This document shows positions 1-64,000 of a stretch of DNA of 64,000 nt, one piece after another. This DNA is from Parietichytrium sp. I65-24A (Eukaryota; Sar; Bigyra; Thraustochytrida; Thraustochytriidae). Location of the stretch: positions 51,908 through 115,907 of the forward strand of contig BLSF01000093.1 in NCBI GenBank assembly GCA_012862575.1, read 5' to 3'. The position numbers and the translations under genes were made by a program. The notes under the pieces are model-generated. The model did no database searches and was not told the DNA's origin. It saw only the letters and a list, made by a program, of their open reading frames with translations. Within the stretch, counting starts at the first letter, position 1, and every line of letters starts with the position of its first letter.

Positions 1-286
1 TGTTAAGAGAGGTGCAGTGAAATTGTAACTTGGCTGTTTTGGTTTTCAAGTTGAACGATGTTGTTTATAAGTAAACTTTTGAAAATTGTTCGATGAAGTT
101 GGTGGTTCGTATTTCAGTGGCTTGGAAGATGCGGCGCAATGCTGGCGGTTCGTTTCGTCTCCGGAGTGTTTGGTATTTAATGTTTAGTATGCCGCGAGAG
201 TGGGAGATCATGGTAGACCATGGTCGATGGGATGTCCCGAAGAAGTGGAGGATTTGTTCGAAATTTGATGGAATAGGCTGTCGTTC

Positions 287-420
287 ATCGTTCATTGTTC
301 ACCATTCATCATTCATCACTCATCGTTCATCATTCATCGTTCATCGTTTATCATTCATCGTTCATCGTTCATCGTTCATCGTTCATCGTTCATCATTCAT
401 CATTCTTCATTCTTCATTCA
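287..420. repeat. Imperfect 7-base tandem repeat (TTCATCG/TTCATCA)
   Basis: About 18 imperfect units of TTCATCG, TTCATCA and variants follow each other. Because 7 is not a multiple of 3, the repeat leaves a frame open and creates a spurious Ser/His/Phe-rich reading frame. Confidence 0.9.
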
Positions 421-1182
421 GAACATCGTTCATCGATGATCGAAAGAGTCCATAGTGAGACACTCTGATCGTCGAACATGGAGAAGTTCCGGCCCCAATA
501 ACCATTCATGCACTGTCAATCAACGATCACATATGAGCAGTCCAAGCTGCTTCGAACATCTGGTTCCAATGAATCGAATGGGTTTGCTCGCAGTTTCAAA
601 AAAGTCTTTCTCCTTTCAATTGGTCAAAGTGCGAGGACTCCTATCTCTGCCATTAACCAAACCCATAGCAAACAGAAACGCTTTTGGAGACGCAGATATT
701 AGCTGCTAGCTACCTCGAATCAAGGTAGCAGGTACTAACCCGGCACTAAATATACCTATAGCGGGTGTAAGGTTTACGAGAAAAGGATCAAAAGGAGCAT
801 TCCCTATCCGTTACGAATCCTCAGAACTCAAATTCACTGTCAGAACTTGAACTTCGAACTAATTACTTCAACGTTGAACAAGTGTGCAGTGAATGAATGC
901 CAATGCAACTGAGTCCACTGACATTGGAAAGAGAAATGGGAAATGGCGCTGACAATTGAAATGGCAATACCAGCGCCAATGTCAGCAAATGCAACGTGTC
1001 CGTGTCTCAGCAGAGCTCACCAGCAGACTAGATTTGCCACTCATTCAGCCTTAACCTTAACTTGGGACGTTCGTTTCCGCAATTTCAATTCAAGCTCTTG
1101 CGTCGACCCAGCGGCAAATGATCAACCAAACAAACAAAAAACAAACAAACCAATCAATGAATGAATGAAGCACTCACTCAAT

Positions 1183-1246
1183 TTATCGATCAATCAATCG
1201 ATTAATCAATCAAATGAAATCAATCGATCGATCGATCGATCAATCA
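1183..1246. repeat. ATCA/ATCG tetranucleotide tract
   Basis: Runs of ATCA give way to four perfect ATCG units and then back to ATCA. ATCG runs are self-complementary, so the tract could fold back on itself. Confidence 0.85.
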
Positions 1247-2012
1247 ACTCGCAAGTATCGAGATGGTTGACGCAGCGTTACTTGGACAGAGCAAGCTGAG
1301 CAGGCGCTGGCAGTGCAACTAGGTAGGTAGGTAGCAGCTACTCAGGAGAGCGATGGCGCGGAGGAGCGCAAGTGGCGCAAGGGTATTTGGGACTTGTGGT
1401 TGCTAGCGGCACGAAGAGGGCAAAAGGTAGCAGCTTGGCCAAGTTGTCGAAGATGTGCATGGAGAGACATGTAAACGCAGCTAGGTTGACGTGCTGAGAG
1501 TAGGAACCGCGTTGACGCGAAGGAGACGAGTATAGATTGGTGATAGAAAGAAAACAAATAATTTTCATCGGCGAGAGAGTCGCAATGGCCTCGTGGCGAA
1601 CGTGTAGCCCTCAGACAGAACAGTATAAGACAGCGGAAAGAAAGAAAGAAATGCCGCGAGCAGATTCTGGAAGGGTGACCGCTTTCTAATTGGAAAGTTC
1701 TCGGCCATAGCAATCCCGCGCTGCACACAGAGAACGCTTGCTCGCTAAACCTGCGCGATGCCGTAGAGACATGAGGCGACTGCTAAGGGTTTGTGGAGAA
1801 TTCGATTCTCACAGTTGTCTTCCTGCCTTGACTCAGCGTTGCAAGTTGCAATCCCCCATTCGTGTAAGCTGCCGACTGCAGATCGTGGAATCAACAGGAA
1901 GCAAAGCGCACGGGAATCCAATTCGGACAGACGGCTTGCGGATAGTCACGAGCTATACAGCCGCATTTGCGCAACGAGCGAGACAGCCTCAGGGGTGCGA
2001 GGGCGAGTGAAC

Positions 2013-2477
2013 ATGCCTCGACTGGACGAAGAGAGCAAGTTTGCGGAGAGCAAAAGCGATGGCGGGTCCAACAAGCTGAACAAGATGCTTCAGGGCCGCG
2101 GAAATGGCGACGTTCTCAGGAATCTCTATCCTTTCTACCAGAGCAAGATTTCACACGGACTGGAGGAATTTTACGACGAATTTGCACTCGAGTTTGATGA
2201 TGAGGAGGAGCACAAGTTGGTATACTTTGACATTTTCAAAAAGTATGAAGACTTGTTCGAGAGCTTTTTGGAAGAGTTCATCGAAGAGAATCACCTTGAC
2301 AGCAAGGTTTTCTACGCTGAGTTGAACGACGCAGTGGAAAACTCAGGAAAGTCCCAGATCTTGGTCAAGCTTGTAGCAGCACAAACCAACTACGACTTTT
2401 TCGTGAGCCTGATGAAGGACAAAGCCAGGGAAATTCGCAAATCCGGAGGCGGTAGCTCTCGGAACAACAAAAAGTAA
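2013..2477 (+). CDS. BART-domain protein (ARL2BP/CFAP36-like)
   Basis: A 154-residue acidic protein. Residues about 40-135 match the BART domain, the helical fold that binds the small GTPases ARL2 and ARL3. The diagnostic core is visible as FDDEEEHKLVYFDIFKKY followed by a Glu-rich helix. ARL2-binding proteins act in tubulin folding and mitochondrial or ciliary traffic; which role applies here is not visible. The start is the first ATG of an open frame with no upstream Met (MPRLDEE). The stop TAA lies inside AAAGTAAGC, which resembles a splice donor, and a poly-T/GACAG acceptor follows at 2585. The true C-terminus may therefore lie in a second exon (2586-2673). ARL2BP and the CFAP36 family cannot be told apart here. 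Confidence 0.8.
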   Translation: MPRLDEESKFAESKSDGGSNKLNKMLQGRGNGDVLRNLYPFYQSKISHGLEEFYDEFALEFDDEEEHKLVYFDIFKKYEDLFESFLEEFIEENHLDSKVFYAELNDAVENSGKSQILVKLVAAQTNYDFFVSLMKDKAREIRKSGGGSSRNNKK

Positions 2478-2585
2478 GCGTCTGTGCGACTTGTCATCCT
2501 CGCTGAATTTTAGAGCATTGTTGGACGAAAGAAGAGCAAAGAGTTGAATGTTTCATTTCCAATTTTTCCATTTTTTTTTTGACAG

Positions 2586-2673
2586 CAAATCTTCTTTTCG
2601 CCGTTTGCCTATTCGCTCAAGCAAAGCTCCAACCGACCCTTCTGTCAAACAACTTCCCGTTTTTCCCGGTTAA
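2586..2673 (+). other. Candidate last exon of the BART gene
   Basis: If the GTAAGC at 2474 is a donor and the ten-T tract ending GACAG at 2585 is the acceptor, the 112-base intron has the size class of the proven introns here. The splice restores frame and adds 29 basic residues (ending VKQLPVFPG) before TAA at 2671. The total would be 182 residues. The acceptor closely resembles the one of ABCG intron 3. Confidence 0.5.
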
Positions 2674-2809
2674 TTTCACACTGTCGATGAGAAATGCGAA
2701 ACAATCCATGCCTTTTTATCTTTTATCTTCGCTGAAACAGTCATCTACAATTTTTGAAAAAAAAAATTGATGAGCTAGAGCGCATTATCACATCAAGCAA
2801 AAAAAGGTT

Positions 2810-4582
2810 CTATTGAGCAGAAGGGAAGGAGCTGACTGGGAAGGTCCCGGAGCCTAAGCGAGCGAGCTCCACCAAAAAGGTCTTGGAGTTGTGCACGCTG
2901 GACCCACCCAGAACCACGTTCATGCCCACACCAGACTGGTTGATCTGATGCACGGCGGCGGCCTCCTCAAATGTGGCGCCGCCCAGAATAAAGACAATTA
3001 CATCTCGGGGCTTGTCCCTGGCATTGCCAGGTCCAAGAAATGGGTAGTCCGAGTCCTTAAGTTTTCCCTTGGACACCAGCTCGAGGATTTCGTGAAGCAA
3101 GGTTTTGTGCTGCGTGTACACGTTTTGCACACCTTTAACTCTCCTGGCAGCCAATTTGAGGGACTTGGAGAGCAAAGTGCTTTCGCCGAACAAATCGCCT
3201 CCACGCTTGCTCGCCCCTGCATGGGCGAGCATAAGGTCCACCAGTTGCACGTCCACGTCCGGGACGCCCTTGTCCCGCAGAATCCGTTTGAGTATGGGGA
3301 TCTGGTTCGCAGTGTGTGTTTCATAACGAATAGCATACAAAAGGACGAGTCTGACGGCGTCTACGGCGGATGTTCCCGGGCTAAGTATCTTGGACTTGAC
3401 CTCCTCCACCTGAGCAGCATGATCACTAGTACAAGCAAGCTCTTGCTCGAGCTGTGAGATGTCGAGTAACTTGTGTGTCTCTACGAGGCGGTTGACTTCG
3501 GCCAACACCGCAACGTGCTTGCTGACGTTGTTCTTGAACTGCTTGAGCTGGGGAAATCGCTCAACGAAATCCTGCATAGCCTCGATGGTATCCATTTTCT
3601 TGTGATCCGCAGTCTTGCTCTGCAAGTCTTGCAGCAGATTGTGCACCGCTGTGCCGAGGTCACCAAAATTGGAGTACATGTGTTCGCTGAAGAAAGGGTC
3701 AGACACCGACAAGACCACCTCCTCCATGTCGGACTTGACGCCAGGAGCGTTTTTCAGGCTGACGCGGTTGTTGCGAATGCCGAGGAGCTCATGCACCATT
3801 GCCTGGTATGTCCACTGCGTCAGCAGAGGGGTAATCGGGTCATCGCGACGATCCAGGACGAGCAAGAGGGCAGAAGAATGGCCATCGCGAAAGTCAAATA
3901 GCTGCTTTTCACGCTCCATTTGAAGCTTGACCTCCCGACACAGATCCTGGCACCAAGCGCTCTTGCGCTGGAAGCGAATTGCCGGTCGCTTTTTAAAGGA
4001 GAGTAGTGCGGCGACCAGACCCTCCACAGTCCGAAGAAACGAGGACTTTTCCGTTTTCGACTCGCGGCTGCGAGGGAGGCTCTGCAACAAGCTGTCGTTC
4101 ACGTTGAGCGAGAACAGCTCCTCATTCACAGCGTAATAATCCGCGTAAAACTCTTGCACCTGCTTGACGAGATCATTCTCATCCGCGTCCGCGAGCTGCT
4201 GGAGCAGATCCTGCGCGCAAATGTTGGAGAAGAACACGTGGTACTCGCCGTAATGCGGATTCTTCAGCTCTTGCCTGATCGCGAGCACATTGGACCGCGT
4301 CGGCCTGCAGAAGATAACACCTTTCAGATGCATCATCGTTTCCCTCGCATCTGGCAGCGACGCAGTAAGAAACACCTCCTTCTCCAAGATCTTGCTCTGC
4401 GTGAACACCATTGAAATGATACCCTTCGTCTCCCAGTCCAGCAGCAGCGCCTTCATGCCGCTAATTCCGCTCAGCATCTTCTCAAAGTACGCTTCCACAG
4501 CCTGCGTCGGGCTCAGGCTCGCGCCGCCATCTTTCTGAAGATGCCCGAACCCAACCTCCTTCGGACCGCTCGCCAAACTCAT
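2810..4582 (-). CDS. VPS45: VPS45, Sec1/Munc18 (SM) protein
   Basis: A single-exon SM protein of 590 residues (human VPS45 has 570). It binds a syntaxin-type SNARE and supports vesicle fusion at the trans-Golgi network and endosomes. The N-terminal part carries the VPS45-type block (GMKALLLDWETKGIISMVFT, then KEVFLTASL). The middle has the SM signature ALLLVLDRRDDPITPLLTQW, and the C-terminal part has VIVFILGGATFEEA. The open frame extends 17 codons upstream to another Met, but MSLASGPKEV at 4582 is the better start because the extension is unlike the family. A CT microsatellite lies about 60 bases upstream. The gene is convergent with the BART gene. Confidence 0.95.
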   Translation of the reverse strand: MSLASGPKEVGFGHLQKDGGASLSPTQAVEAYFEKMLSGISGMKALLLDWETKGIISMVFTQSKILEKEVFLTASLPDARETMMHLKGVIFCRPTRSNVLAIRQELKNPHYGEYHVFFSNICAQDLLQQLADADENDLVKQVQEFYADYYAVNEELFSLNVNDSLLQSLPRSRESKTEKSSFLRTVEGLVAALLSFKKRPAIRFQRKSAWCQDLCREVKLQMEREKQLFDFRDGHSSALLLVLDRRDDPITPLLTQWTYQAMVHELLGIRNNRVSLKNAPGVKSDMEEVVLSVSDPFFSEHMYSNFGDLGTAVHNLLQDLQSKTADHKKMDTIEAMQDFVERFPQLKQFKNNVSKHVAVLAEVNRLVETHKLLDISQLEQELACTSDHAAQVEEVKSKILSPGTSAVDAVRLVLLYAIRYETHTANQIPILKRILRDKGVPDVDVQLVDLMLAHAGASKRGGDLFGESTLLSKSLKLAARRVKGVQNVYTQHKTLLHEILELVSKGKLKDSDYPFLGPGNARDKPRDVIVFILGGATFEEAAAVHQINQSGVGMNVVLGGSSVHNSKTFLVELARLGSGTFPVSSFPSAQ

Positions 4583-5448
4583 CTCGCCTGCAAATATATA
4601 CTCTCCTTGGCGCCTATCTGCCCAACGTTTCAATTGCCACTCTCTCTCTCTCTCTCTCTCTCTTTCAATGTCTCTTTTTCTCTCTCTGTCTCGTTCGATC
4701 CACCTTACTTTGCTCGACCTTTCTAGGTCCCTATCATCTATTACTGCTCGCTACTGCTCGCTCTCTCACTGTTGTTTCGCGTTGGCCCAACGCTCTGCTG
4801 GGACGCGGGGAGACGAAGATGTAGAGTGTACGCGCCGAGGACACACACAGTGTTTCTCTCTCTGTCTCTCAATCTTTTCCTTGTGAGGGACAGCAAGGAA
4901 GTTCGGCCACACCAGCGGACTATGGAATTGTGGTAGTGGGGTTAATGGTAAGGAGGTGCTATTGATGGGATAGGTGGATGGCGTAGTGGAGGGTGAGAGG
5001 GTGTTAGGGGAAGATCGGAGGCTCGTTTGTTCTTTGGGACTGGAGCCGATTTTTTTTTAGTTTTGGGATTTATTTTTAAGCCTTTATTTTTTAATTTTTT
5101 GGTTTGTTTGTGTTCAAATGAAATGAAATGAAATGAAAGTTGTGATTATTTTTCTGTTCTTCGAAAGTTTCTGTTCTCTTGGTTATGTTTATAACTTATT
5201 GATTTTGCAATTTGGAAATGGAGCCAGGCGTAGGACTTTGAGTTGGGCGGAACTCGGCTCTCGGGTTTTCGACTGGCAATTGATCGATCCTACGATCAAG
5301 AACCGGGAACCCGAGCGAGAACCCGGAACCGAAATAATTAATTCAATTGTGAGAATTTGGAGTGTGAGAATATTCAGTTTCTAGGTCATATCATCATGGC
5401 GAGGAGAGTTTTATCGAGTTGTGAAGGGTACATGAAGCGCTTCGCGCT
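4583..5448. other. Intergenic: VPS45 upstream region
   Basis: It contains a (TC)n run at 4639-4664 and further CT-rich DNA to about 4880, which is probably the VPS45 promoter and 5' UTR. T-rich DNA and four GAAAT units lie near 5115. No gene is seen. Confidence 0.6.
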
Positions 5449-5853
5449 CTATTCGACGGTGATGCGCTTGCTCGCTTTCTCTGTCTTCTTGACCTTTGGA
5501 ATGGTCAGCGTCAAGACGCCGTTGTCGTGGGCAGCCTTGATGGCCTCCGTGTCGGCATTCTCAGGGAGCCGAATGGACCTGGACATGTGGCCGGTGCTGC
5601 GCTCCTCCCAGTGCACCTTGTCGTTGTCGCCCTTGGCCTCTTTCTTGAACTCTGCAGAGACGGTGAGGACGTCCTTGTCCAAGTTGATGTGAATGTCCTC
5701 CTTCTTGAGTCCCGGGATATCCACGTGCGCCACGAACGCATCCGGGGTCTCGCGCATGTCCATGGCGAACCCGGTCTTCATCGGCCACTCTGTGCTGCCG
5801 CTGCGAGCAAGCGCGAAGTCGTCGCCGAACATCGATCGAAGGAGAAGGGACAT
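5449..5853 (-). CDS. Small heat shock protein Hsp20, copy 1
   Basis: A 134-residue ATP-independent chaperone that holds unfolding proteins. The alpha-crystallin domain fills residues about 25-125 and ends in the conserved GVLTLTIPK strand; KKTEKASKRITVE follows. No targeting sequence is seen, so it is probably cytosolic. It is head-to-head with copy 2 (7175-7579). From the residues SGSTEW onward the two coding sequences are almost identical, including most third positions, whereas the first 17 codons and the flanks differ. Such a sharply bounded block suggests gene conversion or a recent inverted duplication. Confidence 0.93.
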   Translation of the reverse strand: MSLLLRSMFGDDFALARSGSTEWPMKTGFAMDMRETPDAFVAHVDIPGLKKEDIHINLDKDVLTVSAEFKKEAKGDNDKVHWEERSTGHMSRSIRLPENADTEAIKAAHDNGVLTLTIPKVKKTEKASKRITVE

Positions 5854-7174
5854 CTTGCCTTGCGTGCAATTTAAAATTTAAGGTATGCTCCGGTATATGT
5901 CGCGCTCTTTGTCCTGCAAGCTATCGCTCTTGTTCACTTTGGCTTTGGCTTTGGCTTTGGCTTTGGCTTTGACTTGAGATCTTGATTCTGGTTTTGATCT
6001 TTTCTGGATTGTCTGAATTTGGGGTCTGGTCTGTCACAAGTTTCAAAACGCTTCACACTCGTCGCTCACTACCGCCGACGATAATCATGTCCTAGTGGTA
6101 CTGCTAACGATACTGTTTACAGATGGTGTAATCACCAGGGAGACTTAAAGTTTTTGGCCATCTAGTATTATGTATGATAGAGTTGTATAGCTGAATCGTG
6201 TAGGCCATGAGACTGGATTAGCTGGTAAATAGGGAAAAGTCGTAGAGTTCGAGCGAAGTTTCGGGAAAGTTCTTAATGATGTCTTATTTTATTTCTTAAA
6301 ACCTTGGGGTAGGCAACCCGTACCAACTAGCTAATAGAAGTCGTACTAGTAGTTCCAGAATCTTCGAGGCTCTTGGAATTGATGGATGCTTGTGGATTTT
6401 GAGAACGAGAGATGGTTTTGGAGGGAACAAATCAGTGACTTGTCATTGGTGAAAAACTTTGTTTTTGATGTTTTTGAGATGTAATGCCGAGTGGCGTGCA
6501 TTCATGTTCCGCAACTTGAGGGCTGTGTTCCAGACGCTTCTGGACCGCAGCGTTACCGGTACTCAGTACCGGTACCGGTATCTTCAAAAAAATTAATGTT
6601 TTGTTCTGTTCCGTTCCGTTCCGTTCTGTTGCGTTCTGACTCGGAACTGATGGATCGTGACAGCGAAAGCGCTGACCATCACTATACCGGTACTAGTACT
6701 CGAGTAAAAAAAGCAAATGAATTAATTTTAATTATTTCAAATCTCGATCGAGAAGATTCCAGCACTGCGAAACAACAACCCCTTCATTGAACAAATATGT
6801 AAATGTATGCGTGAATGTGTTCGCGTTCCATAGGCAATCCATACACCGTGGACGACTGGAAGCTTCTGGATCGCGCTGTGTGGGTGGGTGGGTATTCCGT
6901 GCCAAGCTCCGGACCCCGTGAGTTATAGCGCCGGATACATTGCGTATCCAATATCCTTTTAATTAATGCTGCCACGGATTCTAGATGCTTCCAGAGTCGC
7001 TTCTAATCTGTTGTTGCAGCTCAATTTGGTCGGAGTTTGTCCTTAGAATGCGCGGCGAGCCTGATTCAGAATTTCAGAATTCAGACTTCAGAGCAGACCC
7101 CAAACTCGAGCAACGAGAAAGAAGAAGCGAGAAACGAGAAGAAAGTCAGGAGCAGAGCAACGGCGAAAGCGAAG
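5854..7174. other. Spacer between head-to-head Hsp20 genes
   Basis: This is presumably a shared, bidirectional upstream region. It holds a GGCTTT repeat (5941-5970), several TACCGGTACT-type palindromes near 6555-6710, and a TTCCG pentamer run near 6603-6630. I could not pick out heat shock elements with confidence, and no further gene is seen. Confidence 0.55.
5941..5970. repeat. (GGCTTT)5 microsatellite
   Basis: Five perfect 6-base units, about 90 bases upstream of Hsp20 copy 1. Confidence 0.9.
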
Positions 7175-7579
7175 ATGGCACTCCTTTTCAGATCCATGTT
7201 TGACGACAGCATGCCGCTCACGCGCAGCGGGAGCACAGAGTGGCCGATGAAGACCGGGTTCGCCATGGACATGCGCGAGACCCCGGACGCGTTCGTGGCG
7301 CACGTGGATATCCCGGGACTCAAGAAGGAGGACATTCACATCAACCTGGACAAGGACGTCCTCACCGTCTCTGCAGAGTTCAAGAAAGAGGCCAAGGGCG
7401 ACAACGACAAGGTGCACTGGGAGGAGCGCAGCACCGGCCACATGTCCAGGTCCATTCGGCTCCCTGAGAATGCCGACACGGAGGCCATCAAGGCTGCTCA
7501 CGACAACGGCGTCTTGACGCTGACCATCCCCAAGGTTAAGAAGACAGAGAAGGCGAGCAAGCGCATCAGCGTTGAATAA
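7175..7579 (+). CDS. Small heat shock protein Hsp20, copy 2
   Basis: 134 residues, the same length as copy 1 on the opposite strand. It begins MALLFRSMFDDSMPLTRSG, where copy 1 has MSLLLRSMFGDDFALARSG. After that the two proteins are identical except near the C-terminus (KRISVE against KRITVE). The ATG at 7175 is chosen because the two copies align from this codon, although the frame stays open upstream. Only a handful of synonymous differences are visible in about 350 bases, while the 5' and 3' flanks do not align. Confidence 0.93.
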   Translation: MALLFRSMFDDSMPLTRSGSTEWPMKTGFAMDMRETPDAFVAHVDIPGLKKEDIHINLDKDVLTVSAEFKKEAKGDNDKVHWEERSTGHMSRSIRLPENADTEAIKAAHDNGVLTLTIPKVKKTEKASKRISVE

Positions 7580-8428
7580 AGTCGCACTCTGGCACGCCGA
7601 CAAGGGCGTATCGACCGCGAAGTGTCCACCAAACACCCAGTACCATTCCACCTTTCCACCATTCCACTTGATCCATCGAAGAAGGACGCTCTTTAACATA
7701 ACACCAACATGAAAATAGCTTTACATTATTTGACATCCTCTCCTGCTTTCTCGCTTTTTGTTTTGACATCGTCATCGAGTATCATACTTTTCGAGAGGAG
7801 CTGGCTTGGCTTGCTTCGAAAGTAATGCTGAGCGGCCATCGATCAACGATCAATCGACGATCGGCGATTAATATAAGCAACAGTCGACGATCGACGATCA
7901 ACGATAAACAACCATTAATCAAAGTTCAATCGACGATGCCTCCTCGTCGCAAGGAGAATAAAAGGTTAAGAAAGAGAACCAGAGAACCAGAGCACCGCAA
8001 TGTTCAGTCTCTTAAAGACTCAAAAATTTGAAGCGGGAGTCTTTGTGGGCCCAAAACATGCTCAATAACAGCGAGTGCACTGCAAAAGCCGCGCAAACTG
8101 GTCATGAATATGACGACTAGCTCAAGAGGCGAAAGTTTTGATTGACAGTGAACGAATTGAGAACAAAAAGGAGTTGTGTTGAAAAAACACTACGTAGGTA
8201 CACTATTAATCATTTATGGTTATCCTTACGCCTCCACCTACAAAAGAACCAAAGAACCCTCTGCGGAACGCAATTTCAAATTTCAAATTCGAATTTTCGA
8301 AAATAAAGAAGGTAGGATCAGTAGGATCAGTTAGGACACCCTATAAAGCCTTGTACACAAACGCATACAGTGAACAAAACGAACATTCTCTGCGCAGTCA
8401 CGAAAAAGAAAGGAAAAGAGAGTGAAGC

Positions 8429-8463
<35 letters not shown>

Positions 8464-8602
8464 CGGCGAGGACACAATCACATACGCAAGTTCAGCGCAA
8501 AAGAAAGGTCCAAGTAAGAAATCATCAGAGAGATAGATAGAGAGAGGGGCAGGAGAAAAAAATAAAAAGTCAAAAGAGTGTGTCTCACCAGATCTTTAAA
8601 AG
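7580..8602. other. Intergenic: upstream of MSH2
   Basis: It holds short ATCAACGATC-like repeats around 7840-7930, a TGACAGTGAA motif near 8148, and a (GA)n run at about 8437-8463 that is probably in the MSH2 5' UTR. I looked for an exon coding the missing N-terminal domain of MSH2 and saw none. An in-frame TAA lies just before the MSH2 start codon. Confidence 0.5.
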
Positions 8603-11176
8603 ATGTCCTCGCCGGATTCGCCACGGGACGGGGACCAAGACGGCATGGAAGAAGGGTGCGCGGTGGGTATCGTCCTCGGTCCGCGCGGCAAAGTGTCCGT
8701 TGCCAGCGTACGCGACGGGTGCGCGCAGCTTGACTCGTTCTCGGACCGTTCCTCTCAGCTGGCGCGGCTGGAGAGCTGCCTGGTCCGCGCCAATGCCTCT
8801 CGCGGGATCGTCGCGTCAGCTTCCGGCGCGGGTGTCCCCGCGGACTCTTTGGTGTCCGCGCGGCGCCTCCTGTCCGCGCTCGGCGTACGCGAAGTAGTGA
8901 TGGGGGCCAGTCCCAGTCCCAGCCTGGACTGGGACGACGCCGGCGGGGAACATTCCCGGCTCGTGGCAAAGCTCACGGGCGAGGACACCCAGGCCACTAG
9001 CCGTTGGCCAGAGGGAACGCTAGCAGCGCTGGCGCTGGTGGTACGCGCCGAGGACATGGAGAACGAATTTGGCGGAGAATGCCCGACGCTCAAGCTGGAG
9101 AGAGCGCCGCTGGATGGGTTCCTACGCCTCGACATGGCCGCCGCGGAAGCGCTTCATTTGTTCCCGGAACAACCCAACGCAGGCGCAAGCAGCAGTAATG
9201 GGAATGGAAATGGGAATGGGATTGGGAATGGGAATAAGAACTTTGCCCGGGAGAGCAGCCTGGTGGGCGTGCTGGACCACTGCCGAACGAGAGGGATTGG
9301 CCCGCGCATGCTGCAGCAGTGGGTGCGGCAGCCGCTGGTGGACATGCGCGAGATCAACAAGAGGCAGGACGCTGTGCAGGCGCTGAAAGATGACGGCCTG
9401 CGCCGCCAGAGCGTGCAAGATGCGCTGCGCGGCGTGCCGGATTTGGACTCACTCGTGCGGAGAGTTGCTGGAAAGCGTAGGATGTACAAGCACCATGCCA
9501 ATGTCAGCAGCAACGTGGACATGGATAAGGATGCGCAGGCGGATGGTAATACTCGGCCAAAGGCGGTGGGCAGCGGCGGGCTCAAGGAGTTGTACCAGTT
9601 GTACTTGTTCGTGAGGCTGCTCCCAAGACTGGCGAATGCGCTGGGCGCGGATGACAGCGGCGAGATGCCGGCGCCGAAGAGCATCAAGAGGCTCGCGGAC
9701 GCGGTTTCGGCGCTGTCCGAACCCGGTAGGTTTGAGAAATTCGCCGAATTGGTGGAGAGCGTCGTGGATTTGGACCTCGCGCCGGCGGAACTGAGGGTGC
9801 GCCCGATGCACGATCCCAGCGGCAGGCTCGCGGAATTGAGCGAGGAATTGGAAGTGGTGCGCGCCGAAACGGCTGCTGCTCGCGAGGCGCTGGAGAATGG
9901 GGCGCTGAGAGGTATGAATGCCAAGTTTGAGGCTGACCCGTCCATGCTCAAGACGTACGGGTTTCACTTCAGGGTAAACAAGAAGGAGGACAATCAACTG
10001 CGCAAGCTCAATGTTGGGGGCAACTACCTGAACGTGGTGGCGGCGTGCATCCGCTGGGGAACGCCCAAGCTGCGCAAACTTTACGACGACTTTGCCGCCA
10101 CGCAACAGGCGCTCCAGCGCCAGCAGCGGCAGATTGTGATCCAGGCCATGGAGGTGGCGGCCACCTTTGCACCGCTCTTCGATGCAGCTGCCGAGATCTG
10201 CGCCGAAACCGACGTCCTCTGCAGCTTCGCCCATGCAGCAGCGTATGCCGGCGAGTGCGGGTATGTCCGTCCAAAGCTGATCCCACTGGGCTCCGCGGAG
10301 CGGAGGAGGGTCAAGCTCTCCAGAGCTCGCCATCCGTGCCTAGAAATGCTGGAGGGAATCGACTTTATCGCCAACGACTACTCGTTGCTCGCCCCTGCTG
10401 CTGGCGACGCCGGAAACGGAAACGGAAACGGCCAGAATGAGGAAGATGAAGGGAGCTGCTTTCAGATCATCACCGGGCCAAACATGGGCGGTAAAAGCAC
10501 GTACATTCGTCAACTTGGAACGATTGCGGTGATGGCGCAGATTGGTAGTTTTGTGCCTGCAGACTACGCCGAGCTGCCAATTTTCGACGCAATTCTTGCC
10601 AGGGTCGGCGCGAGCGACGCGCAGCTCCGCGGAGTATCGACCTTCATGGCCGAGATGGTGGAAGCTTCCGTCATCGTAGAGGTCGCCACTGAGAACTCGC
10701 TGGTCATTATCGATGAGCTAGGACGTGGCACGAGCACGTACGACGGGTTTGGCCTTGCTTGGGCAATTTCTGAATTCCTGGCCACCAAGATCAAACCCTT
10801 TTGCTTGTTTGCAACCCATTTTCACGAGCTCACGGCGTTGGCAGATCGCGTGCCACAAGTTGCCAACAAGCACGTCAGTGCCTTGGCGAACGAGGACAGC
10901 GTCACCATGCTCTACACAATCGGCGAAGGGCCTTGCGAGCAGAGTTTCGGTATCAACATCGCCCAAATGGCTGGGTTTCCAGACGATGTCATCGAGTGCG
11001 CCAAACGTAAAGCGGATGCCCTCGAATCCCTCGTTGTCATCGCGTCGAAGAGCACAGAGAACCAGAACAAGCGCGCTCGTCTCGAAAAAGCACGCGATGT
11101 TGTGAAAAGATTGGCACATTTGCCTAAAGAGAAGGCTGTGGACATTGGTACTTTGAGAGAACTGATTGCTGGGTAA
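8603..11176 (+). CDS. MSH2: MSH2 mismatch-repair ATPase, lacking domain I
   Basis: 857 residues (human 934). MSH2 pairs with MSH6 or MSH3 to find mismatches and small loops. The C-terminal ATPase is complete: Walker A GPNMGGKST near residue 625, the GVSTFMAEM block, Walker B IIDELGRGTSTYDGFG near 700, and FATHFHELTAL. The connector, lever and clamp regions align with human MSH2. However, the protein enters the connector at about residue 19 (AVGIVLGPRGK), so the N-terminal domain I of roughly 120 residues is absent. An in-frame stop precedes the ATG. A GGGAAT repeat codes an Asn/Gly-rich loop near residues 195-212. The stop TAA overlaps a GTAAGT donor consensus, so a short last exon is possible. 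Confidence 0.96.
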   Translation: MSSPDSPRDGDQDGMEEGCAVGIVLGPRGKVSVASVRDGCAQLDSFSDRSSQLARLESCLVRANASRGIVASASGAGVPADSLVSARRLLSALGVREVVMGASPSPSLDWDDAGGEHSRLVAKLTGEDTQATSRWPEGTLAALALVVRAEDMENEFGGECPTLKLERAPLDGFLRLDMAAAEALHLFPEQPNAGASSSNGNGNGNGIGNGNKNFARESSLVGVLDHCRTRGIGPRMLQQWVRQPLVDMREINKRQDAVQALKDDGLRRQSVQDALRGVPDLDSLVRRVAGKRRMYKHHANVSSNVDMDKDAQADGNTRPKAVGSGGLKELYQLYLFVRLLPRLANALGADDSGEMPAPKSIKRLADAVSALSEPGRFEKFAELVESVVDLDLAPAELRVRPMHDPSGRLAELSEELEVVRAETAAAREALENGALRGMNAKFEADPSMLKTYGFHFRVNKKEDNQLRKLNVGGNYLNVVAACIRWGTPKLRKLYDDFAATQQALQRQQRQIVIQAMEVAATFAPLFDAAAEICAETDVLCSFAHAAAYAGECGYVRPKLIPLGSAERRRVKLSRARHPCLEMLEGIDFIANDYSLLAPAAGDAGNGNGNGQNEEDEGSCFQIITGPNMGGKSTYIRQLGTIAVMAQIGSFVPADYAELPIFDAILARVGASDAQLRGVSTFMAEMVEASVIVEVATENSLVIIDELGRGTSTYDGFGLAWAISEFLATKIKPFCLFATHFHELTALADRVPQVANKHVSALANEDSVTMLYTIGEGPCEQSFGINIAQMAGFPDDVIECAKRKADALESLVVIASKSTENQNKRARLEKARDVVKRLAHLPKEKAVDIGTLRELIAG

Positions 11177-11326
11177 GTTTGTTGCTTCGAACAGCAAGGC
11201 TTGTGTTTTGCCGCCAGTCCAAAACGCAACACTTATGGCGTGCGAGGGCTTCCGCCTCCTACTTTTCCCCTCTCTTTAAACTTCCCTTTTTGCCTGTTTC
11301 TATCTTTCCTGAGTGTTTTCCTGTAG

Positions 11327-11369
11327 GTCGAGAGAAGACATTTCATTTGTTTTAAAACCCAAATCATGA
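11327..11369 (+). other. MSH2: Candidate last exon of MSH2
   Basis: Splicing from the GTAAGT at 11173 to the pyrimidine-rich acceptor ending CTGTAG at 11326 removes 154 bases. It keeps the frame and replaces the stop with GSREDISFVLKPKS. Human MSH2 also continues past this point with a stretch containing NNSFV, which gives weak support. Confidence 0.45.
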
Positions 11370-11541
11370 GCCCATGCTATTATACTTTTTTGGTCTTTGT
11401 TCAACTTCTTTCAATGATTTAGTGAAACAAAAAGAAATCGAAATAAAAATGAACTTGGATTACGAACAGAAGATTGAAGATTGAAGGGTCAATAAAAGGC
11501 TAAAGGGGAGCGTGCGTCGAGAATACTAGTGGCGAGCCGCA

Positions 11542-12026
11542 TCAAGTAAAGGTGATGAGCTCCACATCGAAAATCAAGGTGGAATTGCCAGGAATGAGCC
11601 CAGGAAATCCACGATCCCCGTATCCAAGGTCTGCTGGGATGACCATCTTCGCCCTTTCCCCCACCGACAATTGCGACACGCCTTCGTCCAAGCCTTCGAT
11701 CACCTGCTCCGCTCCTAGCTTGAATTTGAACGGCTTCCCTCTGTCCCGCGAGCTGTCAAACCTTGTCCCATCCGCCAGGTACCCCGTGTAATGCACGGTG
11801 ACAGTCTGCCCTTTCTTCGGGTAGTTCACTCCATCTCCGCTGCGCCAATTCCATTTTGTTTTCCATTTCCACCATGCCACGCACACTTTGTCAGGCACAA
11901 TTCCATATTTCCTCCCGGGCCATGAAAATCGAAAAGAAAGCAACCAACCAACCCAATCAACCAACCAACCAACAGCACTTACGCTGAGAAGATCTCCACC
12001 GTCACGGACCCCTTCTTCTTCGCCAT
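11542..12026 (-). CDS. FKBP12-type peptidyl-prolyl isomerase (two exons)
   Basis: Two exons, complement of 11542-11839 and 11983-12026, give 113 residues, the usual FKBP12 size. The enzyme isomerises peptidyl-prolyl bonds and is the expected target of FK506 and rapamycin. Exon 1 codes [15 protein letters not shown] and ends at GTAAGTG. Exon 2 starts after GGCGCAG and continues [19 protein letters not shown]. The joined frame restores the FKBP start exactly. Active-site residues are visible in [13 protein letters not shown], the EVIRGW-equivalent QVIEGLDEG, and [20 protein letters not shown]. The 143-base intron contains AACC repeats. Without splicing, a false N-terminus rich in Trp would be predicted. 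Confidence 0.93.
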
Positions 12027-12800
12027 TCTGTCCTTCTTCTATCTGCCTTCAGCTGCTTTCCTCGCGCGCGCACCTGTTACCGCGTACCCTCAACACCCTT
12101 CTGTTACCGAATCTCCGTCACCTCATTCCCTAGCACTGGGATAAAACGAGATCAAGTGCGGCGCCCAAGTGCTCCCAACGGATATGCTATCTATTGTTAC
12201 GGCTAACTATCACATACTGCCATTCTTATTGCGCATGTTAAATAATTGCATAAGTAGAGCATTCGTCACTTGTGTTCTATGTGAAGCGGTAGGAATGCTA
12301 ATTTTTTTGTAGGACCTAGAAGAGTTCTATGCATTTGGGTAGATGCCGGTAGCCTGCTTTATTTTGCGATGCAGTAAGGTCGATTAGGTGATTCGTATTG
12401 CAGGGCCGTACGCCCGCTAGCATCCAATAAGGGTGGCGTACGGGAAAGTCACTCGAATCTCGCAATCTGCGTCGCCCGCGTATATGCTGGCGGAGACCTC
12501 GTGATCGTCTTGCTAAGAGCGCTCAGTTCTTGTCGCAGATGGTGTGGGGCACAGTGTGTGTATGTTTGCGGATGTTTGCGGATGGGGTTGGGTTGAGGCG
12601 CACAACGCGTGCACATGCGCGTTGCGGCTCTTGAGCCGGCTTGCTTCCCTGATCGCGATTAGCCTGAGAGGCGCTGAGGGTCTGAGAAGCGATTTGTTTA
12701 TCTGTTTATATCTGACTGGCTGCTGAGCGTCGAGCGGCGTTGGATATTTTCTTGGTTGAGACTGCCTGCTTTTGCTAGGCGAGTTTGAGCTTCGGACAAG
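12027..12800. other. Intergenic between FKBP and ABCG genes
   Basis: A divergent promoter region. I see no RNA gene and no coding sequence; the frames that cross it are antisense to the ABCG exon or lack any family pattern. Confidence 0.55.
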
Positions 12801-15027
12801 ATGAGCGTGGACGCATCGGAGGACGCGGAACTGCAGGTGGTGGTGGAGACCTGCGGGCTGGACTACCATGTGGAAGACAAGCAGATTCTGCACAGCGTGA
12901 GCGTCAAGTTTGTTCCCGGAGAGCTTGCGTGCTTGATGGGACCTTCCGGAGCGGGCAAGACCACACTGCTGAGCTGCCTCCTGGGAAATGCGAGCGGGAG
13001 TGTACGCGGTGCAATTAAGGTGAACGGGATCCACGGACCGCCCAGAGAGTTCAAGTCGATGGCCAAGCTGATCCCTCAGGAGGACGTGCTGCTGACAGCA
13101 TTCACAGTCCGAGAGACGTTTTACTATCAAGGAGAGCTGGTCCTGCCGACGAAGATGACCCGCGAGGAGAAAGATGCACGCATTTGGCAAGTAGTCGAGT
13201 CGCTGGGATTGGAAAGTTGTCTAGACGTGAAGATCGGCACTGTGGAAGACCGCGGCGTGAGCGGCGGGCAGCGAAAACGAGTGTCCATCGGTATGGACCT
13301 TCTGGTAAGTGATCAATGGTGGCATGCAGACATTCAGGCAAATAAAATTCGCTGACGGGCGTTCTGTAATCTTTTGCAACTCTGCGACACAAGAGCGACC
13401 CTGCTTGCCTCTTCGTGGACGAGCCCACGAGCGGGTTGGACTCAAAAACCGCCGAGGATGTTGTCTTGATGCTGCGCAATTTGGCACGACAGCAAAGGAC
13501 GATCATTTCGACCATTCATCAGCCGAGCTACCGCATCTTCGCCTTATTTGACCGAGTCGTTCTCCTGACCAGCGGGCGAGTCGCATTCCAAGGAAATCTT
13601 CCTGATCTCGAAGCTTTTTTTGACAGGCTCGGTCTCTCCACTCCTCTGAAGGAGAATCCGGCCGACCATTACATGCGTTTGCTCCAAGACGAGCAAGAGG
13701 CGCCACGAATTTGGGAAGCATTTGCAGGGGAATCGCTTTCTACTTTGCCTGTGGACCACCATGGGGCCAGGCTAGACGAGGCTGGTCGGCAAGACCCGGA
13801 CTCCGACATTGTGCCCATGCTGGACAACGAAGCCAATGAGGTGTCTTCTTCTTGCCCGCGGAAGCGGATTTTCCGCTGCAGACCATGGCACTCGTGTCGC
13901 GACCGCAAGTCATCAGACGAATCGATTCACTCCATGTACTATGAGCCGCTTTCCCCAACTATGGAACGACGACAAGCTGTGATGCAGAGCATTCCGCTAT
14001 ACCCGACGAGCTATCCGCAGCAGTTTTGGACCTTGTTCAAGCGATCAACTTACGACGCGTTGAAAGATCCGAACAAGGCAATACGAATTGTAGCTCTCAA
14101 GCTTGCTGTTGGTGTTCTTATTGGCATTGTATGGTGGCACGCAGCCAATCCGCCACGTCTGCAAAAGCTAGTTCCGATCGAAGGAGCCATGTTTTGCATT
14201 TTGATGAATTCGTGTATTGGTAAGTTATGGGACACCACATCCTTGTTATTAGGGCTGATTCTTCTCTCTGGGAAAGGCACTCACGGTTTTGAAAACACTG
14301 CATGGAAACCTAGACACGCTTGCAATGACGATCATAGTCTTCCCCACGCAACGCAGTCTGCTGATCAGAGAATACAAAAATGGGAGCTATTCTTTGACGG
14401 CGTTCTACCCAGCGCTCATGCTCAGCATGGGTCTCATGTCCGTGGTGTACGCATTCTTCATGACGCTCCCAATTTACTTGATGGTCGAGCTGCAGATGAC
14501 GCCGCTTAAATTTGTGAATTTTATTCTCATTGTAGTATTCATGACATGTATTGGGAATGCGCTCGGAGTGATTGTGGGTGCTACGTCAAAAGATTTGGTG
14601 ACAGCCCAGAACAAACTCATGCCTGCTCTTGCGCCGCAAATTCTCTTCAGCGGATACGTCATCCCGTACTCGCAAATGAACACCGTGTGGAGGATTTTTT
14701 ATCACATCTCCTTCTTCCGTAAGTCATTGCCATGGGCTTGTTCGCTACCGTTTTTCGGATGACACTCACAGTTGCTTTTTTTTTTTTTCGACAGAGTACG
14801 CCCTGAGCGCTATGCAACTCAACCAACTTAAAGACCTCACGTTTGATCTGAGCTTTTGGGGGATTGACGTTGCCGTGTCTGGAGAATTTGTTCTTCAAAA
14901 GTTCTTTGAACTAGACCCTACAACGAACGTGTCGCAATATATTCTTATCATGCTTGCCTATGCAGTCGGCATTACATTCGCAGGATACTGGATTATCAAA
15001 ATGGATCTGACTCGGAAGACGGGCTAA
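12801..15027 (+). CDS. ABCG-type half-transporter (four exons)
   Basis: Exons 12801-13304, 13394-14219, 14314-14718 and 14795-15027 join to 655 residues in the order ATPase then membrane domain, which defines the ABCG family. Walker A is GPSGAGKTT near residue 47, the signature is VSGGQRKRVS near 155, and Walker B is LFVDEPTSGLDS just after the first junction. An acidic and basic linker of about 130 residues precedes the first membrane segment (LKLAVGVLIGIVWW). The family-typical REYKNGSYSLTAFY follows, then several more membrane helices to the C-terminus. Introns are 89, 94 and 76 bases with GTAAGT donors. Half-transporters work as dimers and export lipids, sterols or waxes; the substrate here cannot be told. 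The acceptor of intron 2 is chosen by frame and family spacing. Confidence 0.93.
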
Positions 15028-15132
15028 GCGCAGAACCTGGCTTTCAATTTTTGCGAAAAAGTGAGGCGCGTATAAGATAGAATCATAATTGCCTTTGAAA
15101 TCGAATTTTTGTGCAAGTTACTAGTACAATTT

Positions 15133-16777
15133 TTATTTGCGAGACATTACCAGGGCCAAAGATGCAACAATGGCCAACAAGAGTTGGGTCTTGGATAGAA
15201 TGCGGTACTTTCTTGGAATAAAGCCCAACACGTTCAACTTCACCGCGAGATTAAAGAGCCAGTCTGGGTATGGCGGCTGTGGAAGCAAGCTGTCCTTGTT
15301 CAGCATGGTAGGACCCTTTTGCAGGACAGAGCGTCGATGGGTAAACTCGTCGAATCCCCACTTGCCCATGTATGCTCCCATGCCGCTTGTTCCGACACCT
15401 CCGAATGGCATCTTGCCAGTCATTTGCTCCATCACAGTGTTGATGCAAGCACCACCGCTGGTGGTGTTGTCCAAGACGTACTTGACATTCTTTGACTTCT
15501 CCGAGAAAACGTAAAGACCAAGAGGCTGAGGGCACACTTCGTTGACAATGTCCACCGCCTCCTCAATAGTTCGAAGGTCTTGACTGGAAGGGCCGGTCCA
15601 AAAATCTCCTCTTTCATGATCTCGTCCTCGTACTCTGGCTCGTCGATAATGACCGGGGACATGTAGGACTTGGACCCCTCAATAATATCTTTGCCAGAGG
15701 CAAGAATCGGAGTAATCTTCTTGGCTGAGGTGCTCTCCAACAGAGTGTTCAGGCGCTTGCAATGGCGCTCGTTGATAATGCGGCCAAAGTCGTCGACCTT
15801 GGTCTTCGCCTCGTAGGTTTCGCCGAACGCCTTCTTCCACCATGCACAAATGCCCTCAATCAACTCTGCCTTCTTGGATCGATGCACGAGCACATAGTCT
15901 GCAGCAACACAGACCTGGCCAGCGTTGACCTGCTTGGACATGCAAATCCTGCGAACTGCAGCCTCAATGCATGCGGTTTCGTCCACAATCACTGGAGACT
16001 TGCCTCCAAGCTCCAAGCAGACAGGCGTCAGGTGCTTGGCAGCTGCAGCCATGATGATCTTGGCCACCGCAGTGTTGCCAGTGTACATGATCTTATTCCA
16101 AGGCATCTTGAGGAGCTCAGTGGTCTCCTCGACTCCTCCGGTGACGACCTTGATGCATTCCGTATCAAGGTACTTGTTCACCAGCTTGACGAGTAGCTTC
16201 TCCGAGTTAACGGACACTTCGCTGGGCTTGATGACCGCGCAGTTCCCTGCCGCAATGATGCTCACCAGAGGGCACAGCGTGCACAAGAAAGGACTGTCAT
16301 ATATTCCGCAGCAACTCACGAACGTCAGTGGACTCGAATCCCATCACATCACATAGCACTCAACACGCACCATCCTCCAACCCCACACCCATCTCATACA
16401 CCAAAACGAAAGAAAACTCACAAGTTCCATGGCCCGATGACCAGCACCACGCCGAGAGGCTCCTGGCGCACGTAGGACTTGCCGGTCATCTCCGGGTGGC
16501 TAACGCTCTGCGGCTTGGCCCACGACGCGAGGTTGTCGATGGCCGTCTTCGCCTGCCCATGCACGAGCGCAAAGTCCAGCATGCCGCGCACTTGGGAGCC
16601 GCCGAGGTCATCCTGCACGGCCTTGGCGATGTCCTCATAGTTCTCCTCCACCATGAGCATCAGCTGCTCCAGCTGCGCCTTGCGCCATTTGAGGCTCTTG
16701 GTCTTGTTGCTGTTGAACGCCTTCCGCAGCTCCGCCAGCACGCCGCTCTCCTTTCGCGCGAAACCTGCCTGCTCCAT
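15133..16777 (-). CDS. Class 3 (fatty) aldehyde dehydrogenase, frameshifted
   Basis: It oxidises aldehydes to acids with NAD(P). Exon 1 is complement 16422-16777 and exon 2 is complement 15133-16293, with a GTGAGT donor and a 128-base intron; the junction reads GPWNFPF. The cofactor site (IKPSEVS), the glutamate (LELGGKSP) and the catalytic cysteine (NAGQVC) are all visible. Near 15570-15576 the frame slips: KTFE continues in another phase as TIEEAVDIVNE. One missing base explains it, and restoring it gives about 505 residues. The C-terminus ends with a hydrophobic helix (TQLLLAIVASLALVM) and MSRK, like the tail anchor of microsomal fatty aldehyde dehydrogenase. An assembly error is more likely than a pseudogene, because no other damage is seen. 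Confidence 0.88.
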
Positions 16778-18923
16778 CTCTCCTGCTTTGACCCTTCTTC
16801 CTTACTTTCGAGAAATCCAAGCGATCGATGGGACTGTCCTCCGCTCTGCTTCAGCTACCACCTTCCAACGTGAAACCACACTCGCTGCTGCTAATACTCC
16901 TGCTGCTCTTGCTGCTCCTGTGAAAGAACCACCGTCCGCTGTTTGTCCGTCTTCCCAGCGCGCTCTCGCATTAGGGGTCTGCCGCTCCTCCAGAATCTCC
17001 CGCAGACCACGCTCCCTCCATCTACCGCCTACGCTAATGCGCGCTAGCACTCGGAATAATGTGTACTATGGTTTAACGTAATTGGCTCGGAGGCGTGTGG
17101 GTGTTGATGGTTAGTGAGGGTTCTAGAGTTAGGACTGGGAGTGGGATTTGAGAAGATTGTTTTTGTTGAATTCTGGATATTTTTTTTCGTTTTGGTGAGA
17201 ATCGTCTTTTTTGACTGACTGTGAAAACGAAATCGAAGCTGGTTGTTTCTGGGGTAAGCTTTTGTCGATTTGCTGACTGACTGTGAATGCATAAACCGTT
17301 TGTTTTAGAGTTGGAGTTCAATGGAAAGACATGTCCGACGAGGAGGCCGACCGATAAACTCCTCGCCAGACCGACCCTTTCGAAGACGGATCACTTTCTA
17401 AAATGTTGAGAGGAGTTATGGGAAAAGATCGTCACGGTAATAAGTGTAATTCGTGACGAGCTGCTGTCTCAAGCCAGAGTAGTGCTAGTAATAGCAATAG
17501 CAACTCGCGTGGTGCTTTTTCCTTTCTCAGCCTCCGATTGCATCCGAGGACTTGCTTACTGCTTGTCAAAATTCGCAATGCTAACTTGTTCCTCACTGTC
17601 ATTTCATGGATAAATCATTGATCAAGAACAAGACAACGCAAATACACAAGCCATTCTTCCACTCATTCCTTCGATCATTGGCATGTGAAAAGAAAGAAAT
17701 TTTCATCTTGATTTCAATTGACAGTGAGAACACATGAACATCGAGAAAGAAATCAAGACTGGTAAAAGTTTACGTTTCGCTTCCCAGCTCCACCCACTAG
17801 AAGTTATTAATGAATGGCTAAGGCAAACTGGAAACGATTTCGTAGCCCTCTGAGTCCGCCACCGTGTTCTAGGAGAGTTATTATAGTATCCATTAGATAC
17901 CGATGTCGTGCAACGAGGTTGTGGACAGCAGCTACGCGCAGATCTTGTTCAAGTACTATAATTACACATAACTCTGATTCTACGGGAAAAGATGCTCTGC
18001 TTACTCTGCTTGCTAGTCTGTGTACTCTGTGTACCACACCCGACACCCGAAATCGAAATGGAATTCGAATGAGCTTTGCTATTTTGTATTGTATTGTATT
18101 GTTTGTTTGTTTGTTTTTCGCTGGTCGCGCGATGGAGCGAGCGAGAAGGGCTTGGAAATTTGAAGACTTCGGTGCTCCGTTGTGCGGTGTCATCACCCTG
18201 CCAGCAAGAGAGCTTTCTCCTTCTTCTTCTTGTTGCGTTACGAACCCGTTATTCTCGTCTCGTGGCTTGCTTAAATGAAGGTCCCTTGGCCATACTCGGA
18301 GGCTCGGGAAATATCATGCCATTTGTCGGAAGATATTTTGCCGAAATTGGGACTTGCGTCAATGATTGTGCTAAGGAATAGTGAGCAATCGATAGTGATC
18401 ATCAATGTTTGCGAACGCAGTGAATGCAGAGATCGATGTTTACAGTTATCAAAGTGCGTTTCTCTCATCTGCCCGGCCTTCTGCTGTAGATGAGCCCGGA
18501 ATCAACATGTTTCGCGTGATTCTCGCAGTCTGTGGTCTTCTACTTTGGCTTCGATCGGAGGTTTATTGAATTTTGCAGTTCAGCTGCACCACCGAGTTTG
18601 AGCATTTGGTCTCTCGATCTTCATCAGGTCTCGCTGTCAAATTTCGCTGGGGCGATTTCCTTTCGGGCCTGCCTGAAGGTTACGGCTACGTATCTTACCT
18701 AAGGTCGAAAGAATTTTGGACCGTACAACAGCGGCGGTACTCACAGTGTCTGTACTCACATCAGTACCTCGCAATTCAGCAAGAGGGCGCCATAGCGTCT
18801 GAAAGGTGCTGAGGAATGTGTATTGTGACTCGTTTTCTTTAGAAAGATTTTTTTTTTAAACGAAAGCGGACTAATATATAAACACTTGACTATCTGAGCA
18901 GCACTTGGGGGGCAAGAAAAGAA
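16778..18923. other. Long intergenic stretch, no gene seen
   Basis: It lies upstream of the ALDH gene and downstream of a TTL gene. It contains GACTGACTGTGAA-type motifs near 17210 and 17275, CACTGTCA/TGACAGTG near 17584 and 17717, and a TTTG run near 18105. A 154-codon frame at 17814-18278 has no family features and I do not call it. Confidence 0.5.
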
Positions 18924-21431
18924 TTACACCAAGGATGCGAGGACCTTATCTTTCTCAGAAGCAATCGGCCCAGCTTCCGCTGCGCGGGAGCGAGTCGGAA
19001 AAGCGAGGTGCCAACAAGTCTCCTCGTAAGCCGCAACTTCAGCGAGATGCCGAGCCACAGCTTTCTTACATTCATGGGAGTCAAGCGCGGACGAAGTCGA
19101 AGAGTGTGACCTGCACAATGCTTCGGCGCTGTTTTGATGCGAGACCTCCGTGGAGCGGGCCTCAAGGAACAGACTGGGAATCGCCTTGGTACACTCCCAC
19201 CCGCCAGGAACTCGCTGAAAGCCCTTCTTGAGATATCCATCCGGATTGACTTCCAGCACTGCTGGTCGCGGCCGGCCATTGTCTGGCGATTCCTCCAGGA
19301 TGATGTCGAAAGATAGCATCTGAAACCCATGGGCCCTGAAACGCGATTGCACCGACGCATGGCGAAGCTTGTGAGCCACACCAAGAATTGTACGAACCAT
19401 GAGGTCCTCGATATCATTCCAAATGTCCCCCACTGTGTGTTCAGGGCGCAGAATCTCACTAGCAAACTCTGGACTCCATATCGACACAATCGAATCGAAT
19501 GATTTGTTTTGTGAAGAAGCAGGCGCTCGCTCCGACTTGGAGCGCAACGCGCTTCGTCTCTGCTTTGAATCAGTTTTGCTGCACTTTTTCTGAACAGAGC
19601 CGTTCGTGATGTGCATGCATTTGTGTCTGTACTGAGATGGGCTTGGGTCGTATTCCTCAGTGGCGATTCGGACGTGCGCATCGCGCACTACGAAGATCCG
19701 AAGTGGGTCCAGAGAGGTAACAAGCATCCACGTTCTCAAATCGAATTTGAATCCCTCCCTGGTCAAGAAAGGCTGGAGGACGTAGCGCTGGGCTATCCAG
19801 TCGCTATGCTTTACGAGACTTGCGCGTTCCTGTTTATCCGAGGAGGTACAACCGTGAATTCTGACGCCAGCCCCTTCTGCGCTGTTTAGTGGCTTCAAAG
19901 CCCAAGCCCCAGAACAAGAACCCTCAAATGCCTGCAGGTTGTTGGCATTCAACACAAGTGAATCCAGCCTGAAAACCCTTTCCGCCCATTGGTCCCCAAA
20001 CTGCTCAGACGCAGAGGTCTTGGCGTTCACCAGGCCAGTTTTGCTGCACAGTTCGTGCACTATGCCAGGGAGCATATTGATCGTCACGTTTGACGGCAGA
20101 CGGCGGAACGCGTCGTCGCTGGTCTTCGGCGAGTCGTACATGCTCAGTGTTGCCCCAAGGCTTTTGCGGTGATGGCGAGGAAGCATACCTCCCGGCTCGG
20201 TGAACACATTTTCCCAATGCACACCCCAGAACAAAGTCACCCCAGGCGGCACCCAGCCTGGAGGAAGCAACCCGTTCTTCTTTACGTAAGAATCAAACAT
20301 TCCTCTCTCCTTCAGCGACTTGCCAATCACGGAGACATAATCTTTACGGAATCTCATCTTGCCCGAATTTGGGTCGAACCAATGCGCTTCGATTTTAAAT
20401 CGTAGCGCGGACACACCGGCGCTGCCTTCTTTGGGCATTATTATGGCTTCCTTCGGACTCAGCGGGGGCAACTCGATACGCTCCGCATCCGCTTCCTCCG
20501 ACTCAATGACAACGTCCTCGTCCAGACCCTCTTGCTCACCACTTCCAATACCGTTTGCGCCGCTTTCCGGTCCTTCCTTGATCTCTGGGGTTTGAGCAGA
20601 ACTGTCTAGATCGTGATTGGCATCTAACTCAAGTTCCTCCTCCTGACGCTGAAATCCCAGTCCATGATCATCTTCCCCTCCTCTCTCAGCTTGATGCAGC
20701 CCAACTTGTTCAAAACCATTCTGCACAGCATCATCCGCGCTAGCATCGATCGCCGCTTCGCTGGGACGGCCCGACTCGGTGTCCAAGTCCGAGTCCAATT
20801 CGTCATTCCCGGCCAGCATCTCCTCGTCCCCATTCTCATCCGAGGCCTCGGTCCCCATCGTGTTCATGTTCGTGTTCATATTCGTGTTCAAGCTGTTGCT
20901 GGCAACAGCATCAACACCCGCGTCGGCCTTCGCATCCTCGCCACCTAAGGTCTCTCCGTCGCCCATGGACACCTTGGAGTCCAGCATGAGCTCCGCCCTC
21001 CATTTGGGGTCTGCCACGCCCGGCGGAATCTTTGCCCTCAGCCCTTCCCGCGGGCCCGTTCGCGAACCTTGCCATCGCTCCTGCTGTTCCAATTGTTCCA
21101 ATTGTTCCGATTGTTCCCCGGTCCTCGCTGTCCTCGCGGTCCTCGCGCGGAACAGAACGAACTTCCCCAGCACCACCACTGCGGCGAGTACCAGGGCGAC
21201 CCTCAGCACAACGGACAGCGCCCTCTTACGCCGCCGCAGCAGGCCCCACAGCTGCGAAGAACTGTGGGGATTGTGATTAGCATTAGTATTAGATCCGTTA
21301 GCGTGGGGGTGCGCGCGGTGTGGGAAGAACGCGTGCCCGTCCTCTTTGTCCTTCGGGGACTCCCAGCGCCAGTCATCGCGGGCGTTCCCGCGCCGACGTT
21401 TCGCTAGCTCGCCGTCCGCGCGCACTACCAT
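18924..21431 (-). CDS. TTL-like ATP-grasp protein with N-terminal membrane anchor
   Basis: 835 residues, one exon. Residues 1-70 are hydrophilic and end in RRRKR. One hydrophobic helix follows at about 71-94 (ALSVVLRVALVLAAVVVLG). Then comes a long Glu/Asp/Gln-rich low-complexity segment, and a tubulin-tyrosine-ligase-like (TTL) domain from about 340 to the end. Ligase hallmarks are the ATP-binding lysine (WALKPLNSAEGAG, near 509), FKFDLRTWML near 562, MHITNGSVQ, and the metal-binding VLEVNPDGYL near 727. Such enzymes join amino acids to proteins using ATP. By the positive-inside rule the anchor predicts type II topology, which would put the catalytic domain in the secretory lumen rather than with cytosolic tubulin. 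The substrate is unknown. Confidence 0.85.
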   Translation of the reverse strand: MVVRADGELAKRRRGNARDDWRWESPKDKEDGHAFFPHRAHPHANGSNTNANHNPHSSSQLWGLLRRRKRALSVVLRVALVLAAVVVLGKFVLFRARTARTARTGEQSEQLEQLEQQERWQGSRTGPREGLRAKIPPGVADPKWRAELMLDSKVSMGDGETLGGEDAKADAGVDAVASNSLNTNMNTNMNTMGTEASDENGDEEMLAGNDELDSDLDTESGRPSEAAIDASADDAVQNGFEQVGLHQAERGGEDDHGLGFQRQEEELELDANHDLDSSAQTPEIKEGPESGANGIGSGEQEGLDEDVVIESEEADAERIELPPLSPKEAIIMPKEGSAGVSALRFKIEAHWFDPNSGKMRFRKDYVSVIGKSLKERGMFDSYVKKNGLLPPGWVPPGVTLFWGVHWENVFTEPGGMLPRHHRKSLGATLSMYDSPKTSDDAFRRLPSNVTINMLPGIVHELCSKTGLVNAKTSASEQFGDQWAERVFRLDSLVLNANNLQAFEGSCSGAWALKPLNSAEGAGVRIHGCTSSDKQERASLVKHSDWIAQRYVLQPFLTREGFKFDLRTWMLVTSLDPLRIFVVRDAHVRIATEEYDPSPSQYRHKCMHITNGSVQKKCSKTDSKQRRSALRSKSERAPASSQNKSFDSIVSIWSPEFASEILRPEHTVGDIWNDIEDLMVRTILGVAHKLRHASVQSRFRAHGFQMLSFDIILEESPDNGRPRPAVLEVNPDGYLKKGFQRVPGGWECTKAIPSLFLEARSTEVSHQNSAEALCRSHSSTSSALDSHECKKAVARHLAEVAAYEETCWHLAFPTRSRAAEAGPIASEKDKVLASLV

Positions 21432-22724
21432 TTTTCTCCCACAGGTACGAAAGTGCGCCTATAACGAGGACACGATTGCGTACGCGGATGGGGGTATGGG
21501 GGTGCGCGGACCACTAAGAGTATCCCACGCGATACTCTAAAGGTAGGAAAGGTAGGTTACGAGATGTTGTGATGTATCAAGGTTTGAAACCTTTACATTC
21601 CACGCATCTCTCTTTTACTCTAGGGAGAGACTAGCGTATACGCTGAATGGAATTCTATCGTCAGGCGGTAGAACGCCGTAGAAGGTGGTGTGCGCTCCTC
21701 GTATGGGAGTAGTGGTTTTCTATGCGATGATAGGATACCATGGGCAGTCGGCTCCACAGCCTTCTCGCTAGTCTTTTGAGTAGCGTCGAAGAGCCGGCTA
21801 GCTAGCGGTAACCGCTCGCTATAACTCAGATAGCTAGCTAGCTCTAGCTAGCGCTATTTCTTTTGAAGGGTTATACTATAAGGCTTACTTGGAAAATCGA
21901 GATAATAATTTTGACTTTTCGCATACCTAGTTCTCTCTGTAAGTTTGATCCAAAGAGATCAGCTCGAGCTGTTAGCTAGCTAGTAGCGTTCTTTCATTTC
22001 TTCGACACTAACTAATAGTTGGTTCCCCACGCCCTAGCTAGTAGGAAAGAACCAAGAACCGAAGAAACCGAATTCAATTTCAGCACCGGAGAACTGGAGA
22101 ACTGGAGACCCCGAAATCAACCAGCTACTCCATTAAAGCACTACAATTCGACATATCGTCCAACAAACACTCCAACGCCTGCCAGGACCGCCGAGAACCG
22201 GAAAATCAGGAGCCCTCGCTATCATCGCAGAAGAACTAGAATATCAGGTTCCTCCGCGGAGAACCCACCCGAACCTTCCTACCGACCTCTAACCAACTGC
22301 TACTTCCAATGCCTGGATGCGGCCTCCGTCCGAACCGCACACCCCGGTTCCCTGGTTCCGGAGAGCGCACAGCCGTGCGCCGGAGAGGTGTCCGCGCCGA
22401 GGACCTTTTCCTTCAGGCGCCAGCAACCCTGCGCGCAAGCCTGGAACCCGGGGGCCTCCTCGACCAGCTCTCCGAGTCCCCGGTTCTCCGGTTCTCCGGT
22501 TCTCTGCTTCTCTGGAACCAGGCCCTCCGGTCTCCGCTACTCGTGCGTCGGCGCTCGAGTACAGAGTACTACACTTCGCAGTAGACCCGCTTAGTCGGAC
22601 TGAGGACTCAAAAGCACTCGGAAGAGAAGAGAGGAGGAGAGGAGAAGGCAGAAAGGATAAAAGAGCGATTGTGAATCGCAGAAGGTAAAAAAAAGGTGGG
22701 AGCCGAGTGGGATTGGAGGCGGAA
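21432..22724. other. Divergent intergenic region with TAGC palindromes
   Basis: It is the shared upstream region of a TTL gene (-) and the carrier gene (+). Around 21795-21990 it contains clusters of GCTAGCTAGC. Around 22480-22505 CCGGTTCT units repeat. A 191-codon frame at 22019-22594 is Pro/Ser/Arg-rich with no family pattern and is not called. Confidence 0.5.
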
Positions 22725-23713
22725 ATGAGCGAGCCACAAGTATTTTGGAAGACGGTGGTGGCGGGCGGGGCCGCCGGGATCACTGAGATTGTGGCCATGT
22801 ACCCGACGGATGTGGCCAAGACGCGCGCGCAGCTGAGCGTGAAGCAGGTGGGGATGGGCACGATTTTTAAGGACATCATCACTGCGCAAGGGCCGGTGGG
22901 ATTGTACCGCGGCATCTCGACGCCCATTCTGGCTGAAGCGCCCAAACGCGCGTGGAAGTTTGGCGCAAATGACCAGTTTAAGAAACTTATTGCGTCTGCG
23001 TCACCGGATGGCAAGATCGGGGTGGTGGGGTCGGCCATGGCAGGGTCCCTGGCCGGGATTTCCGAGGCGCTGGTGAACTGTCCTTTTGAGACGGTCAAGG
23101 TGCGCATGCAAGACGCCGCGAATGTTGTAAGTTTGGCGTCGTTTTCGTGAAACGGAGCATATTTAGGCTGGGCTTTTGTTCAGTTGTTGCCTGCGTAATC
23201 GTGCGAGCTAACATGACATCTTCTGAATCGGCCACCCCTCAGGCACGCTATTCCAGCACTGCGGAATGCATCAAGTCCCTCGTGAAAGAGGAAGGTGTCT
23301 TTGCGCTGTACAAAGGGCTGGAACCCCAGATGTGGAGAAATGGATTCTGGAACGGACTGTACTTTGGATTTATCGGCCTCGTGAGCATAAACTATCCGCT
23401 ACCGAAGGACGCATCCAGCGAAGAGAAATTTCTGCACAAATTTTTGTCTGGCGTGGCTGGAAGCACAGTTGGTACTCTGGCGAACACCCCATTTGATGTC
23501 GTCAAAAGCCGAATGCAACAGCAGAGCAGTCCCGGTCCTGACGGCAAGCTCAAGTATCGCCACGCACTGCAGTCCTTGAAACTCATTGCTGACGAAGAAG
23601 GTTTCCGCGCGCTCTACAAAGGGTTGGGGGCTCGTTTGCTGCGCCTCGGTCCAGGCGGGGGCATCATGATCGTTGCCTTTGACTTTGTGAGCAATCTCCT
23701 GAAACCGTATTGA
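22725..23713 (+). CDS. SLC25A21: Mitochondrial 2-oxodicarboxylate carrier (two exons)
   Basis: Exons 22725-23126 and 23243-23713 join in phase 0 to 290 residues, the standard length for the SLC25 family. Three repeats are visible by their signature motifs: YPTDVAKTRAQ, CPFETVKVRMQ and TPFDVVKSRMQ. Subtype features match the oxodicarboxylate carrier (yeast ODC1/2, human SLC25A21): GLYRGISTPILAEAPKRAWKFGAND, quoted here in two parts as GLYRGISTPILAEAPKR and AWKFGAND, then GLEPQMWRNGFWNG and RLGPGGGIMIV. The protein would exchange 2-oxoadipate and 2-oxoglutarate across the inner membrane, linking lysine and tryptophan catabolism to the matrix. The 116-base intron has GTAAGT and CCCCTCAG ends. 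The ATG at 22725 gives the canonical short N-terminus MSEPQVFWKTV. Confidence 0.93.
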
Positions 23714-24413
23714 CTTGGAAATGTGCATCTCTTTTGACTGCTGCTGTCGCTGCTCCTAGACCTGAAAACACTATCACGAACCACCGCTCTCTTTTCATCT
23801 CCATACTATATGTTCTGGAACTCGGGAATACAACCCTGTGCTCTTGATATCCATCCTCCGTGCCCGTCACTTTTTCCAACTCCGGTCGCGCACAAACGTT
23901 TATTGAGCCAAAAACTCGGCCACCTGCAGCACATTCTTTTCACAACTCGCCTCTTCCACGAGCCCGGCGATCTGCGCATCCTTGTGCAATCGATGGTGTA
24001 ATTTCATTTCGTTTCATTCTCCCAACGACCTTGTAGTGTGCATTTCAATTCACAGTCTCCCAACGCCCTTCTGGTGCGATCGATGGTTGCATTTCATTTC
24101 GCATTCTCTCAACCAACTGGGAGACAGTTGCACTGACTGTGAATATCCTTCACAATTCAATTCCAACCAAAGAAAGAGCGCCCATCTCCTCATATCTCCT
24201 CATATCTCCTCCTTCACTGATGGCATGAATGAACAACAACCTTCTCAAAACGCTCTTGTTGAAAACAAACATCATCAAACAGACTTCTACCGACTACCTA
24301 TGCATTCCTACCATGTAACTGCGCGAGGACACCTTGCGTACGGTAATATTCACCGCGTCTGAGCAAAGAAGGCCAACAGCACGTCGCGCGCACACTAATG
24401 AACGTCATCCGCG
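23714..24413. other. Intergenic, no gene seen
   Basis: The stretch lies between the carrier and the large TTL gene. Related segments repeat around 23990-24130 (CGATGGTG, ATTTCATTTCG, CTCCCAACG). A GACTGTGAATA motif sits near 24136. Confidence 0.55.
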
Positions 24414-27400
24414 ATGCACAATGAGGACCAGGCGGGTCTCGGCCAAAGCGCTGCGTCCGAGGGATCTTACTTTTCTACTCAGCCAGGGTCCTCGGCGGGG
24501 ACAGATGCGGACGGGACTGGCCCGCGCGAGAGACAGCACAGCGCGGACACGCATGGGACAGAGGACACTGGCGTTTCGGGGACGGGCCAAAGTGTGAGCA
24601 GCTGTACGGGGGAAAGCCAAAGTCAGAGTGAAGAATACGATGAAGACGACGATGGGAATGACGACGGCAAGAGCGACGAAGAGGATGAGGATGAGGATGA
24701 GGACCAAGAAGAACAAGCGGGATTCGACATAGAAGATGGGCTTGACGTCGGCAGCACTGGCAGGGAGGTCGAGCATGGCGATGACGGAAATTCGTCAGAA
24801 AGCGAGGAGACTGGGAGCTCGGATTCCTCAAGTTCAAATTCTAGAAGAATGCGCCAATCGTCGTTTAGCACTCAGAGCTCCTCACAGCAGCATACGTGCA
24901 CGGGCGATGACGATGACGATTACGATAACGATTACGATTACGAAGATGGAGGGGAAGAAGAGTCTTCCAGGAGCGACGGGGATCTTGAGAAACAAGAAGG
25001 CCAATCTGAAAGCGGGTCAGGTGAAGATGAAGATGAAGATGAAATGGACGAGAATGACGCAACTAGTGAGGGGACGGGCTGCGAACCTGAGCATGACTTG
25101 GAGGCCCAAGTTCTCAAGCAACGGCGACGCGCAAAAAGCGAGCGGTCAAGCTCTGGGTCAGAGGATAGCGGATCGTCGTCAGCACATTCCATGTCTCCTT
25201 CAACGTCGTCCAATAGCGGGCCAGAGGATCTTGAGGCGGGGCTGGACAGAGCGCGAAAGAAAAAAAAGAAAAAGTCGGGCCAGGGTTCGCGCTTGGTTGT
25301 CTCATGGAAAGTGCGGTTGGCCGCTGTATGCTTTCTTGCAGCCATGACGTATGTTGCAATGATGCAATTGTGGCAAATGGCCAGAACTGTAGCATCGTCT
25401 GCCAGCGCGATATTACCAACAGGGATTTCCGTGCCGCAACTCTGGAGCGGGCGTTCCTCCAATTCCGTCTCGGGGTCCGGGGGAACGCACACCAATATAG
25501 GTTTTGACGTAGATCCAATCCTGATGCGTGAGCAGCCGCTCACTTGGAGCGAGTTCAAACCTTTGCTGCGAAGGCAAAACGCGTCTCTCACAACAACGGG
25601 ACACAGCATGGATGTGAAGATCTCCAAAAAGGTGACCAAACCTGTGCACAAACAGAAGAGACGATCTTTTGGCTGTCTCAGGGAAGGGTGCCGCGGTCTG
25701 GAAATCGAAGAAATGCTTGACCGCGGGTGGAGCATGAGGTTCAAGACTTGTCTTGTAAACGGTACACGTGACTATAAAGACATGAACTATCACCTCACAG
25801 TCCTTATGGCCGATACAACCAATCTGAATCACCTAGAATCGGTGAGACCCGACCTATTCAAGAAGATTCACGACTCATATGAGGGGTCCACGTATATAAC
25901 CGCTTTTGATGGAGGCGACGCTATCGGAGGTAACAAAGGCCAGCAGCTGCGGACCAAAATGAAATATGTAAAGTCCTTCGGGTGCAAGTATAATGATCTC
26001 GGTATCCAGCCAGCCCAGTATCGCTTATACGTAAAGGAAGAGTGCGATGATTTGGTGTCTTTGGATGCACAGCAGGCCGGGCTCACATGGTTACTTAAAC
26101 CGGAGGCAGGTTCGCAGGGCCAGGGCATCACCTTTCACGCTGACGCTGATGATATCAAAAGCAAGCGCCCAGAGTTCTTTCCTTGTGAGACCCGGCACAA
26201 AATGCCAGCCACACAAAGAGCTTTGGTTCAGCAATACATCGAAAAGCCGTTGCTGTTGCACAAGTGTAAATTTGATGTGCGCGTGTACATGCTGATTGGG
26301 TCTTCCAACCCATGGCTCGTGTTTTATCACGAGGGATACTTGCGGCGGTCGCTCTGGCCGTACACTCCAAACTCCAAAGATCGCAAAGTCTACCTCACCA
26401 ACACCCACTTTCAGAGTATGAAGTCGGGCTTCAAGCTCTCTGACCATATTTGGCCATTCGATTCGTTTCAGGAATATCTCAGCGAGCAGGGACTCACAGG
26501 GGCTCACTATATCGACTCCATCTTGAACCCTTACATTCGTGCCATGGTTCTTCTTATCTTTAAAAGCGCCGCGCACAAGATCAAGCCCAGAGCGGGATCC
26601 TACCAGATCATGGGGTTGGACTTTATGATCGACGAGGATTTTCACGTTCATTTCATCGAGGCGAACGGATACCCAGGATTCACGTGGAGCATCAACTTTG
26701 ACTCGCGGAAAATGGTGGAGCATCTCATGGATCTGGTCCAAGAGCTTCATGAATACCCAGAACCATTCAATCTGCTCAGGCCTGGGGACCGCTTTGGCAA
26801 TTGGCAGCTCGCTTACTCAGAGATCATGGAGCGCAAAACGGCGTCTCGGTATCACCCTTGTGAAGAATTCGGAGATAACATTGCCCTGTCTGCCGGGCTC
26901 AAACACGCGAACCAAGCCTTCTCAAAAATCAGCTCGGCGATCAAACAGGCCTCGACGAAAGCCTATGACAACACGGAGAAATTTGTGCAAAGGATCCCGG
27001 GCTGGAGATACCTCGGTGGCGAAAAGGGTGATACGTATCACACTCGCAGTTCGTTCGCTAAACAGTTCAAGTGCTCCGCAGCTCTGTCCGGAATAGAGCC
27101 GCGCACGTACAGACTCTACGATCCGAAGGAATGCGCAGCTCTCTTCTCCGGGTCCGTAGACAGGAATCTGGTGCTCAAGCAGGTCGAGGGTGCAGGAGGC
27201 GGCGACGGTCTCGTGTTTTTTCGCTCCGTCTCGGACCTTAAAAAGGACAGCGGGGTTTATCCTTGTAGGGACGACGCACCGCAGTCATGGATTGCGCAAG
27301 AGATGGTCTCAAATGGCATACAGCTCGATGTTGGAAAACTTCGCAATGCAGAACTTATCAAAGTCGACTTTGGCCCGGCCGAAAGTGCCAAAGAGCGCCG

Positions 27401-28563
27401 CGCAAACGCGAAGGCACTTGAGGATGGCCTTCAGCTGGTCAATCCCAGCAACGCCATCTACCAGCAGCATGCCGATCTTTCGGCACGCGGCGAGACCATC
27501 CGCGTCTTGTACCACATTCGCACATTTCTGCTTGTCCCCAGCATCTCTCCAATGATGGCGTTCTATCATGATGGTTACCTCCGATCTGTTCGCCCGGCAC
27601 TCATCGACGATGATCATTATGGGTTCAAACTAGGAGAGCATGTCTTGACATTCGAAAACTTTCAGTATTACCTGGCTTCACAACAGATGACGAGCCCTCA
27701 CTACGTCAGTTCTGTACTTCGGCCTTACTTGAACAAGGTAACGGAATATGTTTTCCACAGCTCATTAGGCGATGTGAACAGTGCGATTGCAAAAGCATTC
27801 GGAAACGAAACCAACAATCGCCACCACCACCAAATGTTTGCGTTTAATTTTATTTTGGACACTGCTTACAAAGTCCATCTGGTTGGTGTTAGCGGAGACC
27901 CGACGCATCGAGACTTCTTTCCGCTGGATTATATGCGTGAGGTGTCCGTGGAGGTCCACGATCAATTGAAAAAGATGCAGAAGCTCCGTCGCGAACTCGT
28001 TCTGGAGCTCGGATCCGCACCAGCAGCTTTTGCTCGCATGCGTTACGGCGATGCTTATGGTTCGTATTCTTTGCTATACAGTGAAATGGAGGCTCAGCGG
28101 TACAATTCGGAGTACGACCCGTGCCTGTGGTTTTCAAGCTCTCCGTTCATTCCAAAATCGCAGATCAAAAAGGTTACTGATCTCCAAAACTTTGCGGAAA
28201 AGCAGAGGGCTTCGCACAAGCGGGAGATGGACAAGTACGTCAAGAAGAGATGGGCAAGCTGCAAGTTGCGCTCCTCTCGAGAAGCCAAAGAAGATTGCAT
28301 TCGAGGGGAAATTTTGTACAGGTACATGATTTACGTTCAGAAAGAGCACATTCCGTAAGTTGCCCGCGACCACATTTGGCAAAGCCATTTGGCCCCCGAC
28401 TCTTGCTAACCAGAGACTCGATCTGATAACCCTATTTCCTTTTCTCATTCGCAGGTACGACAAAGATTTTGTGAACAATGAAATCTCAGAGCTCATGGGA
28501 AACCACTCCCCGCAACTCCCGCAATGGAAGATCGAAGCTGCCAAGTCTCGCGCCAATTCCTGA
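24414..28563 (+). CDS. Membrane-anchored double TTL-domain protein (two exons)
   Basis: Exons 24414-28354 and 28455-28563 give 1349 residues; the junction reads HIPYDKDFVNN. Residues 1-290 are an extremely acidic, Ser-rich disordered segment ending in a run of six lysines. A single hydrophobic helix follows at about 300-322, predicting type II topology. TTL domain 1 (about 440-790) has the full hallmarks: WLLKPEAGSQGQG near 558, CKFDVRVYML, VYLTNTHFQ, and the metal ligands in HFIEANGYPGF near 745. TTL domain 2 (about 860-1260) keeps LKQVEGAGGGDG near 919 but has HLVGVSGDP where domain 1 has the Glu and Asn, so it is probably catalytically dead. Substrate unknown. It lies beyond the carrier gene from the other TTL gene. 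Confidence 0.87.
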
Positions 28564-29119
28564 CCTCATCCGGTTTGACTTTGGTGAAATTGTACATTCT
28601 CATCCACGCCCAGGTTTGTCGCAGTTTCAAGTCCGCGTTCCGCCATCCATCTCTCTGTCTTGCCCAATTTTTTCTCAACGGGCGGTTTTTTCCACCTACC
28701 TTTAGTGATCTCGAATTACAAACCTTTCTTCCCAAAAGCAGCTATAGCAGTTGTTCAAGAAAGCATTTTCTGTTTGAGCAAGAGCAGCAAGAGCAGCAAG
28801 AGCAGAGTTTCCCGTTCCTTCCACAGTCCACATTCCACGTTATATCTGTTCTGTAACTTTCCCTTCAAAGCAGCACACAATGCAAATGGATGTAATGTGC
28901 GGCACGTGAGTCCTACAATCTTCCTACGTCACTGCTACCGCTCCTCTCCATCTCCCTCCCGACACTCCCAACACTTGCACACCACCGTGGAATTCCGGGA
29001 ACGTTCCCCGCGTACCCGAGAGTCATACGTCCCGCGTGCGCGCACCCTTTGAATTGGTCCCCGCAAACGGCGCAAGCGGGTCCCGACGGAAGGAAAACTG
29101 ACGGCGGCCGAGGATCGCC
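28564..29119. other. Intergenic, upstream of valyl-tRNA synthetase
   Basis: The DNA turns GC-rich from about 28980 towards the proposed ValRS first exon. No gene is seen. Confidence 0.55.
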
Positions 29120-32100
29120 ATGATGCGCGGAGCGGCCGTGCGGCATGGGGTTAGGTTAGGGGTCTGGCGACGGAGCGCGCTGGCGGAGAGGCGGATAGGG
29201 ACGGCGAGAGCGCTGGGAACCGCGGGGGACGCGAGAGGGCACCCGTGCCATGGTAAGTAGCTCGGGGAGAGGTGTGGCGGAGGATGCTGGGGTTCGCTTG
29301 GAGGTGCTTTGATTGGCTTGGCTTGAGTTTGCTTTGCTTTGCTTTAATTTGCTTTGCTTTGCTTTAATTTGCTTTAATTTGCTTTGCTTTGCTTTGCTTT
29401 GCTTTGCTTTGCTTTGCTTCAATTTGCTTTAATTTGCTTTGCTTTGCTTTGCTTTAATTTGCTTTGCTTTGCTTTGCTTTGCTTCAATTTGCTTTGCTTT
29501 AATTTGCTTTAATTTGCTTTAATTTGCTTTGCTTTGCTTTGCTTGGCTTGGCTTTGCTTTAATTTGCTTGGCTTTGCTTTGCTTTAATTTGCTTTGCTTT
29601 GCCTTGCTTTGGTGCAGACTCGTTTTGAGCGCCATTTCGATGCCACTTGGACGCCGATTTGAATGCCATTTGAACGCCATTTTGATGCCTGGTGTTTGAC
29701 CCGCCTGCGCTTTCATTGCGCTTTTGGTTGGCTCGGGCTCAATTCGGTGAGGTTGGGTCACGCTTATGCGTTGTTTCGGCTCAATTTGGTGTGGCTTTGG
29801 GTCGGCTGGGTGGAGCGTGAGATGGAATTGGATGGGTGCATGCTTGGGTCAAGCAAATTCTAACCTGAGAACTGAGTTTTGTTGATGCGTGGGGGCTGAA
29901 ATGGCTGCGCTGGCGGAACGATCACGTGGCGATAGGGAGGGAGATGCTCGCTAGCTTTGACCCTGCCGTTGTGGAATCCGGCGTTGGTGCGTGGTGGGAT
30001 GCGGAACACGCAGAACTTGCGCTGCAGCAGCGCAAGTCTAAAAGCGCGGCGCAGCGATTCTCGATGGTGATTCCTCCGCCGAATGTGACTGGCCAGTTGC
30101 ACATTGGTCACGCACTTACAGTTGCCATTCAGGACTGCGTGGTGCGCTTTAGGCGCATGCACGGTGATGATGTGATTTGGGTCCCGGGATCGGATCATGC
30201 AGGCATTGCCACACAGACGGTCGTGGAGCGCAGGCTTGCAAAGGAGAACGGGCTCACCCGCCATGATCTTGGGCGGGAAAAGTTCGTGGATCGAGTGTGG
30301 AAGTGGGTGCACGAATACGATGCGCGAATTTTTGAACAGCTGCATCGTCTCGGCGCATCGCTGGACTGGAACAGAAAAGTGTTCACGCTGGACGCTTTGC
30401 GTAGCGAGGGGGTTTTAAAAGCCTTCGTCACGCTGCACGAGCGAGGTTTGGTTTATCGCGACGTCCGTCTCGTGAATTGGTGCCCTCACCTGCGCACCGT
30501 TATTTCAGATCTAGAAACTGATGTTGAAGAAGTCTCGGGACCTAAAATGATCAAGATCCCTGGCAGAGCAAAGCCAGTGGAAGTTGGAGTCATGCACGAT
30601 TTCGCTTACGAAATGGAAGGAGGGGGTGAGATTGTTGTGAGCACCACGAGAATAGAGACCATGCTTGGGGACGTTGCAATTGCGGTACACCCAGAAGATA
30701 CAAAGTACAAAGATCTGCACGGCAAAGCTGCTGTTCACCCCTTTATTCCGGGTCGCCTTATCCCTATCGTAACAGACTCCGAGCTGGTCGATCCAACGCT
30801 TGGCTCTGGCGCGGTGAAAATCACGCCAGCCCATGATGCCAACGATTTCGCATGTGGTCAAAGGCATGGCTTGGAGGTGATCAACATCTTTGATGATGTC
30901 GGGCGCCTTAACGAGAATGTTGGCTCAGAGTGGTGCGGTATGGATCGCTTCGACGCGAGAGATCTGGTTGTCAAAAAGCTCAGTGAACGGGGACTCTACC
31001 GTGGCAAGCGACCTAATGAGATGCGACTCGCTCGTTGCTCGCGTTCAGGAGATATTATCGAGCCAATGCTCAAACCTCAATGGTTCGTCAGGTGCGGTGA
31101 TATGGCGCAGCGTGCGTTAAATTTTGTGGAGGAGGGTCAACTCCGAATTCAGCCACCTGTGCACAAAAAAACATGGCGACATTTCCTCGGCAATATTCAG
31201 GACTGGTGCATCTCACGACAATTATGGTGGGGTCATCGGATACCGGCGTATCGTGTGATTGACAGCGAACCAAGGATGACCAATGCCACAGACCCAGTCG
31301 ATGAGGAGCGGTGGGTGGTGGCTCTGACCGAGCAGGAGGCGAACGAGAGAGCCGTCAAAGAACTCGGACTCGAACCAGGCTCGTTTCGGCTCGAGCAAGA
31401 CGAGGATGTGTTGGACACATGGTTCTCCTCAGGGCTATTTCCGCTGACAGCGCTGAACTGGCCGTCAGACAACTTTGACAAGCAATATTACCCCATCTCT
31501 CTCATGGAGACGGGGTCCGATATTCTGTTTTTCTGGGTGGCAAGAATGGTCATGATGTGCTCAGAAATGCACGACCCGACCAAACCACCCTTTCGGGACG
31601 TCTATCTCCATCCGATCATCAGAGACAGACAGGGGCGCAAGATGTCCAAGTCCCTCGGAAACGTCATTGACCCGCTCCACGTCATTGATGGCGTCCCACT
31701 CGAGACGCTGGTGGCAGATCTCGAAAAGGGCAATTTAGACGCGAGCGAAATAAAACGCGCCTCAGCAAACTTACGGGCGGAGTATCCGGAAGGGATCCCT
31801 GCGTGCGGAACAGACGCGTTGCGCCTCGGTCTGGCCTCATACATTAGCAGCAATACTGACACTATCAACATGGATATTGCTCGCGTTTTGCACTGGCGGT
31901 TATTTGGCAACAAGCTCTGGAATGCCGTACGATTTGCATTGATTCAAAAGAAGCCTGACGGTAGCGCGAACCTCCGCGAGGCCAAACACCGCGACCTACC
32001 GTTGGAGTCTCGCTGGATTCTGAGCAGTCTCGTGAACTGCGTTCAAGCGTGTGAGGAGGGCTACTCCTCAATGGAACTGGGTAGAGTCACGCAAGCGCTG

Positions 32101-32958
32101 TATGACTTCATTGTGGGCGACTTTTGCGATGTGTACATTGAGGCCAGCAAACCTCTGCTCCAACGCGAGCAAACGCACGCTCAGACATTGCAGGTGCTTG
32201 CGCAGTGTCTTGATACATCGTTGCGTCTTTTGCACCCTCTGGCACCATTTGTCACAGAAGAGCTTTGGCATAGGCTGATGGAGCACCCCACCACGGGCCA
32301 GCTCGGCAGCATGGAAAAAGATGGGGGCAGTCGTAAGTCTTTTTCCCAGAGAGACCGGCTTGTTATGCAGCACTTTCCCACGGTGGGTCGTCTTGGCCAC
32401 CTGAAGGATCCTGTTGCCAATGACCATATGGGGCTTATCATCGACTGCGTTTACGCGGCTCGAGGTCTTCGAGAGAAACTTGTTGGCGTACTGGATAGTT
32501 CTGTTCTCAACGAGCGAATCGAGTTTGTAGCCCCGAGCTCGGAGATTGAGACGATCGGGGAGGTTGTCACTGTGAACATGGAACTCATCAAGACGCTCAC
32601 TAGGATGCGAAGCGTCTCCGTGGTGTTGGACCAGCAGACCGAAGATGCCGCAGAGCCCTCGCATTCGATGCAACATGCTGTGCGGCAACACCTGCTAGCT
32701 AGGCTACCTTTGAATGTGAGTCAAGGAGATATGACTCGCATCGTGGAGGAGGTGAAGCGCTTGCAAAAGCAGATGGACAAGCTTGAAAAGCAAGCCGACA
32801 AGCTTGAGACAACTCTCACTTCCGAAAAGTATCTTTCGAGAGCGCCAGCACACGTTCAGGAGAAGGATCGCGCCAAGCTTATGGACCTGCGCGCATCAAT
32901 GGGATCGATTGAATCATCGATGGAAACTTTGTCATCTTTCTTGAAGACGCCAGCGTGA
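29120..32958 (+). CDS. Valyl-tRNA synthetase with probable spliced presequence
   Basis: It charges tRNA-Val with valine. The main exon codes a complete class Ia enzyme: PPPNVTGQLHIGHALT holds the HIGH site, the editing domain carries STTRIETMLGD, and KMSKSLGN is the second ATP site. An anticodon-binding region and a C-terminal coiled coil follow. The first Met of this exon is at 29944 (MLASFDPAVVESG), directly at the catalytic core. Upstream, an exon at 29120-29252 starts ATGATG and codes 44 residues rich in Arg and Ala with almost no acid residues, ending at GTAAGT. Joining it to the AG at 29935 keeps the frame (1051 residues in total). That looks like a mitochondrial or plastid presequence. 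Starts at 29944 could give the cytosolic form. The first exon is an inference (about 65%); the rest is certain. Confidence 0.93.
29323..29610. repeat. Pentanucleotide array (TTGCT/TTTAA variants)
   Basis: About 57 five-base units, mostly GCTTT with interspersed AATTT and GGCTT. The antisense frame reads as endless Lys-Gln-Ser-Lys-Ala, a by-product of the 5-base unit. It lies inside the proposed first intron of the ValRS gene. Confidence 0.93.
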
Positions 32959-33295
32959 AAGATTGTCTTTCCCACCCCAAGAATCGCGTATAGCTGGCAC
33001 ATCATTGTCTCATTCTTGGGATCACTGTCCTGATTGACATCTGAATAAATAAGAAGAATCAAATCACCACTATTCAAAGGAGCTTTCAATTCGTTCATAC
33101 CTTTTCTTTTCTCATTTGCAGTTGATTTTGACAAGAAGCGAACAAATCACAAAGAAGAAATTTAGTGTTGTTGTTGTTATTGCTGCAAGGTTTTATGAAG
33201 ACAAAGGCAGAGAAGGAGCTTCCGCGCCATTTCTCGGCTTATTAATTTATTTGTTCTCCAGAGCTAGAACGGGGCCATCTAATCTATCTATATCT
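32959..33295. other. Short intergenic region between convergent genes
   Basis: Presumably overlapping 3' UTRs of ValRS and TRAPPC11. It contains a very good splice-acceptor look-alike, CTTTTCTTTTCTCATTTGCAG, quoted as its first part CTTTTCTTTTCTC and its end ATTTGCAG, ending at 33121. No partner exon was identified. Confidence 0.45.
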
Positions 33296-36200
33296 CTAAT
33301 TCTGGACCTGCACCTCCGCGATCTGCGGAGAAATCGAAACGCCGTCGTCCACGTTTACATTTCTCGTCGGCGCAACAAACAACAGCGCCTCGGAACGTCC
33401 TGGAACAGAGAATTGGGTCATGTGCCGCGAAGACTCTACGACTACGGAAGGCAAGGTCAAATTGCCAGTGTGTAAAGGGACAAGTGCTATAGGGATCTCA
33501 TTCGTACCATTTGGTGCGAGGACGACGGTGGATTTCTTCAGACCCGCCCGGTAAAAGTCTGGCGAATCTTCAATGGTGAACACCAGCTCCTGCGCGATCT
33601 CTGTGGTGTTGAAGATTTTGAGAACCATGTAGAATGGGTGCCCGACCACTTTGTTCTCCTGTGCTGGGAAGGTAGTAACTGCAAGCTGCAAGTGGGGGAA
33701 CTCCACTTTCGCATTCGGGATGGGCAGGTACATGTGCGACTGGGTCTGGTCGGACCGCGACGCGCGAAACCACGATATTTTCACGACACCAAGCACGGCG
33801 CTCTCGGCAGCTTGCAGAGGGACAACCTCGAAGCCAGCTGAGAGGCGATCCCCACCTTCAAGAGTTTGCTCCCCCGCAACCACCACTGCTTCACTCGAGA
33901 GCGGGTCATTGTTGTCGCCTGAAATAAGGCTCCGAACGTTACAGTGCGAAGCAGGCTCCACGGCAATCTGAGCCACTTTGACCGCGATATCTCCTAAGAT
34001 AGAGGGGCATTCAATATCCACGGCGACATAACAAGGGGTTTTCACCTGGAGTGCGCTGTCGGGGTCTTTGGGGAGCAATTGAACATTGCTGGAAAATGGC
34101 AAGCAGCACGGTATCTCGAAGGCTTTTTCCACTGCAATGGTCTCGTTGGTTCCTCGAAGTTGATATTCTAGGCGCACTTTGCAGACTCTGGACTGCTTCG
34201 TTGTCCCAGTTGCGGGGTATGGAAGTGAATTGAAAGTGCAAAAGAGCGGAATGCTGACTTGGTCGCCAGCCGACAGGTCCACGCTAGATTTAATTGGATC
34301 AATTGGCTGGAACTCATTGGTGTCCACAGCTAGAGGGGTATTTCGGTCAGCCCAGAAGAAAGGATTCGACCGAGACTGCACCGGCGGTTCGCACGTAACC
34401 CAAACTTTGGCTTGCGACACGACATCGCGCTCAGACTTGCACACAATCTCCAACGGATACAGCTCTCCAACAAGTGCATAGCCCTCGTGGTTTAGTGAGA
34501 GCTCGATTGACGGCTTGAATGGCTGGATCTGCATCTGAGTGTGCTCGCCACAACTAGCGTCCGAGGGGGCGGGTAAAGGTGGCCAAGGGTTGAGCCGGGG
34601 GCCAACAAGGTGATCAAACAGCTCCCTGTCCCTTTTGAACTGGTGTGCCTGGTTGATGGTCAGTTGCGAAGACTTGTGGAAGTGTGAAGACCAGAAGGAA
34701 ACCCCGGAGAAAAATGCCTGGGTGGTGTCCAAGACGCCTTGTCTCTGGTTGAGGCTTTCGCGGTCTTGGCGTGTGGAGCCCACCAGTTTTGCTTGGATCC
34801 GTATGGCCTGCAGTGTGCGCACGGCGCTCAGGTATTTGCGCGTGGCGGAGGTTTTACTTTTGCTCTGCCCAGCTTTCACCATCATGTCGTCTGCCTTGTC
34901 TCCGTTGGGGGTGTCCGGCTCATCCGTGCATACGGGGTTCAAAATAGCGATCCTCACTCTAAACACCTTCTCCTCCTGCGGGGCAAACTCCAGAGGCACG
35001 GCATCCCCGTCTGAGAAAATTGTCTTTTTGTCATCGCCCGGATCACTTGCGGGGTTGTCGCTGCCTCCAGCGTACAGGTTGACCTCGTACCTTGGGTCGT
35101 TGAAGACGACAGTGAGGCAGTCGTAGCTAGTCGGTATGAAGAATTTGGATTTGATCCTGATGGTCGCGGTGACCTGCTCACCGACGACCGGGCTCGCCGA
35201 GTCAAACGAGGCTCTCCAGGAGAACAGCGAACATTGGAGGTCGTCCAGCGAGAATGCGAGCTTGAGCATTGCCCCGTCTGGAGCGCTGACCTCGGGCGTT
35301 CGGCGCAGCGGCATCTTGAGCCACTCGACGAGCTGCGTCGCGACGACTTGACGGGCCTCGGAAGAGGTCTGGTGCATACCCAGGAGGCGAATGGCCCCGT
35401 TGATCGCGTGCCGGCGATCTTTAACGGTGTAGATGTCAAAAGGGGATTCCGGGTCATGTTCGCCGCCGTCAAAGGTGGATTCGCGGGTGACCCTAACGGC
35501 GCACTCGAAGAAGCTCTCCATCATGGGGAAGCATAGCGAGTACCACTGCTCGCGGTGGTAGATAGCGGCGGCCTGAATAAAGTCTTTGGCAGCGAGCCGG
35601 TAGGAGCCCAGCAGCATGTTTTCCGTGGCAATCATCGCCTGCACGGAGAAGAGCAGGCGCGTGCATCTCGTCTTTTTCGCCATCCCTGCGCGGGAGGCGA
35701 GTCTATCGTGTAGCTGCTGGAGCAGCTGTGCCGCTACCCTGCTCTGCTGTCGGTTGCACTCGTTGACGCAGATGGCGCTTTGTAAAAGTCGGTGCACGTC
35801 CGCGGGGTCCAGGTTGGGGGCGCCGTCGCCCACGATGAGCGGGTACGCGCCGAGGTATTCGGTGGGTTCAAGTCGCACCTTGAACATGGAGCAGATGGAC
35901 TCGATCTGCTCCTGGAACTGCCTTTCCGCGGGAGCAAGCTGCTGCTGCTGCTGCGACGACTGGCTGCTGCTGCCGGTCCTCAGTAGTCCGAGCGCCTGGG
36001 CGGCCTCGCGGCGCCGGACCGCGTACCTGGCGGCTAACTCGAGGTGGTAGGCCGGATCGCAGCGGACGCGGTCCTTGAGCGCGAGGCCCGCTAGCGCAGA
36101 CCCAGCCGCGGCCGCGGAGAGGTCGGTGATGGTTCGCTCGAAAGCAGTGTGTTGGCGCATCATCCACTCCCAGTGCTGGAAGATAAGCACGGAGGGCCCC

Positions 36201-37239
36201 GTGAGCGGGGCGAAGGCGAGGACGTGCTTGTTGAAGTGGTCCAGGACCGCGGGCAAGTTGAGCGTGCTCGCGTGGAGGGCCACCACGCGCTTGTGCACGT
36301 ATTCCGCCACCATCTTGGTCTCCTGGCAGCTGTACCTGCCGGGCTCCGTGGAGATCTCCTCGCTGCCTGCCACGCGCCTTGCCAGCCGCACGCACGCCGC
36401 GTACGCCTGCTCGTAGTGTCTGAGCGCCTTGTCCAGCGACGTCACGCACTCGTAGAACGCCGCCATCTTGATCCCCCGCCGCACCGCCGCCGCCAGCGCC
36501 GCGTCCGTCACCTGCGCCTGTCCCGCCTGTCCCACCTGTCCCTGTGCAACCGCGGCCCCCTCCTGCTGGTGATGCTGCTGGGTCTCGGCGTCGTCCGCCG
36601 CCTGCTGCTCCTGCTGCCACGCGCGGATGCGGTCCCTGTAGTACTCGTAGGCGAGGTGGCGCACCCTCTCGGCCAGGTCCTCGGCCACGGGCGAGCCTGC
36701 GTCCGCGTCCGCGCTGCTGGCCACCACCACGTCGCGCAGCGGCAGCCCCGTCCTGCGCGCCACCGCGGCCGCGCTCTCCAGCGCCGCGTCCGCCTGCTGC
36801 GGCGGCTGCAGCGCCGCGGGAACGTCGCTCTGCGCCAGCAGCACCACCGCCCACCGCACGCCCTGCCACCCGCGCGCGCCGCGGCCGCCGCCTCGCGCTC
36901 CCACGCCGCCGCCGCCGCCGCCGCCGCCTCCCGCGCGTTTGGGGTCTGCCGCGCGTCCAAAGCGGCCACCACCACCACGCACGCGGGCACCGCCTCCTGC
37001 TCGCGCGCCCATGCCGCACCGCGGAACAGACCCCGCTGCCTCTCCCCGTGCTGCTGCCGAACCTGTTGGTCCTGCTGATGGTCCGCAGGCTCCTGCTGGT
37101 CCTGCTGCGGGGGCGAGGACGGCCGCTGCAGTACGCGGACGCCCTCGCCGTGCCGGTTCAAAACTGAGTGCAGCGCATCGCGCACGATGCCGCCGCCGCC
37201 CACCACGGCGATGTGCGGCCGCAGAGGAGCGGGGTCCAT
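33296..37239 (-). CDS. TRAPPC11: TRAPPC11 (foie gras/gryzun family), frameshifted near N-terminus
   Basis: A subunit of the TRAPP tethering complex that acts in ER-to-Golgi traffic. The central foie gras domain shows in YECVTSLDKALRHYEQAYA and the helical repeats that follow. The C-terminal gryzun beta-sandwich region is clear in HPFYMVLKIFNTTEIAQELV. The uninterrupted frame begins only at 37012 in an implausible Gly-rich sequence. The true N-terminus lies in another frame from ATG 37239 (MDPAPLRPHIAVVGGGG, later VPACVVVVAALDARQ). It switches frame in the GC-rich tract around 36865-36930, where the equivalent of KVAVVLIQ reads RWAVVLLAQ. One missing base would explain it, giving about 1314 residues. 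A sequencing error in GCG/CG repeats is most likely. Confidence 0.88.
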
Positions 37240-37850
37240 GCGCGGCGTATGTACGCGTGTATTTACGTACGTATGTATGTATGTGTATGTACGTATATAT
37301 GTATGGGGTCCTCGCTGACTCTTACGCAAGGCGCTACTTGAGACTTGAGGGTTGAGGGAGTGGTCAGTGTCAGTGCTCTGCTGTTCTCTCTGTCTTTCTT
37401 TGTCTTTGTTTACTTTGTTTATGTCGTTGTATCTTCACTTGCAGTGTTTTGTTAGGTTTTGGATAGAGGATACTCTAGCTGACAAGTGAATGTTGAATTG
37501 ATTATTTCGTGATGACTTGATTGACTGCGAATTGATTTTGACTGATTGATTGATTGACCGTGAGAACGATGGAGCGAATGGACACAACGGGTTTGGAGAA
37601 GAGGGTCCTGGCTGTGGAGAAACGTTTATTGGAAGCGAGTGTTTCGTCTTTACAAGTAGCAAAGTTCAATTTTTTTTCTTTTTTTCTTGAGCAGGAGGAT
37701 AGGAGGATGGAGGGAGAGAAAGAGAATGGACGAACTCTGCCGGTCTTCCAACGACAGGACGAGTGAGTGCCAATCGTCCGTCCATTCCATCACGGCCTGA
37801 ACGTGCCATACGCCTGTATCGGAGAAATAAATAGACAGAAAGGGGTACGG
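37240..37850. other. Intergenic with GTAT tract
   Basis: A (GTAT)-type microsatellite lies at about 37258-37302. GACTGCGAATT and GACCGTGAGAACG motifs lie near 37527 and 37556. No gene is seen. Confidence 0.55.
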
Positions 37851-38975
37851 TCACAAGCGAGACTGCGACATGACTGTCACATGGCCGACGCGGGGGTCTA
37901 CGCCTTTTGCGAGAGCCTCGTTGTAAAGCTGGAAGGCCCCACTTGGACCTTCGGTGTACGAGATCTTGCACCACTCATTGGCGCGCAGATGGTCGAGGAA
38001 CTTGAACCAGTCCTTGGAAAGCCTCTCGTCAAAAGCGCTTTGGCCGTTCATGCGCTGAATAACTTTGGCCGAGTATGCCGGTGCGAAAAAGAACTTGCCG
38101 GGCAGCTTGGACAACCCCTCTTCCCAGTGCGTGGCGCCAACCAACGTGATTTCGGCGGCTGCGTCCTTGGCCAAAATGGATCGCAGTACTTTGGCGTTCC
38201 CGCTCATATCCACGACCATGGTGCTCGTGCCCTCTTCTTTGGTAAGCCTTTGCTCCACGTCTCCGTACAACAGCACCTCGTCGTAGGTGTTCAGCGACCT
38301 GACAAAGTCCGCGTTTCCAGACGAAGTGAGGCCGATCACGCGGGTCCCCGCGTCGCCAGCGGACCTGAGCAAATACGCAAGCGCATACGCCGTCTTGCTG
38401 CTCGCGGACGTGAGAATAATCCGACGCTTTCCCGCTGCAGAGCCACTCTTCTCCGCGAGAAATTGGCCGCAGTAGTCCTTGAGCAGCCACGCCGTCGGGA
38501 ATAGCGCGCGGAATATAATCATGAGATCCACATTCCCGTCCCTGTAGTACGGGTCCAGCCCGCTATCCAGCCGCGAATACGTGTTGTAGATCACGGCCAG
38601 GTCCTTCCGATGCGGCGCCAGGTCCACGAACGAGTTCTTCCTCACCTTGCTGGCATCCAAGACGCACATCTCCGCCCCGAAAGGAAAGAACCCGTAAAGC
38701 CGCTCTCCCTCGCGCACCCCGTCCGCCCTGGACAGCACCACCCTGCCCACGCCCCACGTCGGAATCTTGGCCCACGCTTCTCGGTCCGCCTCGTTGCCGG
38801 GAGGGAAGAAGCGAAAGTACCCCACGCTGTCCCCTGCCAGCCCATACGAGATCACGTTCGCCGTGAACGCCGCCTTCTCCACGCGCACTGCCACCTGTCC
38901 CGCGCCTACGCTCAGCGCCGGGCACTCCGCCTGCCGCGCGTTCTCAACCTTGCCCTTGTGCACCAGCAGCTCCAT
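37851..38975 (-). CDS. DUF2855 family protein (MDR-like oxidoreductase fold)
   Basis: 374 residues, matching the DUF2855 family of medium-chain dehydrogenase-like proteins with no firmly known reaction. The N-terminal signature is AAFTANVISYGLAGDSVGYF followed by FFPPGNEADREAWAKIPTWG, quoted separately. Then come GERLYGFFPFGAEM and a Rossmann-like stretch (RRIILTSASSKTAYALAYLL with VIGLTSSGNADFV). A nucleotide-dependent reduction of a small molecule is inferred from the fold. The frame stays open for 65 codons upstream only because a 7-base repeat is stop-free. MELLVHKGKVENA at 38975 matches the family N-terminus. Confidence 0.85.
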   Translation of the reverse strand: MELLVHKGKVENARQAECPALSVGAGQVAVRVEKAAFTANVISYGLAGDSVGYFRFFPPGNEADREAWAKIPTWGVGRVVLSRADGVREGERLYGFFPFGAEMCVLDASKVRKNSFVDLAPHRKDLAVIYNTYSRLDSGLDPYYRDGNVDLMIIFRALFPTAWLLKDYCGQFLAEKSGSAAGKRRIILTSASSKTAYALAYLLRSAGDAGTRVIGLTSSGNADFVRSLNTYDEVLLYGDVEQRLTKEEGTSTMVVDMSGNAKVLRSILAKDAAAEITLVGATHWEEGLSKLPGKFFFAPAYSAKVIQRMNGQSAFDERLSKDWFKFLDHLRANEWCKISYTEGPSGAFQLYNEALAKGVDPRVGHVTVMSQSRL

Positions 38976-39018
38976 CTCTATCTCTATCTCTGCTCGCTCT
39001 TGCCTCTTGCCTCTTTTC

Positions 39019-39092
<74 letters not shown>

Positions 39093-40290
39093 TCCTCTTT
39101 CGACCACACAGTGACCGCGCGTCCTCTCTTTGGTCCGCGGAGAGGACCGTGTACGTGTTCTTGCTAGCACCCGACTTGGCCGCAGAGTAGTGGTTTGCTG
39201 TGGTCCGCGACAGAGAGTGTCTGCTTGTTTGCTTGGACACTGTTCCGTGACTCAAAATATCTCAAAAGTAAGAAATTGTAGGAACTGTTAGAATTCTTGG
39301 AACCGGACGCGGTGTTGGATAGCTGGCTGGCTGGCTGGCTGGTTGGCTGGCTGGCTGGCTGGAGAGAGGGACTGCGCGCACACGGCGTCCGCGATGCGCA
39401 ACCCATCACGCGTACGACGCTGTTTCCTCGCTGGAACCCTGGAACCCTGGAACCCAAGAACCAAGAATCCAGGAAGGGATGTTGAACTTGGGTTCCTGAG
39501 AAGGAACTTTTACTAGGCAGTGGGGATCCTGCATACCGGTACTCAAGTGTGTATGTATGTAGAGACAACAGTAGTGGTTCACTCTATGATGGTACTATGC
39601 GATTGGCTGAAGTGGATTGCTGTCTTAACATCATGTACTGGCTAGCTATCATAGTCTACGTAGTAGTAGATAGCATTGAGCTCGTAGGATGGCTCTAGCT
39701 AGCTAGATATAGGGAAAACGTGAATAGCTGCCTACTACAAAACATGTAGTTACCATTCTGATTAAGAAGTGCATAGCGTGCGTTGCTAGAAGCGGTACCA
39801 GAATCTAGTAGCTTCTATTCGAGCAAGTAAGGAGACCTGTGGGAAGACCTTATAACCAGAGCCAGGGTTATGCGAGGCCTACCGGCGCCTCTATCTAGCT
39901 GGCTAGATAGCTAGTAGTCGAGAACGCTTGGCGTATTACTAATACTCCCTCCCCTACGTCATTGGTTAGCCGAAGGCATCGATTTGCCTAGCGTAAACAA
40001 TAGGCCATTTCGTAACTCACGAAAGTGCGCGAAAAAGGACGGAACAGTGAGAGAGAGAGAGAGAGACAGAGAGGGGTACAGCAGCGTACGCATTTGGTAC
40101 GCAACCCGCTAACCGCCGCTACAGCTGCACGGTATCGTCCGCGGTGCTAGTCTCTATCATATAATCTAACACACGGTGGCGTACGGGCGGCGCACAAGAG
40201 GGTCGGTCGGTGGATGCTTTCGAGGCACGCGCAACTAACTCTCAAGTGTGCCCAACGGAGCGAGTGAGTGAGTGAGTGAGTGAGTGAGCG
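38976..40290. other. Intergenic with several simple repeats
   Basis: It holds the AGTTTCC array, a (GGCT)n run at about 39322-39362, a TACCGGTACT palindrome near 39535, GCTAGCTAG clusters near 39695 and 39895, and a GTGA run just before the next start codon. No gene is seen. Confidence 0.6.
39019..39095. repeat. (AGTTTCC)11 tandem repeat
   Basis: Eleven perfect 7-base units, 44 bases upstream of the DUF2855 start codon and so probably in its 5' UTR or core promoter. Confidence 0.95.
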
Positions 40291-40734
40291 ATGGACCAGG
40301 GCACGAAAGGGTTGGTGCGCGAGACGGCGATGCACATCCAGGAGAACTTGTCTCCTGAGGAGCAAGCCAAGCAGATGCACGCACTGTCATTTTATTACAT
40401 GAGCTTCCTCAGAGAGAGGGCCAAGGCGGGCGGAGTCCCCCGCGAGCAGATGCTAGGGCCGCAGCCGCCGCCGCCCATGCAGATGGGCCATCCTTCAGGG
40501 ATGACGCCCATGCAGAGGGAGCAGGTGATGAGACAGCAGCAAATGTTGATGCAGCAGCAGCGATTTGCACAACCGGCCTTCCCGGGCCGGCCACAGCAGC
40601 AAGTCGTGCACAACCAGCAGATTGCTCAGCAGCAACAGCAGCATTTTCACCAGCAGCAGCAAGTGCAACAACAAGAGCAAGCTCAGCAGCACCAGCATAG
40701 GATTCGATTGCGTCAGCCTGGGATGCCACAATAG
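40291..40734 (+). CDS. Gln-rich small protein, function unknown
   Basis: 147 residues. The first 50 are a conventional amphipathic sequence (IQENLSPEEQAKQMHALSFY, then YMSFLRERAKAGG). A Pro/Met stretch follows, and the second half is about half glutamine with His and Met. Gln-rich tails of this kind occur in Mediator subunits and other transcription coactivators, but I do not recognise the N-terminal part, so no function is assigned. The ATG directly follows a run of GTGA repeats (40262-40288). Codon use and the absence of stops support coding, but the CAG repeats weaken that argument. Confidence 0.6.
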   Translation: MDQGTKGLVRETAMHIQENLSPEEQAKQMHALSFYYMSFLRERAKAGGVPREQMLGPQPPPPMQMGHPSGMTPMQREQVMRQQQMLMQQQRFAQPAFPGRPQQQVVHNQQIAQQQQQHFHQQQQVQQQEQAQQHQHRIRLRQPGMPQ

Positions 40735-41576
40735 TGTTGTAGTACTTCTGTTATGTACACGGGCGGCCTCGACCACTAGGCAGTTTTGCGCTTGGAGATG
40801 GAGATGCCGCCATCGCTGCTGATGATGTCCGAAGCGCTCATCCTCTACCAGTGAAAACTTCCTCGCTGTGCCTGACACCTTGCCCTTACCTTGTTTTGTT
40901 TTATTCCATATGATGACTGAAGCACACTGATCACATCTTATTCTGAGTCGTTTGGACTGATTCCTGTTTGAATGTGAATGAATGGCATATTCCTACTTTT
41001 CCCAAGTTTTTTACTTGTTTCACTGTTTTTCATTGAACAAGAAAGTGGAGCGCCGCGCAGAGCGAGACGACTAGGCGTCTCAGTGTCCAACTCTGTGTCC
41101 TCTGTGCCGCGTCGGTCCATGACGTGAAGGGGCGGTTGAGGTGCTTTGCTTCCGAGGCAAAACAGTTTTTGGAACAATGAACGCTTTGACGGGCGCGTTT
41201 CTTCCCCTTGTCGAAGCGATACAACACTATGGTGTCGCGTTTTTTTCACGGGCTTTCGGTTTTGCGTTCCTCTGTGGCGGCTATTGGCCGCGTGATAAAC
41301 GTCTGGGAAGTCGTCTTCAACATATTCTTCAACTTTGCCTTTTGTTCCCTTGATCCTGGCGTTGTTACTGANAAAAAAAAGAAGGGATACCAACTTTCTG
41401 GCGATCGGAAAAAAAATATCAAGTTCGTTCAATTGTAGTCATTCTAGCCGGCCGGCCTCCCAAGCCATCGTGGTGGTGAACCTAAAAGGCTAGACCACAC
41501 TTGTGTCTCCATTTGTAACAAGCATTACATACATCAATTAACGGGTTCCAAAATGCCCGGGTCGCCATACATAATT
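40735..41576. other. Intergenic; possible minus-strand frame 40938-41420
   Basis: The minus strand is open for about 160 codons to a TAA at 40938. The frame contains the N at 41372, and a T-rich stretch with TCAG just beside the N looks like a splice acceptor. The product would be charged and low-complexity (KVEEYVEDDFPDVYHAA, then HHSVVSLRQGEE). I recognise no family, and I see no first exon. Confidence 0.3.
41372..41372. other. Undetermined base (N) in assembly
   Basis: A single N stands before a run of eight A bases. It marks a homopolymer position the assembly could not resolve, and fits the idea that the two frameshifts in conserved genes are sequence errors. Confidence 0.95.
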
Positions 41577-44500
41577 TCATCCGTTAATACGCAGGAAAGG
41601 ATCACTGTCCTCGACCGTTTTGCTCCTCTGGCGCTTGGGCGTGCGCTTGGATTGGCGTTCAGCCCAGCCCACATTAATTTTCTGCCCATTTATAATTTTG
41701 TCACGGAGAGCATGAAAGGCTGCCCGAGATTCTGCATGCGAGTTGAAGCGGATGAATACCGCTCCTTTGGTCAAGATGCGGTTGCGATCTCTGAATTTCA
41801 ATCTAAGCTGAGGAAATAGCGGGCGAAGGAGCTCGTGCAAATGGTGGCCAACCTCCCCCGCGGTAATACCCTCCTTAAAGCCCTCAATGAACAGACCATC
41901 ACGGGTTCGCGCCGGAGATACGTTCAAGCAGTGGTGGTCGCACTTCGTCCTGCTATCAATTTCGAGAAATTCCTGTACAGAAAGCCCCTTGCTGTCAGTG
42001 GCCTTGGGGACGGAAATCGTCAAACCAAATGAGGACACCGCAGGGTGAGTAACAACTTCGTAGTCCTCCTTTTTCTTGAAAGTCACGAAAGCATAGTACC
42101 CTGATTTTGGGGCAAGAGCATCCAATAGGTGCTTTGTGGATGACTTTTGCGTATTGGCCTTCTCGCTCTTGCGCAGCAACTTTCGCACGAGGCCAGCACG
42201 ATCAATGCGTTCCTGCAACGTTTTTCCGGCAACCAATGCGTACATCTCTGCAAATCGCTCGGCAACAGCTCCAGCGTCTTTTGCTTCCTCGTAGTTTGCG
42301 CTCAGCTGCATGTTTTTGTGGACCTCGTCAGCCTGGGATTTTTTCTTAGATTTTTTCTTGGGGGGAGTCTCGTTGTGTGAATCGGTCATGGGTTCATCAT
42401 AGCCGCCAGAGAGTTCCGTGGCAAATAATTCATCAATGTCGCCCATCTCTGCGCCACTCAAACTATCGCTATCGTCGTCTTCATCGTCTTCTGTGGAGTC
42501 GAGCATGCTTTCGACAACACCGTCTACATCAACATCGCGGGCGTCATTTAAGAAACCGTGGTCCACGACTATGTCCGTATCCTCATCCCTACCTCCTTCT
42601 GCCAAGACGCCAAATTCAGTGGCGAGCGCGTGATCGATAATTTTTTGTCGTCTCGACACCTCGGCAACGAGACTCGAGACTTTCTCGCTGGCCTCACTCT
42701 GCGCCGCGAACAAACGGGGGACGATGCGGAGAAGCACATTCATGTACTTGACTGCATTTTTAAAGTTGTAGTACAAGCGCTCTAAGCGTTCGGCATCATC
42801 AGAAGAGCGCGGGCCACGGCCGAGAACTTCGCTTCCTAGACGATTCAAATCGGCACTTGTTCGAGGAAAACTAGGCTCCGATTTGCTCACCTCACCAACA
42901 GCACTCACGTAGCGCTTCCATGCCGGCTCGAGAGCATTGTTTGCGTCCGTCAAGCGATTCACCAGTTCCTGCAACAGTGTATTCGACTCGCGAAAGTTGT
43001 CTGCGGCCTCGAAGAGCTTCTGGGTGATCTGGTCACCTTTCAAAAGGCGGGGCTTCAGATGGGTTTCGAAGTTCGCGACAACGTCCTTATCGACATTGTG
43101 CTCACGGTAGAAAGCTTTCCGCTCACTCTTGATTCCTTGCATGGCATTTTCAGTGGTCCACACCACCTCAGCTGAAGTCCAGTTGTCATTGTACCAGAGT
43201 ATAGAATCATAAGCGTTACGGACCCCTTGGTCAGCGTGCTCGTCAAACAGCCGCTTCTTAGCCTGTATTGCCTGGAGGACCTCGGCTCGCTCCTGTTTGA
43301 TTCCAAGCACCTCGTCGTCCGTGAAATGCAAATCTTGAGTTCCTTTGACATCCTTAGATCCGACTGCAACTGCGCTCTTCTTCGCTGGCCTTGCAGTCAA
43401 TGCCACGGTTTCTTTGCCGAGATAGCTGGAGCGGCGAGAGGCACGGTCAAGCTCCCCTTTGAGATATTCGCTCGTCTTCGTGTAGGCATGAGTTCTCTCC
43501 TTGTGTGCAGAGATATTTTCCACCGGGCCATATGAAGTTTCCAACAACTGCTTAAGCATGTTCTCATTCACCTGAATCGGAATGTCGGGGATGTAAACGG
43601 TACGCTCCACCCAGTCTTCATCGATGCGTTTGGAAACAGCGGCGGGATCAGCAAACACGCCCTCCTCTGTTCCTAGTGCGGAGAGGTCTTCAAAAAGGTA
43701 CCTAGAGGCACCGCGGTGATGGAGCATGATGTCCCTTTTAGCCGTTTTCGGGTTGCCCTCGAAGAGCTCCTCGGCTTGCATGGAGACCTCGGGACTGTCA
43801 AGGTTGCCATTGATTTGCTCCATGCTCTCGTTATTTGCGTGAAGAGCGAAATCTACGGCTGCAATTCGTTCGGGTGTGATAGAGGACAAATTCTGAAAAA
43901 TTCGGGGCACGAGCATCTTCAGGTGCGACGTCTTCAGAGACTTGTTCATAATACTTTCCAGATGTCGGACGCTCGCCATTTCGAGAGAAATGGAGACACG
44001 TCCATTTTCGTAGAAAAGCGGATTGAGCCGATCCCAATACTGCGAAAGCATGGATGTCATCGAGGCCTTCGTTTTGGCGTCCCCTTGATCAACTAACTGG
44101 AACATGGCCTGAAGCGCATTGCTCATGGACTCGGGCTTGACGGCCTGCTGCATTTCCACCAACTCCTGTGGGTTTTCGTATGCTGCATTCAAAAGGTTTC
44201 GCATGGAAATGAATGCCTCCGCCTGATTTTGATGCGAGTGGATTCCACCAATGATGTCAGGGGTATACCACGTCCGGCAAGCATCGCCGAAATCCTCATA
44301 CCAATGTCCATCCAAGCCGCACCATTCAAAAGCCCCCTTGTGGACTTGGAGATTAAGCTTGTCGAGAAATGGGATAACGCCGTTCTTCTTTGATGATGAT
44401 TTCGACTTCTTCCGAGCCTCGGGAAGACCGTGGACTAACCTAGTGTCAGCGCGGTTGTAGGTCGGATCTTCCGGCCTCACAAACAAGAGCTCGTTCCGCA

Positions 44501-46598
44501 GTGAGCGCGGGGAGTTCTCGTATTGATAGGTCGCAAAATCATACTGGTGAGGCTCGTGGCGGAGCTTGATTGAATGATCGGGAAACATTGGCACCGTTTC
44601 TGGAAATAGATAAGCATGCGCGTTCTCCAATTCGCCCTTCAGCACCGAAATTGTCGACTGGAACCGAATTGTATCTAGGCTGATGAAGTCATTGAATAGC
44701 TTCACCAGCTCTCGGTCACCATTGTTCATTGACGCTATGATCGTGGAGAGATCTCTGTAAACTTTAGGCGACATATTCTTGGACGACTTACGAAAATTGG
44801 ACAGCTCATTCAAAATGAGATGGCGATTGCTGTACGGAACATTGGCGCGAAGAGCAGATAGAAACGCCTCCCCCTTCTCGATAGCTTCCGGGCGCGCAGC
44901 ACCAATAGTAATGTTGATGCGAGCTTCTCCTCGGGGAACCTTATTAAGGGCCTCCATCCAGGCAATGTCTTCCCGAGACTCGTTAGACTCAGTAGCAAGA
45001 GACAAGATCTCGAGAGTATCTCTGTCCATGCTAAGGCGGGATTCCACGGCATTTGAACGAGCCTCAAGCTCGTAAGCAGGCAAATCGCGGTGCTTGGCTG
45101 TATGAAAATCACCAGGGAGAATAGCTTGGCGCGAAGGCTCGTCAACGACAGCGCGCCAATTCTTGTACTCCTTCAAGGCAGAATTGAAATCTTCGTTGAA
45201 AAAAGACTTTAGATTCGCAGCTTCTCCACTTTCTGCGATTCGTTGGCGAGCATGCAGGATGTTAGAGCCGCTAAGGTCAGTTCGAAAAGCCTCAGGAACA
45301 ACCCGGCTCACGAGTTTGTGCCCTTTCACGAGAACCTTCAAAAACTCCACGTCTGCGGCAGCATACGGCTCCATAGAGGTCATGGTGGAGTCCTTGACGT
45401 GACCCTGGTACTCGCCGGCGATGCCGTAAGGTGACGTGCGGCCGAGAACGCCGGCACTGTCCAAAAGCTTCGAAACCTCAGGCGGGGCAGACTCGTACCA
45501 AAAAGTCGCGAGGTCGTGCTGGAGGCGCAGGATGCTGGACAAATCGGATATCTTCGCTGCCGCCTGGCTCCTGTCGAACTCCTCCACCATGGAAGTGCTT
45601 TCGCGCCACTGTGCGTCCGGGTATACTTCATCGACGCGTAATGCAATGCGTGGCTTAGAATCACCAAATCCATAGAAGAAAGACTCCCAGCGCTCTTTCG
45701 TATGTACACTGCCCAAAAGAGGATATTTGTCCATCCCCACCACCTTCAAAAAATGCGGATATACATGAGGCAGACCCCTCAAATCTCGAATCACAAATTG
45801 CAGCTGCCTGACCTTACCGTTCACGTTGGACTTGTATCTGATCAGCGAGTCGTAAATCTCACCGGCCTGCGCGGGATTGCACGTCTGTCGAATCTTGGCA
45901 GCGGTAGCGGCCGCCAGAGCTGAGGACTCATCGCTCGCCGCGAGCCACAACCCCCGTGCTGCCTCCACCATGTGCTTGTTCCGCTCGACGATCTCGTCCG
46001 GCGAGAGCAGTTGCGCGGAGGAATGCGAAATCAATTCCCCTGGCAGCGGTTTCTCAGAGCTGCTGTCCTTGAACTCCCACAGCGCCTCTATGCGGTCCCG
46101 CCTCTGGTTGCTGCCCACCTCAAACGACCGGTCCAGCATCTGCGAGAGCGACTTGTCGTGGTCGCTGCGCGCCATGACCTGCTCCTTCACCAGCTCGTCC
46201 AGCTCGGGGGTCAGGTACTTGACCTGCGCCTTGCGGAACGCTTCGTGCGCTTCCACCCGCGACGCCAGGCCGCCCTGCCGCTGCCACCTTCCTAGCGAGT
46301 CAGTCATCGAGAACTCCCACTTGCCGTCCTCTGTCTGGTACACGCCGCTCTTCATCTTGTCCTTGAACACCACGCCGTCCGGCTGCATGGCCAGGCTGTC
46401 CATGAACGCGGCCATCTCCTCCATGTGCTGCGCTGCGTCCCTGCGCCGCTTGTCCAGGTGCGCGATCGTCGCCAGGTCCTCCTCGTCCGCCGCCGAGCTC
46501 GCCCAGCGCCAGCGTCCCGCCAGCGACCAGTTCCTTGTTCCACCGCGCACCGCCCGCGTACCCGCGCCCGCCAGCGCCGCGCGCGCCGCACGCATCAT
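41577..46598 (-). CDS. Giant predicted mitochondrial protein with C-terminal RRM
   Basis: 1673 residues in one exon, unrecognised over most of its length. The N-terminus (MMRAARAALAGAGTRAVRGG, continuing to GRWRWASSA) is Arg/Ala-rich without acidic residues, a textbook mitochondrial presequence. Residues about 45-1350 are largely helical and charged with no family match. An acidic stretch (STEDDEDDDSDSLSGAEMGD) follows near 1390. At the C-terminus an RNA-recognition motif is visible: GLFIEGF as RNP2 and KGAVFIRF as RNP1. A partial RRM-like segment (YYAFVTFKKKEDY) lies before it, and a basic tail with KRTPKRQRS comes last. A role in mitochondrial RNA processing or translation is an inference from presequence plus RRM. 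Confidence 0.85.
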   Translation of the reverse strand: MMRAARAALAGAGTRAVRGGTRNWSLAGRWRWASSAADEEDLATIAHLDKRRRDAAQHMEEMAAFMDSLAMQPDGVVFKDKMKSGVYQTEDGKWEFSMTDSLGRWQRQGGLASRVEAHEAFRKAQVKYLTPELDELVKEQVMARSDHDKSLSQMLDRSFEVGSNQRRDRIEALWEFKDSSSEKPLPGELISHSSAQLLSPDEIVERNKHMVEAARGLWLAASDESSALAAATAAKIRQTCNPAQAGEIYDSLIRYKSNVNGKVRQLQFVIRDLRGLPHVYPHFLKVVGMDKYPLLGSVHTKERWESFFYGFGDSKPRIALRVDEVYPDAQWRESTSMVEEFDRSQAAAKISDLSSILRLQHDLATFWYESAPPEVSKLLDSAGVLGRTSPYGIAGEYQGHVKDSTMTSMEPYAAADVEFLKVLVKGHKLVSRVVPEAFRTDLSGSNILHARQRIAESGEAANLKSFFNEDFNSALKEYKNWRAVVDEPSRQAILPGDFHTAKHRDLPAYELEARSNAVESRLSMDRDTLEILSLATESNESREDIAWMEALNKVPRGEARINITIGAARPEAIEKGEAFLSALRANVPYSNRHLILNELSNFRKSSKNMSPKVYRDLSTIIASMNNGDRELVKLFNDFISLDTIRFQSTISVLKGELENAHAYLFPETVPMFPDHSIKLRHEPHQYDFATYQYENSPRSLRNELLFVRPEDPTYNRADTRLVHGLPEARKKSKSSSKKNGVIPFLDKLNLQVHKGAFEWCGLDGHWYEDFGDACRTWYTPDIIGGIHSHQNQAEAFISMRNLLNAAYENPQELVEMQQAVKPESMSNALQAMFQLVDQGDAKTKASMTSMLSQYWDRLNPLFYENGRVSISLEMASVRHLESIMNKSLKTSHLKMLVPRIFQNLSSITPERIAAVDFALHANNESMEQINGNLDSPEVSMQAEELFEGNPKTAKRDIMLHHRGASRYLFEDLSALGTEEGVFADPAAVSKRIDEDWVERTVYIPDIPIQVNENMLKQLLETSYGPVENISAHKERTHAYTKTSEYLKGELDRASRRSSYLGKETVALTARPAKKSAVAVGSKDVKGTQDLHFTDDEVLGIKQERAEVLQAIQAKKRLFDEHADQGVRNAYDSILWYNDNWTSAEVVWTTENAMQGIKSERKAFYREHNVDKDVVANFETHLKPRLLKGDQITQKLFEAADNFRESNTLLQELVNRLTDANNALEPAWKRYVSAVGEVSKSEPSFPRTSADLNRLGSEVLGRGPRSSDDAERLERLYYNFKNAVKYMNVLLRIVPRLFAAQSEASEKVSSLVAEVSRRQKIIDHALATEFGVLAEGGRDEDTDIVVDHGFLNDARDVDVDGVVESMLDSTEDDEDDDSDSLSGAEMGDIDELFATELSGGYDEPMTDSHNETPPKKKSKKKSQADEVHKNMQLSANYEEAKDAGAVAERFAEMYALVAGKTLQERIDRAGLVRKLLRKSEKANTQKSSTKHLLDALAPKSGYYAFVTFKKKEDYEVVTHPAVSSFGLTISVPKATDSKGLSVQEFLEIDSRTKCDHHCLNVSPARTRDGLFIEGFKEGITAGEVGHHLHELLRPLFPQLRLKFRDRNRILTKGAVFIRFNSHAESRAAFHALRDKIINGQKINVGWAERQSKRTPKRQRSKTVEDSDPFLRING

Positions 46599-47670
46599 GT
46601 CCTACTGTAGATTCTATGCCTACTCCTTATCGACCGGGGAACCCCGGGGACACCCGGGTGTACGCGCTCGCGCACCTGATCCGGACCCGGATCCTGCGCC
46701 TGCCCCCTGCGCCTGCTCCTGCGCCTGCACCGCGCTGCCGCCGCCGCCCTACGCGTGACGCCGCGCGGATATGCGTACTAGGAGAGTGTACGCGGCGAGG
46801 ACTGTGGGGACTGTGGGGATTGTGGGGATTGAGGGGACGAAGGAAGGTAACCTTGCGTTCCTTGTTTGTCGTAGTCCAAGTTGTAAGTCGTAGTTGTGTA
46901 GTTGTTCTTTCTTTGTTGCCAGTCAGTCTTTCCTTTTGTCGCGGAGATTTTGCACTATGGGTTTTCGCTAGTGCATCCCACGACCGGGGTGAGTGGTTCC
47001 AACAAATTGCGTTCCGCTATCCCTACGCGCGGCCGTATCTGCCGCACTAGGAGGAGTGCGAGGGTCCTATCGCGCGCGTATAGCGCAGAGAGTAGGAGGC
47101 TGCAGACTCCGAAGGTTCAAGACTCAGCTGCTTTCGACGAACGACGAACGAGGGAGCAAAAAGAACAAGTTACGCTTCCTTCTCCCTCCGCCGGGTCTCT
47201 AGGAGCTGGTAGACGGGCTTCTAAAAGCGAAACAAGGTAGGATCAGATGCGCTAAAACGTTAGTAAATATCCAAGCGACTTGTATTTACAATGTGTACAT
47301 ACATGTTAATTATGTAAAGTGTACGCGGACCCTCTCTCTCTCTCTCTCTATCTATCGTCTATCTCTATCTCTATCTATCTCTTACTCCTTCCCCCTTGCT
47401 TTCCCGCAAGTGCGCAAGAGTGTGCAAGTGCGTTCAAAACAGCGCGGACTCCGGACACACACACACATACACACATACATACACACACACATACATACAT
47501 ACACACACATACACAGAGTTGCGCCGCTTTTGGCATGTGTGCACTCGCAACACACCTTGCTGCTGCACACAAGAGCAAGGGCCGAAGGAGCTGTGAGCTG
47601 TGAGCTGGGAATAGCTGTGAATAGCTGTGAGCTGGCAAGGTAGGGTTGGCTGAGGCGAGGACGGCCCAAT
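46599..47670. other. Divergent intergenic region, microsatellite-rich
   Basis: It contains CT and CTAT runs at about 47328-47382, and AC/ATAC runs at about 47455-47515, the latter in the likely 5' UTR of the next gene. No gene is seen. Confidence 0.55.
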
Positions 47671-48855
47671 ATGGACGTAGTGGGCGCGGTGCAGCGTCTG
47701 GGCCGCGAGGGTGTGACCGCGCGGCAGGTGGCGGTGGAGCTGAGCCATGCGGACAAGGAGCAGGAGGTGCGCGACGCGCTGGACCAGCTGCTGTGCGTGT
47801 GCAGAGGCACGTACGACCTGAGACAGGACGGGCAGACGACTCAGGTGGTGTACTCGTTCCCGCCAGGGTTCCAAGCCGCGCTGTACCGGAATAATGTGCG
47901 AATGTGGTTGCGCGACCGCGCATTGCCGAGGGCGGCGCAGATGCTCAAGGTGTTTGTGGGAGCGTTTCTGCTGGTGTCCATCTCTGTTTGCGCCCTGGTG
48001 ATGTTGCTTCTCTTGCTCCGCAGCGGGCTCTCTGGATCTCGCGGGCACGGCTCCAATTTTGTCAACACTTATAACACCCTCGTCCTCTATTCGTTTTGGA
48101 GACGGAACCCGTTTCTAAGGCGCGACTACGACTCGTTTTCTCTTCCGACTCCGGCCGGGACGTCATTGCGCACCAGTCTCGCAGAGGAGGTCTTTATGTT
48201 TCTGTTTGGGCCTCCGCGACTCGCAGATCCTGAGGCTGATCAATGGACTCTGATAAAGCAGGAGATTGCCAAGCAACAGTACTGCGTCACGGCGGATCAG
48301 CTGCGCCCCTTTGTCAAAGACGTTTCTCCTAAAGATACGAGCACCCACTACATGGGTAGCATTCTCTCCCGGCTCAAAGGCACCGCAGAAGCTGCCGAAG
48401 ATGGGCAAGGGATATTGTTCCGCTTTGACTACCTCCAAGATGTGCACGAGTCCAAAGCGCCACCGCCGAGAAGAACAGCACGATTTTTGCAGGAGGAGAC
48501 TTGGACTTTCAGCGATCGGTCGTACTCGCTAGCAGCGCTGCTTGGGTTCGTGAACTTGATTGCGCTCCTGCTGGTCAGTCCCCATATTGCTTCGTACCGC
48601 GCCCACGCTGCTTTGGAGCCTGAAAAGTATATTACCGGTGGATTTGACTTTGCGTTCCGCCGCCATGGGCCTCTTCTGGCGGCACTGCTATTCATCCTCA
48701 ACTGGATCTGGTACCCCCTGGTTCTTTACGCTGTGCTATATTTTCTCATTCCTGGGATCCGGTATCTCTTGTACATAAAAATTTTCAATGCCCGTATCAG
48801 AGCGCGAAACGAGTACCGGGCAGGCCTCGTTGGCCGACCTCTGGGTGGCGGCTGA
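47671..48855 (+). CDS. Plastid/cyanobacterial-type membrane protein (At5g03900-like)
   Basis: 394 residues. An N-terminal winged-helix-like segment ends in VVYSFPPGFQAALYRNNVRMW. A membrane helix follows (FVGAFLLVSISVCALVMLLLL, quoted as FVGAFLLVSISV then CALVMLLLL, about 94-118). Then come the conserved EEVFMFLFGPPR and a second winged-helix-like segment. Further hydrophobic helices lie at about 285-305 and 335-370. This order matches a family found in cyanobacteria and plant chloroplasts, represented by Arabidopsis At5g03900. That gene is annotated as iron-sulfur-cluster related, but its function is not established. No plastid transit peptide precedes the first domain, so an upstream exon may be missing. 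Confidence 0.75.
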   Translation: MDVVGAVQRLGREGVTARQVAVELSHADKEQEVRDALDQLLCVCRGTYDLRQDGQTTQVVYSFPPGFQAALYRNNVRMWLRDRALPRAAQMLKVFVGAFLLVSISVCALVMLLLLLRSGLSGSRGHGSNFVNTYNTLVLYSFWRRNPFLRRDYDSFSLPTPAGTSLRTSLAEEVFMFLFGPPRLADPEADQWTLIKQEIAKQQYCVTADQLRPFVKDVSPKDTSTHYMGSILSRLKGTAEAAEDGQGILFRFDYLQDVHESKAPPPRRTARFLQEETWTFSDRSYSLAALLGFVNLIALLLVSPHIASYRAHAALEPEKYITGGFDFAFRRHGPLLAALLFILNWIWYPLVLYAVLYFLIPGIRYLLYIKIFNARIRARNEYRAGLVGRPLGGG

Positions 48856-50553
48856 TGGTCGTCTTGTTTCCATTTCGAATCTGCCGCAATCGCCCCAATA
48901 CTGGCGACTCTGTACGGCCAACGACTGGGCTGGCAAGCATCTGACCACTTTAAGAATTTAGGATTTCGAATTCGAAGTCAGTACGAGTACAGTCAAAACG
49001 AGAAATGAGATCAGTGATCAGTATCTGTCACGACTCTGTTGTGGCTGGTTACTCACACCCTACTCACCTTAGCTATGAAACTGTCAACGGATGTTACCAA
49101 AATGCACACTTGCACCCCTCAACAAATACGCCAGTTCGCGTTAACTTACTCGCAGTCAAAGCTAATACAGTACCGGTACTGACTGTGAGTACTGAATTCA
49201 CAGCCAGTCCGGCGCCACCATTGTTGATCGATCATTTGATGGCTGGGATCTCGGAATGGTTTTGCTCGAATGTCTTGGGAGTAGTCTTTCTCCTTTCGCG
49301 GATGTATGACAGGGCATGAATGCGTGCTGTGCTCACAGTTCACAGCGAGTCACCATGACCACAGAGGCTTCCGAAAGGAGTGAGAAGTCTCGCAACTGTA
49401 CAAGAAGTTTTGCTTGCCTCTGTATGACTCCACTCCAGCACCAGCTAGAAGAGCTCTCGTAGAAGAAATCTTTAATTGTAAAGCTTTTGTTCCGCTCGCT
49501 CTGGATCTCTCTGGTCCAAATTGTCAATGGAAGGGAAGAACAAAGAAAAAAAGAAAAGAGCATTTCACCATCGGAGCCATCACTGCCCGTGCGTTGAACG
49601 CCAGGGTCTATTGGTAGTAATTCAGATTCACTGTCAGTTCAGTATGAAAGAAATTCTGGATCCGAATTGTTCTGGCACTGTCCCATCTTGCACATCCACA
49701 CCCTAGAGCTGAGAGAAAGAGAGAGAGAGGACATGAGAGGACGAGCCTCTCGCCACGTGCCTCCCACGCAACCTCTCCACTCGACTATCACCGGCAAGTC
49801 AAGCCGCCGCAACGCACAATACTTTGGAAGGGAAAGTTGGAAGGAAGGAAGGAAAATGAAGGAAAGAAGGAAGGCACTGAGGCAGTGGGTCACTCACAGT
49901 GCTAGAAATAAAACAGTCTCATACCGAATTGATTATTCTGAAATCACTTCACAAATAAACAGGGTAGAAAAAGATAGGCAGGCTGACTCCCTTCGCATTG
50001 CTTTGCTACGCTTTGCTTTCAAAGTCCCGAGCGCGGAGTGCCACTAGTACTCACTCACTCACTCACTCACTCACTCACTGCCATTGTCCGTGTAAGAGCT
50101 GTAAGAGCCATGGATGGATAAACTTTTAAAGCTCCGGATAGCTCCCGTCTAAGACAAGAGGCACTCTCACATACTCTCACTCTCACTCTCCTCCTCGTAT
50201 CTCGTATCTCGCGTCTCTCTCTTTCTGAAACTTTCTGTCACTTTCTCGTTCTTGTTATTTCTTGTTCCTCGCAATCGCTTTCTTTCTCTCTTTCTCTGTT
50301 TCTGACTTGCTGACTTTCTGTCTTTCTCAGTTTGTGGCGTCGGCGCGGGCGTCCAAGTCCATTGCACTGACACTGTGAGTTCCACTCGCTGCGATCTCTC
50401 TCTCTCTCTGGACTCTCTCTGGACTCTCTCTGGTCTCGAAGGCACTGCGCACTGCGCACTGACAGTGCGTACACTAGTGTGCAACGTCTCGTGGGTGGCG
50501 ACTGGTGCCTGGTGCCTGGTGCCTGGTGCTTGGTGCTTGGTGCTTGGTGCGAG
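48856..50553. other. Intergenic with recurring CACTGTCA motifs
   Basis: Motifs of the CACTGTCA/GACTGTGA kind lie near 49185, 49630, 50370 and 50458. A TACCGGTACT palindrome lies near 49172, an ACTC run at 50050-50080, and CT-rich DNA at 50160-50420. A 126-codon frame at 49667-50047 has no family features. Confidence 0.55.
50503..50550. repeat. 7-base tandem repeat (GGTGCCT/GGTGCTT)
   Basis: Almost seven units end three bases before the start codon of the C2-glucosyltransferase gene. They keep the frame open upstream, so the true start must be taken from the MGC motif. Confidence 0.93.
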
Positions 50554-53262
50554 ATGGGGTGCACGAGCAGCACGCCGAAGACGCTGCACGTGAAGGAGGG
50601 AGGGTCGCAGCCGCTGGCCAGGCTGGTGTCCATCGACTCGCAGCAAAATAATAAAAATGTGGGGGCAGAGGCAGTGTCCACGCCGTCTGGCGCAGCCGCA
50701 GCCGCGGCGGGGGAGCTCAAACATCTCAAGACGAAGGACAAGCTGCCGCCGCCGATGCTGAGGCAGTCCACGGCGAGGCTGTACGTGGGCGAGCAGGTGG
50801 ACGTCCCGGCGGCCAAGGCGAGCCTGGGCAGGAAGAGCAGCCTGTCGCTGACGGTGGTCTGTGCCAAGAACGTCCCGGTGGGCAAGCTGGAGAAGGACAA
50901 GCAGCACGCGGGCAAGGATGGCTTCCTCGTGCGCGTGTGCGTGTACGACCAGAACGGGAAAATGCGGTACCACCCGGTCCACAGCGCGCCGGTCCCGAGC
51001 GTCACAGGCTTCCCGGAGTTTAAGCTACATCTCGACTTTGAAGGGATCAGCAAGACCGACATCATCTCGTTCAACCTGCGCACCGTGTACTTTAACGAGA
51101 CCTCGCGCAAGGCGGTGGGCAGCACAATGCTCTCTGTGGAGGAGTTGATCAGCAAGCCCGAATGGAAGGACTTGTGGCTGTTTGACAAGACCGCCATCGC
51201 AGTCTTCAATAGGAACAAGACCATGCCAAGCACTCTGTGCATTACCGAAGTGGTGTATTGCAAGGAAGGACGCGAGGTTCCTCTCGGCCCAAACGCTGTG
51301 CAGGCGCTGCGCCGAGATGATGATGTTGCGGCTTCTGTGGACGGCCTTTTCTCCGATTCCGAGGACAACAATCATGACGACATTGAAATCGATGGCTTCG
51401 GGGGCATGGATGGCGAAGACAGTGATGCACATGACCTGGGCTCACAGGAGTCGCAAGAGTCGGAATCCAACCGGTCGGACGCAGATACGAATGGGGACGA
51501 AGATAGTGTCAAGCTCGAATTCGGGGAAGCCAATACCAGCAGGAACGACAGCGACGATGAGGAAACCGAGGTGGACGAGAAGGAACAAGACGATCTCGGT
51601 ACAGAAAGGCAAGCTGATGCGCCCCCCACAATCGACATCAAAGCAAATGCCATCCCCATCCCCAGCCCAAGCGATCATGGTCAGAATGGGCAGCAAAACT
51701 CAAGCGCAGAGTCCCCGCCCAAGCACGTGCTAGTGATAACGAGGGGTACTCGCGGGGACGTACAACCCTTTATCGCCCTTGCGAGAGGACTGGCGGAACT
51801 TCTCGGGTGGACTGTTACGCTCTGCACCGAATTGAGGTACAGGGCAATGATCAAGCGCTATAGCCAGGTTTCTCGCGGCCGAGTGCAGTTTCGTCCAAGC
51901 GGTGGCGACACCGAAACCCGCATCTCCGCGCCAATTGCCAAGTGGGCTGTGTCAACGAAAATGCGACTAATGCATGCAGCCATGTTGGCTCGAACTGAGC
52001 GGGAGTTTTTCGATTCTGAGCCTGCGTTTTTCTATTGGGCAAAGCTGCTCAAACCGGATGTATTGTGCTATACATTTACGACGGCGAATATCACGATGGT
52101 CATTAGCGAGGCGTTGAAGATTCCTTCGGTTGGCTTCTTCTTGCAACCAACGGTAATTCCTTCGAAACAATACCCTGCCATTGTACCTCTCAGGCTGGAG
52201 AACCTCGATGATGAAGCAAATCAGCTGGAAGTGTCCGGCCTGGAGAGCCACAAGGTCTTTCGCTTTATCAAAGGTTGGTTTGAAAACAACTTGTTCTCAA
52301 GGAGAATCGAGGACATGCGTAAACGCCGCGGTTTACCATCTGGGTTTTCCCAGGAGAACGACTTTGAACGTATCGTACACGCAAAGCTCCCACTCATGGT
52401 TCCAATTAAGGCCAAGGCCTTTGGGGGCAAGCCACCGGATTGGCCAGAGAGCTTCCAAATGACCGATTTTATCTTCCTTCGCGGTAGCGGCACCCCAGAG
52501 CTTGAGCCTGATTTGGAGAACTTCATCCAGCTCAATAGGAAAGAGAACCGTCAGCTGATTGTCATATGCTTTAGCTCCATGCCAATCTCGCGGATTAAGG
52601 TGGCCGAGGCAGCTCTTTTGATTCTGGACAAGTGCCCCGAACCATACAAGCCGAGTATCATTGCCCTCATTGGAGAGCGCCCAGATGATGAAGCAAAGTC
52701 TAACAGCCTGGAGAAGCGCTGCCAAGAGTACATTGACAATGGTAGACTCTTTGTTGGAAAGGGGGCCCCATTCTCCAAATTGTTCCCGAAGATGGACTTC
52801 ATTGTGCTTCACGGCGGCTTGGGAACAACAGCAGAGGCCCTTGCAGCAGGAGTTCCGTGCATGGTGACGGGGGTTCTACTAATGGATCAGCGTTTTTGGG
52901 GGAGAAGGGTGTTTCAGCTTGGCGTTGGCCCCGCGCCGTGCCACATTTCCGACTTCAATTCCAAGATTATTGAAATCTTGCCCTTTACTTTAGATAAGAA
53001 CGGCGAATACGCCAGGAATGCTCGAAAAGTCGCGCAAGAGATGTTTCCAGAGGGTCTCGAAAATCTCAGCGACGGCGTCGAGGAAAATGTGCGAGCCTTT
53101 GTGGAATGCTACGAGCGATCGTTTCCAGCTCCGACTCCCGAACTGCATTCCCGATTCTCACCTTCGAGACTCAAGCGCAAGAGCAAAAACAAGTCGAGCA
53201 CACATTCTGAAACGAGCTCGCTGGCAAGCTCCAATGTCAGTACCCCGGTCTCCCAGAGCTGA
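50554..53262 (+). CDS. C2-domain/sterol glucosyltransferase fusion
   Basis: 902 residues. The start at 50554 gives MGCTSSTPK, a likely N-myristoylation signal with an adjacent cysteine. A C2-like domain (about 95-240: SLSLTVVCAKNVPVGKLEKD to TMPSTLCITEVVY) should bind membranes or phospholipids. An acidic linker (about 265-385) leads to a GT-B glycosyltransferase of the sterol 3-beta-glucosyltransferase group (about 388-860). That domain starts VLVITRGTRGDVQPFIALAR. It ends in the sugar-nucleotide motif HGGLGTTAEALAAGVP near 752 with DQRFWGRRVFQLGVGP. The likely reaction moves glucose from UDP-glucose to a membrane sterol. Fungal Atg26 also has N-terminal membrane-binding domains, but of the GRAM and PH type. 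The Ser-rich C-terminus looks disordered. Confidence 0.9.
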   Translation: MGCTSSTPKTLHVKEGGSQPLARLVSIDSQQNNKNVGAEAVSTPSGAAAAAAGELKHLKTKDKLPPPMLRQSTARLYVGEQVDVPAAKASLGRKSSLSLTVVCAKNVPVGKLEKDKQHAGKDGFLVRVCVYDQNGKMRYHPVHSAPVPSVTGFPEFKLHLDFEGISKTDIISFNLRTVYFNETSRKAVGSTMLSVEELISKPEWKDLWLFDKTAIAVFNRNKTMPSTLCITEVVYCKEGREVPLGPNAVQALRRDDDVAASVDGLFSDSEDNNHDDIEIDGFGGMDGEDSDAHDLGSQESQESESNRSDADTNGDEDSVKLEFGEANTSRNDSDDEETEVDEKEQDDLGTERQADAPPTIDIKANAIPIPSPSDHGQNGQQNSSAESPPKHVLVITRGTRGDVQPFIALARGLAELLGWTVTLCTELRYRAMIKRYSQVSRGRVQFRPSGGDTETRISAPIAKWAVSTKMRLMHAAMLARTEREFFDSEPAFFYWAKLLKPDVLCYTFTTANITMVISEALKIPSVGFFLQPTVIPSKQYPAIVPLRLENLDDEANQLEVSGLESHKVFRFIKGWFENNLFSRRIEDMRKRRGLPSGFSQENDFERIVHAKLPLMVPIKAKAFGGKPPDWPESFQMTDFIFLRGSGTPELEPDLENFIQLNRKENRQLIVICFSSMPISRIKVAEAALLILDKCPEPYKPSIIALIGERPDDEAKSNSLEKRCQEYIDNGRLFVGKGAPFSKLFPKMDFIVLHGGLGTTAEALAAGVPCMVTGVLLMDQRFWGRRVFQLGVGPAPCHISDFNSKIIEILPFTLDKNGEYARNARKVAQEMFPEGLENLSDGVEENVRAFVECYERSFPAPTPELHSRFSPSRLKRKSKNKSSTHSETSSLASSNVSTPVSQS

Positions 53263-53550
53263 GCTTGAACTGGGCGTCTGTTGTAGATTTAAAGTAGTTA
53301 GAGTAGTCAGAGAGAGAATTTACTTCATCTTGTGTGTGGTCTCCATCCGTCAAAGTCTTCGAATGATTGGATTATGGTCGCGTTTTCACTTGAAGAGAAC
53401 AAAACGGCGAGCTGTCGTCTGGCTCTTCGTTGAATCTCGCGAACGCCAAAATGAGCAAAACAAGAGGTCGAGCAAAACGCTTCCGTGGAACTGTATGTAT
53501 AAGTTGATTCTACAAATTTGTAATTTTGGGCTCTTCGTTTCTTTGCAAAG

Positions 53551-56500
53551 CTAAGGAAGCATTTGGAGCGCTCCTTTACCAAATTTTTGTACGTTTACAT
53601 TCTCGGCATGACTTTCCATTGCCGACTTGACCACACTCCTGATGTCAAGCTCTGTGAGTTCTGGGATGTGGTGCCGCGACAGTAAGAGATAGCCTAGTAA
53701 CTCGCATCCCCTTTCTTGAAGTGTTTCTCTTTGAGTATGCGCCTTCATCGCCGCTACGACCTCAAGACCAGCGCCGAGCTCCATTAGCTCGTTGACAAGC
53801 GTGGTATCTCTTACCAGGGTGAGTATCGCTCCGCACGCTTTTTCTTGCACTTCTACGTTGGCTGGACACCCCCGCATGGCAGCGACAATCCTGTGTCCGG
53901 CATTGAGCCCCATTGCAGCCTTTTTGCTCGCAAACAAGTTCGCAGTTAAGCTGGAAAGTGCTCCGCATGCTGCTTGCTGGACACTTGGGTTGTCCGTATG
54001 CATCGTCATAGCGGCGATGACCCGCTTGGTGGCCATCAGGTTATGTGATGAAAATGCCTCGGCACAGGCGAGGGTTTCGATGGCTGCGCATGCGTAGTTT
54101 TGTACTTCTGGGTCGCTTTCGAAGTTCGTCATGGCCAAGATGATTTTCTCTCCAGCTTCGGAACAGAGAAAATTTGAGCGGATCTCCTCCAGGGCAGCGA
54201 AAATTGCGAGCGCGGAGCAGGCATACAGCTGCACTCTTCCATTGTTCTCATGCGCTTCCATGGCCCGGACGATCCGCTCAACGCTCCCGCAATTGTATAG
54301 CTTGAGTTTGTTCTCAAGGTTCCCGTATGCTAGTCTTCCAAGCGCTGCACATCCGTATCGCTGCACATCTGCGCAACTCCTGAAATCAAGCATGGCACTC
54401 AAGATGCGCGAACCAACACCGTCGTCCATAAGCTCTTTTTGGAGCTCCGAATTGTCACGAGTTAGGTTTCCGATTGCTGCGAAGGCGCACTGTTGTACTT
54501 GTGCATCGACCTTGAAGTGGTCCATTGTCCTCACTATGTGCTGACCAACCTTGAGTGTCGTCAGCTTGGCCACCGCCTCTTTCTTTAGGGCTTTCATGAT
54601 GGCCAGGCCTTTTACCTGAATTGCAGCACTCTCCTGTTGCATTTGCATCAAAAACAATATGCATTCAGGGCTTGAGTTTGGTTCAAGTAGTCCTTGGCAA
54701 TACTCAACGTCACAGAGCTGATTTGGGATCAAGCTACGAAAACTCCAGTCCTGAGCACAAGCCACGACATCAATGTCGCCGTGAACGAGAATCCTGGCAG
54801 CCTCAAACTCTTTCGCATCATGATGCGACGAACTTTCACCGCGCACTTCCAAAAGCGCGTCCTTAGCAGAGTAAACTGCCTCTATTAACAACTCCAAAGC
54901 TGACCTCTTCTGTGCAAAGGTTCCAATCTCCTCGAGCTGAACACAGCTCTTTGCAGCTTCAAGCAAGACGGCACGAAACTGGGGCTTTGCAGCAGTCCAG
55001 TACAGGACGGACACGCCTGCTACTCTCTTCGAGAGCTTGTCCAATTCGGGCAGATCAGCTTGATCCGCGCTGCTCATCGAGGACTCAGTAAGACTCGAAA
55101 TCTTTGTCTTTAGTGAATTCCGAAGAGCCTCTCTGTGCTGCTTCAGAAAGGCATTTGCCGAATTGAGAAGAGCGTTTCTTAGATTGGAAAACCTCCCAAG
55201 TTTCAGAGGAAGCCTTGAGGTTTCCAAGACAACTTCCAAAAGACTCGAGCGGACAATGGCCCATGCAGAGTCGATCGCCTGGTCAAGGTGTCCGTCGAGC
55301 TCGTCGATAATTTGCCATGCCATATGCAGACGCTCTCCGATCGGAAGCTCATTCATTCGATGGTGTTTTGGAAATATGTCAAGCCTGATATTCTCCTGAA
55401 ACTTGTCCTCCCACGTACTCGTAGGCACACTCAGCAGCTTGTCAAGCTTGGTACCCACTTCGTGCAGAACGGCTTCTCCATTCACATGAGTTGGTCGTGT
55501 TCCCAGGTTCCAGATCTGTGTGAGTAGAGCTTGAAGCTCCACCTGTATCCGTTTGAGCTCCTGGTTCACCCAGGTTTCACGCATATACCGAGAGAGCATC
55601 TCGTTACAAGATCCGAGTAGTGCGTTCAAGCCGTGCCGACTTTCGTCGTACTCTACGCCATGCTTTTGGCATTTCTCGCGCAGGACCTCACGCTCGACGA
55701 TCACAGAACGGGCGAGCGAGCTTCTATCCTCAACTTCGCCACTTGACTCCGAGTCGCGATTCGCAAGGGGGATGACAGACACGATATTTATGTCTGACGG
55801 GAGCTCACTTCCTGTAATGGCAATGCGATCAGCCAAATTGAAGTCTCCGCCGGCGTCTACCATCGTCAAGGCCACTACCACTGGGTTCCCGGCCTCGAGG
55901 AGGAGTGGCCAGATGCAATTCGATCGTAGTCGCCGAATTGTACCAGATATTACCGCCAACACCAAGGTGTGAGGTACTTTGAGCATCTTTCGTGTCAACT
56001 CTTCAGTCTCGGATTTGGTAGATGCCGGCGAACTGACAATTCCTGGCAGATCCACAAGGTCGATTGTGGGGACTGATGGCGCGCAGATCTCAACCTGCAC
56101 CTCATGGTCAGTAATTACACGTGAGCCATCATCGTCAGGGTGGTGCTGCTTCATGAAGTCCAGGATGACTCTGGACACCCGTGTGGCGAGCGGCTCGTTC
56201 ATTCCAACCCCGGTCTCGTAGAAGTAGGGTTCGGACACGTTTTCAATGGTGTCCGTGGTTGTGTTCTTGATCCGGAGAACGACTCTGTTCTGATGTTTCT
56301 TGCATCGAAGCATGAGCCGGATCGGCATCCGCGTGCAGAACGAAGAGTCACATGGGAACACATGTTCCATGGCGAAGCGGTTGAGAGTGCTTGACTTGCC
56401 TTCACTCTCACTCCCGCAGACAACAATTTGCGGGAGCTGAAGGTTAAAGTCGCCACGAACTTTGTAGACCGCGTTCAAAAGGCGGCCATAAGCAGCGTCA

Positions 56501-56793
56501 TTGCTGAAAAGAAGTTCAGCCAGCCCGCCTTGACCCTTTTCCCCGACAACAAAACTACCGCGACCAGCCGCCTGCTCGATGGCGGCCTTGTACCCTTCTC
56601 GGCGGCCATGAGTGCGGATGGTCTCGTAGGCTTCGCAAATGCGTTGACGATCCTTCTCATTGGACGCGCGCGTTTCGGCCACGTTGAACGCGCTGGTGAC
56701 AACGGCGTCGTCTAGCTGTGCATCGTTGCCATCCAACTGGAGGATGTCGAACGCGGTGTACTCGACGCAAATACGCTCTTGCTCCTCTCTCAT
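53551..56793 (-). CDS. Dynamin-type GTPase with armadillo repeats and J-like N-terminus
   Basis: 1080 residues in one exon. Residues about 12-70 resemble a DnaJ J domain (YTAFDILQLDG to ICEAYETIRTHGRREGYKAA) but lack the HPD motif needed to stimulate Hsp70. The dynamin-family GTPase follows: G1 GSESEGKSS at 127-135, G2 TRMPIRL at 154, G3 DLVDLPG at 245-251, and G4 TMVD at 310-313 where dynamins have TKxD. A helical stalk-like segment reaches about 700. From about 740 to the end there are seven or more armadillo repeats of about 42 residues (VQQYACAAI-like units, for example VQNYACAAIETLA). Membrane remodelling or scission is inferred; the armadillo part would bind a partner. I know no family with this domain order. 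Confidence 0.88.
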   Translation of the reverse strand: MREEQERICVEYTAFDILQLDGNDAQLDDAVVTSAFNVAETRASNEKDRQRICEAYETIRTHGRREGYKAAIEQAAGRGSFVVGEKGQGGLAELLFSNDAAYGRLLNAVYKVRGDFNLQLPQIVVCGSESEGKSSTLNRFAMEHVFPCDSSFCTRMPIRLMLRCKKHQNRVVLRIKNTTTDTIENVSEPYFYETGVGMNEPLATRVSRVILDFMKQHHPDDDGSRVITDHEVQVEICAPSVPTIDLVDLPGIVSSPASTKSETEELTRKMLKVPHTLVLAVISGTIRRLRSNCIWPLLLEAGNPVVVALTMVDAGGDFNLADRIAITGSELPSDINIVSVIPLANRDSESSGEVEDRSSLARSVIVEREVLREKCQKHGVEYDESRHGLNALLGSCNEMLSRYMRETWVNQELKRIQVELQALLTQIWNLGTRPTHVNGEAVLHEVGTKLDKLLSVPTSTWEDKFQENIRLDIFPKHHRMNELPIGERLHMAWQIIDELDGHLDQAIDSAWAIVRSSLLEVVLETSRLPLKLGRFSNLRNALLNSANAFLKQHREALRNSLKTKISSLTESSMSSADQADLPELDKLSKRVAGVSVLYWTAAKPQFRAVLLEAAKSCVQLEEIGTFAQKRSALELLIEAVYSAKDALLEVRGESSSHHDAKEFEAARILVHGDIDVVACAQDWSFRSLIPNQLCDVEYCQGLLEPNSSPECILFLMQMQQESAAIQVKGLAIMKALKKEAVAKLTTLKVGQHIVRTMDHFKVDAQVQQCAFAAIGNLTRDNSELQKELMDDGVGSRILSAMLDFRSCADVQRYGCAALGRLAYGNLENKLKLYNCGSVERIVRAMEAHENNGRVQLYACSALAIFAALEEIRSNFLCSEAGEKIILAMTNFESDPEVQNYACAAIETLACAEAFSSHNLMATKRVIAAMTMHTDNPSVQQAACGALSSLTANLFASKKAAMGLNAGHRIVAAMRGCPANVEVQEKACGAILTLVRDTTLVNELMELGAGLEVVAAMKAHTQRETLQERGCELLGYLLLSRHHIPELTELDIRSVVKSAMESHAENVNVQKFGKGALQMLP

Positions 56794-57459
56794 CTCGTGT
56801 CGGTGTGGAAATCGGGGACTGACAATCAGTATTCACTGTCAGTCACCCGCTTCGTCAGCTCGTTGCAAGAGAGAACATCATAGAACATCACACTATGCAA
56901 AAGCAAACTCTTTCCTTGAGTACCCGAGAGTCCCGGAGCACGTGGGAACACACACGGAATCAACGATCGTCCCCGTAGGACTTTCAACGTCATCATAACA
57001 TCAGTATGATAACATCCTCATAACCGGCAGCCAAAGTGCCATAGTACTGCGCTGCCCCTGAAATAGCATCTCCGTCCTCAGCGTCCTGGGCCTTTCAGGA
57101 CGTGTCATATCGTGTCATGAGAAAGTCAGTGATCGTGGTCACCGCTCCATCTGCTCCAATGTCCGACAGCGACATCGTTTATGCAAACACGAAGCTACAC
57201 TCACCACTGTCTGTCTATACACGTATACAATTATACTGTTTCTCCAATTTGGACTCGGCTTTCGCGATCTCTCGCGCGGTAAAGTATGCTTGTACCAGTT
57301 CTGGTAGCCACGTCACTAGTGCCGACACACAGCTACGGTAAAGTTCTGGTAATGGGTACTAGTATGAGTAGATGTGCGTACGTCCTATGCAGTCCGGCTC
57401 TGGTAGCCTTCGCATAGAGTTTACGGATAACTTCTATAGCTAGCTAGCTAGCAGAGCTG
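56794..57459. other. Intergenic, no gene seen
   Basis: A CACTGTCAGTC motif lies next to GACTGACAATCAGT at about 56818-56848, directly upstream of the dynamin-armadillo gene. A TAGCTAGCTAGCTAGC run lies near 57437. Confidence 0.55.
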
Positions 57460-58061
57460 CTATGTAAGAAGGGGGCATAAAAATGTAGAAAGCCAGTTCG
57501 AAATAGTATTTTCGCTTTTGACCTCGAGCTTCCTATAGTCTTTCACAACCTTTGTCGGAAGCGTCGCCCAAATATCTTCGATTAGTTCCGGTTTGACACC
57601 AACATGCTCGTTGTTTTTGTCGGCGCCTGATTCCGAGCCTGGAGTGTCCGGTTCCAAGTCGGAGTTACCAGCCCTTTCTTGATTCTGGTTTGGCACACTC
57701 AAGAATGCGCCTCCAGTGTCCGTCAACGCCGTTGGCACGGGAATCTCAGCAGTTTCCGACACTCTCTTCAGCGACTCCATGTTTAAATATCGTCCCAGCT
57801 GGTTCAGCGTTAGTGTTGGATTGTTATGGAGAACCATTTCGAGAAGCTCGACATGAAACTGCTCTTGTTTCGATGGTCTCCCGCCTGCTTTCCCCCCCAT
57901 CATCAGAATTGAAATCAGATCCCACCGAATTCTTCCCCATTGCGGAAGCGATATAAAAGGTTCTCAGCAGTCTTCACTGGTATATGAAGCATCGCCGCCA
58001 CCTTAAGTCTCTCCTTTCTCCCACCACGGACTTCTGCGTCAATGATCATGTTCTTCTCCAT
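57460..58061 (-). pseudogene. Broken Tc1/mariner-IS630-like transposase N-terminus
   Basis: Two minus-strand frames look like the two helix-turn-helix halves of such a transposase. The first (58061-57915) reads MEKNMIIDAEVRGGRKERL, then VAAMLHIPVKTAENLLYRFR, and stops. The second, in another phase (57903-57460), reads GGRPSKQEQFHVELL, then NNPTLTLNQLGRYL. After that the sequence turns low-complexity and the DDE catalytic domain is not visible. The frame change and missing catalytic part suggest a relic. An unrecognised host gene with two exons is the alternative. It abuts the left end of the tandem array. Confidence 0.4.
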
Positions 58062-58255
58062 TTTCGTGTACGACCTCCTGCGCGCTTTTCGTTTCTTCCT
58101 CTTAGACCTTCTGTCTTCTGTCGGGAAACAATTTTAGCTTTTCCCAGAGGCCGTGCCATGCTGGGCATGTCAGTTGATCGCAAGGCCCACTGGCAGCGCG
58201 CAAGTGCAAGGTCGATGAGTGGAAAACGGCCCAATTGGAAATTCGGAAGTCGAAT

Positions 58256-59513
58256 ATTCACAAGATCCGGATTTGAGTCAAACAAAGTTCTATACTACTT
58301 GAGGTTGATTACAAAAGGTCGTTTGCCTTCGAATCCAGGAAGATGGACGAGTTGAAAGCATCGTCAGGCAGGTGACGAACAGCAGCAGAAGAAGTTACTG
58401 CTTGTCCTTCTTGCCCTTCTTGCCGCCCTTCTTGGCGTCCTTCTTGGACGCTGGTGCCTTTGCTGGCGCTGGGGCAGCAGCTGGGGTGTCAGTCTTTTGG
58501 GTGGTGTCCTTGCGTGGCATTTTGGTTGAGTTGTGTTGTTTAGTTGCTGGTTGCTTTTGATCGCTTGGTGTGTTTGTGGTCTGCTGTGGTTGAGGACTTT
58601 GATCGATTCAATACAAATGCATGAGAGTCTCAAAGCCTTCATTGCAAATCTATGAGAATGTTGAGAGCTTGTCTCTTTCTGCATGCTTGTGCAATTGAGC
58701 TCGTTCTAGAATAAATGAGTTAGATCTTGAGGCTGGTCGACGGGAAAGACGACTTTGTCTGGCAAAAAATAACTTCACCATGCAGTGTTTGTGTGGCAAA
58801 CTTGGCTCCCTCGCATGGATCTGAGCTGATGCCGGAAAGAGCCATTCGTCGACTGCAGTTTCAAACAATATTGTCAAGGACAGAATGAGAAAGCTGCACC
58901 TGGAATTTTTTTTCTGGACGAAAACTTCACAACGCGAGAGCAAGCTTGGGTCTCTCGCATGAATCTGAGCTGATGCCGGAAAGAGCCATTTTGTCGACTG
59001 CAATGTCAGTTAAACAATTTTGTCAAGGACAGAATGGCACGCTGCTTTCTTCGCGACAGAGAAAGATGAACTTCGGAATCCTTTGCTTTCCTTTGCCCCC
59101 CTAATGTTCACTCCACTGGAACTGACTATTCTCTGTAATCGTGGAAAACTGTGTAAGTCATGCAGCACCGAAATTTGTAGGTCAAGCGTTAAGTGAGCCA
59201 TAAGACTCAGACTTTCAGTTGCCAAGGAAAAGTTTTTTCACGGCACAACTTCAGCTGAGCCCACACCTGATAACCGAAAGCTGTGGGACTTGTGGATCTT
59301 TTGGAAATGTGATGTGCAATGCATGTGTACTTTTGCCTCCGAGAGAGGGCTGGCGACATCTCGGTGTTGGTCATGAAGGCAATGTTCATGTGGTCAGCTC
59401 TTCCCAGTTCATCAAAATGCAGTCGAAATTCATTGCAAAAACGTTGGTGCATGATTTGATTGAAGAGGTCTGTTTCGCAATTGAAATTAAACTTGAAGAA
59501 AGAAAGTATATAT
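58256..59513. repeat. Tandem repeat unit 1 (1258 bp)
   Basis: It begins at ATTCACAAGATCCGG and contains micro-ORF copy 1. It carries two copies of an internal sub-repeat marked by GAGCTGATGCCGGAAAGAGC (near 58825 and 58970), which makes it the longest unit. Confidence 0.95.
58395..58520 (-). CDS. 41-residue Lys/Ala/Pro-rich microprotein, copy 1
   Basis: The product begins MPRKDTTQKTDTP, has an Ala/Pro middle (AAAPAPAKAPAS), and ends in a Lys/Gly tail (KKGGKKGKKDKQ). It has 12 Lys and 1 Arg against 4 Asp, a net charge of about +9, with no hydrophobic segment, signal or Cys. Nearly all lysine codons are AAG. It resembles the basic N-terminal tail of ribosomal protein eS25 and also histone-H1-like tails; neither match is proven. 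Nothing like the rest of eS25 follows downstream. Copy 1 has AAG at codon 34 and GCT at codon 14. Its 3' side abuts unique DNA with the transposase relic. Confidence 0.65.
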   Translation of the reverse strand: MPRKDTTQKTDTPAAAPAPAKAPASKKDAKKGGKKGKKDKQ

Positions 59514-60725
59514 ATTCACAAGATCCGGATTTGAGTCAAACAAAGTTCTATACTACTCGGGGTTGATTACAAAAGGTCGTTCGCCTTCGAATCCAGGAAG
59601 ATGGACGAGTTGAAAGCATCGTCAGGCAGGTGACGAACAGCAGCAGAAGAAGTTACTGCTTGTCCTTCTTGCCCTTTTTGCCGCCCTTCTTGGCGTCCTT
59701 CTTGGACGCTGGTGCCTTTGCTGGCGCTGGGGCAGCGGCTGGGGTGTCAGTCTTTTGGGTGGTGTCCTTGCGTGGCATTTTGATTGAGTTGTGTTGTTTA
59801 GTTGCTGGTTGCTTTTGATCGCTTGGTGTGTTTGTGGTCTGCTGAAGTTAAGGACTTTGATCGATTCAATACAAATGCACGAGAGTCTTGGAGCTTCCAT
59901 TGCGAATCTATGAGAATGCTGCCAGCTGAAGTCATTATGCATCCTTGTTCCGGATTGCACAAGGGCAAATGTAGATCTTGAGGCTGGTCGACGGGAAAGA
60001 CGACTTTTTCTGGCAAAAAATAACTTCACCATGCAGTGTTTGTGTGGCAAACTTGGCTCCCTCGTACGGATGTGAGCTGATGCCGCAAAGAAGAGCCATT
60101 TTTCCGACTGCAATTTCATCTAGCTTTGTCAAGGACCTGATGAGAAAGCTGCACCTGGAATTCTTTTCCTGGACGAAAACTTCGCAGCGCCCCAGAATTG
60201 GATTGCAAGCTTGGCTTCCTCGCATGGATCTGAGCTGATGCCGGAAAGAGCCATTTTGTCGACTGCAGTTTCAAACAACTTTGTCAAGGACAGAATGAGA
60301 AAGATGAACTCGGAATTCTGCCTCCTTCGCTATTCTCTGTAATTGTGGAAACTGTGCAACTCATGCAGCACCGAAATTTATAGGTCAAGCGTTAAGAGAG
60401 CCTTAAGACTCTGAGAATCAAGACTCTCAGTTGCCAAGGAAAAGTTTTTTCACGGGACAACTTCAGCCCACACCTGATAACCGAAAGCTGTGGGACTTGT
60501 GGATCTTTTGGATAAGTGATGTACAATACATGTGTACTTTTGCCTCCGAGAGAGAACTGGCGACGTAATGGTGTTGGTCATGAAGGCAATGTTTATGTGG
60601 TCAGCTCTTCCCAGTGCATCAAATTGCAGTCGAGATGATTTATTGCAAAAGCGTTGGTGCATGATTTGATTGAAGAGGTCTGTCTGTTTCGCAATTGAAA
60701 TTCAACTTGAAGAAAGAAAGTATGT
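59514..60725. repeat. Tandem repeat unit 2 (1212 bp)
   Basis: Same order as unit 1, again with two internal sub-repeats (GAGCTGATGCCG near 60075 and 60233). A small deletion and several point changes distinguish it. Confidence 0.95.
59653..59778 (-). CDS. 41-residue microprotein, copy 2
   Basis: The peptide is identical to copy 1. It differs by two silent changes, AAA at codon 34 and GCC at codon 14. Just upstream of the ATG it has CAATCAAAATG where the other copies have CAACCAAAATG. Confidence 0.65.
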   Translation of the reverse strand: MPRKDTTQKTDTPAAAPAPAKAPASKKDAKKGGKKGKKDKQ

Positions 60726-61772
60726 ATTCACAAGATCCGGATTTGAGTCAAACAAAGTTCTATACTACTCGGGGTTGATTACAAAAGGTCGTTCGCCTTC
60801 GAATCCAGGAAGATGGACGAGTTGAAAGCATCGTCAGGCAGGTGACGAACAGCAGCAGAAGAAGTTACTGCTTGTCCTTCTTGCCCTTCTTGCCGCCCTT
60901 CTTGGCGTCCTTCTTGGACGCTGGTGCCTTTGCTGGCGCTGGGGCAGCAGCTGGGGTGTCAGTCTTTTGGGTGGTGTCCTTGCGTGGCATTTTGGTTGAG
61001 TTGTGTTGTTTAGTTGCTGGTTGCTTTTGATCGCTTGGTGTGTTTGTGGTCTGCTGTAGTTAAGGACTTTGATCGATTCAATACAAATGCACGAGAGTCT
61101 TGGAGCTTCCATTGCGAATCTATGAGAATGCTGCCAGCTGAAGTCATTATGCATCCTTGTTCCGGATTGCACAAGGGCAAATGTAGATCTTGATGCTGGT
61201 CGAGGAAAAAGGGCGACTTTTCTGGACGAAAACTTCACAGCGTCAGAATTGGATTGCAAGCTTGGCTCCCTCGCATGGATCTGAGCTGATGCCAGAAAGA
61301 GCCATTTCGTCGACTGCAGTTTCAAACAATATTGTCAAGGACAGAATGAGGAGGATGAACTTCGAATTCTGCTTTCCTTTGCTATTCCCTGTAATTGTGG
61401 AAACTGCGCAAGTCCTGCACCGACGTTTATATGCCAAGCAGTAAGTGAGCCTTAGGACTCCGAGAATCAAGACTTTCAGTTGCCAAGGAAAAGTTTTTTC
61501 ACGTGACAACTTCAGCCCACACCTGATAACCGAAAGCTGTGGGACTTGTGGATCTTTTGGAAATGTGATGTACAATACATGTGTACTTTCGCCTCCGAGA
61601 GAGGGCTGGCGACGTCTCGGTGTTGGTCATGAAGGCAATGTTCATGTGGTCAGCTCTTCCCAGTGCATCAAAATGCAGTCGAAAATTCATTGCAAAAACG
61701 TTGGTGCATGATTCGATTGAAGAGGTCTGTCTGTTTCGCAATTGAAATTAAACTTGAAGAAAGAAAGTATGT
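60726..61772. repeat. Tandem repeat unit 3 (1047 bp)
   Basis: The shortest complete unit. It has one internal sub-repeat (near 61283) instead of two, which accounts for most of the length difference from units 1 and 2. Confidence 0.95.
60865..60990 (-). CDS. 41-residue microprotein, copy 3
   Basis: The nucleotide sequence is the same as copy 1 over all 126 bases (AAG at codon 34, GCT at codon 14). Its upstream region is nearest to that of copy 2, so coding and flanking histories do not fully agree. Confidence 0.65.
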   Translation of the reverse strand: MPRKDTTQKTDTPAAAPAPAKAPASKKDAKKGGKKGKKDKQ

Positions 61773-62840
61773 ATTCACAAGATCCGGATTTGAGTCAAAC
61801 AAAGTTCTATACTACTTGAGGTTGATTACAAAAGGTCGTTCGCCTCCAAATCCAGGAAGATGGACGAGTTGAAAGCATCGTCAGGCAGGCGACGAACAGC
61901 AGCAGAAGAAGTTACTGCTTGTCCTTCTTGCCCTTTTTGCCGCCCTTCTTGGCGTCCTTCTTGGACGCTGGTGCCTTTGCTGGCGCTGGGGCAGCAGCTG
62001 GGGTGTCAGTCTTTTGGGTGGTGTCCTTGCGTGGCATTTTGGTTGAGTTGTGTTGGTTTGTAGCTGGTTGCTTTTGATCGCTTGGTGTGTTTGTGGTCTG
62101 CTGTGGTTGAGGACTTTGATCGATGCAATACAAATGCACGAGAGTCTTGGAGCTTTCATTGCAAATCTATGAGAATGCTGCCAGCTAAGTCATTATGCAT
62201 CATTGTTCCGGATTGGATAAGGGCAGATGTAGATCTTGAGGCTGGTCGAGGAAAAAGGGCGACTTTTCCTGGACGAAAACTTCACAGCGCCAGAAATGGA
62301 TTGCAAGCTTGGCTCCCTCGCATGGATCTGAGCTGATGCCGGAAAGAGCCATTTTATCAACTGCAATTTCAAACACTTGACAGAATGAGGAGGATGAACT
62401 TGGAATTCTGGTTTCCTTTGCTATTCTCTGTAATCGTGGAAACTGTGGAAGTCATACAGCACCGAATGTTATAGGTCAAGCGTTAAGTGAGCCTTAAGAC
62501 TCCGAGAATCAAGACTTTCAGTCGCCAAGGAAAGTTTTTTCATGGGATAACTTCAGCCTGAGCCCACACCTGATAACCGAAAGCTGTGGGACTTGTGGAT
62601 CTTTTGGAAATGTGATGCACACTTGTGGATCTTTGGAAAGGTGGTGTACAATACATGTGTACTTTCGCCTCCGAGAGAGGGCTGGCGACATCTCGGTGTT
62701 GGTCAAGAAGGCAATGCTCATGTGGTCAGCTCTTCGCAGTCGAGATGATTCATTCCAAAAACGTTGGTGCATGACTTAATTGAACAGGTCTGCCTGTTTC
62801 GCAATTGAAATGAAATTAAACTTGAAGAAAGAAAGTGTAT
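61773..62840. repeat. Tandem repeat unit 4 (1068 bp)
   Basis: One internal sub-repeat (near 62328). A short local duplication around 62600-62640 (ACTTGTGGATCTTT twice) adds about 26 bases. Confidence 0.95.
61912..62037 (-). CDS. 41-residue microprotein, copy 4
   Basis: Identical peptide, with AAA at codon 34 and GCT at codon 14. Its 5' leader shares GTGTTGGTTTGTAGC with copy 5, whereas copies 1-3 have GTGTTGTTTAGTTGC. In this copy the frame stays open 34 codons upstream of the ATG. Confidence 0.65.
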   Translation of the reverse strand: MPRKDTTQKTDTPAAAPAPAKAPASKKDAKKGGKKGKKDKQ

Positions 62841-63632
62841 ATTCACAAGATCCGGATTTGAGTCAAACAAAGTTCTATACTACTTGGGGTTGATTACAAA
62901 AGGTCGTTCGCCTCCAAATTCAGGAAGATGGACGAGTTGAGCGCATCGTCAGGCAGGTGACGAACAGCAGCAGAAGAAGTTACTGCTTGTCCTTCTTGCC
63001 CTTTTTGCCGCCCTTCTTGGCGTCCTTCTTGGACGCTGGTGCCTTTGCTGGCGCTGGGGCAGCAGCTGGGGTGTCAGTCTTTTGGGTGGTGTCCTTGCGT
63101 GGCATTTTGGTTGAGTTGTGTTGGTTTGTAGCTGGTTGCTTTTGATCGCTTGGTGTGTTTGCGGTCTGCTGTAGTTGAGGACTTTGATCGATTCAATACA
63201 AATGCACGAGAGTCTTGGAGTTTCCATTGCGAGTCTATGAGAATGCTGCCAGCTGAAGTCATTATGCATGCTTGTTTCAGAACTCGAAAGGGCAAATGTA
63301 GATCTTGCGGCTGGTCGAGGAAAAAGGCGACTTTTCTTGGTAATTCACTTGGCTGTGTAGTGTTCGGATCGAAATCTTGGCTCCCTCGCATGAACTTGTG
63401 CTGATTCCACAAAGAGCCATTTTGTAGACTGCAGTTTCACAGACACACTTTCAAGAGCAGAGTAAGCAGAGTGAGCAGAGTGGCACGTCGTTTCCCTCGC
63501 GCCGGGAAAAGCTGAGCTTGGAATGATCAATCGTTTCCTTTCCAGTTCGTTTGCTATCGAAGGACAATGAGCGCAGCAGTATTGAAAAACATCACCCAAT
63601 TTTATAGGCTAAGCGTTAGGTGAGCCATAAGA
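62841..63632. repeat. Tandem repeat unit 5 (partial, about 790 bp)
   Basis: It starts like the others but loses similarity after GAGCCATAAGA near 63632, so the last few hundred bases of the unit are missing. Its right half resembles unit 1 (GGCACGCTG-like and TAGGCTAAGCG) more than its neighbour, unit 4. Confidence 0.9.
62980..63105 (-). CDS. 41-residue microprotein, copy 5
   Basis: Identical peptide and the same silent state as copy 4 (AAA at codon 34, GCT at codon 14). It is the first copy in the direction of transcription. It has the partial upstream region, so it may be regulated differently. Confidence 0.65.
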   Translation of the reverse strand: MPRKDTTQKTDTPAAAPAPAKAPASKKDAKKGGKKGKKDKQ

Positions 63633-64000
63633 TACCAAGAAGAAGGCATGAGACCGGGCCCGGGTCACATGAGCTATGGTGGGAGGGAGATGTGGAGGGA
63701 GGCTCAAGGGGTTTGAGGTGGTTCGGGATGGGTAGGACGGGTGGGCACAGGAGGGTTCCAGAGCTCGAAACGAGGTCGATGAGACATTGAGACCTGCAAA
63801 AGCTGGGTATATCAAATGTTGATCAGAACTTGGCTTCATTCTCTATCCTCAATCATCCGTCACCATCTACCACCACTAACACCTACCTACCCAGGCGCTC
63901 GCCTATCCATCTGGCCTAACCTAGCCTAGCTAGCTAGCAGTACGAATGGGGAAGTAACCCGTAGCCACTGCTAGACGCGCCGATGGCCAATTAGCACGAG
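63633..64000. other. Right edge, no gene seen
   Basis: Unique DNA beyond the array. It ends with a CCTAGCCTAGCTAGCTAGC run near 63918-63938 like those in other spacers here. Confidence 0.55.

What the first reader, a model, noticed from the sequence alone, without database searches (positions are those of the whole stretch)
58256..63632. Five-copy tandem array of an invariant 41-residue basic microprotein
Five direct repeats each carry a minus-strand frame of 42 codons. Across the five copies only two nucleotides vary in the frame and both are silent, so the peptide is identical. In contrast, the roughly 900-1100 flanking bases per unit differ by many substitutions and indels. This is what purifying selection on a real, probably strongly expressed small protein would look like. 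The peptide is Lys/Ala/Pro-rich with a net charge of about +9. It could be a nucleic-acid-binding tail protein, an amplified N-terminal fragment of ribosomal protein eS25, or a new family.
Basis: partly seen in the sequence, partly recalled or inferred. Interest (0 to 1): 0.88.

Follow-up and report, generated by a model that had tools for sequence, protein, structure and literature searches.

The report
Five tandem copies of small-protein gene
A stretch of eukaryotic DNA carries five back-to-back copies of what is probably one tiny gene for an identical 41-residue, lysine-rich protein with no relatives found here; it may be an abundant DNA- or RNA-binding protein, an interesting but not extraordinary case of a multi-copy small gene.

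Summary
Five head-to-tail repeats (about 58,254-63,640, minus strand) carry the same 42-codon frame; 2 of 126 bases vary, both silently. The contrast with the flanks is weaker than claimed: 110 bases before and 139 after the frame are also conserved (19 variable of 249); divergence is high only farther upstream. The pertinent test still favours a protein: 0 changes at about 92 amino-acid-changing sites versus 19/249 in near flanks (p = 0.003), while silent sites vary like the flanks. Codon usage agrees. A second, overlapping 92-codon frame is also open in all five units, but 13 of its 19 changes alter residues, about what no constraint would give. Conflicting site patterns suggest exchange between copies. 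No relative was found in Pfam, NCBIfam, PHROGs, PDB, or by exact DNA patterns; no eukaryote genomes could be searched. The eS25 idea is not supported. Best reading: a dosage-amplified gene for a Lys/Ala/Pro-rich, probably disordered nucleic-acid-binding protein, working like the single-domain H1 proteins of trypanosomes; membership is not shown.

The parts
58254..59512 (-). unit 1 (downstream-most copy), approximate limits; contains two copies of the 40-base upstream motif
59513..60724 (-). unit 2, approximate limits; has an extra upstream stretch of about 150 bases and two copies of the 40-base motif
60725..61771 (-). unit 3, approximate limits
61772..62839 (-). unit 4, approximate limits
62840..63640 (-). 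unit 5 (upstream-most copy), more diverged upstream; its upstream part ends at about 63,640
   Evidence: end judged by eye on the alignment
58395..58520 (-). 41-residue frame with stop, copy 1
59653..59778 (-). 41-residue frame with stop, copy 2
60865..60990 (-). 41-residue frame with stop, copy 3
61912..62037 (-). 41-residue frame with stop, copy 4
62980..63105 (-). 41-residue frame with stop, copy 5
60991..61100 (-). conserved 5' leader-like stretch of 110 bases, A/C-rich just before the ATG (copy 3; a matching stretch lies in each unit)
60726..60864 (-). conserved 3' stretch of 139 bases after the stop (copy 3; a matching stretch lies in each unit)

Best explanation
Each repeat is a complete small gene (upstream region, A/C-rich leader, 41-codon frame, trailer) transcribed on the minus strand. 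Unequal exchange multiplied it to five copies, which raises output of one abundant small protein. Amino-acid changes are removed by selection, and exchange between copies further homogenises them. The protein is probably disordered: a Thr/Pro/Ala-rich front and a lysine-rich tail that neutralises DNA or RNA backbone charge, much like a linker-histone tail or an HMGN protein. Shown: the array, the invariant peptide, fewer changes at amino-acid sites than in near flanks. Inferred: transcription, abundance, disorder, nucleic-acid binding, nuclear location.
For: Five identical peptides; 2 of 126 bases vary, both silently. 0 of about 92 nonsynonymous sites vary against 19 of 249 near-flank sites (p = 0.0028), while 2 of about 31 silent sites vary, like the flanks (p = 1.0). 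The frame is the slowest 126-base window of the aligned unit: 2 variable; the best window outside it has 9 with five units, 6 with units 1-4, 5 with units 2-4. Codon log-odds +0.219 per codon in this frame; -0.177 and -0.060 in the other two frames of the strand, -0.194 to +0.018 on the other strand. In all five copies this ATG is the first in-frame ATG after an in-frame stop, and no ATG in any frame lies within 100 bases upstream. Composition: 12 Lys, 8 Ala, 5 Pro of 41; 13 basic and 4 acidic residues. T. brucei H1 proteins are single-domain, rich in Lys, Ala and Pro, from five genes in arrays (PMC3486875, passages only).
Against: Only two changes fall in the frame, so the statistics are thin, and the limit at -110 was set after seeing the alignment; the whole frame against near flanks gives p = 0.016. 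An ATG at -122 in all five units opens an overlapping 92-codon frame that is also intact five times; if transcripts begin before it, it would compete with the small frame. 14 of 45 pairs of informative sites are incompatible with one tree, so gene conversion or repeated mutation may explain part of the invariance. No homologue, transcript or peptide evidence. With 4 Asp the peptide is more acidic than typical linker-histone tails (recalled).
Confidence: 0.47

Rival explanations
1. A real small-protein gene in several copies, but the product does something other than bind nucleic acids (for example a ribosome-associated or cytosolic charged peptide). The array mechanism is as in the best explanation.
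For: The coding evidence is independent of function. No domain was found in the libraries searched.
Against: Charge +9 in 41 residues with a lysine-rich tail and no hydrophobic stretch favours nucleic-acid or ribosome contact (sequence); this is inference only.
Confidence: 0.28
2. The conserved block is chiefly a non-coding RNA gene, or a recently homogenised satellite-like repeat, and the frame is incidental.
For: The near flanks are also conserved (19 variable of 249), the site patterns conflict, as exchange would cause (14 of 45 pairs), and two overlapping frames stay open.
Against: No Rfam match up to E = 5 in 57,000-64,000; unit 3's block folds little better than shuffles (z = -1.13, 16 of 100 shuffles at least as good); 0 of 95 predicted pairs have a compensatory change (the copies vary too little for this to weigh much); variation in the small frame is confined to silent sites.
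Confidence: 0.12
3. The overlapping +1 frame, 92 codons from an ATG at -122 to a stop 28 bases after that of the small frame (Arg-rich, basic), is the real or a second product (dual coding).
For: It starts with ATG and is intact at 92 residues in all five units; it is longer than the small frame.
Against: Of its 19 variable sites 13 change the residue; site counts (about 206 of 276 nonsynonymous) predict about 14 without constraint. Both variable sites of the small frame are silent there and residue-changing here. Codon score over the shared part is -0.177 per codon against +0.219.
Confidence: 0.06
4. The frame is an amplified first exon or N-terminal fragment of ribosomal protein eS25.
For: The starts look alike (MPRKD here, MPPKD in human eS25) and both have Lys-rich stretches; local score 50 with human eS25.
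Against: 268 of 2000 shuffles of the peptide score as well. Human eS25 matches 63 distinct PDB sequences at E up to 0.001 (60 shown); the peptide found no eS25 chain at E up to 10. No eS25 match in 10 of the 30 minus-strand pieces of at least 40 codons listed between 57,000 and 61,000; the other 20 were not scanned.
Confidence: 0.04
5. A longer protein is made by splicing or frameshifting from this frame into the 3' conserved stretch, which is open in the third frame (reads ...VRHLPDDAFNSSIFLDSKANDLL).
For: That frame is open in all five units and has a weakly positive codon score (+0.094).
Against: Of the seven variable sites it has in the 3' stretch five change the residue, so it shows no protein constraint; the direct in-frame continuation after the stop meets a new stop in unit 5.
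Confidence: 0.03

Closest known systems
Single-domain linker histones H1 of kinetoplastids (T. brucei), seen as passages of PMC3486875
   Same: Lys/Ala/Pro-rich protein without globular domain, several genes in arrays
   Different: here 41 residues, four Asp, Thr-rich front; no H1 tails were compared with the peptide; the source organism is unknown; no chromatin data
HMGN proteins (recalled)
   Same: small, disordered, Lys/Ala/Pro-rich with some acidic residues, start with MP and basic residues
   Different: the conserved nucleosome-binding core of HMGN is absent by eye; no Pfam match
Ribosomal protein eS25
   Same: MPxKD start and Lys-rich N-terminal tail of the human protein
   Different: no Pfam match, similarity not above shuffles
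Tandem multi-copy gene arrays under concerted evolution, such as histone or rRNA gene arrays (recalled)
   Same: head-to-tail copies, slow gene part, faster spacers, signs of exchange
   Different: only five copies seen and a product of unknown family

Membership tests
Ribosomal protein eS25 | eS25 core domain (Pfam profile match) | tested here: not met
   no Pfam match of the peptide at E up to 10; no eS25 match in 10 of 30 listed minus-strand pieces nearby
Ribosomal protein eS25 | N-terminal similarity above composition | tested here: not met
   268 of 2000 shuffles score at least as high against human eS25; other eS25 sequences were not aligned
Single-domain H1 (kinetoplastid type) | short, Lys/Ala/Pro-rich, no globular domain | tested here: met
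   12 Lys, 8 Ala, 5 Pro of 41; no Pfam domain
Single-domain H1 (kinetoplastid type) | sequence relationship to known H1 tails | not tested
   no H1 tail set was compared; the PDB search gave only myosin light chain and coatomer at E 7.4-7.6
Single-domain H1 (kinetoplastid type) | binds chromatin and compacts it | not testable with these tools
   needs experiment
HMGN | conserved nucleosome-binding core | tested here: not met
   no Pfam match at E up to 10; core absent by eye (core recalled)
Multi-copy protein gene under purifying selection | amino-acid sites slower than silent sites and flanks | tested here: met
   against near flanks: 0 of about 92 versus 19 of 249, p = 0.0028; silent 2 of about 31, like the flanks, p = 1.0. 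Amino-acid versus silent sites directly was not tested; two changes are too few
Multi-copy protein gene under purifying selection | transcribed and translated | not testable with these tools
   no RNA or protein data

The most novel reading that the evidence does not exclude
The peptide is the founding member of a lineage-specific family of tail-only chromatin or RNA proteins, made in bulk from a five-copy array: an independent invention of a single-domain linker-histone-like protein in an intron-poor protist. A bolder variant, less likely, is dual coding, with a second basic 92-residue product from the overlapping frame that is open in all five units.
Probability: 0.2. Interest if true: 0.6.

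Novelty: new member of a known kind. Interest (0 to 1): 0.38.

Why it matters
Genes this short are often missed by annotation. An array that keeps one 41-residue peptide fixed while its upstream spacers drift is a natural test of coding potential, and if the product packages DNA or RNA it would add a tail-only chromatin protein like that of kinetoplastids, perhaps of independent origin.

Tried and rejected
eS25 fragment: not supported. Structured RNA: no Rfam match up to E = 5, fold z = -1.13 for unit 3, no compensatory pairs among 95. tRNA or tmRNA: none found in the window. Alternative frames: a +1 frame of 92 codons from an ATG at -122 is open in all five units, and in units 2 and 3 it is part of stop-to-stop ORFs of 165 and 166 residues; set aside because 13 of its 19 changes alter residues, about the number expected without constraint, and its codon score is negative. 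The third frame into the 3' stretch is not constrained either (5 of 7 changes there alter residues). Relatives: degenerate patterns for the two ends of the peptide and one 3' pattern gave 0 matches in IMG/VR, and the C-terminal pattern 0 in the prokaryote genome contigs; such exact patterns find only very close relatives. No eukaryote genome collection was on hand, so absence of relatives says little. Organism: no genome is held for the window. Long uninterrupted ORFs for eukaryotic-type proteins (Sec1, TTL, TRAPPC10) show an intron-poor eukaryote; a thraustochytrid is my guess from recall, untested. Literature: 4 of 4 papers listed; 10 of 3,036; 10 of 14; 10 of 15; 0 papers; 8 of 2,139; nothing in the listed titles and abstract starts concerned this array, but most papers of two searches were not listed. 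Of PMC12258536 I saw passages only. Bacterial promoter scan is not informative for a eukaryote.

The p-values (0.064 for the 3' side, 0.105 for the 5' side, 0.060 pooled) become 0.0063 for the 5' side and 0.0136 pooled; the 3' value stands. In one search the upstream ATG and stop of unit 5 were printed 105 too far; one search gives -122 and -90. On checking I found that the 92-codon frame is open in all five units, which I had overlooked; I lowered the best explanation from 0.50 to 0.47, the first rival from 0.30 to 0.28 and the splicing rival from 0.04 to 0.03, and added the dual-coding rival at 0.06.
Full report
What is there. The minus strand carries five head-to-tail repeats between about 58,254 and 63,640, spaced 1258, 1212, 1047 and 1068 bases. 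Each has an identical 41-residue frame with its stop at 58395-58520, 59653-59778, 60865-60990, 61912-62037 and 62980-63105. The peptide has 12 Lys, 8 Ala, 5 Pro, 4 Asp, 4 Thr, 3 Gly, 2 Gln and one each of Met, Arg and Ser, net charge +9.

How the copies differ. In the frame 2 of 126 positions vary: one Ala codon in unit 2, and one Lys codon that separates units 1 and 3 from 2, 4 and 5; both are silent. Alignment shows three zones. The near flanks, 110 bases before the ATG and 139 after the stop, have 10 and 9 variable sites and no gaps. From -250 to -110, pairs differ by 12 to 44 of 139-140 compared bases, with an extra stretch of about 150 bases in unit 2. Beyond that, pairs among units 1-4 differ by 4-24 sites in zones of 141-202 compared bases, plus gaps, and unit 5 is more diverged. 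The conserved object is therefore a transcript-sized block of about 375 bases.

Is the frame special within the block? The whole frame against the 249 near-flank sites gives Fisher p = 0.016; the limit of 110 bases was set after seeing where divergence jumps. With other cuts: 3' side alone 0.064, nearest 75 bases of the 5' side alone 0.0063, both 0.0136 (which corrects an undercount). The more pertinent test separates site types: 0 changes at about 92 nonsynonymous sites against 19 of 249, p = 0.0028 (3' side alone 0.012, 5' side alone 0.0022), and 2 of about 31 silent sites, not different from the flanks (p = 1.0). With the flank rate taken as known, the chance of no change in 92 sites is 0.0007. 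No correction for several tests was made. The frame is the slowest window of its length: 2 variable; best window outside it 9 in five units, 6 in units 1-4, 5 in units 2-4.

Independent support for coding. A codon table from 13 long ORFs of the window (ORFs and one repeat arm, not verified genes) gives +0.219 per codon in this frame; the other two frames of the strand give -0.177 and -0.060, the opposite strand -0.113, +0.018 and -0.194. In all five units an in-frame stop lies 72-132 bases upstream with no in-frame ATG between, and no ATG in any frame lies within 100 bases before the start. The leader is A/C-rich and ends CAAAATG in all five, which suits a eukaryotic start (recalled).

A result against exclusivity. 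An ATG at -122 opens a frame of 92 codons in the +1 register that overlaps the small frame and is intact in all five units. Its product would be basic and Arg-rich. Of 19 variable sites 13 change its residues; its site counts (about 206 nonsynonymous of 276) predict about 14 without constraint. Its codon score over the shared part is negative. I therefore read it as an open but unselected frame, but dual coding is not excluded.

Homogenisation. Among 10 informative sites of the block, 14 of 45 pairs fail the four-gamete test. Exchange between copies or repeated mutation explains this; either way the identity of five copies is not five independent observations of constraint.

What it is not. 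Peptide: no match in Pfam, NCBIfam or PHROGs at E up to 10; in the PDB only myosin light chain and coatomer at E 7.4-7.6, which share Ala/Pro/Lys composition. Direct alignment to human eS25 scores 50, reached by 268 of 2000 shuffles. Ten stop-free minus-strand pieces, of 30 of at least 40 codons listed between 57,000 and 61,000, gave only two matches below the curated cut-offs (E 0.03 and 0.035), neither to eS25. No Rfam family matches 57,000-64,000 up to E = 5; folding of unit 3 is ordinary (z = -1.13).

How it probably works. The most economical account is a small gene multiplied for dosage. The product has no hydrophobic stretch and a lysine-rich tail, so I infer a disordered nucleic-acid-binding protein. 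A described parallel is H1 of Trypanosoma brucei: a single domain rich in Lys, Ala and Pro without the globular domain, from five genes in arrays (PMC3486875, passages seen). This is likeness in composition and gene arrangement, not proven kinship; no H1 tails were aligned to the peptide.

Limits. No genome is held for the window and the collections here contain prokaryotes, phages, plasmids and viruses, so relatives in eukaryotes could not be sought. The exact-pattern searches would see only close relatives. The copy number rests on one assembly. Expression is unknown.

Verdict. A moderately interesting new member of a known kind: a multi-copy gene for a small basic protein.

Noticed in passing
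58804-58843, 58948-58987, 60055-60094, 60213-60252, 61264-61303, 62311-62350, 63379-63418 (-): A 40-base motif with GGCTC/GAGCC ends occurs seven times upstream of the five frames (0-7 mismatches, twice in units 1 and 2) and nowhere else in the window at up to 12 mismatches; a candidate upstream regulatory element.
   Followed up: partly
-122 to +154 of each unit, for example 60837-61112 (-): An overlapping +1 frame of 92 codons, Arg-rich, starts with ATG and is intact in all five units; 13 of 19 variable sites change its residues. In units 2 and 3 it lies in stop-to-stop ORFs of 165 and 166 residues.
   Followed up: yes
5447-5864 and 7164-7581: Inverted repeat, 418 bases, 92% complementary; the right arm lies largely in an ORF with an HSP20 domain, suggesting a head-to-head HSP20 pair.
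   Followed up: no
57463-58133 (-): Two overlapping ORFs just downstream of the array (167 and 72 residues) with no Pfam match and one weak PDB match of the longer (trehalose-6-phosphate phosphatase, E = 0.86); by eye the longer resembles the start of a Tc1/IS630-like transposase, untested.
   Followed up: partly
53551-56832 (-): One uninterrupted ORF joins a dynamin-like GTPase domain with armadillo-type repeats.
   Followed up: no
18924-21458 (-) and 24402-28358 (+): Two tubulin-tyrosine-ligase-like genes with long low-complexity fronts.
   Followed up: no
29305-29611: Five-base tandem array of about 61 copies, consensus TGCTT.
   Followed up: no
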